From: Hesseltinella vesiculosa
Taxonomy: Eukaryota; Mucoromycota; Mucoromycetes; Mucorales; Cunninghamellaceae
NCBI GenBank assembly: GCA_002104935.1
Contig: MCGT01000008.1
Span: 372,001 to 436,000 of the forward strand
Direction of reading: 5' to 3'
DNA: 64,000 bases
In this document: in pieces, positions 1 to 64,000 of the stretch
How positions within the stretch are numbered: the stretch's first letter is position 1
How the letters are laid out: each line of letters starts with the position of its first letter
Notes under the pieces: model-generated
What the model was told of the DNA's origin: nothing
Databases searched by the model: none
The model's input: the letters and a program-made list of their open reading frames with translations, nothing else
Made by a program: the position numbers and the translations under genes

Positions 1-149
1 GGCAAAATAAAACATTTTACTCTTTTCAAGGAGTTCATGGCCAACAAACCAAGGAGCCTGTTTTTTTTCAGGGATCTTTTTTTCACTGTGGGTAAAAAAA
101 CACTCCATCTCCAAAACGTGCAGTTGATTATCTAAAACGTCGCTTCTTT

Positions 150-180
<31 letters not shown>

Positions 181-536
181 AAGGTCGGTTTCTACACTTC
201 GCATGGCATTATTTTCCATCAAATCCAATGAACCCGGTCAAGAGGAAGATGGGGAAATATTTCTTTTTTTCGATTTGTGAGCACCCTGCATAAAAAAAAA
301 CAGTTAAAATGGCTCCTAGGATTACCTCCTAATGCTGTTGCAGTGCACATACAATCAATCCATCTCCCTCTTTTCCATGACCCCCACTCCCATTGTCTTT
401 CACTTACAGTTCCATGCAGATGTCAATCGGCCATCTATACAGCTTCCCGCATCAAAGTAGTTGTCACCTCCTGAGCCATCAAAACCAAAACGGAAAAAGT
501 CAACTGCAAAAGAAAAGGTCAAAAGGAGAGCCAGCT
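1..536. other. Intergenic, no gene seen
   Basis: A/T-rich DNA with a 23-nt A run near 160-182 and several shorter A/T runs. The short open frames here have no fungal gene character. It contains the 3' flank of the minus-strand gene that ends at 537. Confidence 0.6.
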
Positions 537-2706
537 TCATTGACAGGTCTTACATAAGATATCCTTGCGACATTGATCTACACTGCCATACATGGCTTCG
601 ATATAATGCACCAATTCTTCATCTTGAATGGCGTCCAATTTGTCCAACGCCAACACAATAGGAGCCAAGATGCGTGACACTTGATTGTACTAAAAAAAAA
701 AAAAATGAGCTTGGCCCTCTTTCATGTGATTTTTTTTTCACCTTGTCAATAAACATAAAGGCGTTAGGGACATTTTTATCCCCAAGATGGATCACACTAC
801 TACCGACCCAGGAACCGCATTTCTTTTGCGCGCGATGCAGGATTTTGTGAATCGTCTTGGACACTTGATGGCAGGGCTGGATACGGTTCAGACCCTGGCC
901 AGTGTTGGTCAATCGATAAGGATTGCCCGAAGACGTCATGTCGTCATCGGCCAAGGTCCACAGCATAAACATATCATGGACAATCTCACGCCACAGCGTC
1001 AATGACTGGTGCACATAATAATACTGACTAGCATGTGTGTGAGTCAAGCGATGGCCATGTCGCCCCGCAGTAATTGCCAAGGAATACCCCGTTTCAATCG
1101 TGTTGGGATGGAAATACTTTGTCAGGTACTTTATCATCTTGTCACATGGATCCCTAATCATATGTATACAAAAACCTGTTAGCCACTCATGGAAAACACG
1201 CTTCACGTTTTTTTTTTCTTACCGATTGGCCTTGAGGTACGAGTGATTATCAGACAAGGAGGCCAAGCATCGTTCGATATCTTCCACCGTCAGTTGGTCC
1301 GTTGCATAGGTCTTGCACAACGTGTCAATGGACAAGCGTTTGCGTTGGATTTCGGCCTGGACTTGGTCACGCGATTTGAATTCAGGGCTGATTTCTCGCG
1401 TCGCCAATGCTATATGGTCGTCGTGCAAAAGCTCCAGACCCTGTCGTTCTTTCAAAAAGCTGTACACTGTCTTGATGGGGACCACGCATTGGAACCCAAG
1501 AGCTTGCTCGACCTCAGGAATCACAGAGTCCTTTATTTAAAAAAAAAAAAAAAACAGGTTAGAGCCAAGTGATCTCTTCCTTTGTCTTACCATCAACATA
1601 TACATCAGCTTGCCATAATTAGATCTTAATTTCTCGGGGTTCATGATCTTGTATCTAGGGGACAACAAAAGTCAAGGGCACGTTTTCAGTTATAAAAAAC
1701 AACTTACCGTCGGCCCACCTCAAACACTTGCTGGAAAAAGGCTTCATTGTCACGGGTCGAATTTTCTGCAAACAAACGAGCCCCCAATTTGTAATCACCA
1801 GTCACCAGCAACCCTGAAAGAATATAACACACATCCTTGATCTGATGCACAATCCGCTTGGCTTTGTTGGAATACGATAAAATATCCACACGATCTACCA
1901 AAGATGGTCATAGCAGATGAGCGATATGTCATGCGCCATTATCTAGCTTACCGGTGTATTCAGACACGTTCAAAGCTGCTTCCAACCTGACAAGACAAAA
2001 ACGAGGTTCAGTCGCTGGCTAGCCCTTCCTTTCAAACCTTACAACCGCAGCAGGGCCCGTTCTTGTGTATCCAAGCGCAGAGGGACATATTTCGCACGCT
2101 TGGTCAACCACTCGCCAAAGGTAGCACCGGTTCCATTCGCGATGATCGTCCCATCCAACGACAACCCTGTCAACACTGAAGGGGCTGTCCCGTTACTTGG
2201 GAGCGCATCCTAAAAAAGAAAACAGTGAGTTTCTGGTTTTTTTTTTTCGTAACATCGTTTCTTACCACTGACATGGCCAGCTGATCAGCATCCTTGATCG
2301 CTTCATCTAGTTCTTGGCTCATGGCCTCATTACTCACTTGCAAGTTCTTGGCTGTATGCTTTCGTCGTTGGCCTGTTCGATGCAACATGCCTGCAGATGC
2401 GAGGGAGAAAGAGTGGTTCAGTCCTTTCTATTAGGATGCCATTCCCTCATTCTTACCATGGCACACTTCACAAAAGTCTTCATCGCACTGCTCGCAAAAC
2501 ACTGTGGCCTGTTGAGAAGAAAGAAAAGACGTCAATAAGGAATATAGCCTGAAGAGGGAAAGAGCAAAAAAAAAAAAAAAAAAAAAGAAACGATCCAGAC
2601 GAGCCCCACATCGATCCATACATGACCTCTTTTACTATCACTCTGGCCTTACTTCTTGATCACTGCATTCTATACAATAAACAACGGATGCCTGCGTCTG
2701 GGCCAT
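537..2706 (-). CDS. UPF0652/DUF2009 conserved protein with B-box-like zinc finger
   Basis: This multi-exon minus-strand gene encodes a roughly 520-aa protein of the UPF0652 (DUF2009) family, which is conserved in fungi and plants and has no established function. Translation starts at 2704-2706 (MAQTQASVVYC). The first two exons encode a Cys/His-rich B-box-like zinc finger with paired cysteines in CIEC, FCEQC and FCEVCH, followed by a basic TGQRRKHTAKNL segment. The body carries family hallmarks: YVPLRL, LLEAALNVSEYT, ETGYSLAI, SLTLWREI, TGQGLNR and WVGSSVIHLGD. The last intron (GTGAAA donor, T-rich 3' end near 690-740) is followed by a terminal exon ending KTCQ with stop at 537. At least seven introns break it into short pieces, so no single open frame covers it. 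Family membership is confident; exact exon edges in the middle are less so. Confidence 0.88.
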
Positions 2707-2831
2707 TGTTACCAATAAATCAAAAGAAAAAGAAAAAAAAAAAGAGTGAAAGAAAAAGCAAAAAAAAAAAAAAAAAACGGAGCTTTGCCTGTTTCTTTCT
2801 CACCTCCACCTTCTTTATTGATGACGCTAGC

Positions 2832-4054
2832 ATGAAAAAAAGCAATGCATTTATTGATCAAGCACTGAAACTTATGGGATCCAATCCAAAGGATACACTG
2901 TCACCAGCATTAATCGACCTGATCCGAGCCACTCCTGCCGCTGTACTCAATCAAGCCGATCGCCATGGCGATGGGCTCGTCCACTTTGCTGCCCGCGCCT
3001 ACGCATTACCTCTTTTGACAGCTCTGCACGACCATGGCGCCAATATGATGCTAGTCAATGAACATGGTAACGCCTCACCTTCCTTTGCCACTCCCTGACC
3101 CGTCTTTTCTTCGCAGGGAGACAGCCGCTGCACGAAGCCTTGGGCGACCTTGCCTGCACCCAATACCTACTGGCAACCTGCCACGTCAATGCCAATGCGA
3201 TGAAGCGTGGTGATTGGACACCAGTGATGATTGCTACTAACAAGGACGATCTGGCCACAGTGCAGCTGCTCGTCCGCCACGGTGCTCTCCTCGATTTGAA
3301 AACCAAAGACCGCCGCACCGCTCTGCATATGGCCGTTCAGCAAGGTTGGTACGCAACTGGTCCCATCAGCCAGCTCATACTCGCCTTCTTCTCTCGTCTA
3401 TTTTGATGTTGGGTAGGAAACGTGGAACTGGTGCAATTCCTCATCAAGGCCTGTCCAGCAAACCTCCTGGCTGAAACAAAATCAGGTCGCATCCCCGTGC
3501 AGATGGCAGCCGCCCTGACCGACAACCTGGCGGCCACCGGCCACCGACTGACACAGGACTTTTTGGCGACGCACCGGCACGAGCAACTGTCCCACCGAGA
3601 CCAGGCCGGCTGCACGGTGCTGGTGGATGCCATTGTCGCCAACCAATTGGCCACCGTGGCCTGGCTGGCGACCACCGCTGGGGCTGATCTTTCGACACGA
3701 GATGCATTGGGGCGCCAGGGCTGGCATCATGCGGCCATGCTGGGCCATGTGGCAATGCTTCGACTGTGGCATCAACTCACCTTACAAGACCTGGTAGGCC
3801 TCAATCAACCCGACACTTGGGATCACTGGACACCCCTGATGCATGCTGCAAGACACAACCACCTCGACGCCGTCCAATGCTTGCTTGAGCTCGGCGCTGA
3901 CACGTCACTTTTAGACAAACTCGGCCGGTCCGCCAAAGACATTGGTAAACCAGAAAAATACCTAACCCTGCCTCATCCCTTTTCCGCTTTCCAACTAGCC
4001 CTTCTCTGGCAACATCACGCCGTTGCCCAGTTGCTTTCCATGCAAGACAAATAA
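2832..4054 (+). CDS. Ankyrin-repeat protein
   Basis: Four exons joined by short introns (about 3067-3117, 3345-3417 and 3945-3998) encode roughly 360 residues made mostly of ankyrin-type helix-turn-helix repeats. Examples are DRHGDGLVHFAARAY, GRQPLHEALGD, DWTPVMIATNKDD, DRRTALHMAVQQGN, GRQGWHHAAMLGHV and DHWTPLMHAARHNH, each followed by a V/A-x-LL-x-x-GAD-type turn. No enzyme or membrane domain is attached, so it is probably a protein-protein interaction scaffold. The third intron has a length divisible by three, so its retention would insert 18 residues without a frameshift. The start chosen is the first in-frame ATG before the repeats; upstream is low-complexity A-rich DNA that is not convincing as coding sequence. 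Confidence 0.82.
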
Positions 4055-4239
4055 ACGTGTTTTGGTAAGACGGCATGACATGGTGTGACCCTCTACTTTT
4101 TGTGGGGAAGCCGGCTTCCACATGAAAGTCATCTGACGACATTTTTCCATTTTAGATCTGCCCCTGGTTTTGTTCTCCTTCTTTTTTTTTTTTTTCTTTC
4201 TGACTGTTTGAAAAAACCACTCATCGTAATTATTTAGAA

Positions 4240-5865
4240 ATGCTATTGACTCCATGCCAACTCAAAGGGTGTTGTGAAGACACGATGAAAAAACGACCTG
4301 TGCTGGCCATGACGCCTTCAACAGCCGAAGGTGCCGAAGACGCCGACGACGCCGACGACGACGCTGAAACGGCCGTCTTGCCTTCCAATCACGCTCTTGT
4401 CCTCTCCAACAACTCTCGGCTGCCGCACGAGGTTGGCCATGCTGTGCTGAAGCTGCCTACTGCCATCCAAGTCCTGGGCAATGATATCCTGGCCCATCTC
4501 ATGGGCCAACCGCGTCGACCATCCTGGAACATCCAGACCACCGTGATCCTGGGCTTTATGCAGGCCTTTCGCGATCAAACCCTGCCCTACAGCAGCCTGG
4601 ATTTCTGGCGCCTGATCCTGATCGGCACATCGCTGCTGACCCCCTTGACCAGTCGCATCGAGGAGGCCTCGTTCCTGATCAAACCTCGGCCGTTGGACTG
4701 CGTCGGCCTACTACGGCCCTGTGACCAAGCTGAAACGGGCCAGCGTCTGCTGGGCGCCGAATGGATGTCAGCCGTCTCCATGTGGCAAACGGTTTGGCCC
4801 TCGCCCTCTCCGCCCTCTCTCTCACAGCCCATGTCCAAAGAACGGATCGTGCTGTATCTGCACGGCGGAGCCTACTGTGCCATGAGTGCCCAGACCCATC
4901 GTATCCTCACCCACAAAATCAGCAAAGCCACGGGCCGACGCCTGTTTGCCATTAACTACCGCCTTGCCCCTGAACACAAATTCCCATGTGCCCTTCATGA
5001 CGCCGTCCAATCGTATTTGTACCTCATCGATCCCAATGAAAAATACCACTTCAACCCAAAACGGATCATGGTCATGGGGGATTCGGCAGGTAACAAGAAA
5101 AAAAAACTCTAAAAAAATTTCGCGTGGGGTTGACTGTTTTCATTCTCAGGCGGTGGACTTGCACTGGCCCTGTTGCTTTATTTAAGAGACCATGGCTTAC
5201 CTTGCCCAGAAGGTGCCTGTTTACTGTCCGTAAGTGGGCTTCTTTCTTTTGATCCTTTTTGGCTTATCTTTCATTGGGTGGATAGCCTTGGGTGGATCTG
5301 ACCTTTCAACATCCAAGCTGGAATGACTCGTCCACCTTTGATTACCTGCCAAATGATCCCAGTGTGTTGGAAAACATGAACCCCCAGCCAATGTATCTAG
5401 GCGAGGATTACACAACCGAGATGCTAAAACACCCTTATGTATCACCTCTGTATGCCGATCATTTTGAAAATTTGCCGCCCATCATGGTCCAATCGGGTAG
5501 CTGCGAACCCCTGCGCGATGAAATTGCTCATTTGGCCCAACGCATCCAAGACTCCATCAGCTCTTTTGTTCACCATGAAGTTTACGAGGTACAGGTTTAA
5601 AAAAAAAAAATCTCGGCTTATTCAATTTCTGGATGTTTAGGATATGGTTCATGTGTTTCAAGCCTTTCCATTAGGCAAAAAACCTGCCGATGCTATTAAA
5701 TCCATTGGCTGGTGGGCTCGCACGGGAGCTGCTATGATTTCTACCTATCAAACCAAGCAATGTCAAATCACTCCCAAAGGCAAAGATCTGGTCCTTGGCC
5801 AATTTATTACTCGCGGCCTTGCCCCTCCCCTGCTGGGTCGTCGCCATCGAAGTATTCCCGGTTAA
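4240..5865 (+). CDS. Alpha/beta-hydrolase, hormone-sensitive-lipase/steryl-acetyl-hydrolase-like
   Basis: Four exons encode a serine esterase of the HSL superfamily, close to fungal steryl acetyl hydrolases and lipase/esterase paralogues. The oxyanion-hole motif is LHGGAY, the nucleophile elbow is GDSAGG (split by the intron starting near 5091), the acid is the Asp in EPLRDE and the base is the His in DMVHVFQ. All catalytic parts are therefore present. An acidic, low-complexity N-terminal part (EGAEDADDADDDAET) precedes the hydrolase core. The N-terminus has candidate Mets at 4240, 4285 and 4309; I took the most upstream. The family usually hydrolyses acyl esters of lipids or sterols; the substrate here cannot be read from sequence. 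The stop is at 5863-5865, followed by an AATAAA-like signal near 5869. Confidence 0.85.
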
Positions 5866-6233
5866 CGAAAAAATAAATCAAAAACCTTTTTTCTGTACCA
5901 CCTGCTTTTTTGCACCGAGGTCAGAAAAAAAAAAAAAAAAAAAAAAGTGAAATGGGTCTATCCTTTAAGTAAGCGTATCCATAGGCTATGATGGATGGAT
6001 TTGTCACCCATTGATAGCGATAACAAGCCAATTGGACTATTGTTGGTGTTAAAAATCATAAACAAGGCAATTTGACCATGTGCAACCCACCGAAGCGGAG
6101 ACCGATATAAAAAAAAACTGGATCGACACCTTGTTTTCTTCCTTGTTTCTCTTTTTTTCTCCAACGTTCTTGACCACTTTTGATACCCCCACCCTTCTTT
6201 TTACTCCCCTTCCATTCATTTTTGCATTCCTAC
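5866..6233. promoter_or_regulatory. Intergenic, presumed promoter of the SLC41-like gene
   Basis: This 368-bp gap lies between two plus-strand genes. It contains a poly(A) tract at about 5923-5946 and pyrimidine-rich DNA just before the next ATG. No specific factor site could be recognised. Confidence 0.4.
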
Positions 6234-8042
6234 ATGTCATCGTATACACTTGCCAACACCACCGAGCACATCGAACTACGGCCACGGCAAGTCGAAGAGG
6301 GCCTAAGACCTATTCGTCAGCACAAACGATCCAGCTCATCCACCTCTTTCATTCACTTTAAAACACCGGCCATACCACCCGATCCTATTGATGATGAATC
6401 ACCCCTCGATGATGGCCATCGTCTTGCCACTCAGGTAAAGAAAAAACAAACAAAAAAAACTATTTTGTTTTGTTTCGTTGGTGTGGTGCTCTGGAACCCG
6501 ATATAGAAAAAGAACGTGACATGCTCACCTCATTTTGGTATTTTTTATTCTTTTGCCATTGGCGTATTTTTTTGGATATTTTCAGGCATTGCCTTCATTA
6601 CTGATCTCAGTGGTTGGTCTAGTGCTGGCAGGCTGGATGATGGATACGTTCCAGGTACTTTTTAGCGTCCTCTTTTTTTGCGCCTTCTGACCTTGTATTT
6701 TTTTTTATTTTTATTTTTAGCATTGGCAGGTCTTTGAACAAGTCTCAGAACTCTTCATTTTAGTGCCCGTCCTGCTAAATCTCAAGGGCAATTTGGAAAT
6801 GAATTTGGCCGCCCGGTTCTCAACCTCGGCCAACCTTGGCGATTTGGATTTACCTCAAAAGCGCAACGCACTGATCTGGGGCAACTTAGCCCTGATTCAA
6901 GTCCAAGCCCTGATATCCGGCGCGGTGGCTGGGATGGTCTCGCTTGTCCTTGGCTGGCTTGAACATCCTTCCGATCTGACCATCAGCAATACACTGGTCG
7001 TGACTGCCAGCTCCATCATTGCCGCTACTGGCTCCAGCTTTGTCCTGGGTGTCTTTATGTGTCTGTTGATCATTGCCAGTCGTAAACTTGAAATTGATCC
7101 TGGTAAGCCAAAGGGTGAAAGAGAGACACCTTTGTCTCATCTTTTATTCAGATAACATTGCCTGCCCAATGGCCTCTTCGCTGGGTGATGTGGTTACCTT
7201 GGGCATCCTTGCTGCCAGCGCCCACACGCTCATGAACTACAGTGACTCCAGCCTCAGCCTCATGGTCATCCTCGCCATGATTGCCTCCATTCCCTTTTTT
7301 GCACGCGCCGTCTGGCAAAACAAACATGTCAAAGACTTGCTCCTGTCTGGCTGGTCCCCCATCATGATTGCCATGCTCATCTCCAGGTAACCTCCAACAG
7401 GATCACCCACCACCAAACTGACCCTTTCTCTTCCTAGTTTGGCGGGCTTGGTGTTGGAGCGATTTGTGGAAAAATACAAGGGCCTGGCCATGCTGACGCC
7501 CATCGTGTGTGGCTTGACTGGCAACTTGGGCTCGATTTATGCCTCGCGTATCAGTACCAGCCTCCATGCCGGTCGCAAGGATGATCAGAAACATGTCGAG
7601 TGGACCCTCCTGCTAATGAATGTGCCGGTGCAATGTCTCTTTTTGTGTGTGATTTGGTGGCTGGACCTTGGTCACCTCGACTTCACCTTTGCCTTTGCCC
7701 TCACCTACTTTATCGTCGCCACCACCTGCGTAAGCTTTTTTTTTCCCGACCTGCCTTTGGCTCACTTTTTTTTTTTTTTTTCCTAGACCTTTGCTGCTTT
7801 GAAAATGGGCCGATTCATGACGTTTTTATTCTGGAAACAAGGCTATGACCCTGATAACTATGTCCTGCCCTATTTGTAAGCTGGTGAATGGACTGGAGCT
7901 GGAGACTCACTCTTTTTTTTCTTGGGGCATTAGAACGGCAATGATTGATGTGTTATGTACGAGTTTATTGGTTTTCTCTTGCTGGTATTTGGCTTCCAAT
8001 GGCCTAGCTGATCTAGCAACCTTTGATATCAAGGAAAATTAA
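6234..8042 (+). CDS. SLC41/MgtE-like divalent cation transporter
   Basis: This multi-exon gene encodes a roughly 460-aa membrane transporter of the SLC41 family, eukaryotic relatives of bacterial MgtE magnesium channels. Recognisable signatures are FILVPVLLNLKGNLEMNLAA followed by RFSTSANLGDLD, the second-repeat equivalent LTPIVCGLTGNLGSIYASRI, and DNIACPMASSLGDVVTLG. These are the duplicated MgtE-type cores with conserved Asn, Asp and Gly. The N-terminal 65 residues are hydrophilic and Ser/Pro-rich (cytosolic tail). The first intron is best read as a single 151-nt intron (about 6435-6585) so that the frame resumes at ALPSLLISVVGL; using an internal acceptor gives an implausible sequence. The last exon ends ATFDIKEN. 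Role: Mg2+ or related cation transport at a cellular membrane (family knowledge). Confidence 0.88.
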
Positions 8043-8231
8043 ACTTCCTCCTCAGCCCCGTTTTTTATGCCCAAACACATGTATATATTATTAGAGTGTA
8101 ATCTTATTTAATGTCAATGATAAAAAAAAAAATATATCTATAATACAAATCATCCAACAAGAGAATGAGGGAAAAAAAAAAAAAAAAAAGAGAGGAATGA
8201 GAGAGGTGGGGGGGGGAATTTAGGCTGGCAT

Positions 8232-9995
8232 TTAGCGGCGTTCAACATGCATCTTCATGCCATATTTCATAGGCAGGGTCAAAGAAACGTCATAAGTGAT
8301 GTTTTGACCAGGAGCCAGAGAGAACTTATATTCACGGACAAGGAAGATGATGGCCACGATGGCTTCCAGGGTAGCGAGGTTTTGACCCAGGCACACACGA
8401 GGACCGGCGTTGAAGGCTGGCCACTTGCCTTGGCTTTCACGGCGCAGTTCACCGTTTTCGTTGATCCATCGTTCAGGCACAAATTGTTTGGCATCAGCAC
8501 CCCAGATGGCTTCAACACGACCTTGGGCATAAGGACACCAGATCACATAGTCACCCTTGCGGATGGGTGTGCCATCGGGCAAGACATCATCCTTCAAAGC
8601 ATACTTTTGGTTCAGTGGCACCGAGGGGTACAGACGCAACACTTCGTAAAAGATGGCATGGGTGTACTTCATTTCCTTGATGCTTTCGTACAAGCGGGCC
8701 GAGTCCTCCAGCAAGTCATCGGTCACAAAGTCGTTGATTTCTTTCAACAACTTTTCTTGCACACGGGGATGTTGCGACAGCAGGTAGAAGCACCACGACA
8801 GGGCTTGAGCGGTGGTGTCACGGCCAGCAATGACAAAGTTGAGGACAATATCGCGCAGCTCAGTGTTGCTCAGAGGTTCGCCATGGATGTTGCTGGCTTC
8901 CATGAAACGGGACAACAGATCCTTGTGCACCTGGCCTTCGGCCAGTTCCTTGCGGCGCTTTTCGGTCACGCCGCGGGCGTATTCATCGACAACCTTCAAA
9001 TGGTAGTTCATGTCCTTCGTCCAGGGGTTGACCAGCTTTTGCAACTTTTCCGTCACAGGCCAGACGGGGTTGATGAACCGTTGGAAGGTGGCCCGTTGAG
9101 CAGCGTCAAAGGATTCGGCAAAAGGCACCTTGCCCTCGGTCTTGAGCGAGTTCAGGTGCACACCAAAGCCCAACAGAATAAACGAGTCCAGTGTAAACTT
9201 GAACATCAAATCATGGAAATCAATCACTTGGTTTTCTGCCACAGCCTTGTCCAAAATATCTGACTTCATCACACGGAGCTCATCCAAAAAGACGCTACAA
9301 GGCAACAAAAAAAAAAAAAAAAAAAAAGAGTCAGCATAAAGCCAACGGCAAGTCAAGACAGCTTACTCTGTGAATTGATCTCTGAAGTTCTTGACATTAA
9401 AGATAATCGAGGCAGTCTTTCGTTGGAATTTCCATTCTTCACCATTGGCATTGAAGATACCGTTGCCAAACAGGTCATTCAAGGAGCTGTGGAACTCGGG
9501 GCCTTTGATGTATTGTTCAAAGTTGTCTAGTCAATTAAAAGAGAGTCAGCTTTCTTTTTCTCCATCATAACTATTTTGAAAAAGGCTTTACTTTTCAAAA
9601 TGTGCTCGACATTCTGGGGATCAAGGGTGAGGATTTGACGAGGAACACCAAGGATAGAGAAGGTTCTGTGAAAAAAAAAAAAAAAAAGGAAAAAAAAGGT
9701 GGGGACGTGAGTCTCTTTTCAATGACCGCCCAGGGAGGGAAAATGAAATGGTGCAACCTTACATAGTCATTTGTTGGCGCTGGTGATATACTTCCAGCAT
9801 GAGATCATGGATAGAGTCTTTGGCTTGGATCAGCATGGGCAAATTGCCGATGAGTGGGTAGCCAGGTTCATTGGCTATGCCTTTGCGGTTTTCGTCAAAA
9901 ACCGCTCGATCGTTGTAATAAGCGGCAAGACCTACAATCGTGGCCAAGGCTGCCTTGCCAACAGTACCAGCTGTGAGAAAAGAAGTGGACGACAT
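8232..9995 (-). CDS. Cytochrome P450 monooxygenase
   Basis: Four exons encode a roughly 520-aa microsomal P450. Exon 1 (9995 to about 9763) has an N-terminal membrane anchor and the proline-rich hinge YPLIGNLP. Later exons show the I-helix motif AGRDTT, the K-helix ExxR in EVLRLYP, the PERW motif and the heme-binding loop FNAGPRVCLGQ with its axial Cys. The pattern FNAGPR-C-LGQ is typical of the CYP52/CYP86/CYP704-like fatty-acid hydroxylase clan; Mucoromycota have large related families such as CYP509. I do not assign a CYP family number. The gene is tail-to-tail with the SLC41-like gene (189 bp between stops). A 338-codon antisense frame over its largest exon is a shadow. Confidence 0.9.
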
Positions 9996-11095
9996 TGTAT
10001 TTTATATTTAATTTGAAGAAAAACGGAAAAAGAAGCACAAAAAAAAATAAAAAATAAAAATAAATTGGCTCTTTTTAAGGCCTCTGATCTGCCCAAGCGA
10101 AAAAGAATGGGGAAGCTTGCGAGCTGCGTCTTCACATGATCCGCTTCAGCACATGCTTCTCCTTTCTTTTTCAGGCTCTGAACTTTCTTTTTTTTTTCTA
10201 AAATGCCTTGTATTCGCCTTGTAAAACAACTTGCACAATCCAAAAACGTGGCTTCCATCTAGTCGAAAAAAAAATTCAAGTGATATATCCTGACCCTCGT
10301 TCTTTCCATTCTTTTTAAAGCCACATGCCTTTTTTTTTTTTTTTTTTTTTTCTGGGGGCAGGCCTCTGCAACGGCGCCGATTGAAAATTAAAAAGTAGAG
10401 CCAAAATCTCGTAGATCCGTCAAATGGGATGTTCCCTATTGTTTCCAATCTTCGTCCCCATTCAACCCATTTGAAAAAAGTTCTACTGCCCATTCGCGTG
10501 ACAGCCTTTTGCTGAAGGACAGCTCTTTCCAACCTCCACTTGCTTTTTTTTCTCATCACTCCATCAAAATCTTCTTTTTCTACGTTGAGAGTTTTTTTTT
10601 TCACTGAACCTCTCCAGGGTGCCTCATTTTCTTCATTTTTTTTCTACAATACTTCGTGTCACAAATGCCAAAGTAAACAAATGCCTTGATTTCGACCCCC
10701 CCCCCCCAACTCTCTCCCCCTTTCTCTCTCTCCCTCTCTCGACTGCCTAATTTTTTTGCCACCGTTCCCCATCTGTCTGGCAGCCCGATTGACAAGAAAA
10801 AAAAAATGCCGAGGCAGGCAATTCGGCCTAGCCTAATCACCCGTCCTGCGCAGGCCATCCTACACCTTCACTACGGCAAAAACAATGGCTCTTATTTGAG
10901 AATGACAGCCAATCAGCAATAGCTTTGACGAAATCTCTGTGGCTGTTGGACCTTAAGCGCCATCGGCTGCATTACTGCCTGTGCCTCTTTTTTTTAAAAA
11001 AAAATCGATATTTTCCTAGGCGCCATTTATTCCTGTTCTTCCTCTTTGGGGTAAGAGTCCTGTTTGGAGGCGAAGGGCATTTTTTGGAATTATCT
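9996..11095. other. Intergenic, no gene seen
   Basis: This 1.1-kb stretch upstream of the P450 is rich in homopolymers, including a 22-nt T run near 10330 and a C run followed by CT-rich DNA near 10697-10740. Short open frames are low-complexity. The part nearest 9995 is presumably the P450 promoter and 5' UTR. Confidence 0.5.
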
Positions 11096-11285
11096 CACAT
11101 CACCCTCTAATCTGGATGAAAAAAAAAAAAAAAATAGATGGAAGGCATTATGCACACTGGACTTCAAGTGCATGTCTGAGAGAGTGACAACTTCAATTAA
11201 GGTCATTCATCAGCATTTTGTACAAGTATGCAGACTTTGGCGTGAATCTATTTTTTATTTTTTTCATCCAGATTAGGGTGATGTG
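11096..11285. mobile_element. 190-bp foldback / MITE-like element
   Basis: The ends are inverted copies. The left end starts CACATCACCCTCTAATCTGG and continues into a GATGA9+ tract and TAGAT. The right end is its mirror, ATCTA, a T-rich tract, CATCCAGATTAGGGTGATGTG. About 45 bp of each end pair, with a 2-nt indel and unequal A/T tracts. The roughly 100-bp interior has no coding potential. No convincing target-site duplication is visible, so it may be a decayed non-autonomous DNA transposon or a simple hairpin-forming repeat. Confidence 0.5.
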
Positions 11286-11461
11286 GCGCACTACGACTGG
11301 CACTTTCCAAAGGAACAAAAAATACTGTAAAATCTGTTTAGAAAATAGACCTCAGTAACTCGATTAGAATCCTTTCAGGTTTATTTTCACTTCGAAAATT
11401 CGAATGAAGAAGAAAAAGAAACGGAGGGAAAATAAAAAAAGGATATTAGCAATTCAACTAG

Positions 11462-11511
11462 GTGCGGAGTTTACTCGTGCACTTGTCTAATTCTAGAGCA
11501 AGTCTCCGCAC
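11462..11511. repeat. Short hairpin (GTGCGGAG ... CTCCGCAC)
   Basis: An 8-bp perfect stem GTGCGGAG/CTCCGCAC encloses a second 5-bp pair ACTTG/CAAGT around a 13-nt loop. It lies between the 190-bp foldback element and the tRNA palindrome. Function unknown; it could be a remnant of another inverted element. Confidence 0.35.
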
Positions 11512-11788
11512 AGTGGATCTCCCTTATCTTGCATATTCCTTTCTTCCTGTCGCTAATACGCACGAAAGAGACAAGCATTCTATACACCGTTCACGTCTTA
11601 GCTAGAGCGCATGCTACAGGTACAACATCACCCTCCCGTCTTTGGCTTCTCGTCTGAGCTATTGAACCTTCATCTACTCACTAAAAAAAAATCCTTTTAA
11701 AAGAAAAAAAAAATAAATCATTTAATAAAAGCAAAAAAAAAGAAGGGTTGACCTTGAAAAGGGTAGGGGGCAAAAAGAAGATTTTGAC

Positions 11789-11860
11789 AGGTCGAACCGA
11801 GAATCGAACTCGGGCTGCCAGATTCAAAGTCTGGAGTCATAACCATTAGACCATTCAACC
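11789..11860 (-). tRNA. tRNA-Gln (anticodon UUG), left arm copy
   Basis: Read on the minus strand, the 72-nt gene begins GGTTGAATGG and ends GGTTCGACC plus one base. The acceptor stem pairs GGTTGAA with TTCGACC (one G-U). The anticodon arm is CCAGA-CTTTGAA-TCTGG, giving anticodon TTG. The T arm is CCGAG-TTCGATT-CTCGG. There is no intron. Confidence 0.9.
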
Positions 11861-12396
11861 GTTGTGAAAGTGAAAGCACGTGGACATATTCGGCGGAGAT
11901 ATGAAAATTTTTCGAAATCACGTGACCATTTGTCCAAGAAAAGCCACATTCCGGATCGGGTTCGTCCGGGCTCATCCCGGTCCCTTAAATGGAAATCCCG
12001 AGCGGAACCGGCATACACCGGACAAAGACCTCGGACGCATTGACCAGGGATGAAAAATTGTGTTCAAACTTTTTTTTTTTTTTTGGTAGCTGGACTGTTG
12101 TCGATTTATTATTTTGTGTATTACAAGAACACAACAACCATGTCACAACCAAGATGAACACGCAACGGCAAAAAAAAAAAAAAAAAAAGTTTGAACACTA
12201 TTTTTCATCCCTGGTCAATGCGTCCGAGGTCTTTGTCCGGTGTATGCCGACTCCGCTCCGGCTTACCAAAGAGAGACCGGGATGAGCCCGGACGAACCCG
12301 ATCCGGAATGTGGCTTTTCTTGGACAAATGGTCACGTGATTTCGAAAAATTTTCATATCTCCGCCGAATATGTCCACGTGCTTTCACCTTCACAAC

Positions 12397-12468
12397 GGTT
12401 GAATGGTCTAATGGTTATGACTCCAGACTTTGAATCTGGCAGCCCGAGTTCGATTCTCGGTTCGACCT
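12397..12468 (+). tRNA. tRNA-Gln (anticodon UUG), right arm copy
   Basis: This is identical to the copy at 11789-11860 but on the plus strand, in the right arm of the palindrome. All four arms are intact, so both copies look functional. The downstream T run after GACCTGTCAAAATC may act as a Pol III terminator. Confidence 0.9.
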
Positions 12469-12605
12469 GTCAAAATCTTCTTTTTGCCCCCTACCCTTTT
12501 CAAGGTCAACCCTTCTTTTTTTTTGCTTTTATTAAATGATTTTTTTTTTTTCTTTTAAAAGGATTTTTTTTAGTGAGTAAATGAAGGTTCAATAGCTCAG
12601 ACGAG

Positions 12606-13893
12606 GCAGAGAAGAAGATACAGCGTGCTGACTTTTTTGGATCTCGATTTCTGAGGTTGCCTTCTTGCCGTATTTGGAAACTGCTGGCTGGCCTGCAGCT
12701 GTAGTGCTACGGCTGCTGGCTACTTACTGCTGATCCTACAGTATGCACGGATTTTCGTTGCTGGCCCCACATTCGGGCCACCGTACCCGAGAGGCATTGA
12801 ATGCTTATCGCTCAGTATCATACGTTGCGTAGCGCCTGTTAAACCAGGCACGAATCCTGCGCTCAGAAAAGTGCACAGCAGGCTCAACCATGAAAACGTT
12901 AGGTAGGATCTCTACAGCTTTATACCTGTCAGCTTGACCAATCTTCTTATCATTTTAACTATCGCTATTTTTCTTTTCCCCATGACGTGAGCTGCATGTA
13001 TTCATAGGCAGCAACCAAGCCCAAGATTTTAAGACTGGATTTACAGTACGCCCGATCAGCCCAGATGGTTTTTTTTTCTCATGCATTCACCTTGCATGGG
13101 AACTGTCGCTATTTTTTTTCCCTTGAAACATCCATCTCGAGCGCTCTTTCTTGTGACATAACAAAAAAAAAAAGAAAAAAAAAAAACGGACACGGCGGCC
13201 GAAAGAAGCATGAGGTTTTAGCAAGGCTAAAGCTTGACCTCCTGGCTGGGTAGTCAATGAGGTTAGCTACGGAGTTGGGGTAGCTTTGGAGCGCCTGGGG
13301 GTTTATTTTTCAATTTTTTTTTTAGCTGCTGAATCAGAGGTGAACAAAAAAAAAAAAAAAAAAGGATGACATGCTGGAGGTGACCTTGGGCAATGGGTCT
13401 TTTATTTATTTTTTTTTGAGCAAAGTCATGCAAAAACTTGCATCCATTCATTGGTTCAAATGGAGTTGTGCGACATGGGCTTCTTTTTCTTATTTCCAGG
13501 GCGACTGAGCGGGTGCAAGGAAAAGATGGCGTGATGTGCTCGACGTGGTGAAGATTCACGCGGTCGCTAAACGAACATTCAAGACAGTACATAAAAAGGG
13601 TTACCACTCGTCCATGCTGGCCGAGTAGAAGGCTACGTTTGTTTCGCGATGAAGTAAGGCGGAAAAGGCAACTGGCTTTTTTTTTTTTTTATTTTTTATT
13701 TCCCAAAGCCGCAAGGCGGTTTTTTTTCTTCCCTTCTCTGCCTTTTTGACGATACATCTGCTATACCTTTCATCCTGATCAGATGGTAAGGATAAAAAAG
13801 GAATGGAATGGGCAGCGGGGAACATTGGACAAGAGGCTGATGCTCTTTACTTTTTTTAGTCAACACACACGATTCTATTGATCCAGCGCAATA
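12606..13893. other. Intergenic, no gene seen
   Basis: About 1.3 kb between the palindrome and the ERH gene. It has a mixed base composition with A/T runs near 13160-13190, 13345-13365 and 13678-13692. I see no conserved coding frame, rRNA or further tRNA here. Confidence 0.5.
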
Positions 13894-14493
13894 ATGACAA
13901 AGCGTAGGATTGACAATGACGTCCACGTTGTCTTGATATAAAATAGGACAATGCACTGATTTTTTTTTTTTCCTTGGATCTTGATCGACATTGGGATGCC
14001 ATTATAGGACACGTCGTTATTAGTAGGTACCTATTTGAAAGAAGGAAAGAAAGAGGCTGACAGGTTTTTCTTGACAGCGATTTCGAAACGCTCGGTCAAG
14101 CCATGGAAGGTAAAAAGGAGGAGTTTTTATTTTTGGCAGGAGTTGTAGAAAACACGTGGAACTGATGATTTTATTGTAGAGATTGCGGCATTGTATGAGG
14201 AAAAATTATTAGAGTCCAATCCAAGATTGACAAAGTTGGAGTACAAGTAAGGAAAGGTGGGAGCATGGCCATGTGGATTGACGGGATTCTATTGTTGTAG
14301 TGTCCAAGATTTGATCCGCTACATTGATGCACATCAAGAATTTGTTGTGCTTGTGTTTGACAAAACCAGCAATGTAAGACAATAGGCTGTTTAAAGGTGG
14401 TGAGCTCATAGGCTTTTATGGACGCGATAGATGTATCAACCGCATGATCATCATTGGATCAAGAACACGTTGATTCGTCACTTTTCGACCTAG
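13894..14493 (+). CDS. Enhancer of rudimentary homologue (ERH), six tiny exons
   Basis: No long open frame covers this gene; it was found by joining exons 13894-13903, 14008-14026, 14078-14109, 14180-14246, 14301-14373 and 14431-14493. All introns are GT-AG and phases agree, giving 87 residues. The protein matches the ERH fold: DFETLGQAMEEIAALYEEKL, then YNVQDLIRYIDAHQEFVVLV, then MYQPHDHHWIK (compare YQPYNKDWIK in animal ERH). ERH is a small conserved dimeric nuclear protein; in fission yeast Erh1 partners the RNA-binding protein Mmi1 in RNA elimination. The first two exons (10 and 19 nt) are inferred from splice phase and from the short N-terminal beta strand; the remainder is secure. The C-terminus is shorter than in animals. 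Confidence 0.8.
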
Positions 14494-14909
14494 AACACCT
14501 CACAACCTCAGCATGCTCCACCACCACGAGCTAGGGGAAGGACGAGGCCCAAGAAGACATTGATCCCCCCCCCCCAAAAAAAAAGTAATAAAAAAAGAGA
14601 TGTTGTGCAACCCAATGACCCTTTTTAGAGACATGCCGTTTTGCGGGGTGAAAAAAAAATGGCAAAGAAGCACCAGCATCCCCAAAGGGAGGGCAAACAA
14701 AAAAAAAAAAAAAAATGCCTTGATGACAAGCACAACTCTTTTTCTTTTTGAACGTCTTTTTTGTGCATTGCCTTTTCTTTTGTAAGCTCTTTTTTAAATT
14801 TTACGCTTTCCTTTATTATTCTTTTTTTCTCGGCGGTTTTCTTGACAATTTTTTTTTTTTTTACACTCATTGACCCACTCATCAAGTTTACAGCCAACAA
14901 ATAGAGGAC
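14494..14909. promoter_or_regulatory. Intergenic, presumed promoter of the RRM/MLLE gene
   Basis: This 416-bp gap holds a C9 run followed by A-rich DNA (near 14567-14600), a 16-nt A run near 14700 and a T12 run near 14850. No gene or specific factor site was recognised. Confidence 0.4.
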
Positions 14910-17587
14910 ATGACTGATTATGCTCTTGCACCTGTGATACGTTTGCCTAGAAGCAAAGCAGAGATGGATTCTGATGCACTGGAAACCATGGTGACAGACA
15001 CTTTGTTTCTCAAGAGTTTTCCCGCCTCTATTCAGGAACAAGATCTCTATGATTTACTGCACGTTTATGAGCCCATCGAGTAAGTGTTGGTATAGAAAAA
15101 GTAACATTGTTGTATAAGAACTTATTTTCTCTTTCTTTTTAGAATTGAACTCTTCCGACAAAGTGGTGAAGGATACGTTCGGTTTGGATCCAATGCCGTT
15201 GGTAAAGAATCAACCTTAAAAAAATAGAAAAAGCTCACCCCTTTTCCATAGCTGACCAAGTGTATGCTCTGTACCAAGACTTTGAATTCCATAATGGAAG
15301 TCGGCTGTATTTTGCTATTGATCAAGACAACACCATTGAAGCTCAAGGGTCCCTCCTCCAAATCCATCACCTACCTCACTATGTAGAAAACAGCATGGTG
15401 TATCAACTGTTCCGTCCGTTTGGCCCATTGGCCCTGTGTAAGCTGTTACTGGAACCCGATGACTCATCGTTTCATGGGGCTGCCTTGGTTCAGTATTTTT
15501 ATCAACAAGACACAATGGCAGCCATGGAAGAGATGGTAAAGACCGTTAGGCCCAGTTTTATTTCTGACGCACTTTTTATTTATTAGGATGGTCAAGTTGT
15601 CGATGGGGTCAGCATGTAAGGAGCCTGAAAAGTGGAGAGAGGTGTTTGAGAAGGGAGAAGCGTCGGGGAGAACGAGTAAAAAAAAAAAAAAAGGGTCAGG
15701 GGCGTTGAAATAGGATAAAGATGAAACAAAAGGGGCACGAGGGACGTGAATAAAAATGAATCTAACCATTTTTCTCTCACTCTCCATCTTTTTTTTTTTC
15801 CATAGATCTGTGGAGTCTGTCATGGTCCATGATTATTATCAAAAACCAGTAAGTAAACAAAAAAAAAAAAAAAACAGTGCATAAAAGTCACTTGTTGCGT
15901 GATGTGATATGCCTAAAAATGTACAAATGGAGACCCCAGGTGCACTGATGTCTCTCTCTTTTTTTTTTCCCCAACGTTTTTTCCCTCCCCCTTCTCACTC
16001 TAGTCGTCCATGGCTATGCCTGAAAAGTCCAATGAGATGATGTATGTCGATTTGCTGAACCTCTATATCAAGAATTTGGATCCCAAGGTCACCAACAACG
16101 ATCTGTTTGCTGCCTTTCGCTCGTTTGGTCGCATTGTTTCTGCCCGGGTCATGTCCAATACTTCCACGGGCCAGTCCAAGGGCTACGGGTTCGTCAGTTA
16201 CAGTCGACCGGATGAAGCTAAACTGGCCATGGATCAGATGAACGGGAAACTTCTTTTGAGCAAACCGTTGATTGTCTCTTATCACACGCCCAAAAAGCCC
16301 CGACAGCCCACCGCCAATGGGACCGCCATGCCACAACAAACATCACCTGTTTTGGCACCACAACAACCACGTTCACAACCCCTCTTGTCGCCCACCAGTC
16401 CCACCCCACCCTCTCACCAACCGGCTGTCAACGGTCTTGGGATCGACAATGTTGACCAAATCGCCATGGATATCAAGGATCTGTCGATCGGGCAAAAGTA
16501 TCCAACGGTGCCTTCGTATCCCCTGCAGCGCAAGGTAAAAAAAAAAAAAAAAAAAAAAGGGCAGCGGAAAATGGAAAAGCGCTTGTCCTCACGCTTATTG
16601 TATGTCAGAACTCCAATGCCGAGCATCAAACGAATAGCCATAAAATGCTGTTGCAGTCCACAGCGCGACTGTCGCCGCCATTTTCATCCCCCATCTCTGG
16701 CAGCACCACCGCCGGCCACTCCTTGGCCTCATTGACGTCGGGCATCAGCATCCAACAACCTCCTCCCAACATGGCCTCCGGCAACGGCCATCGCTCGAAT
16801 GACTACAAGCAGACGGCAGATGGCCGTCCTACCCTGCGCCGCCGAACCTCGCTGGAATCCGTCAGCACCGTCATGACCGAGTCCACCGCCAACCTGCAGC
16901 GCCAGAAAATGACGCAGGCAGTGATGAACTGCCTCAACGATCCCTTGGTCGTGCCAGACGTCGTCGATATGCTGCTCACCCTCAAGAAAAAAGAACGCTC
17001 GCTCTGCCTGTTTAACCAAGACTTTCTCAAGAGCAAGATCGAATTGGCCCTCGAAGCCTTGGAGATCTTCCAGACGGGCGAAGAAGACGACGAAGAAGAA
17101 CAGGAGCTCCAGCGCATGTAAGTGTTTGAACAAACCATGTGCTGGGCATTGACCTCGTTTTTTTTTTTCTAGGCTGCCTCGACGAACCGTGAAAAAACCA
17201 TCAGCACCGGCCGGTCCTGTCGGTCCAGACAGTCTGCCAAAAATGCTCCCCAAACGAGTCTCACATGCCATCCCCATCGTGCCTCCTCCTTCTGCCACGA
17301 AAACCAGCCCTACCAACGGGCTGAAAGCAACCCTGACCCCCGAGCAAAAGGTCATTGTCCAGCAAGTGACCGAGAGCATGCAAGGCAAGGCTAGCCACGA
17401 GCAAAAGCAGCTACTTGGCGATCGATTGTTCCCCATGGTCAAAGCAACCGGCACCAAACAAGCGGCCAAGGTCACCATCCGGCTGTTGGACACTGTCGAG
17501 CTCACCAAATTGACAGACATCATGTTTGACAAGGTCGAACTCAAAAGACACGCTGAAAAAGCTTTTGCAGGTCTGACCAAACAATGA
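14910..17587 (+). CDS. Rrm4-like RNA-binding protein: three RRMs and two MLLE-like domains
   Basis: About eight exons encode roughly 710 residues. RRM1 begins at TLFLKSFPASIQEQDLYDLL (about residues 30-105). RRM2 begins SLLQIHHLPHYVENSMVYQL (about 110-190). RRM3 has intact RNP motifs, LYIKNL and SKGYGFVSY (about 215-290). A Pro/Gln/Ser-rich linker follows. A first MLLE-like helix bundle has VVDMLLTLKKKERSL and DFLKSKIELALEAL. The C-terminus is a clear PABC/MLLE domain: ASHEQKQLLGDRLFPMVKA and KVTIRLLD, equivalent to KITGMLLE in poly(A)-binding protein. This order, three RRMs then tandem MLLEs, is that of Ustilago maydis Rrm4, which carries mRNAs on moving endosomes by binding PAM2-type peptides. 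A role in hyphal mRNA transport is inference from architecture. Confidence 0.85.
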
Positions 17588-17893
17588 TCTCCTGATGAAG
17601 CCATTCTCCTTATTTTTTTTTCAACTTCCCTAATGAAATACCCTCTTCCCCCCCCCTTTTTTTTTTTTGCCCGGATTTTTTTGATATCTATTTTTTTTTT
17701 TTATTCCTAATGGCAATGATTTTTTTTTCTCCACATTTTTAAATGAAAATGTATACCGTGTTTTAGACGGCAATAAACCGTGCCACTATTTAAAAAAAAA
17801 AAAAAAAAAAGATCGCATGACGCATCTGAAACTCAAATAGGTGCCTGACCCGTCCCTGGATTTTTCTTTCCTTTCCAAGTCTCCCTAGTCTTC
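17588..17893. other. Intergenic, no gene seen
   Basis: This 306-bp gap contains several T runs and a likely poly(A) signal AATAAA near 17771 followed by an 18-nt A run. It holds the 3' UTR of the RRM/MLLE gene and the promoter of the next gene. Confidence 0.45.
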
Positions 17894-18872
17894 ATGTTAG
17901 GCACAGATCCCCATGTAAGAAGGTGTCATGACAGCCAAATGATCCATGGGATGGCCTCCTTATTTTTTCTTCTGTTGGCCCTGTAGAATACACTGGGAAA
18001 ACCTTTAGCGCGGCTTGCAAGATTCACAAAGCAATGTGCCGCTCTAGGCTGTCTATCGGTAACCTCCTGTTTTCATTATCCCACAGCTCACGCATTTGTT
18101 TGTTAGGGGTTTCGTCATTTTGAAGTATGTATGTACAGTCAAGAAGAATTGCTTTTTAGTATCATCCCTGCTGGGCTTGGGCGCGACAGGTAAGTGGACG
18201 TATCCAAAGCATCTGGTTCACAGCTTACATAGAAAGCTTGACGAGACATTCCCTTCAACCCATTTGCTGGATGAAGCGTATATTAAAGTAAAACGATCCA
18301 TGGCAGTAGATTGGTCACTCACCAGTTTTTTTTTTTTTTTTTGAAGGAACACGACCGCATGGTGTTCTTGATCACCGGGTATCCCATCTATAGCTGTCCT
18401 TATATCTATCCCAAATGGATGTCCCGGCAAGATCATGGCTTGCACGTGGATGGCTCCTCTGACAAAAAACCAGTCCCCTTACGATTGACCTCGACCATGG
18501 ATTGGCGCATCAATGGTCAGCGTCGAGGCAGACGGGAGGTGAGCTCACCTCTTTTTTTTTTTTTTTTTTTTTATACCAGACGTTGCACTATGGGAAATGA
18601 TTTGGGAATTGATTTCCCTGGTGAGCTGGCCGAGTTCTCAGAACCCCTTTGCTATTGATTTTGACTATTTGGATCGGCTGCCGTTGCCAAAGATGCTGTT
18701 CCTGACCGGTGGACTGATCGGGTACTTGCAGTCGTTATGGATCGAGGCCAAGCCCAAGGCCGTGCCTTTTGTGGACAAAGTCTATCAAGATCTTCAACAA
18801 CTCCAACAGCGTCACCTCACTGCCATGCGTGATTATGCCCAACAGTGCCATACCCCTGCTACCACCTATTAA
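17894..18872 (+). CDS. Unrecognised 230-aa protein
   Basis: Six exons join in frame: 17894-17914, 17987-18058, 18107-18189, 18233-18287, 18347-18515 and 18580-18872 (693 nt including the stop). The N-terminus is MLGTDPHNTLGKPLARLARF, basic and without acidic clusters. Later there are hydrophobic stretches around MVFLITGYPIYSCPYIYP, ALWEMIWELISLVSW and MLFLTGGLIGYLQSL, and a Gln-rich helical tail (VYQDLQQLQQRHLTAMRDYA). I do not recognise a family. Consistent phases across five introns and uniform base use argue for a real gene. The donor of intron 5 was placed at AATG|GTCAGC because the later GTGAGC donor gives an immediate stop. It could be a membrane-associated or organellar protein, which is only a guess from hydropathy. 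Confidence 0.6.
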
Positions 18873-18927
18873 CACCAAGGACCCACTTGGTTTATTCTGA
18901 AAATCATAAAGAGCCACTCTGACCATC

Positions 18928-20224
18928 TCACAAGACCCGGTCCTTTTCTTTGGCTGAGAGACGGACAGTGCGAGCCCGACTCTTATAGTCATCCCAGGGG
19001 AAATAGGCACCGCAGATACGACGATGGCCTGTGAAGGCCGAGCGGCCATGCAAGACACGCCAGTTGTCAAAGATGGCAACCCGGCCAGGCGGCAATGGGT
19101 CCCAATACTCGTTTTCAGGCCGCGTGAGCAATTTGTGCCAGACAAACAGAGCGTCGTAGAAGCGATCCAAAGCCGCAGGCGACAAGTGGTTCAGTGTGGA
19201 TCGGTCATCATTGTTGTAGCGGATTTGGTACAAGTCACCGGCAGGATCATGGTTCAGAATGGGATTGGCACGAGGGCTGGCCACAATCAGCACTTGCTCA
19301 TCGCCTGCCGAGTGGGTTGGGATGCGGGTGGTCGAAAGCACTTCGTAGGCCAAGGGGTCCTCCTCCTTGAGTTGGCGTGCCACCTCGAACCCATCCACAA
19401 ACAACGAGTCTCCGCCTTGTCCTTGGAATTCCAACTTGTGGAACATTTGCAGGCCACTGAAAGGAAAAAAAAAAAAAAAAAAAGAAAAAGTGAGCATTCG
19501 AGGATATTGAAAAAAAAACGAGGTACCTGGGCTCCGTAAAATAGGTATTGTCGGTATGGGCGCCGAGGGCCAATTGGGTATAGGCAGTGTCAGCATGAGC
19601 GAGATCCGCCGTAAAGGACCACATGCCCTGTGAGTAATGTGTTTCACGCAGGAAGCAAAGGCGGCGCGCCAGCGTTTCGGTAGCCTCCAGCGTCGTTGGC
19701 GTGTCTTCGACAAAGGCAAGACCGTCCGTTTCCAAGCGATCCAACCAGGTGGCCAGACCGGTTTCCGTGTGGATGACTTCTTCGTAGGTCAGCTTGGGTC
19801 GAGGGTGATCGTTCAGGTCCTTGCTGGTCCACAGCCGCAAGGGCTGAGGGTTGACGAGCGGGTCGCGACCAGCCTCGCCAGTATGGCCATGGGTAGCAAT
19901 CCAGTCATAGGCAAAATCGCTGGTATGGCCGCCGGGCCATTCCACTGTCAGGTGTTGGTCGTGACAGTGCATGGCTGTGGGCTGGATCTGGCGGTCAATG
20001 GCAAATGTGTTGACCTGGCGTTGACGAGTCACAGGATGGTAACATTCAGAACAGTGGCAGTGGTCTCGAAGCCAAAAATAAGGCAAGGTATAAACTTTGT
20101 TGTCCTTTTCCAGCGTCACAGCAGCATGGCGTTCGTGTTGCTCCAGAGTGGTGGAATAGAGACGGCTCATGACCATGGGACGGGCCAAACGTGAAAAAGG
20201 CAATCGTAAAGCTGTTCTTAACAT
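18928..20224 (-). CDS. Trimethyllysine dioxygenase (carnitine biosynthesis)
   Basis: Two exons (20224 to about 19528, and about 19457 to 18928) encode roughly 408 residues of the BBOX1/TMLHE-type Fe(II)/2-oxoglutarate dioxygenases. The N-terminal domain has the zinc-binding HCHCSEC cluster after YFWLRD. The catalytic domain shows the HxD iron ligands in HTDNTYF, the distal His in VLHGRSAFTGHR with the 2-oxoglutarate-binding Arg nearby, and RYNNDDRSTLNHL. The ending GRVAIFDNWRVLHGRSAFTG fits trimethyllysine hydroxylase better than gamma-butyrobetaine hydroxylase, though the two are close. The Arg/Ser-rich leader MLRTALRLPFSRLARP looks like a mitochondrial targeting peptide. It would hydroxylate N6-trimethyllysine, the first step to carnitine. 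Confidence 0.87.
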
Positions 20225-20459
20225 GAAGGATCGAACAATAATAATAATAATAATAATAAAATGACAGGGGAAGAAAAAAAAAAATTAGAGCGAAGCTTAA
20301 TTTTTTCTGATGATTCAAGGTTCACCAGACGGCTTTGTTCTCACGCGTTGATGTTGAGCCACTCGGGGAAAAGGAGAAAGCGAATAAAAATGACGCTCAT
20401 TCGCTTTTTCTTTCTTCGTTTTTTTTTTTTTTACATTTTTACACTAAAAAATAATTACC
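20225..20459. promoter_or_regulatory. Divergent promoter region with an (AAT)n microsatellite
   Basis: This 235-bp gap separates the heads of the dioxygenase (-) and the amidohydrolase (+) and must hold both promoters. An (AAT)7-type microsatellite sits at about 20237-20259, just upstream of the dioxygenase ATG, and a T12 run lies near 20420. Shared regulation is possible but not shown by sequence. Confidence 0.5.
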
Positions 20460-21392
20460 ATGACCATCCACCCGGTGATCGATGCTCACGTGCATTTTTT
20501 CCACCCCAGCGACGTCTACATACCCTGGGCCAAAGGGACTCGATTCGATAAGGATTTGGATGCAGCAGACTACACCCAGCAAGTCAAGCAGACAGGCGTT
20601 CGCCAGTGCGTGTATGTGGAGGTGGATGCCGAGCAACGGCAGGGGCTGGTGGAGGCTGCTTGGATCCGGGACTATGCAGAGCAGCTGAAACACGAGGAGG
20701 CTTACGGTGGGATTGGTGCTGTTGTTGCGTTTGCGCCTATGGATCATGGAGATGAGGTGCGCCATTATTTGCGGCTGCTCCAGCGCTTGGTGGGCAGCGA
20801 CTTGCTGCGTGGTGTCCGCTACTTACTCCAGGCACCGGGCTCCGTGGAGCGCATGGCGTCCGCAGCCTTTCGACAAGGGCTACAGGTGCTTGGGGAGCGC
20901 GAATTCCAGCATTTGCATTTCGAGCTTGTGATCGACTGCCATCGCCAGCCCGAGCAATTCCCAGCCTTGATCGAGATGGTCCAAGCCTGCCCTCACACAC
21001 GGTTTGTCTTGGATCATATGGCCAAGCCTCCGTGTCACAGCCAGCCGGGCGCCAAAGCGTTTGATCATTGGGCCGCTTGCATGGACCAATTGGCTCGGTG
21101 CTCCAACGTGGTGTTGTGTAAAGTGTCTGGCTTGCTGACGGAGCTGGAAGACGCTCCTTTGCAACCTGCACAGCTGGCCCCGTTTGTGCAAGTTGCCCGA
21201 GATACCTTTGGCATCGATCGACTTTGTTTTGGAAGCGACTGGCCAATCCTGGAACTCCGTGCGTCGTGGCAGCAGTGGATGGATCTTCTTCAAACCATCG
21301 TCCAATCCTGGGACAGTCGAGACAAAATCAAGCTCTTTACCACCAACGCTCAAATCCACTATCGATTAGCTCGTTCTCTAGCACACACTTGA
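20460..21392 (+). CDS. Intronless amidohydrolase-2 family hydrolase (lactonase-like)
   Basis: A single uninterrupted frame of 310 codons encodes a TIM-barrel metal-dependent hydrolase of the amidohydrolase_2/COG3618 group, which includes L-fuconolactonase and 2-pyrone-4,6-dicarboxylate lactonase. Motifs are the first-strand DAHVHFF (HxH metal ligands), a mid-barrel ELVIDCHRQPEQ, RFVLDHMAKPP with its His, and the late-strand FGSDWPI with the catalytic Asp. Full length for the family. The absence of introns contrasts with neighbouring genes, which have up to seven, and fits acquisition from bacteria or a retrocopy. The substrate is unknown; a sugar lactone is the usual type. Its head-to-head partner is the carnitine-pathway dioxygenase. 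Confidence 0.85.
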   Translation: MTIHPVIDAHVHFFHPSDVYIPWAKGTRFDKDLDAADYTQQVKQTGVRQCVYVEVDAEQRQGLVEAAWIRDYAEQLKHEEAYGGIGAVVAFAPMDHGDEVRHYLRLLQRLVGSDLLRGVRYLLQAPGSVERMASAAFRQGLQVLGEREFQHLHFELVIDCHRQPEQFPALIEMVQACPHTRFVLDHMAKPPCHSQPGAKAFDHWAACMDQLARCSNVVLCKVSGLLTELEDAPLQPAQLAPFVQVARDTFGIDRLCFGSDWPILELRASWQQWMDLLQTIVQSWDSRDKIKLFTTNAQIHYRLARSLAHT

Positions 21393-21773
21393 TCATCTGA
21401 TCCATCTCATGTCTGCATTAAAAATCGACCGTGCAACTCCACATTCCAAAACCGCAGTTCTTCGATGGAACATCTTTGCATGAGATGAAAAAAAAAGTAA
21501 ACAGATAACGAACCGGGACCCCTTTATGAGTCACCTTCCTGATGGGATGGGGGCAAGACCAACGTAGATCTTTCAGGTTTCAACCACGTAAAAAAAAAAA
21601 TCAGGAACCTGCGAACCGGGCTGAGCGTTAAAAAAAAATGAGCAATCCTCGATGGCAAATCTCCGTTTGAACGTTGTTCACTTTTTTTTTAAAAAGAGCC
21701 TTTTCTTTTTTTTTTTCCCACTTCTTTCTCTTCATTCATTATTATCTATACCCTCTTTTATTGACAAGGCCCA
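21393..21773. other. Intergenic, no gene seen
   Basis: 381 bp with several A and T runs (near 21591, 21629 and 21682-21720). It presumably holds the 3' UTR of the hydrolase gene and the T-rich promoter of the next gene. No other feature is supported. Confidence 0.4.
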
Positions 21774-22537
21774 ATGACTTCGATGGCAACGCAAACAGAT
21801 ACCGGCAAATCTTTGCTCATTCCTGGCCCACCAGTGAGTGGAGAGAAAACGGAGGCCTGCACAGCCTCGGGCTGCCTCGACCACCTCACTCAACACAGAC
21901 CACCTCATGTTTTTTTTTTTCTCAGGTTGATCGTGACAGTTTACCCACCCCCAGTTCGTCTTATTGCCATTCTTTTGCTTCCAAAGAGTCCAAAGTGTCG
22001 ACGTTGTTTAGCCGTTCTGGTAAAAAGGAAAAAAAAAATTCAAATTCCTTTGTTGTTTTATTCATATGAAAATGTGATAGATCGACTGGCTTCATCTAAA
22101 GTATTCTCGCGCCAGTATGGATCCTTTTTGAATATGCCAATAGCAGGTAATAGAAGGTTCTTTTTTTTTGGATCCTTAGCTTTCAGGAGAGAAAAAGCAC
22201 CGTAAACAAATCGGTTGGTGGGCGCACGAGACTGACTCTTTTTTTTTTTTTTTTTTTCGTAGATGACACCATTTCATTTGAAGAAGCGCCACCCACGCCA
22301 CCTACGACCACGATCAATCCCAATGATGATGATGAAGGGCTTTATTTATTATGGACGTCGCAAATTCTACGAGATCATGGCATTCGACCAGCGTCATTAC
22401 GCACCCATTCTTTCCAAGATGTAGACGAAGACGACGACGACGACGATGAAAGCAGTCAATCCAGTTTTGCCAGCATTCCTGTGCAACCGTCTTGGGCCTC
22501 ATTTTTTACTGCTTGCTTTTGCCCGTCTTCGGCATGA
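21774..22537 (+). CDS. Unrecognised acidic 165-aa protein with a Cys-rich tail
   Basis: Four exons join in frame. Exon 1 encodes MTSMATQTDTGKSLLIPGPP. Exon 2 starts VDRDSLPTPSSS, exon 3 encodes RLASSKVFSRQYGSFLNMP, and exon 4 starts near 22262 with DTISFEEAPPTPPTTT. The protein is Ser/Pro/Thr-rich and largely disordered. It has one ordered-looking segment (GLYLLWTSQILRDHGIRP), then a run of eight Asp/Glu residues encoded by a GAC repeat, and a C-terminus SWASFFTACFCPSSA with two cysteines that could be acylated. No family recognised. Consistent phases through three introns support a real gene. The antisense frame at 22314-22502 is a shadow. Confidence 0.55.
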
Positions 22538-22914
22538 CCAAGTCCTAAACTTTACCCCGGTCGGAGACTGTTCTTTTAGACAATAGATACCCTGTTCTCC
22601 ATAAACATTCCTTTTTTTATTGACGCCAAACTCAATCAAGGAAGAACATCCGCTTGGTGCAGCCTTCCGAAATTCTGCAAAAAAACAAGGGGGGAGTTCT
22701 GACAAGTGAAACGCTGGAGTGAGGGGGTCTGCTTCACGGCGGAATTTAAAACAGTCAGGTGGTGTGTGGTCCGGATGTTTGATTGGTCACTGAGGTAGCC
22801 AAGATCAAGCCGAGATGATGGGGCATTTTTTTTTTTTCTAGAGGTCTTTGTGCAACGAAAAAAATTCCCGAGTTTTATTTTAAACCAGCTTCTTAGATAA
22901 AATAATAAAGAGGA
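22538..22914. other. Intergenic, no gene seen
   Basis: 377 bp between convergent genes, containing 3' UTR sequence of both. There is a T12 run near 22828-22839 and AATAAT-type signals near 22900. No coding sequence is supported. Confidence 0.4.
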
Positions 22915-24113
22915 TCACAGTAAAAAGACAGTTCCCAAAAAGGTGGCGCCAAGGACAAGTAGGTTGACGGCGGCATAATGGTAGCCATCACTTTTCTTGA
23001 CGATTTGAATGTCACTGGTATCAACGGTATTGTTCGCCAAGGACTCGGGCACTTCGACAGCCACCTGGCCCTTTTTATAATCGGGGTTGCCATACGAGTG
23101 TTTGTCACTGATGGATTTCTTCGAGGCAGCTGGAAAAAAAAAAAAAAAAAGAGAATGAGCGGCTGCAGCCACGCGCTCTTTTTCGCTTACTCTGTTTGTA
23201 GGGTTCCTTGTCTTGTAGACAGCCATCCAGGCGCACCATGGTGTAGCCAGCATCATTGATGGCATTGATCTGATCATAGATGGCTTGCCATGAGCCGGTG
23301 TCGGGGATATCATATTGCATGGTGATGAAGCTGCCTTTGGAATCATAGGTGTCGAGCTGTTTGGCAAAGGAGGAACGGAAAAAGTCACCAATGCCAGCAG
23401 GGTTGCCCTTGTAGTTGTAGTCTTGAGGATCCAGGTTGTAGGCGATCAGGGTGTAGCCCATACTGCGGACAATGTGCTCGAGACGGTAGTCTTCTGGCTG
23501 TGAGTAGTGCAGGCGCACATATTTAGGAGACACGCCAATCAGGGTCTCGATGATCTTGGCATTGTTGCTGACATCTTGCATAATTTGTTGGTCTGTGAAT
23601 CCTTCGGAAGAGTCACCTGGTGGTCGGTAGGTCATGCCAATCAAATGTCCGTCATTGTAGGCACGCTGCAAGATCATGGCATACTGCTGCGTGTAAAGCC
23701 ACGTGGCGTTGACAAAGAAACTGGCCTTTGCCTGACCAGCTTTCAAACCATTCAGCACTTTTGCTGTCACATCACTTGGACCCTCATTCTTTTTAAAAAA
23801 AAAGATGAGAAGCTTGTCGAACGATTCTGGCTAGGGTTTTACAAAAGTGACGGCGATATCGCCTTGACCTGCACATGCGGTTGCTTGAGGGGCTGGGACG
23901 GTGGAGGCGGTCACAGCGGTAGGATGATTCCAGATAGGTAGTGGCACTGGAAAAAAAAGGTGAGTCAAAGGCCAATCAGAGATTGAATCATGGCTTACTA
24001 TCAGCCAGCACAGATGTGGCCATGGCCAGTGTGGAGAGAATGACTATGTAACTTTGGTGAGAAAGCCAGCCGCTTTGCCTTTTTGATCCTTTACCGGGCA
24101 CCGATAATTTCAT
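22915..24113 (-). CDS. GPI-anchored polysaccharide-deacetylase-like protein, catalytic motifs lost
   Basis: Four exons encode roughly 345 residues with chitin-deacetylase layout: N-terminal signal (MKLSVPGKG..., hydrophobic core YIVILSTLAMATSVLADS), a short Pro/Thr/Ala-rich part, a NodB-type domain and a hydrophobic C-terminal tail (AVNLLVLGATFLGTVFLL) typical of GPI addition. The NodB motifs are degenerate. Motif 1, normally TFDDGP, reads TFNEGP across an intron. Motif 2, normally H-S/T-x-x-HP, reads MTYRPPG with no His. Motif 3, normally R-x-PY, reads VRLHYSQ. The usual metal-binding triad and catalytic base are therefore missing, pointing to a non-catalytic wall protein or chitin-binding pseudoenzyme. 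The start at 24113 was chosen because it gives a normal signal peptide; an upstream ATG at 24179 is also in frame. Confidence 0.82.
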
Positions 24114-24343
24114 CGTCAAATTTTTGTAAAACAAAAAAAAGGGGAATCCAAGAAAACAAAAATACGGTGAATTAAACAAGAAGAAAATGAAAAAGCCTGG
24201 CTAGATCATTTTGATCCCTTGTACATTTTTGTTGCAACTATGTCGAGGAAAAAAAAAATCGGAAGGTTTTCAAAAAAAAAAAAAAACCTGACCTCCGTTC
24301 ACTCTGTCCAATGCTTTTCCTGCGAAAAAAAAAAAAAAAGGGT

Positions 24344-25360
24344 CTATTTATTTTCTTGCAAGACTTTGACAATGGCCGAGGCTCGTTCCAATTTGACAGC
24401 ATCCTTGTTGTTCGAGGCAGCCGGGGTGACGGCCGCCATCAGTTTTTCGGCATCAAAATCATCGTTTGGTTGAAGGGTAGGCGGAGCTGACATGGACGCA
24501 AGCATTTTTTCCGCATCGAAATCATCATCATTTCCAGGGGTTGCTGATGGTAAGATGGCAATGGTAGGCTGGATTTTGATTTCTTTGCAGATCGTCTGTG
24601 CTTCTTCCAAGGTGGCCTACAAAACAGCATTAGGATCTTCGTTCTGGTAAGCCGGCCGACAACTTACATCGCGCGCCCGCCCTTTCAAATCCTGGAGATA
24701 GGCGAGTAATTTGTTAAAGTCGGCTGAAGGGACCTGTTGAAGGAATTCGTCAGCGGCGGTTCGAGCTTCGTCTTTCACCTTACAGCGTTCGCATCAAACA
24801 TGTACTGTAAAAGCCAGGTCTGGAACAGCTTTGAGAATTTCCAGCTGGTTCGATCGTTTGTGTAGGCTTCAAGATAGGCGAGAGAATCTACGACAAAAAA
24901 GGCGTGAGAGGGATGTTTCCCTTTTTTTGCCTAGTGTACCCGTTCTTCGTTTGGAGTCCATGACTTCAGGTGCAAGGGCGATGGCACGTTTCTTCTTTTT
25001 GACAGCCTTTTCCTCGGTTGGAGCAGGCGCTTGATCGTCTTGTTTTTTGCGTGTTGCTTGTCCATTTTCATTGTAATGCATGTGGACCTTTTTAGGTTTG
25101 TCGCCTCGTTCCAGAGCTGCCTTTGCTAATTGCTTGATCGTCACTGCTTCCAATAAAGCCTGGCCAGTTGTGCGGCCATCTGCGAGGGTATGTAGTTTCT
25201 TGGTGGGCGATGGTTTCGATGGATCTTCGCTTGCTTTTCTTTTTGCCAGTGTGCCTTTCCCCTTTACAGTTGTATCGTTTGGTGTATCCTTGGATTTTTC
25301 TTTGGGTGTGTCTTTGGTTGCATCGCTGCTTGATGTGACAATAGGGATCGTGGCCACCAT
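24344..25360 (-). CDS. WKF-domain (C7orf50-like) nuclear/nucleolar protein
   Basis: Four exons encode about 285 residues. The first 140 are Lys/Thr/Pro-rich and disordered with basic patches (KKKKRAIALAPEV) likely to direct nuclear import. Next comes the WKF domain: DSLAYLEAYTNDRTSWKFSK, then LFQTWLLQYMFD, and after a 50-nt intron VPSADFNKLLAYLQDLKGRA. This matches the DUF2373/WKF family (human C7orf50), small nucleolar proteins probably tied to ribosome biogenesis. The C-terminal part carries two repeats of D-D-F-D-A-E-K (DDDFDAEKMLASM and DDFDAEKLMAAV). The apparent frame break near 24780 is the 50-nt GT-AG intron (GTAAGG...CAACAG), not a mutation. Confidence 0.8.
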
Positions 25361-25755
25361 GATCGATTATGAAAAAAGAACAAGAACGAGAGGTTTTTTT
25401 TTTTTTTTTTTCGAAAAGTCAGCCACCATTTTTTTTTTTTTTGCAGTCAAAACCAGACTTTTTCCACCGTAATGCAAAATAAAAAGAGGAGGCTATTCCT
25501 ATCTGTTTGCGTTATTGACATAGAGTGCGTGCGAAATCATCTTGAGTGTATGTTTGTCGGCCGTTTGGCTCTTCCAATTTATTCAGCACTGCGGAAGTGT
25601 CAAAAAGAAACTGATCCATCGCTCATGTTCATGCACATTTACTTCAAAAGTGCTGTGCAGCGTTTTTTTTTTTTTTTTTCAAAATGAATCTCCGTACAGA
25701 GCCTTTCGATGCCTTGCCCCCTCTTTGCTTTCATTCAAAGATTTATTGGCATGGG
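25361..25755. other. Intergenic containing a dispersed repeat copy
   Basis: 395 bp between two minus-strand genes, with T runs at 25393-25412 and 25430-25442. It contains one truncated copy of a dispersed element (25591-25679) annotated separately. No gene seen. Confidence 0.5.
25591..25679 (+). repeat. Dispersed repeat copy, truncated (T-tailed element)
   Basis: The segment GCGGAAGTGTCAAAAAGAAA, later TCATGCACATTTAC and CAAAAGTGCTGTGCAGCG followed by an 18-nt T run, resembles elements at 31159-31348 and 57019-57200. The middle part found in the other two copies is missing here. Confidence 0.5.
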
Positions 25756-27150
25756 CTACCAGTACTGCATACTGGTGCCTAGAACAAGTTCACGCTGGTT
25801 TTCCAAGAGGAGGGTGAGGGGCTCGTTGGCGCGGGCAGGCTTGTAGGCTTGGAGGGTGTGGTCAGTGATGTCGGGCCGGGCGAGGTCCTGAATTGGGCGT
25901 GTGGACGAGGTGTAGGTGCCATGCAAAAAGTCACTTTCGTAGTATCCGCGGACAAGCTTGAGATAAGATAGCCGAGGAAACAGGCTCAGGATGTCCTCCA
26001 CAAGAGCCAAGGGCGTGTGTTCAGGGAGCTCATGCAAGATGAGGCGGCTGATGCGCGACTTGGACGGCTGTGACTGGCGCTGAAAGGCAGCAAGGAGATA
26101 GTGGAGGACAGGGATGGACAGGCCGAGGTGCTGCAGCTGAGGAGCGTCCATGATCAATTGGTAAAGGGTCATGCCCTTTGCTTGGCTGGTGGGGGAGGGG
26201 GGCGAGAGTCGGATGTCTTGGTGCAGCTGAGAGCAGTAAGCAATGTCGAGGTATTTCCAGAAACGATGGTCCCACCGCTGCAGCGTGGCCAAGGAGATCG
26301 GGCTCGAAGCGACCCCAAACCAAGACAGGTGGGAACAGTAGCGGGCCAGCATGGTGAGGCCGGCTTCAGTGATTTTCCCGCAGCCGGCGAGGTCCAGCTC
26401 GGTCAAGTGGATTTTTCGAAATTTGGCAATGGCCACCAGGGCTTCGTCTGTCAGCGGGGTGTTTTTGAGAGAGAGCGAGTGGAGGTGGTCACAGTGGTAG
26501 GCCAGCTGGCCGACGCCATGGTCGACTTGGGTACCGTCCAGACGGATCAAGCACAGCTGAGGCAAGGCGGTAGCCAATTGAAGGAGCAGCGGGTCGGTCA
26601 TGTGCGCGACATGGGAGACGTCCAGGCTGGTGAGTCGGCTGAACTGCCAAGGGACCGGCGGCTGTATGTCTGTGCGGGGGAGATGGCTAAAGTCAAAAAA
26701 GGAGGCATGGGCGAGGTTGATGGTAAGGATGGCAGGTGTGTAGGCAATGAGGTCAGTGAAAAACGTCTTGGGCACCCGTTCGTACAAGGACTCGTGTATG
26801 TGGGTCAGTTGCAAATCACGGATGGTCTGGCGGGTGACTTGGCGCAGGCTGGGCAGGGCTTTCAGGAAGCGTTGGAGCAGCGTCAGACTGTCAAAGGTCG
26901 GGTGCGACTGAAACTGAGGACGCCGCCAAAGAAAGTCTCGAACGATCGGCTCGACTTGGGAGCAGGTGCATTGCAGTTCATGTAAGGACCAGCTGGGTAA
27001 AAAGGGTAGGACATGGCGGATGGCTCGTATTAATTGATCAAAGTGGTGCTGGGAGAGTTGGTTTTGCTCGGACAGGACAGGTGATGCAGGCGCACGGAAT
27101 GGATTGTAGGGCGATACCTTTTGCTGGAAAAACGTAGGATTCGACGTCAT
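25756..27150 (-). CDS. Leucine-rich-repeat protein, F-box/AMN1-like, intronless
   Basis: A single 464-codon frame. After a Pro-rich start there is a degenerate F-box-like region (HVLPFLPSWSLHELQCTCSQ), then cysteine-containing LRRs of the F-box/AMN1 type. Examples are LTSLDVSHVAHMTDPLLLQL, CLIRLDGTQVDHGVGQLAYH, LHSLSLKNTPLTDEALVAIA and LTELDLAGCGKITEAGLTML. Such proteins usually act as substrate receptors in SCF ubiquitin ligases or as mitotic-exit antagonists like Amn1; which applies here cannot be read. The lack of introns is unusual for this window. It is divergent from GPI8 with 243 bp between start codons. Confidence 0.8.
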   Translation of the reverse strand: MTSNPTFFQQKVSPYNPFRAPASPVLSEQNQLSQHHFDQLIRAIRHVLPFLPSWSLHELQCTCSQVEPIVRDFLWRRPQFQSHPTFDSLTLLQRFLKALPSLRQVTRQTIRDLQLTHIHESLYERVPKTFFTDLIAYTPAILTINLAHASFFDFSHLPRTDIQPPVPWQFSRLTSLDVSHVAHMTDPLLLQLATALPQLCLIRLDGTQVDHGVGQLAYHCDHLHSLSLKNTPLTDEALVAIAKFRKIHLTELDLAGCGKITEAGLTMLARYCSHLSWFGVASSPISLATLQRWDHRFWKYLDIAYCSQLHQDIRLSPPSPTSQAKGMTLYQLIMDAPQLQHLGLSIPVLHYLLAAFQRQSQPSKSRISRLILHELPEHTPLALVEDILSLFPRLSYLKLVRGYYESDFLHGTYTSSTRPIQDLARPDITDHTLQAYKPARANEPLTLLLENQRELVLGTSMQYW

Positions 27151-27393
27151 GATGGACGAATGGAGAAAAGAAGAATGGTGCAGGGAAAAAAAAAAAAAAA
27201 AAAAAAAAGGTTTGGTTCACATGCTGAGCCAAAAGAGCCAGAGAATCAGAGAAGCTGTCCTGTGACACCTGCAAACAAAAAAGGTGGATCAAGGTTCGCT
27301 TGGGTAGAACGATGGAATCAAAAGGAAAAAGAACAAAAAAGCGGAAGGTGCGCTCATTTTTTTTTTTCCTTTTTTTTTTTTCCTTCTTTGACT

Positions 27394-28760
27394 ATGAAGC
27401 TGCCAATATTATATCTTTGTACACTTGTAATATACGCATCATTGGCACTAGCAGATCAGTTGGAGACTTTTTTTAGTCAGAGTGGGCATACAAACAACTG
27501 GGCAGTACTGGTAAACCAGACGGGACAGTCAGAAAAAAAAAAACCGGGATGATAATTCCATCTATTTTACAAGGTGTGCACGTCTCGCTTTTGGTTCAAC
27601 TATCGTCATATCGCCAACACATTATCGATGTATCGAACAGTGAAACGACTAGGCATACCTGATTCCAATATCATCTTGATGCTGGCGGATGATGTGTCGT
27701 GCAATCCTCGTAACACCTACCCTGCCACTGTTTACAACCATGCCGAACATTACCTTGATCTGTACAGTGACAATGTTGAGGTTGATTACCGTGGTTATGA
27801 GGTCACGGTGGAGAATTTTATTCGTATGCTTACAGGTAAATCATACACCACCACAGGCAAAGTCTAAGATTTTTTTTTTTTCCCCTACTAGGCCGCGTGT
27901 CTCCCGACACACCCAAGACCAAACGATTATTATCAGACGATCGATCCAACATCTTTGTCTACATGACGGGCCATGGTGGTGATGAATTTTTGAAATTCCA
28001 AGATGCCGAGGAAATCAGTGCATACGATGTGGCCGATGCTTTCAAGCAGATGTATGAAAAGAAGCGTTACAATGAAATCTTTTTTATGATTGACACTTGC
28101 CAAGCCAATACGATGTATAAACATATCGACTCGCCCAACATCCTGGCCACCGGCAGCAGCAAGCTTGGTGAAAGTTCGTATTCCCATCACATCGATTACG
28201 ACCTTGGCGTGGCCGTCATCGACAGTTTCACCTATTACAATTTGGAATTCCTGGAAAAGATCGACATGACAAGCAATGCCACACTGCAAGATCTGGTAAA
28301 GGCTTATGATCATGACGTCAGACCCTGGACTCATTTTTCATTAGTTTGATACCTATGATCCTGTCAAGATTGCGTCCGAACCAGGCATTCGGTCTGATTT
28401 ATACCACCGCCCTTTGAACAAGGTAAAGAAAGGGGTCCAGAAGTGGTGATGCACTGACTTTTTTTTCAGGTCAAGGTCACCGACTTTTTCGGCAATGTCC
28501 AGAATATCGAATTGACTCGACAACGATACCCTGTGGTTGGCAGCCAAGACTACGAATTCAAGGGAGCCTTGGATGGTCAAGGATCTCCAGCTTCTCTGGC
28601 CAACAACACAGACGCAGTGTACTCGCCCTCACCCAATGCCTTCCAACTACACCGACCGCAGCCCATGTCTCTTCCTGCCTTGGCCAACCCCACCTCCATC
28701 ATTGGCGGCGTGCTCACCCTCGCTCTTGGCTATCTTGTGTCGGTGGCCGTCAAGTCCTAA
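27394..28760 (+). CDS. GPI8: GPI-anchor transamidase catalytic subunit
   Basis: Five exons encode roughly 385 residues of the C13 (legumain-like) peptidase that cleaves the C-terminal signal of precursor proteins and attaches GPI anchors in the ER. It has a signal peptide ([20 protein letters not shown]), the family block [33 protein letters not shown] with the catalytic His, and [13 protein letters not shown] with the catalytic Cys. [16 protein letters not shown] residues follow (here [12 protein letters not shown]). A C-terminal hydrophobic helix ([19 protein letters not shown]) anchors it. Intron 1 ends with an ACAAG acceptor so that ...AVLV joins CTSRFW. Length and motifs match yeast GPI8/PIG-K. 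Confidence 0.95.
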
Positions 28761-28858
28761 CCCGATTTCCTGGTGATGTCATGTGCATTAAAATAATAAA
28801 ATAGGATGCGTGTAGATGTTCAATAAAGGAAGGGCGGATGGTTGTGCCCGAGAGGATT

Positions 28859-30814
28859 TCAGATTGGGTGTTCGTGAATGGCGCAGTCGTCGTCTTTTTT
28901 CATTTGGCGGCGCTGTTGATGCTTTTCATACAGGTCTCGGAATCCATCCCAGCCACGCAGGATTTGGTGCAGCAGGATAGCAATGTAGGTAGGCAGACCA
29001 ATGCCGTCCAATTGGAAGTTGCCCCACTTGAGTGTCGACTGCATCGAGGCGCCCAAGATCACAGGCACACCAGCGACCAGCAGGTTTCTGGTTTGGGTGA
29101 AATCCACGCGGTTGTCCACCCAGATTCTTGCGCCAGCAACGGCAATCATGGAAAACAGCACAATCGAGAGGCCGCCTGAGAAAGAACCAGTGGCGTCAGT
29201 GGGTTTCGCATGTCGTTTTTTGTTTCTTACCGAAAACGCCACTGGGGATGGAGTGAATCGCTGGAGGACGATTTGAAAAAAAGTGAGTTTGGGTGTCGAC
29301 CATGACGCTTTGGTTCTTACCAGCACCGAATTTTTGGATGAAACCCAGAAAGATGGCAATGACGGCAGCACCAAGAAAGATCAATGAGCTGTAGACATTG
29401 GTAATTTGCATGACACCTAACCAAGAACGCGTTAGAGTGGTTCTGACGGCGGTTGGGATGCATTACCGATGTTCTCGCTGTAACTTGTGACACCCGTCCC
29501 ACCACAAGCAGAGGCCACAATGGTTGCGATCGAATCACCCAGCAAGGCACGGCCCACATATCTATCCAAATTCGTCCCCGACATGGCACTGATGGCTTTG
29601 ATGTGACCCAAGTTTTCGGCAATCAGGACAATGCACACAGGGACAATGGTGCTGATGGCTTGAGCATTAAAAGAAGGCTTGACAAACTCGGGCGCAGCCC
29701 ACCAAGGAGCGTTGTACACCTCTGTGTAATCGATGGGGGTCGTGACGCCAGTCATGCCACAGCCCATGCTAATCAAATACGCAATCACCATACCAACAAG
29801 CAGAGGAATACGCTTGAAAAAGGCTGGGGCGTACACGCTGGTCAAGGAAATGATCATCACGGTGGTGAAAGCCATCTAAAGAAGAGAGCGGTAGGTTGGA
29901 TCGCTCGTTTGAGAGGGGTTGCTTACCCAGCCATCAAAGGAGGTAGCTGTGGCGCTCGTAAAGGCAGACGTAGACAGATGGATGCCAATGGTCATGACAA
30001 CCGCACCCGTCACTCTAGATAAAAAAAGGTGAATCACTTGTCACTGCATCGGTTGAGCTTACACAGGAGGCAAAAGGAATTCCACCCAGCCATAGCCAAG
30101 GAAGATGACGATGGTGGCAATGGCCATGTACACTAGGCCACAGATCAGGATCCCGCCCGCAGCAATATCAAGGTGTGGATTGTATCCTGAGTTTGGCCCA
30201 TACACGTAGCCAGTCACCGAACAAACAACACCAATGAAGCCAAAGGACGAGCCCACGTACGAAGGCACTCGGCCACCGGTGATGATGTAAAAAATAATGG
30301 TGCCAATGCCACTGAAAAAGAGAGCCGCTTTTCGTGACAAAACAAGTCATTGAGATCCATCGTCCAATCAAGCCTCCTTTGTCCCACAAGAACTTTATTT
30401 TTTTTTCCCCACACACGAGCAAACTTACTGTTGGTACTCATTCCCATCAGGGTTGGTGCTATCAGAAAAAAAAAGCATCCGTTGGCTGTTTTAGAGTGCT
30501 GCAAAAAAAAAAAAAAAAAAAAAAAAGATTACCAAGGACAGTAGAGCCAAACATGGCCAGCACATGTTGGATACTTAACAGCACAGTCTGTGCAATGGGG
30601 GGTCGTTCTTGAATATTCACCACACCTACATGAAGAAAAGAAGTTGAGCGATGCTATGCTTTCCCTGGCACATACGTTCATGAGTGAGCTTGTAATGAGG
30701 AAAGTAATGGCAAAGATATTCCTTGGACAATATTTTTGGCTCAGCCGTCGTCATGTCTTGTTCCCATGTTGTCGATGAGCCATGGTGATCATCTTCCAAA
30801 ACGAGTTTCTCCAT
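28859..30814 (-). CDS. NCS2 nucleobase permease (uracil/xanthine permease family, UraA/RutG-like)
   Basis: About eight exons encode a polytopic membrane protein of the nucleobase-ascorbate transporter family. After a hydrophilic N-terminus starting MEKLVLEDDHHGSSTTWEQD comes the family entry block RPPIAQTVLLSIQHVLAMFG. Later hallmarks are VPSYVGSSFGFIG, CIVLIAENLGHIKAISAMSG, NLDRYVGRALLGDSIATIV and ACGGTGVTSYSENIGVMQIT. The binding-site segment S-E-N-I-G with the preceding GGTGVT is the UraA/RutG pattern rather than the QNxG pattern of fungal UapA/UapC purine transporters. Role: uptake of uracil or a related base by proton symport, at the plasma membrane (family knowledge). It lies tail-to-tail with GPI8 (98 bp between stops). 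Confidence 0.87.
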
Positions 30815-33800
30815 GATTCGATAGAGTGGAGAAGAAGACCTTTTTTGAAAAAAAAAAAAAATCTTTTTTTGGTGATCCGCGCCCAATGATGGTGTGGTCC
30901 GAAAAAAGCCATTTTTTTCGATGGCGGCCGTCTGCGCATGAATCGTCTTGACTGGCAGCGTGGTTGGCACAACAAAGAGGAGTTGCAAAACACCAGGGGA
31001 AAACGTGTAGCCGAACGAAGGACTCCGCATAGCATCCGGCCGCATAGCATCCGGAGCACGCTTTTTCCTTGATCTCATGCCATTCTATTGTCCTCTTGTG
31101 CACTGTGATGTTTGATCCGATGGCCTGGGGGTCCCCTGGAGGAAAGGACCGATGTCTCCTTATTTTTAGCTGGTGGATCGGAGACGTCAAAATGAAAGTG
31201 ATCAAAAGTTGGCTGAGCGATCTTCCTCCATCGACGTGCTATTTTCAGGATCATCCACCTTCGTGCAAGTGTGCACCCATAAAATAGATCAGATCGAACG
31301 GATCACGCAAAAGTGCTCTGTAGCGTTTGGGGGGGGGGTTTTTTTTTTAAAAGGATGACCATGGAGGGCCATCTTCCACCTCCGCACAGCACCATGCGAT
31401 TCCTGACTGCACGTTAGGAAAATGGGCGATCGGCGAAGGGTGAGTGTGCTTTTGGACAGGTGGGATCGCCCGTCCAGATCAGGTTCACCCCAACGAAAAC
31501 TTTTTTTTTTTGAGCCTCTAGCCAAGATCATGCCTTGACTGGCTGTGTGTCGCTTCATCCTCTCTCGTTGGTCTTCAGTGACTTGGATGGGCTGTCATTT
31601 TAACCCAAATGGTTCTTCATTCTTTGCAGCAAGTGTGCCAAGTTTGGGGGTCCATTGGGACTGTTTAGGCAGTTGAGGATGGTGTCCGAGCTTTTCGTCA
31701 AAACCAAAGGGGGTCGCCTGGGCTTTTTCTAAAAAAGAAACCTCTGCGCAGCACGTTTGGACGAGTCGATCGACTTGAAATGTTGCATGCCGTCAAGTGT
31801 CAAAGGCATCGATCGGTGAAGGGTTTCTCAGCCAACTTGACCCAAGGTTGACCGATTCCCCTGCTAAAAAATCGGACGAAAGGCGTCCAGCACGGTTCAA
31901 ATTCCGATGACCTTTTCCATAGGTGCAATGAGAAATGGAAGACGATCATGTCACCTTACACCATGTGTCACAAAGCTTAAAAGAGACATTGGTAGCTTAC
32001 ATGCGCCATTTGCTTAGCGACCATGTCTCCATAAAACTCCACCTGTCCTGACACTCATTGGCCAAGGCAGAGACGGGTGAGGTAGGTGCTCTCAAGGTCG
32101 TTTTTCGGATTTTTACCAAGCGCAGAGCTGCACTATTGTCTTCCTACAGCCAAAGGTTGGTTATCAGAAAAGGGTCCTTTTTTTTTTTTCATGTTACCCA
32201 GTTTGATCGAGGTGAAAAAAAAAAAAAGGGGGGGGAGCGCGTGCTCCAGAACCTGCTCCATCAGCGGCGGATTGAAGGTCCGTCCAGTGCTGGGACGGCG
32301 AGGCGAATAAAAGTACGCCCTTCCGTCCTCTATTTGTACATGAACAGTCGCGTTTTTTGAAGGACTTGGGTCCTATTGCCAATCGGGAGTTTCACGCCGA
32401 ACGTTTCCATGTCAAGGCCAGCCTGAAAAGTTTCATAAAAAGCCATAGGCTATCTTGCTATGTTGAGACAGGCTCAGGTTGGCTATCGGAAAAAGGGTGG
32501 TCTCTGACCCGTCCTTCCATTCTCTTCTACGAGTCTGCTGTTTCCATGGCTCAGGTGATGTTCCATTTTGATGCAAAGAAGGGTGACATGCAGTGGACGC
32601 TCGGGCAAAAAAAAAAAAAAAAAGCGGCGATTTTGAAAGAGCGCTCAGCTGTCATTTCGGTGAGGAGAGGTTTTTTTTTCCATTTCCTCTTCGCCGTCGG
32701 CATGGTCTGTGACACGTCTTTTTCTTGCATGTACAAATAAAAATAAATAGCTACAGGCATCATTGGCAAAATGGATGCATTGTTTTAGCCCTCATGCATT
32801 GCATACGCATGACCTGTTTAGCCGTGAGGGGTAACGTTCAGGTCTTGACGCCCCTTTTTATAAAACGTAACGGCGGATTCACTGTTTTAAAAAAAGAGAG
32901 TGTCCATGACAAAAATGGCAGCATCCGTTTGGCTTTGTGCGCGTTTCATGTTTTGAGTTGCTATGACGCTATGATTCATGCAAGGAGTAAACAAACAAAA
33001 TTCTTTTTTTTCTTTGAAATCGCAAAAAAAAAAAAAATAGGAGGTGACACAGTTTAGGTTTTACATGGCGGTGAATTGGAGAACAGAGTGGGATGCTGGC
33101 AACTGACGATAGCCAGTAGCCTTTCAGGTCTGGGCTAATTGCCTCTTTTTGCCTCGGAAACTTCACCGAGAGAAAGGGTGAGGGGGAAAAGCTGGGTGCA
33201 AAAAAAGAAACAAAAAGATGATCACACATAAACCTTAATTTTTTAATGGGCAGCCAGCGTTACCGAGACACTTACAAATCTGGTTAAAAAAAAAAAAGAG
33301 CATTTCCTATGGCTCACTTTTGATCTCATCGCACACCATTTTGAAAAAGAAGAAGAAGAACCGAGAGTCCATGACCTGATTTGAACGCGCGATGACACAA
33401 TCGACGAGGTGGCTGATCATTGTCAAAAAAGTGCATATTTTTTTTAGCAACGCATGATCGGTTTTAGGATTTCTTCTTGTTTTCACTTAAATCCTTGTCA
33501 TACGAGGTCACCAAAAAAAAGACATGTGCTCTTCTTCGAGGACTGTTACAGATTAAACATATTTCATTTCATTTTTTTTTGGGGTGTTTTCTTCATCTTG
33601 TTACAAATAAACCACTTTCATGAAACATCTCGCCTTTCGCGCCATTTTTTAGAGGGTGGATCGTTGCTCACCCACACGCTTTTTTTTTTTTTTTTTAGTA
33701 GCAATTTAAAAAAAGGTACTGACGCGGTTGAGTTGAACTTTATTGCAGCACAAACAAGCGAGGTAGCACAATTTCTTCTTTTATGTTCGGCCTTGGTTCT

Positions 33801-34217
33801 TGACAAGGAAACCCATTGGGTGCTTCAGGGCGAGGAGAGTGGTTCATCTTTGCCTTTTTTTCTCATCTCACCCTAGAATAAGGTTAGGTACATTGAGTGT
33901 TGACCTGCATCTGGAGGAAAAAAAAGAAAGCGCTCCAGCCTGTTATGGACCTTTTCCCTTTGTGTAGCAGGGTGCTGAAGCACACTGAGGATTGGACAGC
34001 TTGCGATGTTTAAAGATTCTAAGTTTTTTTCTCTTCTTTTTCTTGACAGCCTTTCTTTTTTTCTCTATTTTTTTTTTTGGTAGATTCATTTCTTTTCCTT
34101 CTTCTTTACCTGCTTTTTTATATATCCTTTTTTTTTTAAAAAAAAAACCTTTCGTCAACGTTTATACCTCGTTAAAATTTCCCTCCCCTAAAGTCGCTTT
34201 TTAAAAAAGGTCTCGTT
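30815..34217. other. 3.4-kb gene-free region upstream of the giant gene
   Basis: No conserved coding frame, tRNA or rRNA was found. The region holds one T-tailed dispersed repeat (31159-31348) and loosely repeated phrases such as GTTGGTTATCAGAAAAGGGT near 32156 and GTTGGCTATCGGAAAAAGGG near 32478. There is also a near-palindrome around CCGTCCAGTGCTGGGACGG (32280-32298) and many A/T runs. The last 200 bp are strongly T-rich and are the likely promoter and leader of the giant gene. It may be a repeat graveyard, a large regulatory region or both. Confidence 0.5.
31159..31348 (+). repeat. Dispersed repeat copy (T-tailed element)
   Basis: It starts CTTATTTTTAGCTGGTGGATCGGA, continues with GTCAAAATGAAAGTG, AAAAGTTGGCTGAGCGA, TTTTCAGGATCATCC and GCACCCATA, and ends AAAAGTGCTCTGTAGCGTTT before G and T runs. 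It aligns along its whole length with 57019-57200. Confidence 0.55.
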
Positions 34218-37200
34218 ATGTTTGAAGAAGTGAATTTTCCTCAAGATTGGTTTTATATCAAAAGTCATCAAAACGGCTATGTCTTGTCGATTGAAGACAG
34301 CTCCCATGCATCGGGCACTCCCATCGTGCTATCAGGATTGCGCACCAAGGATATGGATGGTCAGCTCTGGCGCATTGATGGTCATGGTCGCCTTGTGAAT
34401 AAAAAGACAAATCAAGTGATGGGTGTGGCCAACGGTAAGTCTTTTATTTGGGCAAGGACGTGTGTGTGAAAAAAAAAGGAGGCATCACAAAGCGGCAGGG
34501 TGGGATTATTTTTTTTTTTTTTGCTAACAGACGGGGTGCATTTTTATAGGCAAAGTCAAGGTTGGCACCGATGTGGTCCAACAAGTAGCAAGCTCGGTTT
34601 CGGACGACCCTCATCAAGCATTTGCCTTATCCAAGCAAGGCCATATTTATTTAAAGTCCCATGGTCAATTTGTCCTGGGCATCAAGGAATCCTTCTTTTC
34701 TCGTCGTGAAGGTCTTCACGTGCATCTGCAGTTGGCCGAAGCAAAACACTTGGATCGCAAGGAACAACGTTGGGAATTGGCCATCGCCATGGCCAGGGAA
34801 CCTTCTACCACCACGGTGCAAAGGAGCAGTAGCTCCGTCACCACCGGCACCTTGGATGGTAATGAAAAAAAAAAAAAAACAAGGGGGGCTATCGTGTTGA
34901 CTCGCTTTTTTTTTTTAGACACCCGATCGGTGGCCTCCAGCTTGGATGACGAAGGCGCCAGATCCGTGGTCACTGGTACTTTCCCTAATGGAGAGTTTTT
35001 CTTGAAATCTGTTTCAAGTGGACTCTACATCGGCCCTGATCAGGCCGAAGGCTCTGGCAGTCGCCTTGTGTTGGACAACTTTAGGAAATCCTTGTATGAC
35101 AGCCAGCTCTGGACACATGACGAAGCGACGGGTGCACTGATCAACAAGCGCTCTGGCCTGCTGCTCAGTGTCGATGCCCCCAACGGTCCATTGAAAGACG
35201 ATGCTCACGTGTCTCAACTCCCTCCCTCGCCAAGCACCCATCATCAAGAATGGGTCTGGTCCAAGACCGGCCAGCTTTACTTGAAGCACGATCCTTCCTG
35301 GGTATTGGGTTTCAAGGACAGCTGGTTTGGTCTCAACCGTGAAGGGGCTCATTTGTATTTGCAAAAGTTGAACAGCAAGCAACAAAATCTCCAAACCTTC
35401 CAAGTCGTGCTGCCTATTTTCAAGAAGCGTGAAGTGCAAAAGGAAAACTCCCTTGGCCAGTTCCCTGAAGGCTGGTTCTTTGTCAAGAGCCAAGCTCATA
35501 GCCTGGTCTTGACCGTCGAAGACTCCGGCGCCCTTGCTGCCTCGGTCATTTCCATGCCTCTCGACACTGGCAACTACTCTCGACAGCTGTGGAAATTCAA
35601 GGATGGGTACTTGATCAATAAGGCCTCGGAGATGGTGCTGGATATCAAGGGCGGTAAGTCCACCCCCTTTTCTTTTTTTTTTTTTTCTCGGCTGATTTTT
35701 TTTTTTCTAGGTGCCATCGCCACTGGCGCTGAGCTTTGCCAATACAACAAAAAGAAACGTGACAATGACAATCAACAATGGGGTCTCTACGGTGACGGTA
35801 GTATTTTTGTCAAGCACAAAAACTCCCTTGTACTGACTGTCCAAGAAAACGAAACCAAATTTTCAAAGGTGTATCTCGGAGACCGTCTTGTCAATGGTGC
35901 CAAGAATCAACGCTGGAACTTTGTGTTACCTGTGTTCAAGAAGAAACAAGGCAAGGAAGAAAAAAAAAATAGGTGTTTGTGTCCTCACTCCTTTTTTTCT
36001 TTTTCAATGAAGCTACTCGCACTGTGACCAAAACGGTTGTTAAAAAAGCGGTCATCCATCGTTATGCTCAATATCCTCGTGGCTGGTTCTTTATCCGCTA
36101 CTTTGCTCCCGGAGATTCAATGGACAGCCCAATGGTATTGGCCGCCCAGGGTGATCGACAAATCCTCCTTGCTGGTCTGGATCGCAAGGAATGGGCGAAT
36201 CAATTATGGACTTATTCTCAAGGCTCCTTGATCAATTACGGAACTCAGTTGGTGCTAAACGTGGATGGTACAGAAGTCAAAAGAACACGTGGTTCCAAAA
36301 AGGGAACCCAGCACGGCCTCGGAACCCTAAACCTAACTTGCTACTTTCCTTTTTTAGACCTCAAGGTTGGCGCAGCGGCTGTTCAAGCCAAACACCAACT
36401 CAAGGCCAAACATCAATGGTGGAGCTTGACCATCGATGGTCACCTTATCCAACAAGGCGAACCTACCCTCGCTTTGACCAACAAGGACGGTGCACTGGTT
36501 TTGACCCAAGTCGACGAGGCGACCCAACAGGCCCACCGCTGGGGTTTCGTTTTGCCGGAGTTCAAGTATGAAAACCGCCGGCAAGTCTTGCTTTCTTGGA
36601 AGATCGCCAACATTAAGGAATGGGTCCACTCCGGTGCTTCCATCCAAAAGGTCACTCCCAGCATCGCTCATTGGCCCGAAGAAGCCTTCTACATCTCTGC
36701 CGGCGACAAAGCCCTGGTCCCTGTCAAGGCCGAGTCCCACTCTCGATTGACCCTGCGCACCTTTTCTGTCAAGGATCATCAACTGTTCCAATGGATCTAC
36801 AAAAACGGCTACCTCGTCCACGTCGCCACCGGCCTTGTCCTGCATGCAGAAGGTAACCTCTTCCATTGCTCGACGGTTTCTCATTCCTCCTTTTTTTTCT
36901 TTCAGCCTTGGCCAACGGCACAGCTTTGGAAATCCGTGCTGAGAAACAAGGTAAGAATGGACGTGCTGACGATGCTCAGTTGTGGACCATTCGCACCGAT
37001 GGATCTATTGTGTCCAGCTCCTATGACTACCTCGGCCTGGGCGGGGAAAAAATCGTCGAACTCTATGACCTACGCAAGAGCCGTCAGCATACTGCTTGGA
37101 CCATCCTCTCTGGTCATTATGAAGAAAACGTCTTGGTGCGTTTCCGTCGTTACATTTTGATCATTGCCACTCAACGTATGCGAACGCGCCACTTCTGTCA

Positions 37201-40200
37201 CACTTCTCCAATCTCACCCCCTCTTTTTTTTTTTTTTTTTTTTTTTCCCTCCCCTCACCATCTAGGCACCTTGGTGAATCGTCAATTGGTCGTGAAAAAG
37301 GTCGGCGTGTTCCCCAAGGAATGGATCTTTATTCATTCAAAGCAAGACAAGAACCTGGTGCTCACCTCGGTCGATACCAAAAAGGGCTCCAAATTGATCT
37401 TGGCCAAGATGGACTTCAAGAACTACAAACGCCAGCTGTGGTACCCTCGTGACGATCAATGTCTGGTCAACTTTGCCTCGGATTTCGTGATCGATGTTGC
37501 CGGTGGCCAATTGTTTGCCGGAGCCAATGTGATTCAATGGAACGAAAAGTTCTTGCGCCGTAACCGTAAGAACCAAATGTGGGGCTTGACTGTGGACGGC
37601 CACATTCACCCCGACGCCCGCTCCGGTCTGGTGCTTTCGCCCAAGAAGAATGCTGCCAAGGAAGCGGTCGAATTGACGTTGGTGGCCCGTGGTGCTTTGG
37701 ATCGTACTGAGCAGCAATGGTCGTTCTCCCGCCCTGTGTTCCGCTCTGCGTCTGGTGCTGTTGTCAATGTCGGCCTGACCAACAAGTCCTCGGATCTCCG
37801 TGTGGAAGAGACCGCTGCCATCACCCTGACCTCGTCCGACCGTCAAGTGTACGAACGCACCGAAAAGAAGACCATCGTCCGCCGTTGGGGCGTCTTCCCT
37901 GAAGGTGACGTGTTTGTCCGTGTTGGCAAGGACCGTCTGGCTTTGACCGTCGAATCCTCGCCCTTGGCTGACCAAGTCCATCTGGTGACGCTGAAATCCT
38001 TGAACTTCCAAGACCACAAGTGGCAAATGTGGCACTACAAGGACAACCATTTGATCAACGCCCAAACCGGCCTTGCCCTGGACGTCGTTTCTTCCGACAA
38101 CCTTCGTTCTTTGGAAGTCGAACAAGGCTTGCAGTCGCCTCTTTGTGTGCGGGCCGTTTCCATGGAGGACAGCCAGTTCTTCGCCTTGGGCATTCATGGT
38201 GAAATCCACTGGCAATCCAACGTCCGCATGGTCGTGTCTGTCGCCAATCAGGATCGTGTTGTTGCCAACGGTGCCCAAATCGGTATCAAGGCCATCAAGG
38301 TGAACCGCAGTGCTCTTGGCGAAGGCAAGGAAGAAACCACCCTGGCTTCCGAAGATTGGATGCACTGGGCCTTTTCTCGACCCGTCTACAGTACCGTCAA
38401 ATCCGAATCCTCCACCGAAGTTGCCAGTGGAGCTGCTGCTGCTGCTGCCGTCATTGCTGGTGGTGCTGTGCTGGAAAGCCTTGAAGATGAACAGTTGGCC
38501 GTCAAGGAAGACGATGAATCCGCTGATGAGGCTTCCGACTCTGAAGACGAAGAGGAGGACGAAGATGAAGATATTGTCGAAGAAGAACAAGAAGCCGCTG
38601 AAAGTGTTGCTGAACAAGGCGAAGGTGTTGCTGAAGCCATGGATGAAAGTGTCACCTTGGAAGACATCAAGGTAATAGACATGATGGAAAAAAAAAAAAA
38701 AGTGGACATAAAAAAAAAGTGGACAAAAAAGGAAGAATAGAAAGCCCGCTCATTTTTTTCTTTTTCTTCCCCCCTTTTTTTTTTAACGCAATGGCATTGC
38801 CATAGAATGCATCTGCCATCTCATTGGAAATGAGCCACAGCATCCAAAGTACCGACAGTGGTGAAGAACATGAAGAAGTTGGCGGTGTGCTCAGGAAGAA
38901 GGAAAAGAGACGCTGGTCTCGTGGCGTGGAAAAGAAGTCTTCCTTTATCCTCCCTGACGGCTATGTGCCCACCGGCTTCGAAAAGATCGTGCGCTTCAAG
39001 GGCCATCAAGCTAGTTTCTTCCCCTCTGGTTACTTCTTCATCAAGAGTGAACTTCATGGCCTTGTCTTGGACGTCGAAAGCCAGCCAATTCAAGACAACT
39101 CGGGTGTCTCGCTCACCCGTCTCCGTTCCAGCGACTTCGCCAGCCAGCTCTGGTCCTACAAAGACGGCTTCTTGGTCAACTTGAAGGGCAACAAACTCGT
39201 GATGGATGCCTCTGCCGCTGCTGTCACCACCGCTGGTGAACGTGTGCACCTCTCCACTCGCAAAGAAAACAACGCCACCGACCAACAATGGGCCTGGGCC
39301 GTCGAAGGCTCCCTTTATCTCAAGTTGCGCCGTTCCTTGTTGCTTTCCGTCAAGGAGCTCAAGGCTTCTGCCTCTCACCAAAGCTTGCCTGTGTACCTCA
39401 TGGAACAAAAGGCCCATCCTGGCTCCAAATACCCTCGCCGTGAACAACGATGGGAAATCGTCGTGCCCAGCCTCATTCCTACCTCTGGCGAATCCTCTTC
39501 CTCTGGAACCAAGCTTGTGTTCCCCACCGCTGCTGCCGCCACTGCCGTCGCCACTGCCGGCCTCGGTGCCCTGTCCTTCAAGTGGCTCTCCAAGCTCCAC
39601 CGTCATCAACACGTGTCAGGCGATCTCAAGCAATACCAAGGCAAGTGGTTCATGATCAGCTATGGCCAAGACGCCAACCTGTTCCTTGCTGCCGGTGCCG
39701 ACAAGTCCCAGCCCGTCAGCCTCTCTGCTCTGTCTGAAGATGCCGATCACAAACGCTTCCTCTGGACCTTTGTCGATGGCTATTTGATCAACTACCGCTA
39801 CCTCCTTCGCTTGATCTACTGCCAAAAGAGTAAGCCTCGGGAAAAAAAAAAAAAGCACACCCGCTCACATTTCTAACTTCTTTTTTCGTCTTGTTTCAAG
39901 CTCGTCGTTGGCTCCTTGCTGATGCTTCAACCGAAGCTGACCAAACCTTTGCCATCAACGAACGTGGTGTTTTGACCCTTCGCATCAAGTCCATCTTGTA
40001 CTACATCTGGTTCACTAAGCGTGCTGGTGAAGAGCAAGAAGCATTGGCCTTGACCGAGAACGAAGAACAAGCTGCCCAGCAATGGACATGGCACACTGCC
40101 GCTTTGGCTGATGGTAATGCCACTCAAGAAGCCAGCGATGCTCTTACCAAGGCCAGCACATGGGCTACCGAACAAAAGCGTACCATCACCACGACCACGA

Positions 40201-41769
40201 CTACTTGGACCATCACTCGCCGTCGCGCTTTGTTCCCCACTGCTGCTCTGTTCTTTATCAAGTTCAAGGTGGACGGTCAAGAATACGTGTTGGCGCATGA
40301 CGAAGCCTCCAATGCCCTGGTCATCCAAAAGATCTCATTCGTCAAGTTCAAGCATCTGCTCTGGACATGGCGCGAAAACCGTTTGGTCAACTACGGCTCG
40401 TCTTTGACCATTGGTTTCAAGGGTAAAAAAAAAAAAAAAAAAAAAAAACCACGCAGCATCATAATAACGACATCGCCTTTTTTTTTTCTTTGCTGTAGAT
40501 AACAAGGCTGTGCTCGTGGATGCCAAGGATGGTTATGCCTGGAACTTGTCTGTTGATGGTCACATCCATACCGACGAAGCCACTGGTCTCTTTGTGTTTG
40601 CCCGCTCAGGCTCTGAAACCATCGACAACGAACAAGTGCATTTGGTTTCGGCCAGCGAAACGCTCGGCAAGCGTGCACTGATCCAATGGTCGTTCTCTTC
40701 TCCTGTGTTTGGCAAGCGTGCTGTTGCTGCTGGTGCCTCTGCCGAGGCTGTGGAAGAAACCATCGAATCTGTGGAAACTGTTGCCACGATTGAAACTGAA
40801 GCTCCTGCCTCTGACTCGCACATTGCCGAGACCGTGACCGCTGGCTTGGCTGTTGGCGCTGTGGTGAGACAGAAACGACCAAGGCTGTCAAGTCATTTTT
40901 TTTAACCTCCTCTTTCTCGCTTTTTTAAATCTATCGTAGGCTGCTGCTGATCAATTCAAGGACAACAAGATCACCACTGTTACCAATGTGCGTGAAACTG
41001 TTCGCACCTGGTGGTTGCGTGTGATTCGCATCGTTCGCACCAAGAAGGAGCAAGGAGAATCTGACGCTGACATTGCCAAGTACATGGATACTGAAAAGAC
41101 GGCCTTGTACGAACATCTCGACTGGTCTGTCAAGAACCACGGTGACAAGAAGGTCAGCGAAGAACTGGCTGTTGCTGTTCAGCAAAGCAAGGTTCTTGTT
41201 GGTGAACAAACCACTGAAGTGCACGGCATCATCAAGGGCAACGACAAGCAAGGTGCGGCCGACAAGCTTGATACTCTTAGCAAGGTGACTGAAGAAAAGA
41301 TCAAGGTTGTTGTGATCGCTGGCGAAAAGGTAGGCAAAAAAAATAATTGATAACAGAAAGGGTGAACTGACGTCAAATCTAGAAACCTGAACACGAACAC
41401 CATCACGTGTCTGCTGGTGAAGTTGTTGGTGGTATTGCCGCCGCTGGCGCTGCTGTGATTGCTGGTGGTCTTGCTCTTGAACACCACAAAGACAAGAAGG
41501 AAGCTGAAGCCAAGAAGAGTGAAGCTATTACCAAGACGACCACGACCACAACTACTTGGACCATCACTCGACGCCGTGCTTTGTTCCCCACTGCTGCTTT
41601 GTTCTTTATCAAGTTCAAGGTGGACGGTCAAGAATACGTGTTGGCGCATGACGAAGCCTCCAATGCCCTGGTCATCCAAAAGATCTCATTCGTCAAGTTC
41701 AAGCATCTGCTCTGGACATGGCGCGAAAACCGTTTGGTCAACTACGGCTCGTCTTTGACCATTGGTTTC

Positions 41770-41800
<31 letters not shown>

Positions 41801-44800
41801 CCACGCAGCATCATAATAACGACATCGCCTTTTTTTTTTCTTTGCTGTAGATAACAAGGCTGTGCTCGTGGATGCCAAGGATGGTTATGCCTGGAACTTG
41901 TCTGTTGATGGTCACATCCATACCGACGAAGCCACTGGTCTCTTTGTGTTTGCCCGCTCAGGCTCTGAAACCATCGACAACGAACAAGTGCATTTGGTTT
42001 CGGCCAGCGAAACACTCGGCAAGCGTGCACTGATCCAATGGTCGTTCTCTTCTCCTGTGTTTGGCAAGCGTGCTGGTGCTGCTGGTGCCTCTGCCGAGGC
42101 TGTGGAAGAAACCATCGAATCTGTGGAAACTGTTACCACGATTGAAACTGAAGCTCCTGCCTCTGACTCGCACATTGCCGAGACCGTGACCGCTGGCTTG
42201 GCTGTTGGCGCTGTGGTGAGACAGAAACGACCAAGGCTGTCAAGTCATTTTTTTTTAACCTCCTCTTTCTCGCTTTTTTAAATCTATCGTAGGCTGCTGC
42301 TGATCAATTCAAGGACAACAAGATCACCACTGTTACCAATGTGCGCGAAACTGTTCGCACCTGGTGGTTGCGTGTGATTCGCATCGTTCGCACCAAGAAG
42401 GAGCAAGGAGAATCTGACGCTGACATTGCCAAGTACATGGACACTGAAAAGACGGCCTTGTACGAACATCTCGACTGGTCTGTCAAGAACCACGGTGACA
42501 AGAAGGTCAGCGAAGAACTGGCTGTTGCTGTTCAACAAAGCAAGGTTCTTGTTGGTGAACAAACCACTGAAGTGCACGGCATCATCAAGGGCAACGACAA
42601 GCAAGGTGCGGCCGACAAGCTTGATACTCTTAGCAAGGTGACTGAAGAAAAGATCAAGGTTGTTGTGATCGCTGGCGAAAAGGTAGGCAAAAAAAATAAT
42701 TGATAACAGAAAGGATGAACTGACGTCAAATCTAGAAACCTGAACACGAACACCATCACGTGTCTGCTGGTGAAGTTGTTGGTGGTATTGCCGCCGCTGG
42801 CGCTGCTGTGATTGCTGGTGGTCTTGCTCTTGAACACCACAAGGAAAAGAAAGAAGCCGAAGCTGCCAAGAAGCCCGAAGTGATTGCTGAAAAGACATCA
42901 ACCACGATTGTGACAGAAGTCAAGGAAAAGCCCAAGGTACACCATCATAACTTTTTTTTTGACAGAAAAAGAATCATTTCCAAATTAACGCATATTATGT
43001 TTTTTAGGCTGCTGTGATTGTTGAAGAAGTCAAGAAGTCTGAAGTTGTTGTTGTTGGTGATGCCAAGAAGCCTGAACACGAACACCACCATGTGTCTGCT
43101 GGCGAAGTTGTTGGTGGCATTGCTGCCGCTGGCGCTGCCGTGATTGCTGGTGGTCTTGCTCTTGAACACCACAAGGAAAAGAAGGAAGCCGAAGCTGCTG
43201 AGAAGAAAGAAGCTGAAACTACTGCTCTTGTGTCAGTTGGTCAAGTCCAAGACACCGTTCGTGTGTGGTGGTTGCGCATCATTGATTCTGTTCGCTTCAA
43301 GAAGGAACAAGGTGTGCCTGACGAAGAAATTGTCACGTACATTGAAACCGAAAAGACAACGCTGTATGGCCAATTAGACAAGTCTGCCAAGAATGGCGAC
43401 AAGAAGGTTGCTGAAGAATTGGCTGTTGCTATTGAACAAAGCAAGGTCCTTGTTGGAGAACAAACCATTGAAGTGCACGGCATTATTTCTGGCAGCGACA
43501 AGAAGTCAGCTGCTGACAAGCTTGCTACACTCAGCAAGGTGACTGAAGAAAAGATCAAGGTAGTTGTGATTGCTGACGAAAAGGTAAGAAAAATCGGAGT
43601 GAGAAATACAAAAACTCAACGTAAATTTTCAATAGCCCAAGCACCACGTGTCTGCTGGTGAAATTGTTGGTGGCATTGCCGCTGCTGGCGCTGCCGTGAT
43701 TGCTGGTGGTCTTGCTCTTGAACACCACAAGGAAAAGAAAGAAGCTGAAGCTGCCAAGAAACCCGAAGTGATTGCTGAAAAGACATCTACCGCGATTGTG
43801 ACAGAAGTCAAGGAAAAGCCCAAGGTAAACCACCGCTGCTTTTTTTTTAGAAAAAGAATCATTTCCAAATTAACGCATATTATGTTTTTTAGGCTGCTGT
43901 GATTGTTGAAGAAGTCAAGAAGTCTGAAGTTGTTGTTGTTGGTGATGTCAAGAAGCCTGAACACGAACACCACCATGTGTCTGCTGGCGAAGTTGTTGGT
44001 GGCATTGCTGCCGCCGGTGCCGCCGTGATTGCTGGTGGTCTTGCTCTTGAACACCACAAGGAAAAGAAAGAAGCCGAAGCTGCCAAGAAACCCGAAGTGA
44101 TTGCTGAAAAGACATCTACCGTGATTGTGACTGAAGTCAAGGAAAAGCCCAAGGTAAACCACCATAACTTTTTTTTTGATAGAAAAAGAATCATTTCCAT
44201 ATTAACGATTGTTATGTTTTGCAGGCTGCTGTGATTGTTGAAGAAGTCAAGAAGTCTGAAGTTGTTGTTGTTGGTGATGTCAAGAAGCCTGAACACGAAC
44301 ACCATGTGTCTGCTGGCGAAGTTGTTGGCGGTATTGCCGCTGCTGGCGCTGCCGTGATTGCTGGTGGTCTTGCTCTTGAACACCACAAGGAAAAGAAGGA
44401 AGCCGAAGCTGCCAAGAAACCCGAAGTGATTGCTGAAAAGACATCAACCGCGATTGTGACAGAAGTCAAGGAAAAGCCCAAGGTAAACCACCACTGCTTT
44501 TTTTTTAGAAAAAGAATCATTTCCAAATTAACGCATATCATGTTTTTTAGGCTGCTGTGATTGTTGGTGATGCCAAGAAGCCTGAACACGAACACCACCA
44601 TGTGTCTGCTGGCGAAGTTGTTGGTGGCATTGCTGCTGCTGGTGCCGCCGTGATTGCTGGTGGTCTTGCTCTTGAACACCACAAGGAAAAGAAAGAAGCC
44701 GAAGCTGCCAAGAAACCCGAAGTGATTGCTGAAAAGACATCTACCGCGATTGTGACTGAAGTCAAGGAAAAGCCCAAGGTACACCACCGCTGCTTTTTTT

Positions 44801-47800
44801 TTTTTTTGGAAAAGAATCATTTCCAAATTAACGCATGTTATGTTTTTTAGGCTGCTGTGATTGTTGAAGAAGTCAAGAAGTCTGAAATTGTTGTTGTTGG
44901 TGATGCCAAGAAGCCTGAACACGAACACCACCATGTGTCTGCTGGCGAAGTTGTTGGTGGCATTGCTGCCGCTGGTGCTGCCGTGATTGCTGGTGGTCTT
45001 GCTCTTGAACACCACAAGGAAAAGAAGGAAGCCGAAGCTGCCAAGAAACCCGAAGTGATTGCTGAAAAGACATCTACCGCGATTGTGACAGAAGTCAAGG
45101 AAAAGCCCAAGGTAAACCACCATAACTTTTTTTTTGATAGAAAAAGAATCATTTCCATATTAACGATTGTTATGTTTTCCAGGCTGCTGTGATTGTTGAA
45201 GAAGTCAAGAAGTCTGAAGTTGTCGTTGTTGGTGATGTCAAGAAGCCTGAACACGAACACCACCACGTGTCTGCTGGCGAAGTTGTTGGTGGCATTGCTG
45301 CCGCTGGTGCCGCCGTGATTGCTGGTGGTCTTGCTCTTGAACACCACAAGGAAAAGAAGGAAGCTGAAGCTGCCAAGAAGCCTGAAGTGATTGCTGAAAA
45401 GACATCTACCACGATTGTGACAGAAGTCAAGGAAAAGCCCAAGGTAAACCACCATACCTTTTTTTTTGATAGAAAAAGAATCATTTCCATATTAACGCAT
45501 ATTATGTTTTTTAGGCTGCTGTGATTGTGGAAGAAGTCAAGAAGTCTGAAGTTGTCGTTGTTGGTGATGTCAAGAAGCCTGAACACGAACACCACCATGT
45601 GTCTGCTGGCGAAGTTGTTGGCGGTATTGCCGCTGCTGGCGCTGCCGTGATTGCTGGTGGTCTTGCTCTTGAACACCACAAGGAAAAGAAGGAAGCCGAA
45701 GCTGCTGAGAAGAAAGAAGCTCAAACTACTGCTCTTGTGTCAGTTGGTCAAGTCCAAGACACCGTTCGTGTGTGGTGGTTGCGCATCATTGATTCTGTTC
45801 GCTTCAAGAAGGAACAAGGTGTGCCTGACGAAGAAATTGTCACGTACATTGAAACCGAAAAGACAACGCTGTATGGCCAATTAGACAAGTCTGCCAAGAA
45901 TGGCGACAAGAAGGTTGCTGAAGAATTGGCTGTTGCTATTGAACAAAGCAAGGTCCTTGTTGGAGAACAAACCATTGAAGTGCACGGCATTATTTCTGGC
46001 AGCGACAAGAAGTCAGCTGCTGACAAGCTTGCTACACTCAGCAAGGTGACTGAAGAAAAGATCAAGGTAGTTGTGATTGCTGACGAAAAGGTAAGAAAAA
46101 TCGGAGTGAGAAATACAAAAACTCAACGTAAATTTTCAATAGCCCAAGCACCACGTGTCTGCTGGTGAAATTGTTGGTGGCATTGCCGCTGCTGGCGCTG
46201 CCGTGATTGCTGGTGGTCTTGCTCTTGAACACCACAAGGAAAAGAAGGAAGCTGAAGCTGCCAAGAAGCCTGAAGTGATTGCTGAAAAGACATCTACCAC
46301 GATTGTGACTGAAGTCAAGGAAAAGCCCAAGGTAAACCACCACTGCTTTTTTTTTTAGAAAAAGAATCATTTCCAAATTAACGCATATTATGTTTTTTAG
46401 GCTGCTGTGATTGTTGAAGAAGTCAAGAAGTCTGAAGTTGTTGTTGTTGGTGATGCCAAGAAGCCTGAACACGAACACCACCATGTGTCTGCTGGCGAAG
46501 TTGTTGGTGGCATTGCTGCCGCCGGTGCCGCCGTGATTGCTGGTGGTCTTGCTCTTGAACACCACAAGGAAAAGAAAGAAGCCGAAGCTGCCAAGAAACC
46601 CGAAGTGATTGCTGAAAAGACATCAACCACGATTGTGACAGAAGTCAAGGAAAAGCCCAAGGTAAACCACCATAACTTTTTTTTTGATAGAAAAAGAATC
46701 ATTTCCATATTAACGATTGTTATGTTTTGCAGGCTGCTGTGATTGTTGAAGAAGTCAAGAAGTCTGAAGTTGTTGTTGTTGGTGATGTCAAGAAGCCTGA
46801 ACACGAACACCATGTGTCTGCTGGTGAAATTGTTGGTGGCATTGCCGCTGCTGGCGCTGCCGTGATTGCTGGTGGACTTGCTCTTGAACACCACAAGGAA
46901 AAGAAAGAAGCCGAAGCTGCTGAGAAGAAAGAAGCTGAAACTACTGCTCTTGTGTCAGTTGGTCAAGTCCAAGACACCGTTCGCGTGTGGTGGTTGCGCA
47001 TCATAGATGTGGTTCGCTTCAAGAAGGAACAAGGTGTGCCTGATGAAGAAATTGTCTCGTACATTGAAACCGAAAAAACAACGCTGTATGGCCAATTAGA
47101 CAAGTCTGCCAAGAATGGCGACAAGAAGGTTGCTGAAGAATTGTCTGTTGCTATTGAACAAAGCAAGGTGCTTGTTGGAGAACAAACCACTGAAGTGCAC
47201 GGCATTATTTCTGGCAACGACAAGAAGTCAGCGGCTGATAAGCTTGCTACACTCAGCAAGGTGACTGAAGAAAAGATCAAGGTTGTTGTGATTGCTGACG
47301 AAAAGGTAAGAAAAATCGGAGTGAGAAATACAAAAACTCAACGTAAATTTTCAATAGCCCAAGCACCACGTGTCTGCTGGTGAAATTGTTGGTGGCATTG
47401 CTGCCGCTGGTGCTGCCGTGATTGCTGGTGGACTTGCTCTTGAACACCACAAGGAAAAGAAAGAAGCTGAAGCTGCCAAGAAGCCTGAAGTGATTGCTGA
47501 AAAGACATCAACCGCGATTGTGACTGAAGTCAAGGAAAAGCCCAAGGTAAACCACCGCTGCTTTTTTTTTTAGAAAAAGAATCATTTCCATATTAACGAT
47601 TGTTATGTTTTGCAGGCTGCTGTGATTGTTGAAGAAGTCAAGAAGTCTGAAGTTGTTGTTGTTGGTGATGTCAAGAAGCCTGAACACGAACACCATGTGT
47701 CTACTGGTGAAATTGTTGGTGGCATTGCCGCTGCTGGCGCTGCCGTGATTGCTGGTGGACTTGCTCTTGAACACCACAAGGAAAAGAAGGAAGCTGAAGC

Positions 47801-50800
47801 TGCTGAGAAGAAAGAAGCTGAAACTACTGCTCTTGTGTCAGTTGGTCAAGTCCAAGACACCGTTCGCGTGTGGTGGTTGCGCATCATAGATGTGGTTCGC
47901 TTCAAGAAGGAACAAGGTGTGCCTGATGAAGAAATTGTCTCGTACATTGAAACCGAAAAAACAACGCTGTATGGCCAATTAGACAAGTCTGCCAAGAATG
48001 GCGACAAGAAGGTTGCTGAAGAATTGTCTGTTGCTATTGAACAAAGCAAGGTGCTTGTTGGAGAACAAACCACTGAAATGCACGGCATTATTTCTGGCAG
48101 CGACAAGAAGTCAGCTGCTGACAAGCTTGCTACACTTAGCAAGGTGACTGAAGAAAAGATCAAGGTAGTTGTGATTGCTGACGAAAAGGTAAGAAAAATT
48201 GTAGCGAAGAATACTAGAACTCAACGTTAATTTTCAATAGCCCAAGCACCACGTGTCTGCTGGTGAAATTGTTGGTGGCATTGCCGCTGCTGGTGCCGCC
48301 GTGATTGCTGGTGGTCTTGCTCTTGAACACCACAAGGAAAAGAAAGAAGCTGAAGCTGCCAAGAAACCCGAAGTGATTGCTGAAAAGACATCAACCACGA
48401 TTGTGACTGAAGTCAAGGAAAAGCCCAAGGTACACCACCGCTGCTTTTTTTTTTTTTTTGGAAAAGAATCATTTCCATATTAACGATTGTTATGTTTTGC
48501 AGGCTGCTGTGATTGTTGAAGAAGTCAAGAAGTCTGAAGTTGTTGTTGTTGGTGATGCCAAGAAGCCTGAACACGAACACCACCATGTGTCTGCTGGCGA
48601 AGTTGTTGGTGGCATTGCCGTTGCTGGTGCCGCCGTGATTGCTGGTGGTCTTGCTCTTGAATACCACAAGGAAAAGAAAGAAGCTGAAGCTGCCAAGAAA
48701 CCCGAAGTGATTGCTGAAAAGACATCAACCACGATTGTGACTGAAGTCAAGGAAAAGCCCAAGGTACACCACCGCTGCTTTTTTTTTTTTTTTGGAAAAG
48801 AATCATTTCCATATTAACGATTGTTATGTTTTGCAGGCTGCTGTGATTGTTGAAGAAGTCAAGAAGTCTGAAGTTGTTGTTGTTGGTGATGCCAAGAAGC
48901 CTGAACACGAACACCACCATGTGTCTGCTGGCGAAGTTGTTGGTGGCATTGCCGTTGCTGGTGCCGCCGTGATTGCTGGTGGTCTTGCTCTTGAATACCA
49001 CAAGGAAAAGAAAGAAGCTGAAGCTGCCAAGAAACCCGAAGTGATTGCTGAAAAGACATCAACCACGATTGTGACTGAAGTCAAGGAAAAGCCCAAGGTA
49101 AACCACCGCTGCTTTTTTTTTTAGAAAAAGAATCATTTCCATATTAACGATTGTTATGTTTTGCAGGCTGCTGTGATTGTTGAAGAAGTCAAGAAGTCTG
49201 AAGTTGTTGTTGTTGGTGATGTCAAGAAGCCTGAACACGAACACCACCATGTGTCTGCTGGCGAAGTTGTTGGCGGTATTGCCGCTGCTGGCGCTGCCGT
49301 GATTGCTGGTGGTCTTGCTCTTGAACACCACAAGGAAAAGAAGGAAGCCGAAGTTGCTGAGAAGAAAGAAGCTGAAACTACTGCTCTTGTGTCAGTTGGT
49401 CAAGTCCAAGACACCGTTCGTGTGTGGTGGTTGCGCATCATTGATTCTGTTCGCTTCAAGAAGGAACAAGGTGTGCCTGACGAAGAAATTGTCACGTACA
49501 TTGAAACCGAAAAGACAGCGCTGTATGGCCAATTAGACAAGTCTGCCAAGAATGGCGACAAGAAGGTTGCTGAAGAATTGGCTGTTGCTATTGAACAAAG
49601 CAAGGTGCTTGTTGGAGAACAAACCACTGAAATGCACGGCATTATTTCTGGCAGCGACAAGAAGTCAGCTGCTGACAAGCTTGCTACACTTAGCAAGGTG
49701 ACTGAAGAAAAGATCAAGGTAGTTGTGATTGCTGACGAAAAGGTAAGAAAAATTGTAGCGAAGAATACTAGAACTCAACGTTAATTTTCAATAGCCCAAG
49801 CACCACGTGTCTGCTGGTGAAATTGTTGGTGGCATTGCCGTTGCTGGTGCCGCCGTGATTGCTGGTGGTCTTGCTCTTGAACACCACAAGGAAAAGAAAG
49901 AAGCTGAAGCTGCCAAGAAACCCGAAGTGATTGCTGAAAAGACATCAACCACGATTGTGACTGAAGTCAAGGAAAAGCCCAAGGTAAACCACCGCTGCTT
50001 TTTTTTTTAGAAAAAGAATCATTTCCATATTAACGATTGTTATGTTTTGCAGGCTGCTGTGATTGTTGAAGAAGTCAAGAAGTCTGAAGTTGTTGTTGTT
50101 GGTGATGTCAAGAAGCCTGAACACGAACACCACCATGTGTCTGCTGGCGAAGTTGTTGGCGGTATTGCCGCTGCTGGCGCTGCCGTGATTGCTGGTGGTC
50201 TTGCTCTTGAACACCACAAGGAAAAGAAGGAAGCCGAAGTTACTGAGAAGAAAGAAGCTGAAACTACTGCTCTTGTGTCAGTTGGTCAAGTCCAAGACAC
50301 CGTTCGCGTGTGGTGGTTGCGCATCATAGATGTGGTTCGCTTCAAGAAGGAACAAGGTGTGCCTGACGAAGAAATTGTCACGTACATTGAAACCGAAAAG
50401 ACAGCGCTGTATGGCCAATTAGACAAGTCTGCCAAGAATGGCGACAAGAAGGTTGCTGAAGAATTGGCTGTTGCTATTGAACAAAGCAAGGTGCTTGTTG
50501 GAGAACAAACCACTGAAATGCACGGCATTATTTCTGGCAGCGACAAGAAGTCAGCTGCTGACAAGCTTGCTACACTTAGCAAGGTGACTGAAGAAAAGAT
50601 CAAGGTAGTTGTGATTGCTGACGAAAAGGTAAGAAAAATTGTAGCGAAGAATACTAGAACTCAACGTTAATTTTCAATAGCCCAAGCACCACGTGTCTGC
50701 TGGTGAAATTGTTGGTGGCATTGCCGCTGCTGGTGCCGCCGTGATTGCTGGTGGTCTTGCTCTTGAACACCACAAGGAAAAGAAAGAAGCCGAAGCTGCC

Positions 50801-53800
50801 AAGAAACCCGAAGTGATTGCTGAAAAGACATCAACCACGATTGTGACTGAAGTCAAGGAAAAGCCCAAGGTAAACCACCGCTGCTTTTTTTTTTAGAAAA
50901 AGAATCATTTCCATATTAACGATTGTTATGTTTTGCAGGCTGCTGTGATTGTTGAAGAAGTCAAGAAGTCTGAAGTTGTTGTTGTTGGTGATGTCAAGAA
51001 GCCTGAACACGAACACCACCATGTGTCTGCTGGCGAAGTTGTTGGCGGTATTGCCGCTGCTGGCGCTGCCGTGATTGCTGGTGGTCTTGCTCTTGAACAC
51101 CACAAGGAAAAGAAGGAAGCCGAAGTTGCTGAGAAGAAAGAAGCTGAAACTACTGCTCTTGTGTCAGTTGGTCAAGTCCAAGACACCGTTCGTGTGTGGT
51201 GGTTGCGCATCATTGATTCTGTTCGCTTCAAGAAGGAACAAGGTGTGCCTGACGAAGAAATTGTCACGTACATTGAAACCGAAAAGACAGCGCTGTATGG
51301 CCAATTAGACAAGTCTGCCAAGAATGGCGACAAGAAGGTTGCTGAAGAATTGGCTGTTGCTATTGAACAAAGCAAGGTGCTTGTTGGAGAACAAACCACT
51401 GAAGTGCACGGCATTATTTCTGGCAGCGACAAGAAGTCAGCTGCTGACAAGCTTGCTACACTTAGCAAGGTGACTGAAGAAAAGATCAAGGTAGTTGTGA
51501 TTGCTGACGAAAAGGTAAGAAAAATTGTAGCGAAGAATACTAGAACTCAACGTTAATTTTCAATAGCCCAAGCACCACGTGTCTGCTGGTGAAATTGTTG
51601 GTGGCATTGCCGTTGCTGGTGCCGCCGTGATTGCTGGTGGTCTTGCTCTTGAACACCACAAGGAAAAGAAAGAAGCTGAAGCTGCCAAGAAACCCGAAGT
51701 GATTGCTGAAAAGACATCAACCACGATTGTGACTGAAGTCAAGGAAAAGCCCAAGGTAAACCACCGCTGCTTTTTTTTTTAGAAAAAGAATCATTTCCAT
51801 ATTAACGATTGTTATGTTTTGCAGGCTGCTGTGATTGTTGAAGAAGTCAAGAAGTCTGAAGTTGTTGTTGTTGGTGATGCCAAGAAGCCTGAACACGAAC
51901 ACCACCATGTGTCTGCTGGCGAAGTTGTTGGCGGTATTGCCGCTGCTGGCGCTGCCGTGATTGCTGGTGGTCTTGCTCTTGAACACCACAAGGAAAAGAA
52001 AGAAGCCGAAGCTGCTGAGAAGAAAGAAGCTGAAACTACTGCTCTTGTGTCAGTTGGTCAAGTCCAAGACACCGTTCGTGTGTGGTGGTTGCGCATCATT
52101 GATTCTGTTCGCTTCAAGAAGGAACAAGGTGTGCCTGACGAAGAAATTGTCACGTACATTGAAACCGAAAAGACAACGCTGTATGGCCAATTAGACAAGT
52201 CTGCCAAGAATGGCGACAAGAAGGTTGCTGAAGAATTGGCTGTTGCTATTGAACAAAGCAAGGTGCTTGTTGGAGAACAAACCACTGAAGTGCACGGCAT
52301 TATTTCTGGCAGCGACAAGAAGTCAGCTGCTGACAAGCTTGCTACACTTAGCAAGGTGACTGAAGAAAAGATCAAGGTAGTTGTGATTGCTGACGAAAAG
52401 GTAAGAAAAATCGGAGTGAGAAATACAAAAACTCAACGTAAATTATCAATAGCCCAAGCACCACGTGTCTGCTGGTGAAATTGTTGGTGGCATTGCAGCC
52501 GCTGGCGCTGCTGTGATTGCTGGTGGCCTTGCTCTTGAACACCACAAAGAAAAGAAAGAAGCTGAAGCTGCCCAGAAGTCTGAAGTGATTGCTGAAAAGA
52601 CATCAACCACGATTGTGACTGAAGTCAAGGAAAAGCCCAAGGTAATGAAAAAATATGCAAAGTTCTAGTAGATTATCGTGTCTCACTTTATATGTTTCAA
52701 GCAGACTCTTACCGTTGCTGAAGACCTCAAGGTTGTTGGTGATGTTAAGAAGCCTGTGCATCACACAATTGCAGGTGGAATTGCGTCTTCTACAACTGCA
52801 GTCATTGGCGAAGCGATGACTTTTAAGCATGTCAAGGACAAGAAAGGGAGTTCTACTTCAGGATCTGAAATTGCCATCTCAACCGAAGAAGAAGTCATGG
52901 ACACTGTTATTGGAAATGTAAGTTTTGCCTTCAAAGCTGGGAACGTAGCCATTAATTCCCCCCCCCCCCCTCCCTAGGTCCCATCCAAGAAGAGCGATCA
53001 AATTGTCACCGTACTCCCAATTGCTGCCAGCACCGACAGCGGTGCTGTTTTGGAAGTTGTCGAAAAGACAAGACAAGAGTCATCTGCCTGGTACTTGCGT
53101 TTGATTGTCCGCATCAAGGAAATCGTGTCCCAAGGTGGCGCTGATGTCAAGGAAAAGGTTGATGCTGCTGTGAGCGAAGCTGATCAAGAACTCGTGTTTG
53201 TCTTGGAAAAATCTAAGCTTGAAGGCAAGGCTGATGTGGCCAAGGTTGACTCGGTGCTGACTCCTATCAAGCTGTCTCTACAAGAACAATTGCATGCTAT
53301 CAAGGCGTCCAACGAATCGAAGGATCACGCTAAGATTTTGGCTGTCTGTGAAGCCGGTCAAATGAGTGTCGACACTACCTTCAAGGAAGCTACCGAAAAG
53401 GTTACCCCCAAGCAAGGTAAGGGATAAAGCAAAGGTTGGATGCACAATGGCCAGGTTCTAATTTTATCATTTTTAATCATAGACGCCAAGCACGAAGGTC
53501 TTAGCGACAAAGCCAAGGCTGCCTTGGGTTTGGGCGCTGTCATCGCTGGAGGAGCTGCCATTGCTCATCACGAACACAAGAAGCATGAAGCGGAAGCTGC
53601 CCCCAAGGATGAAACCGTGATTGTCGTCGTTGAGAAGGTCGACGATGTCAAGATTACTGAAGTCAATGACAAATACCACAGCTGGTGGCTGATTTTGATT
53701 GAGAAGATTTTGGCTCGTGTGAACCAAGGTGGCGAAAAGGTGGAAGAAGACGTGGCTGCTCTGATCGCTGAATCCCAAGAGAAACTCAAGAGCGATATCG

Positions 53801-55485
53801 GCAGCGTCAAGACCATCGTGTCTACCGAAGATAAGCCGGCCGACGACAAACAACGCGGCTCCTTTGGCGATTCTTTGTCCTGGCTTGTCTTACTTGCTGG
53901 TACCCAAGCCGGCCAAATCAAGTCTATTGTGTCTCAGTACGCTAAATCTGACAAGAAGAACAAGGCTGACCTCGAGAAGCAACTCAACAACGTTGCCAGT
54001 ATCTCCGAAGTACAAGCTAACACTGTCCTTGTTTCTCACACTCATGATCATGTGCAACCTGTCATTGTTCCCGTCACCACGACCAAGGAAAGTCTCGAAA
54101 TCCAAACCTCCAAGTCCCTTGCCCCTGTTGTTGAATCCCAGGGTGTGCTGATCTACGGCTGGTTCGACGTTCTATTTGCAAAATTGAAGAACCTCTCTGC
54201 CAACAAATCGACTATCGAAGAAGAAGACGTGCGCGCTATCATTGTTCCTGCTCAAACCGAGCTCGATAGCATCATTGTCAATGCCAAGAAGGAAGTCATC
54301 CAATCGACCACCTTCCCCATCGATCAGCAATCCGATATTTCCAACGCTGCATTGGTGCTCAATTCCCAAAAACAAGCTGCCGATAGCTTTGATGGCATCA
54401 ACACCCTCATTGCTGCCCAATTGGCTGCCATCTTGGCCCTGTCCAAGGTAAGAAAAAAAAAGTCAGGAAGTAGACAGTCTGCTCATTTTTTTTTTTTTTT
54501 TTGATAATAGGAAACCAATGACACGAAAGAATGGAATGACCGCGCTACCTGGATCGTCGGTCGAGCCAAGCAACACGCTGAACAATCTCTCCAACACACA
54601 ACTGAATCTGCTGTTGGTGTCGCTTTCGAAGGCAAGGCTGTGACCTGGGTTGAAACTGCACATGTGCCCGAAACCTTTGGATCTGTCAAGACTGTTGTCA
54701 TTGACATCGTTGGCACGGTGTTGGACTTGGAAGGTTCGCTCTTCAGAGCTTGGAAGGCTATTGCCGACAAGAAACAAGGAACCCTCCTTAAGATCGACGG
54801 TGCTGCTTTAGTCCACGACTGGTATGAACGCTTTGTAGCTGAAAAGCAAAAACTTGTGGCCAAGAAGCAACGTGCCATCCAAGATGCCATTGTGATCCGT
54901 GAAACTTTGATCGCCGTGTTGAAACATCACAAGGTCGACTGCTTGATCCAAAAGGAGGACATCGACGCCCTTGTCCGTACCTGGGATCGCTTGGATGTGT
55001 TTGGTGATGTCGTCGCAAGTGTGCGCCAACTGAAGCAAAAGGGTCATGTCTTTACCGTGGCTCTTTCACCTGTGCTGTCCACTCGCACTATGATGTCCAA
55101 TGCCCGCCACAATTGTCTCTGCTGGCACTCGCAAATCTCGTCGGATGCACTGACCTTGAATGCTGAAGACGATACTTTGGCCTCTGCTGCTGTCGATACT
55201 GCCAAATCCTTGTTGGCCTATGATAACGCTGACGAATTGGCCCTTGTCTCTGCTCATCCCTTGGCGTTGCAAGCCAGTCAAAAGTTAGGTGCTCACACGA
55301 TCCTTGTTGCCCGTGACACCAGCAAACCTATTGACCATTCCATCGCTGAAGTGTCGTACGACGGTCTCGATGTTCTCGCCGAAAGCTATCAAACCTTTGT
55401 GGAACACGAACACGCCAGCCAAAAGCAGCCCACCCGCTCTTGGTTCCAACGCGTTGTTGACACTGCCTCTTACTACTTTGAATAG
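34218..55485 (+). CDS. Giant modular protein (6,111 aa): beta-trefoils, exon-array zipper repeats, HAD C-terminus
   Basis: I joined 44 exons by hand; phases agree throughout, giving 6,112 codons with the stop. Residues 1-2300 hold eleven ricin-B-like beta-trefoils (strands such as GWFFVKS, QLWKFKDGYLIN, QQWGL, QRWNFVLPVFK with QxW signatures). A 60-residue Asp/Glu-rich linker lies near residues 1250-1305. Residues about 2526-5247 come from 24 phase-0 array exons. Each has the zipper-like segment GGIAAAGAAVIAGGLALEHH; most also have a His cluster EHEHHH, and eight have a Trp-rich helical module (VRVWWLRIIDSVRFKKEQG). Residues 5320-5790 hold divergent helical modules. The end (about 5845-6085) is a degenerate haloacid-dehalogenase domain (VVIDIVGTVLD). 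There is no signal peptide. Function unknown; a very large structural or scaffold protein is the simplest inference. A split into several genes is possible but no internal stop or poly(A) signal demands it. Confidence 0.8.
35951..36012 (+). other. GC-AG intron in the giant gene
   Basis: Exon 4 ends ...AAGAAACAAG and the intron starts GCAAGG, ending TTTTTCAATGAAG. Using this rare GC donor joins CAA-G to CT-ACT and keeps phase 1. The only nearby GT donor (near 35973) leaves the wrong phase and hits a stop shortly after. Confidence 0.65.
40190..42870 (+). repeat. 1,352-bp tandem duplication inside the giant gene
   Basis: Two adjacent copies (about 40190-41520 and 41540-42870) span the end of one exon, two full exons, their introns and the start of the next. 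Exons at 40499-40863 and 40940-41329 recur at 41851-42215 and 42293-42682. Copies differ at only a few positions in coding sequence, and introns are conserved including their A and T tracts. Each copy contributes one trefoil, one Trp-rich helical module and one zipper segment. The breakpoints fall in Thr-codon repeats (ACC/ACG/ACA/ACT) in both exons. Confidence 0.88.
42736..52641 (+). repeat. Tandem exon array (25 zipper-bearing exons, 886-bp higher-order unit)
   Basis: Exon types: B (usually 261 nt), B' (189 nt, begins CCC-AAG-CAC-CAC) and BC (576 or 573 nt, B plus the Trp-rich module). After the leader exon 42736-42936, BC exons start at 43008, 45515, 46733, 47616, 49167, 50053, 50939 and 51825. 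Each is followed by a B' exon about 628 nt after the BC start. Extra B exons start at 43893, 44225, 44551, 44851, 45183, 46401, 48503 and 48837. BC-B' pairs recur every 886 bp at the 3' end; B units recur every 326-334 bp. All introns are phase 0 and fall into two sequence classes. The exon at 44551 lacks 11 residues found in the others. Confidence 0.92.
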
Positions 55486-55527
55486 TTTTTTTTTTATATA
55501 AGCTCTTTGCTCTTTTTTTTTTTTTCC

Positions 55528-55533
55528 AATAAA
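55528..55533 (+). terminator. Poly(A) signal AATAAA after the giant gene
   Basis: A canonical AATAAA lies about 43 nt after the giant-gene stop, following T-rich DNA. The convergent F-box gene ends 82 nt further on. Confidence 0.55.
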
Positions 55534-55614
55534 TTTCAAAATTTTATCCATTCTTTTTGCAACAGCTTCATTTTTTAGGATGTCTTTTTGGTTTTTTTTA
55601 TTCTTTTCTGAGGT

Positions 55615-56912
55615 CTAGAGTAGCAAAACAGGCGTTTCGATAAATCTCACGGGCTTGAGCCCAAGCCGGCGCCGGTCTAGCAGCCACTGGTCCAAGATGA
55701 CCTGCTTGAACATAGGGTTGATGCCTGAGCCTGAGATATCGAGGGTATCTAAAGAGGGGCAGCCAGAAACGATGTGTCTAATGCCTTGCTCGTTCACCTG
55801 GTTGAGGAAGGCCAAGGACATGTAGACGAGACGAGGACAGCCTGAGGCAAGAGGAGCTAGAGATTCGTTTGTCACTCGCCAGCACCGTACAAGGTGTAGC
55901 AGGCGAAGGTGAGAGCAGTGTCGGGAAATCGAGAGTACTGTAGCATCGGTGATATTGTACAGGGATCCAAGGCGAAGGTGAGTGAGGCTAGAGCTCCAAT
56001 TCGGCAGCGCTTGTTCCAGGCACGAGTCGTCAATGAAGCCTGAAAACGAGAGGTCGAGGTGTGTAAGCTGGGAGGCGCCTGACGTCTGCCTTCGTCGGAT
56101 TTCAGCATTAACAAATGTCTTCCATCCAAGAGCCGTGATATTTCGTGTTAGATCCAACCAGAGACCTCTCATCGATCGGTCGCCTTGCTCGTTCCTGCTG
56201 GCAGACAAAGCATACATTGTAGCGTCACCTATTTGACTACACTGTAAAGAACATAAAAAGTCAGTCCTGTCCAACAACAAAAGATAAATAAATTAAAAAT
56301 AAAAAAAAAATAAACACTTACACCAGAGGCGCAGAGATAGACTAGGCGACAGCATCGATCGACTGCCATGGCCATATCTCGATCAGAGACTTTGGCCAGC
56401 CACTCCGCCGTTTTGACGGTCGTGTCTAGTTCACCATAGTTTTCTTCGTGGATATTGTTTGCGCTGTCACACAGAAGCCGCTCCAAACCAGTGTTGTCTA
56501 AATCGACGGGTTGAACACGGATGTAGCCTTGGGCAGCAACATCAGGATCTGTCTTGAAGCTGTTGGATTGGAGGCCACTGCGAGGCGCCAGCCGTGGGGA
56601 GGGACGTAAAACCAGGGATTGAACTCGCTCGAGCCAAACACAATCCTTGTTAACGCAATACTGAATAAAGCTTTCCCAATGAGTAAGCGTTCGAATATAG
56701 ACGTGAGTGTAGAGCAGTCCATTTGCCACAGCGTTCCATTTTCGAGAGACAAAAGATACTTGAGCCAGGCAAGATCGCGGAAGATGGGTAAAGATCCTTT
56801 CTATCAATTCAGCAGGTAGGTCTAATGTTCTAGAAGTTGCTGGCAAGGTGCATTCGTTAGTGGTATTCAAGAGTTCCAGTCGATTGTCATTGGTGAGATA
56901 TAAAAAGCGCAT
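55615..56912 (-). CDS. F-box/LRR protein
   Basis: Two exons, split by an intron at about 56242-56320, encode roughly 405 residues. An F-box follows the N-terminus: LDLPAELIERIFTHLPRSCL then AQVSFVSRKWNAVANGLLYT, a good match to the Skp1-binding consensus. The second exon has cysteine-containing LRRs (LTHLDLSFSGFIDDSCLEQA, LRLLHLVRCWRVTNESLAPL, LDTLDISGSG). It is probably a substrate receptor of an SCF ubiquitin ligase. The chosen start (MRFLYLTND) avoids a poly-Phe stretch encoded by an A run; an upstream in-frame ATG exists at 56966. It is convergent with the giant gene. Confidence 0.83.
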
Positions 56913-57018
56913 TGAGGGTAGGCGAAGAAAGGAAGAGCGGACGAAAAAGAAAAAAAAATTCGTCATCGCAGCATTGAGACGGCCTTAGCGACCGACCGAC
57001 CGACCCCTGGGGAAAATC

Positions 57019-57200
57019 CTTTATTTTTTAGCTGAAGAATCGGAAGTGTCAAAACGAAACTGGCCAAACGTTGGCTGGTCGACCTACACCAATCGACCTG
57101 ATTTTTTCAGCATCGTCATCATTCATGCATTTGCGTACCCATACAAAATTTCACATCGATCTAATCACTCAAAAGTGCTGTGTTTTTTTTTTTTTTTTTT
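57019..57200 (+). repeat. Dispersed repeat copy (T-tailed element)
   Basis: It starts CTTTATTTTTTAGCTGAAGA, continues with CGGAAGTGTCAAAACGAAAC, CCAAACGTTGGCTGG, TTTTTCAGCATCGTC and GTACCCATAC, and ends CAAAAGTGCTGTG with an 18-20 nt T run. It aligns with 31159-31348 and, in its outer parts, with 25591-25679. It lies just after a GACC microsatellite near 56990-57005. Confidence 0.55.
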
Positions 57201-57254
57201 AAAAAAAAAGAAAAAATGCAAAAGAAATTGAGATCCTTTTTCGGCCAAAACGGA

Positions 57255-57461
57255 CTAGGCTTGCATGATGAGACAAGATGTCAGTGAAGTACTTGCTAGT
57301 GCACAGTATACTGTATTTCCACTGGATTCGGAACTAACCTGATTAGCTAGAAATCCTGTTACCACAGAACTCGAGCAAACCCAAGCTGTGCTAGTAGCGA
57401 CCCACATTTCCAAAGTGACGAACCAGCTCGACCCTGCACCGACTTTCTGATTGGCAGCCAT
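57255..57461 (-). CDS. Possible small protein (68 aa), unrecognised
   Basis: A short frame starts MAANQKVGAGSSWFVTLEMW and has a Ser/Val/Ala-rich moderately hydrophobic middle (WVATSTAWVCSSSVVTGFLA). A (TTTTA)n-type tract lies just upstream of its ATG. An embedded GTTAGT...ACAG segment could be a 29-nt intron, too short to be convincing. No family recognised; it could be a chance frame. Confidence 0.25.
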   Translation of the reverse strand: MAANQKVGAGSSWFVTLEMWVATSTAWVCSSSVVTGFLANQVSSESSGNTVYCALASTSLTSCLIMQA

Positions 57462-57568
57462 GCTTTTTATTTTATTTTATTTTATTTTTTTTTGCCATGG
57501 TGGGAATAGGTTTCTAATTACAGTATAGGTACAATAGATAGGTAAAGGGATATGTACAGGGAAATTGT

Positions 57569-58681
57569 CTATTGCTGTTGCATTTGTGCAAAATGATGTT
57601 CCTTGAGCTTTTCAAGCACCAAGAATGTGACAGTGGTGTGGGGACCCAATCGAATGAAAGCTGGCACCCACCCGCGGAAGAGGGAGCCTAATCCTTCCGT
57701 CTTGATCATGTGGAGAACGATATTAACCAGGTGTTTCCGATCGGGATGATGGGCGTTCATGATTCTTGTTTTGACAACGTCCAGGGGTGAGCAAACGGTG
57801 GTGGCAACCAATCCCTAAAGTGTATTAAATATGATCAGTTCTGTGGTTCCTCTTGCGCCCTTGGCAGGCTAGTCAGAGGAGGGGGGGGGGCAGGGGGAAA
57901 TTACAGCCAATAAACTTGCGGAGAAGTGGGTCATCAGGCCATTGTGCCATGCCAGTCGATTGATCAACATCATTTTGAATTCGTCGTAGCTTGTCATTTG
58001 CGATACCGTGATAAGCACGGCCCGCTGCGTGCTTGGGCCAAGTCCTCGGAGCAACACTCTAGGGCCTTCTTCTTTACATATCCGATACATTCCGTCGATG
58101 ACGTTTTTGTATCGACGTTGTTGTTCAGGAGGGAGCTGGCCATCGTTTTGCATACGCACATTGACAACGTCAAACGGGTTTCCGACTGCACCGCCGAGGA
58201 TGCCAGCACTGGTCGAGCATGCAAGCAGCTGGCGAAAGGTGGGTTCTACAGAAATGAGTGAGTCACCAGTCTATCCCAGCTCAAGGGACAACACAGGATT
58301 ACTGTCATTTCCAGCGGCCAGCCACTTGAAGTAGTCGTAGAGGCCAAAGCGAATGGTGGAATAAGTACCTTGCCGCAAGAGACTGGCATCCAAGCCGTTG
58401 TAGAGGGCATGCCAGCCTTCAGTTTGGACAATCATACGCATGGTGCGTACCATGTTTGCTGGCCCAAACAAATGCCAGTTCCAGGCATTGTGCTGTTTTC
58501 GTACGATCGTTTGAATGCGCACTTTGGTGAGATCAAAGGGATGGGAGACCAGGGAAGCAACACACGAGGCAAACCCACCATACCAAAATGGAGGAGGAGA
58601 ATTAGCAGGTGCGGTTGTTCCTATTCGGCGCTCGGCTGTCCGTATGACGGGCGAGGCAACCACTGGTGCCGATGAATACAT
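57569..58681 (-). CDS. DIC1: Mitochondrial dicarboxylate carrier
   Basis: Three exons encode roughly 310 residues of the SLC25 family with three carrier repeats. Signature segments are SHPFDLTKVRIQT (repeat 1), GNPFDVVNVRMQND (repeat 2) and SPLDVVKTRIMN (repeat 3). FWYGGFASCVASLVSHPFDL and GWVPAFIRLGPHTTVTFLVL are typical of dicarboxylate carriers (yeast DIC1, human SLC25A10), which exchange malate or succinate for phosphate across the inner mitochondrial membrane. The start at 58679-58681 (MYSSAP) was chosen over an upstream frame made of poly-Phe. Intron 1 (about 58262-58306) joins ...GND to KPTFRQLLA. Confidence 0.9.
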
Positions 58682-59086
58682 GAAGGTTTGACAGTTGAAC
58701 ACAAGAAGAAGAGGCGCAAAAAATAAAAAAACAGAGAAACTGAGACTGATCACACTCCAGGAAAAAAAAAAAAAATTAGCAACCAATGGCGAAACGAATC
58801 TATTAAGTTTGCCGATTCTAAATTAGGAAAGTGGCAAATCTGAACACCTTGGAAAGGTTGTTTGGATCAGTGGCAATTCCTCACTTTAGTAAATCATTGC
58901 CATGATGTTTTTAATTGGCCCACTATTTCTCTCTTCCTCATTGTCGCAGTCGATCATTTTCATTGGCTGCAGCAAGCCGCAGCTGGATGATAAAATAAAA
59001 ATGGCTGGTCTTTTGTTTGACCTGCCAGGTTTTTTTTCTTTCTTTCCCCTTTTTGTAAATTTTCATAGTTCATCGAAACTGCTGTG
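58682..59086. promoter_or_regulatory. Divergent promoter region between DIC1 and HEL2
   Basis: 405 bp separate the start codons of the two divergent genes. It contains an A14 run near 58760 and T-rich DNA near 59030. No recognised factor sites. Confidence 0.45.
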
Positions 59087-61549
59087 ATGAGTTCAGAAAC
59101 TCCTGCTAAAAACGCCAAGGCCACTACTCCTGCCAAAGGCAAGCCCAAACGGACCCAGAAGCCCAAAGCGGGTGCTAATCAAGCAACCAAGCAACCATCT
59201 GCTAAAGGTCCAATGAAGCCCAAGCCCCAAGAAGACAACGAATCGGACGAAGAAGGTGACTCTTGTTTTATTTGTGCCGAGCCCATTGTGACCTATGCTG
59301 TGACGCCTTGTAACCATCGTACCTGTCATATTTGTGCTCTGCGTCTCCGTGCTCTGTACAAGACCAAAAACTGCGTGTTTTGCAAGGCAAGAGGGAAAAA
59401 GCCAGAGATACCCGTGAAGCTGACCTTTTTTTTTTTGTTCTTCTGGTATTTACAGACCGAGCAAAAGACGGTCATCTTTACCAAGGACCCTACCAAGCTC
59501 TTTGAAGAGTTCACTAAAAAAGATATTCACAGCGTGGATAAGAAATTAGACATTCAGTTTGAAAACGAGCTTATTCATCAAGACACCATCCTCAGCCTGG
59601 AATACAACTGTCCCGACCCCAAGTGTGATGTGGCCTGCGATGGTTGGGCCCAACTCAAAAAACATGTGAATAAGGAACACAACGTGCTACTATGGTAAAT
59701 TGAGTGGATCGATAGGCGCGAGCAAATGCGATAGAAGAAGCAGATACTGATTCGTCTTTTTCAGTGATTTGTGCATCAAGAACAAACAGATCTTTGCTCA
59801 TGAACACACCCTGTACACGGCTGTCCAGCTCAACAAGCACTACAAGCACGGCGATAAGTCTTTTAACAAGGACGACGACTCTGGTTTCAAGGGCCACCCC
59901 GAATGTGCCTTTTGTCGTATCAGCTTTTATGGTGATGATGAGCTGTTTCACCATTGCCGGGAAAAACATGAGCAATGTCATATTTGCGTGCAGAACGGGG
60001 TCCGACACGAATATTACCCAAATTATGATGCTATGGTAAGTGGGTTTGATGGTTTGGCCGACACGGTATGGCTGACCTCTCTTTTTCTCCTTCTCTCTTT
60101 TGCCGATGTATAGGAGCGTCACTTTAGAAAAGACCACTATCTCTGCATGTACCGTGAATGTCTGGACAAAAAGTTCATTGTCTTCAGTTCGCAATTGGAT
60201 CTTACCTCGCACGAGGTAACGACAGCAGACATGGTTCGGAAAAGTGACCTGACCCTCTTTTATTGATAGGTTGAGGAACATGGCGCGTCTGGACGAGTGG
60301 AGCTCAGCTTTGATTATGGAAATCACGAACCCCATCGCCACAAGAACAAACAGCGACAGCAGCGAAGTCAAGCACCAGTGCCACAGCCGCAGCAACCACC
60401 GGCTGCGGTGCCAGAGCTGCAACCTGTGTCGTCCGCAAGGTTATCTTCTGACGACTTTCCCAGCATTGGCGGTGCTTCGTCATCTGTCAACCGCCCTATT
60501 CCTGGTCAACCCAAGAAGCAACCGCAATCGAGCAAACTGCGTAAGCCCCAAGGGTTTGGCGGCCTGACCACGGATCACTGGCCAGACTTGCGTCCAAATT
60601 CTGCCACCCCTTCTCCTTCCTCTTCTGCCAATACCAGCAGCCAGTCCACCAATGCTACTTTCCCCGATGCCAGCCAAGTGCAACGGCATGCCCAGGTCTT
60701 GGAAAAGTTGAGTCGAATGCTCAATGGCCCTGTTGATGTCGAGCAATTCCGTGCTGTGACCACTGCCTATCGCAACGACAGCATCGACATCACTGGTTAT
60801 GTCAATGAGATCATCCGTCTCTGCAAGAATGATGCTACCAAAACCACAGCCGTCTTGAAGGATGTTGAAGCCTTGATAGACAGCCAAACTAAAAAGCAGG
60901 AAGTGCTTCATGCCTTGCGAAACACCGAGGCCAAGGTAAACAGCTGCACACCAAGAAAAAATATGCAGAGCAGCTCACACACTCCCTTCCTTTTTTAACC
61001 TCATTTCAGATGGACAGCTTCCCAGCTCTGTCGCCTTTGACAGATCGACAGCCAGTGGGCCATGGCACTTCCAAACGCATCCTCGTCATCAAAGGCAGCA
61101 ACACAAGAGTGGGCGGTACAAAATCCACCGGCAAGTCTGCTTCAGGCGTATGGAACCGTGTTGCTCATGCTGCAAACACTGCCAAGGGCGTCAGCAACAG
61201 CTCCAGCAACTCGCCATCCTCATCACGACCTAGCTCACCCTCGTTCTTCCCCACGCCAAAGGTTGGTCGCAACAAGACGGCCTGGGGTGGTACGAACAGC
61301 TCCTCGGCCAACGGGTCCCAGTCTGCTCAAGAAGACTTCCCTGCCATGACGGACCTGTTTCCCTCGCTGCCTGCTACCTCTCGCCCTCACTCGGCCGTCC
61401 TTCAATTGCGCCGCAATAATACCAACTTCTCAAATGCCTGGTCGGGTGACCAGTCTGATTTTGATGCTCAGCCCATTTCTGAGCCTGCCATGGAGAAGAA
61501 GAAAAAAGGCAAAAAAGGCAAGCAAGTGCTCTTCCGTGTTGGCTTGTAA
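59087..61549 (+). CDS. HEL2: RING/zinc-finger E3 ubiquitin ligase of the HEL2/ZNF598 family
   Basis: About six exons encode roughly 715 residues. After a Lys/Pro-rich N-terminus there is a RING finger (CFICAEPIVTYAVTPCNHRT, then CHICALRLRALY and CVFCK). Next come C2H2-type fingers (YNCPDPKCDVACDGWAQLKK; HPECAFCRISFYGDDELFHH; HYLCMYRECLDKKFIVF). A long Ser/Pro/Gln-rich region follows, and the C-terminus is the basic KKGKKGKQVLFRVGL seen in the family. Hel2/ZNF598 recognises collided ribosomes and ubiquitinates 40S proteins to start ribosome-associated quality control. The first true ATG is 59087; the preceding codon is GTG. Confidence 0.92.
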
Positions 61550-61633
61550 ATCTAGAAGGGTCCCCCTAGCATTTTTGCATCGTTTAACCATACCCGCTTT
61601 TTAATGATCCCTCTATCGACATGGAATTTTGTA

Positions 61634-61639
61634 AATAAA
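61634..61639 (+). terminator. Poly(A) signal AATAAA after HEL2
   Basis: AATAAA lies 85 nt after the HEL2 stop and only 6 nt before the stop of the convergent ABC gene, so the two transcripts' 3' ends probably overlap. Confidence 0.45.
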
Positions 61640-61644
61640 GGTAT

Positions 61645-63520
61645 TTATTGATACAGGTGATTGTTGTCTTGTCCTTGAGGACCAAGATGGAAGCGTCGGG
61701 TCACCGTGCTTGGAATTTCATCTTCGTGGTGGGTCACCATAATCAGGGTTTGGTCGGACTTCATGTGGGTCTCCAGCCAGACATTCACTTTGTTGATCAT
61801 TTTGGTGTCCAAACCCTGGAAAGGTTCATCCCAAATAATCAAAGGAGGTTTCTTGACGAGAGATCGTACTAAAAGAACAAGGCGCTGCTCCCCAGATGAC
61901 CTGCGTGGCAACATTGTTAAAAAAAAATCATTGAGCGCGGCGATTATCTTGCTTACATGTCAGCGAGCTTTCGGTCCAGGCAATTTTGAATGTCAAATTC
62001 TCGAAACAGACGTTCTACAACATGGATTTGGTTCTGTGTCAGTGATTGAGGTACAACCACATCAAAGAAGCCTGTGCCGGCAGCGTCCATGCCAGTCAAT
62101 GCTTGGTTAAAGTACAAGTGGATCTCCGGGCTGACTATGCCCACTTTTTCCTTGATATCCCAGATCGATTCCCCGGTCCCACGGCGTCGGCCAAACAGAG
62201 ACAGGTCGTTAGCATATGCTTGTGGGTGATCACCTGTCAGAAAAGAGAGCAAAGTTGTCTTTCCAGAGCCTAGAGCGACAGGAAAGAGGTTACCTACGCA
62301 TGATCGTCTGCGAAAGATAGATAAAGAGGTGATTTACCATTGGGTCCAAGCAAAGCCCAACGGTCGCCTTGGTTCACTTTCCAGGAGATGTCATCCAAGA
62401 TCTTCTTTCCGCTGTAAATGACGTTGACGTTGTTGAGCTCGACGATAGTGGGGCGGTCCGTCCTTTCATGACGGAGTGCCTCGGCCCTGTGTCGTTCCTT
62501 TTCCAGCTGGGCGCGGGTTTGTCGCTGTTGCTGCTTGATTAAAAAGTCTTTCGGGCTTTGCCGCTTGCACTGCATCTTGTCCATCACCATCACGTCTGTG
62601 GCCCAGGCTGGAAACTCATCCTGCGGTCGGTTCACAAGCACAATGGGGATGCCAGTGTCCTTGTTGCCAACGTCGTCAAGTAGATCCAGGAGTTTTAGAC
62701 GATGGTTGGCATCCAGCCCCACTGTTCGAAAATAAAATATAAAAAAAGCAGTAAGCCATCTTGGTCCGCAGTATCCATTTTTTTTTTTCCAAACTTACTA
62801 AGCGGTTCATCCAAGATGAGCATTTTGGGATTCCGTAAAAGTGCTCGAGCGATCCTTGCTCGACGTGTCTGACCATTGCTGAGCTTGACAAATGACAGGT
62901 CTAGGAGGTGTGTTATGTCAAGTTGTTGAGCGATCTTGTTCATTTGGTGATCAGGAAAATCCTGGCCCAGATATTGCCGCAAAGTCAGATCATTGTCTGG
63001 GTCACTAATCTCAGAACGAGTAGGCAGTGCGGTGAGCAAAGTAGCAGTAAAAAGATCAATTGCCAATCTGTTCCATACCTAAAATTGAAGCGTTCCTGAT
63101 AATAGTGTTGGTTGTAATTGAAAATACCAGACTGTTCCTTAAAGGTGACAAGGCTGATATGATCAGAAGGATAAGGGGAGGCCGAGCGATCGGTGCAGTC
63201 GATCATGGGCCATTTTGCGCTTTCTAGCGGCTGAACCGAGTGTCTTCCTGCAAGGGTCTACATGGCAAAGTCAATGGCGATTCCTATTGATTCCTATCTT
63301 TAAAGCTTACTTCTGCCAGGGTGGTCTTGCCCGCATTGACAGGGCCAACAATGACAAGCCGCTGTGATTGCTCAAGAGTCAGATTGAGGTTCTCAAAGAC
63401 AGGCTTCGTCCCGCCATAGCGATACACGGATGCATTGCTGAACTGGATCAATGGTTTCGTTGATGAATAAAAACGGGTATAGCATTGTAATGACAAAGAA
63501 CGGAGCTTTGAAGGAAACAT
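61645..63520 (-). CDS. Double-ABC ATPase without membrane domain (YDR061W/ModF-like), probably mitochondrial
   Basis: About seven exons encode two ATP-binding cassettes and no transmembrane segment. The leader MFPSKLRSLSLQCYTRFYSS is Arg/Ser/Leu-rich and lacks acids, as in mitochondrial presequences. NBD1 has Walker A GPVNAGKTT, signature LSNGQTRRARIARALL and Walker B MLILDEP. NBD2 has Walker A GPNGSGKTT (split by an intron), signature MSSGEQRL and Walker B LIIWDEP. This matches yeast YDR061W and bacterial ModF-type proteins, whose role is uncertain. Both NBDs look catalytically competent. The gene is convergent with HEL2 (95 bp between stops). Confidence 0.85.
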
Positions 63521-64000
63521 TCAGAATTGTAGAAAAGGAAAGAAGAGCAAGAGCGCGCATTTTTTTTTCGACAGTGTGTCATACACAGGAGCCCTCTCAT
63601 TGGTCGAAGCTGTTGCTTCTTTCCCCCCTTTTATTTCACTTTCGAAAAGACATTCGTTTGTTGAAGCTAGCTGCGTACCTCCATATGGACTATCTACTTC
63701 CCTTTTGAATAAATATAGAAATGGAAATTTGTTCAGTTCCAACCAGATGGACAGGTAAAAAAAAAGGGGGCGGCAGCAGTTTGAGCGGCATAGAAAAAAA
63801 ATGAAAGTTTGCCATGTATGGCATTTACCTCACCACACACAGTTACAATATGTTGTAGGTGATGAAGAAGGAACAAGGAAGAAAGAAGGATGCAAATAGT
63901 TGACATGATGGGTGCGAGTTGACGTTGTCATGGCAGCGAACACTGAGGTACCCACCTAAATCTGGAACGGAGTTTGAAACGCGGTAATGCACAAGCGAAA
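63521..64000. other. Window edge, no gene seen
   Basis: 480 bp upstream of the ABC gene. It contains presumed promoter DNA, a pyrimidine/purine-rich stretch and an A9 run near 63758. No coding sequence is supported before the window ends. Confidence 0.4.

What the first reader, a model, noticed from the sequence alone, without database searches (positions are those of the whole stretch)
34218..55485. A 6,111-residue protein combining beta-trefoils, zipper arrays and a HAD domain
Forty-four exons fit one frame with every splice phase agreeing. The order is eleven ricin-B-like trefoils, an acidic linker, an array of His-rich Gly/Ala zipper segments with Trp-rich helical modules, then a degenerate dehalogenase domain. 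I know of no characterised protein with this order. Size and repetitiveness recall tethering proteins such as leashin of Ascomycota, but no sequence similarity is claimed. A structural role (septum, spore, membrane or cytoplasmic scaffold) is inference.
Basis: partly seen in the sequence, partly recalled or inferred. Interest (0 to 1): 0.92.

Follow-up and report, generated by a model that had tools for sequence, protein, structure and literature searches.

The report
Giant fungal wound-sealing (Gellin-type) protein
The gene encodes a giant cell-interior protein whose relatives occur across mould fungi of the order Mucorales and most likely turn leaking cell contents into a gel when a hypha is cut; this species has greatly multiplied one sticky, water-avoiding segment of it.

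Summary
The gene is real. One + strand gene, 34218-55485, with 44 exons and 43 introns in consistent phase, encodes 6,110 residues plus stop.

It has relatives. Twenty homologues, 19 of them named and from 14 genera of Mucorales, match residues 1-1260 at 41-51% identity. In 16 of 20, ten trefoil segments were detected, the first nine in the same order. The eleven here are ten plus a roughly 1.35-kb tandem duplication of the tenth (97.5-100% identical pieces). Trefoil 1 matches PDB 6LCI. The Trp-rich module, predicted as four helices, occurs in 18 of 20. The C-terminal HAD domain is in 3 of 20, with two catalytic positions lost in all four copies aligned.

Best explanation (0.87): an orthologue of the Gellins, Mucorales proteins that gel cytoplasm on wounding. 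That name rests partly on recall; the defining paper is not held. The lineage-specific part is an array of 26 near-identical Gly/Ala zippers under purifying selection: 27 Gly/Ala/Ser-rich hydrophobic segments here against 0-4 in each of 20 homologues. The claim that no characterised protein has this order looks wrong for the family.

The parts
34218..55485 (+). whole gene, 44 exons, 6,110 aa + stop
34236..34797 (+). beta-trefoil 1 (exons 1-2), matches PDB 6LCI 'mdaA-1 domain'
34981..35430 (+). beta-trefoil 2
35461..35934 (+). beta-trefoil 3
35951..36012 (+). intron 4, GC-AG
36072..36608 (+). beta-trefoil 4
36672..37174 (+). beta-trefoil 5
37310..37750 (+). [not shown]
37895..38389 (+). beta-trefoil 7
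38417..38476 (+). Ala/Gly hydrophobic segment after trefoil 7
38531..38808 (+). acidic linker between trefoils 7 and 8 (spans an intron)
   Evidence: sequence; acidic stretches also seen in P0019 and P0020
39019..39483 (+). beta-trefoil 8
39634..40097 (+). beta-trefoil 9 (divergent)
40233..40791 (+). beta-trefoil 10
40964..41305 (+). Trp helical module 1
41407..41481 (+). first Gly/Ala zipper
41584..42143 (+). beta-trefoil 11, tandem duplicate of trefoil 10
42317..42658 (+). Trp helical module 2 (duplicate of module 1)
42736..52641 (+). array of 25 of the 26 Gly/Ala zippers and Trp modules 3-10 in phase-0 exons
53044..54447 (+). three divergent Trp helical modules (11-13)
54670..55392 (+). degenerate HAD (haloacid dehalogenase-type) domain
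55393..55482 (+). C-terminal tail, RSWFQRVV stretch shared with Sporodiniella P0018

Best explanation
This is the Gellin orthologue of a Mucorales fungus: a protein of roughly 670 kDa (110 Da per residue) that stays dispersed in streaming cytoplasm and, when a cut hypha discharges its contents, assembles into a gel that traps organelles and stops the loss. Shown here: gene structure, homology across Mucorales, the ten-trefoil order, the shared helical modules, a HAD domain without two catalytic residues (by alignment), and a zipper array of this genome under purifying selection. Inferred from recalled work on the family: some trefoils unfold under flow and form sheets, and hydrophobic motifs bind membranes. 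Inferred for this species: the 26 His-flanked zippers act as many membrane-binding or self-associating stickers, spaced by helical bundles that may extend under force, so the gel gains valency; the HAD domain serves as a binding or dimerising fold, not an enzyme.
For: Twenty homologues, 41-51% identical where aligned to residues 1-1260; all 14 named genera are Mucorales. Sixteen of 20 have ten trefoil segments, the first nine in fixed order; the tenth place matches t10/t11 best in 14 and t4 in 2. Recalled abstract of Nguyen et al. 2021: Gellins have ten related trefoils. PDB 6LCI, 'Solution structure of mdaA-1 domain', released 2020-11-25, is nearly identical over about 195 residues to the start of a Mucor ambiguus homologue and matches trefoil 1 here at 7.5e-56. 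A passage of PMC12712441 says that Mucorales have Gellin proteins that give protoplasmic gelation and that these were not detected in Glomeromycotina. Trp module in 18 of 20 homologues; no reversed-sequence decoy passed E 1e-4. Three own-genome searches matched only this gene (capped candidate lists). The start reads FPQDWFYIKS without a hydrophobic leader, and 17 of 20 homologues start with the same kind of motif.
Against: The Gellin paper is not held, so its sequences and domain description were not compared; the link 6LCI = Gellin is inferred from release date and recall, and the entry title does not name Gellin. HAD was found in only 3 of 20 homologues (9 of 20 are named partial; P0010 and P0016 are not, and end differently). 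Nine of 20 homologues, Phycomyces P0003 and Sporodiniella P0018 among them, have no Gly/Ala/Ser-rich hydrophobic segment by my cut, so that feature is not family-wide as measured. The window's zipper profile hit none of the 20. The zipper was not modelled with confidence, and of five models of that exon three had mean pLDDT under 50. No expression, localisation or gelation data.
Confidence: 0.87

Rival explanations
1. A cytoplasmic tethering or septal scaffold comparable to ascomycete leashin, with no flow-driven gelation.
For: Size, repetitiveness and modular order suit a tether.
Against: Closest relatives found are Mucorales proteins of the ten-trefoil family, whose recalled function is gelation; Mucoromycota are described as aseptate (passage of PMC10023807).
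Confidence: 0.06
2. Two or more neighbouring genes (trefoil protein, zipper-array protein, HAD protein) read as one.
For: No transcript data; very long gene; 9 of 20 homologue models are named partial.
Against: Frame and phase agree through 43 introns; three homologues hold trefoils, helical modules and HAD in one annotated protein; a search with the C-terminal 863 residues, limited to proteins of 0.55-1.75 times that length, found no match at E <= 0.001 among 7,995 candidates.
Confidence: 0.04
3. The length of the zipper array is partly an assembly artefact; the true protein has fewer or more copies.
For: Neighbouring module exons are up to 99.3% identical and some introns 100%.
Against: Copies are distinguishable: two intron types about 83-85% alike and different exon lengths.
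Confidence: 0.15
4. A sugar-binding lectin acting on cell-wall or foreign glycans.
For: Ricin-type Pfam families above cut-off in two of four trefoil-bearing exons tested; 19 QxW motifs in residues 1-2330.
Against: No N-terminal hydrophobic leader by eye in the window or in the 17 of 20 homologues with a comparable start; the array and HAD are not lectin parts; the trefoils differ strongly from one another. Sugar-binding residues were not tested.
Confidence: 0.04

Closest known systems
Gellins of Mucorales (Nguyen et al. 2021 Curr Biol, doi 10.1016/j.cub.2020.10.016; not held, abstract recalled)
   Same: Mucorales; ten related beta-trefoils in one large protein; hydrophobic motifs; no secretion leader seen
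   Different: Tenth trefoil duplicated; 26 near-identical zippers and 13 Trp helical modules; 6,110 residues, 1.48 times the longest of the 20 homologues (1,765-4,121 aa, nine named partial). What the paper says of the part after the trefoils is unknown to me
PDB 6LCI, mdaA-1 domain
   Same: Same position and fold type as trefoil 1; 7.5e-56
   Different: A single isolated domain from a Mucor-type protein
Haloacid dehalogenase-type HAD enzymes (8wmt, 3umg)
   Same: Sequence similarity over about 215 residues, best 1.4e-10; nucleophile Asp and motif II Ser kept
   Different: Motif III Lys and motif IV Asp missing in the window and in 3 of 3 homologues with the domain: probably not an active enzyme
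Leashin and septal plugging proteins of Ascomycota
   Same: Recalled: large wound-sealing components
   Different: No similarity tested; different lineage

Membership tests
Gellin | ten related beta-trefoil domains in one protein (feature recalled) | tested here: met
   ten types in order plus one duplicate; ten segments in 16 of 20 homologues
Gellin | present across Mucorales | tested here: met
   19 of 20 homologues named, 14 genera, all Mucorales; 1 unnamed
Gellin | absent outside Mucoromycota | tested here: inconclusive
   no other group among the 20 hits, but the search was limited by length and to the 7,986 candidates sharing most words
Gellin | hydrophobic motifs that bind membranes (feature recalled) | tested here: inconclusive
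   27 segments here at mean hydropathy >= 1.6 over 19 residues; none in 9 of 20 homologues; binding not testable
Gellin | direct similarity to the published Gellin sequence | tested here: inconclusive
   paper not held; indirect link through 6LCI and a Mucor homologue
Gellin | flow-induced gelation; bleeding on loss of function | not testable with these tools
   needs wet work
Ricin-type beta-trefoil (R-type) fold | trefoil fold with QxW repeats | tested here: met
   fold predicted for trefoils 6 and 7 only
HAD hydrolase, active enzyme | motif I Asp, II Ser/Thr, III Lys, IV Asp (motif set recalled) | tested here: not met
   I and II present, III and IV missing in 4 of 4 sequences aligned
Leashin | sequence similarity to leashin | not tested
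   no leashin sequence used

The most novel reading that the evidence does not exclude
In this lineage a wound-gelling protein has shifted its chemistry: a recently amplified, homogenised array of 26 His-flanked Gly/Ala zippers separated by Trp helical bundles forms a second, pH- or force-responsive multivalent gelling engine beside the ancestral trefoil sheets, giving a natural sequence series (0-4 against 27 stickers) for testing how valency sets the speed of protoplasmic gelation.
Probability: 0.25. Interest if true: 0.65.

Novelty: new variant of a known kind. Interest (0 to 1): 0.42.

Why it matters
Coenocytic fungi must stop leaks without septa. A Gellin-type protein that has expanded one motif from a few copies to 26 while keeping the ten trefoil types is a natural experiment on which parts set gel strength and speed, and a template for flow-responsive materials. 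It also suggests that a Trp helical module, and in some species a HAD fold with missing catalytic residues, are lasting parts of this family.

Full report
What is there. A dynamic-programming path through the + strand gave an open frame from 34218 to 55485. After moving four donors to the repeat register and adding one intron and choosing the GC-AG form of intron 4, the model has 44 exons and 6,110 residues plus stop. Introns 1-7 are phase 1 and all introns after exons 14-41 are phase 0, so whole array exons can be duplicated without breaking the frame. Coding status is supported by homology over residues 1-1260 and by pooled pN/pS of 0.23 (eight module exons, last 165 codons each) and 0.07 (26 zippers, 33 codons each).

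Family. The search with residues 1-1260 scored the 7,986 candidates sharing most words and returned 20 proteins. Nineteen carry names, from Apophysomyces, Phycomyces, Parasitella, Mucor, Gilbertella, Choanephora, Benjaminiella, Rhizopus, Pilobolus, Spinellus, Cokeromyces, Backusella, Sporodiniella and Absidia, all Mucorales. Sixteen of 20 have ten trefoil segments; P0014 (9, short model), P0017 (9), P0019 (7) and P0020 (5) have fewer. In Phycomyces P0003 the tenth is partial. The eleven here are ten plus a tandem duplicate: seven pieces compared, exons and introns, are 97.5-100% identical.

Helical modules and zippers. Exon 17 (43008-43583), folded with nine other copies, gave in the best of five models an unconfident zipper stretch (residues 1-70 under pLDDT 50) followed by four helices mostly above 70; mean pLDDT of the five models was 65.0, 64.1, 47.9, 47.4 and 43.1. 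An iterated profile found 13 such modules here and 1-9 in each of 18 of 20 homologues; P0014 and P0019 gave none; no reversed sequence passed E 1e-4 in any round, the best decoy being 0.0034. The exact zipper appears 26 times here. By hydropathy, Gly/Ala/Ser-rich segments number 27 here and 0-4 in the 20 homologues, none in nine of them. Module exons are 95.8-99.3% alike in the 13 of 28 pairs printed; the introns after them fall in two types, 98-100% alike within a type and 83-85% between types, which suggests recent unequal exchange or conversion.

HAD domain. The last exon matches PF00702 (9.9e-07) and haloacid dehalogenase-type structures (best 1.4e-10). The domain ends Phycomyces P0003, Backusella P0017 and Sporodiniella P0018, 3 of 20. 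The nucleophile Asp and motif II Ser are kept; the Lys of motif III and Asp of motif IV are not, in all four sequences. The motif set is recalled.

What it most likely does. I recall that Nguyen et al. 2021 describe Gellins: Mucoromycota proteins with ten related trefoils, some unfolding to sheets under flow and some with hydrophobic membrane-binding motifs, whose loss causes bleeding from cut hyphae. That paper is not held. What I saw: passages of PMC12712441 (Mucorales Gellins give protoplasmic gelation; not detected in Glomeromycotina) and of PMC10023807 (aseptate Mucoromycota show protoplasmic gelation), and one reference-list passage of PMC11842775. None of these passages mentions trefoils. 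The number and order of trefoils, the clade, and a solved first domain released in the month the paper is recalled to have appeared agree. I therefore file the gene as a Gellin orthologue at 0.87 and not higher.

What is new. The 26-fold zipper array and duplicated tenth trefoil are seen only here among the 21 sequences compared, nine of which are named partial. Whether they matter for gelling is untested. Listings from ten searches of the held library showed no description of such an array, but the main paper is outside that library and few papers were opened.

Noticed in passing
11789-11860 (-) and 12397-12468 (+): Two tRNA-Gln (ttg) genes in opposite orientation about 540 bases apart.
   Followed up: no
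P0019 (Absidia repens): The homologue's annotated model carries PF06985 and matches trefoils 3-9 only, probably a fused or broken gene model.
   Followed up: partly
P0010 (Mucor mucedo) and P0020 (unnamed): Long homologues with eight and nine Trp helical modules and a similar C-terminal part without a detected HAD domain; possibly a second subfamily.
   Followed up: partly
P0003 (Phycomyces) and P0018 (Sporodiniella), after the trefoils: Each has its own different repeat array in the same place (EGVKPT-type and TAHVTDEV-type), so repeat growth between trefoils and HAD may recur independently (by eye).
   Followed up: partly
4204-5109 (+), 8235-9362 (-), 18931-19788 (-), 20448-21389 (+), 23108-23830 (-): Neighbouring ORFs match an alpha/beta hydrolase, cytochrome P450, TauD dioxygenase, amidohydrolase and polysaccharide deacetylase.
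   Followed up: no
56232-56984 (-) and 25759-27216 (-): An F-box protein just downstream on the other strand, and an LRR protein upstream.
   Followed up: no
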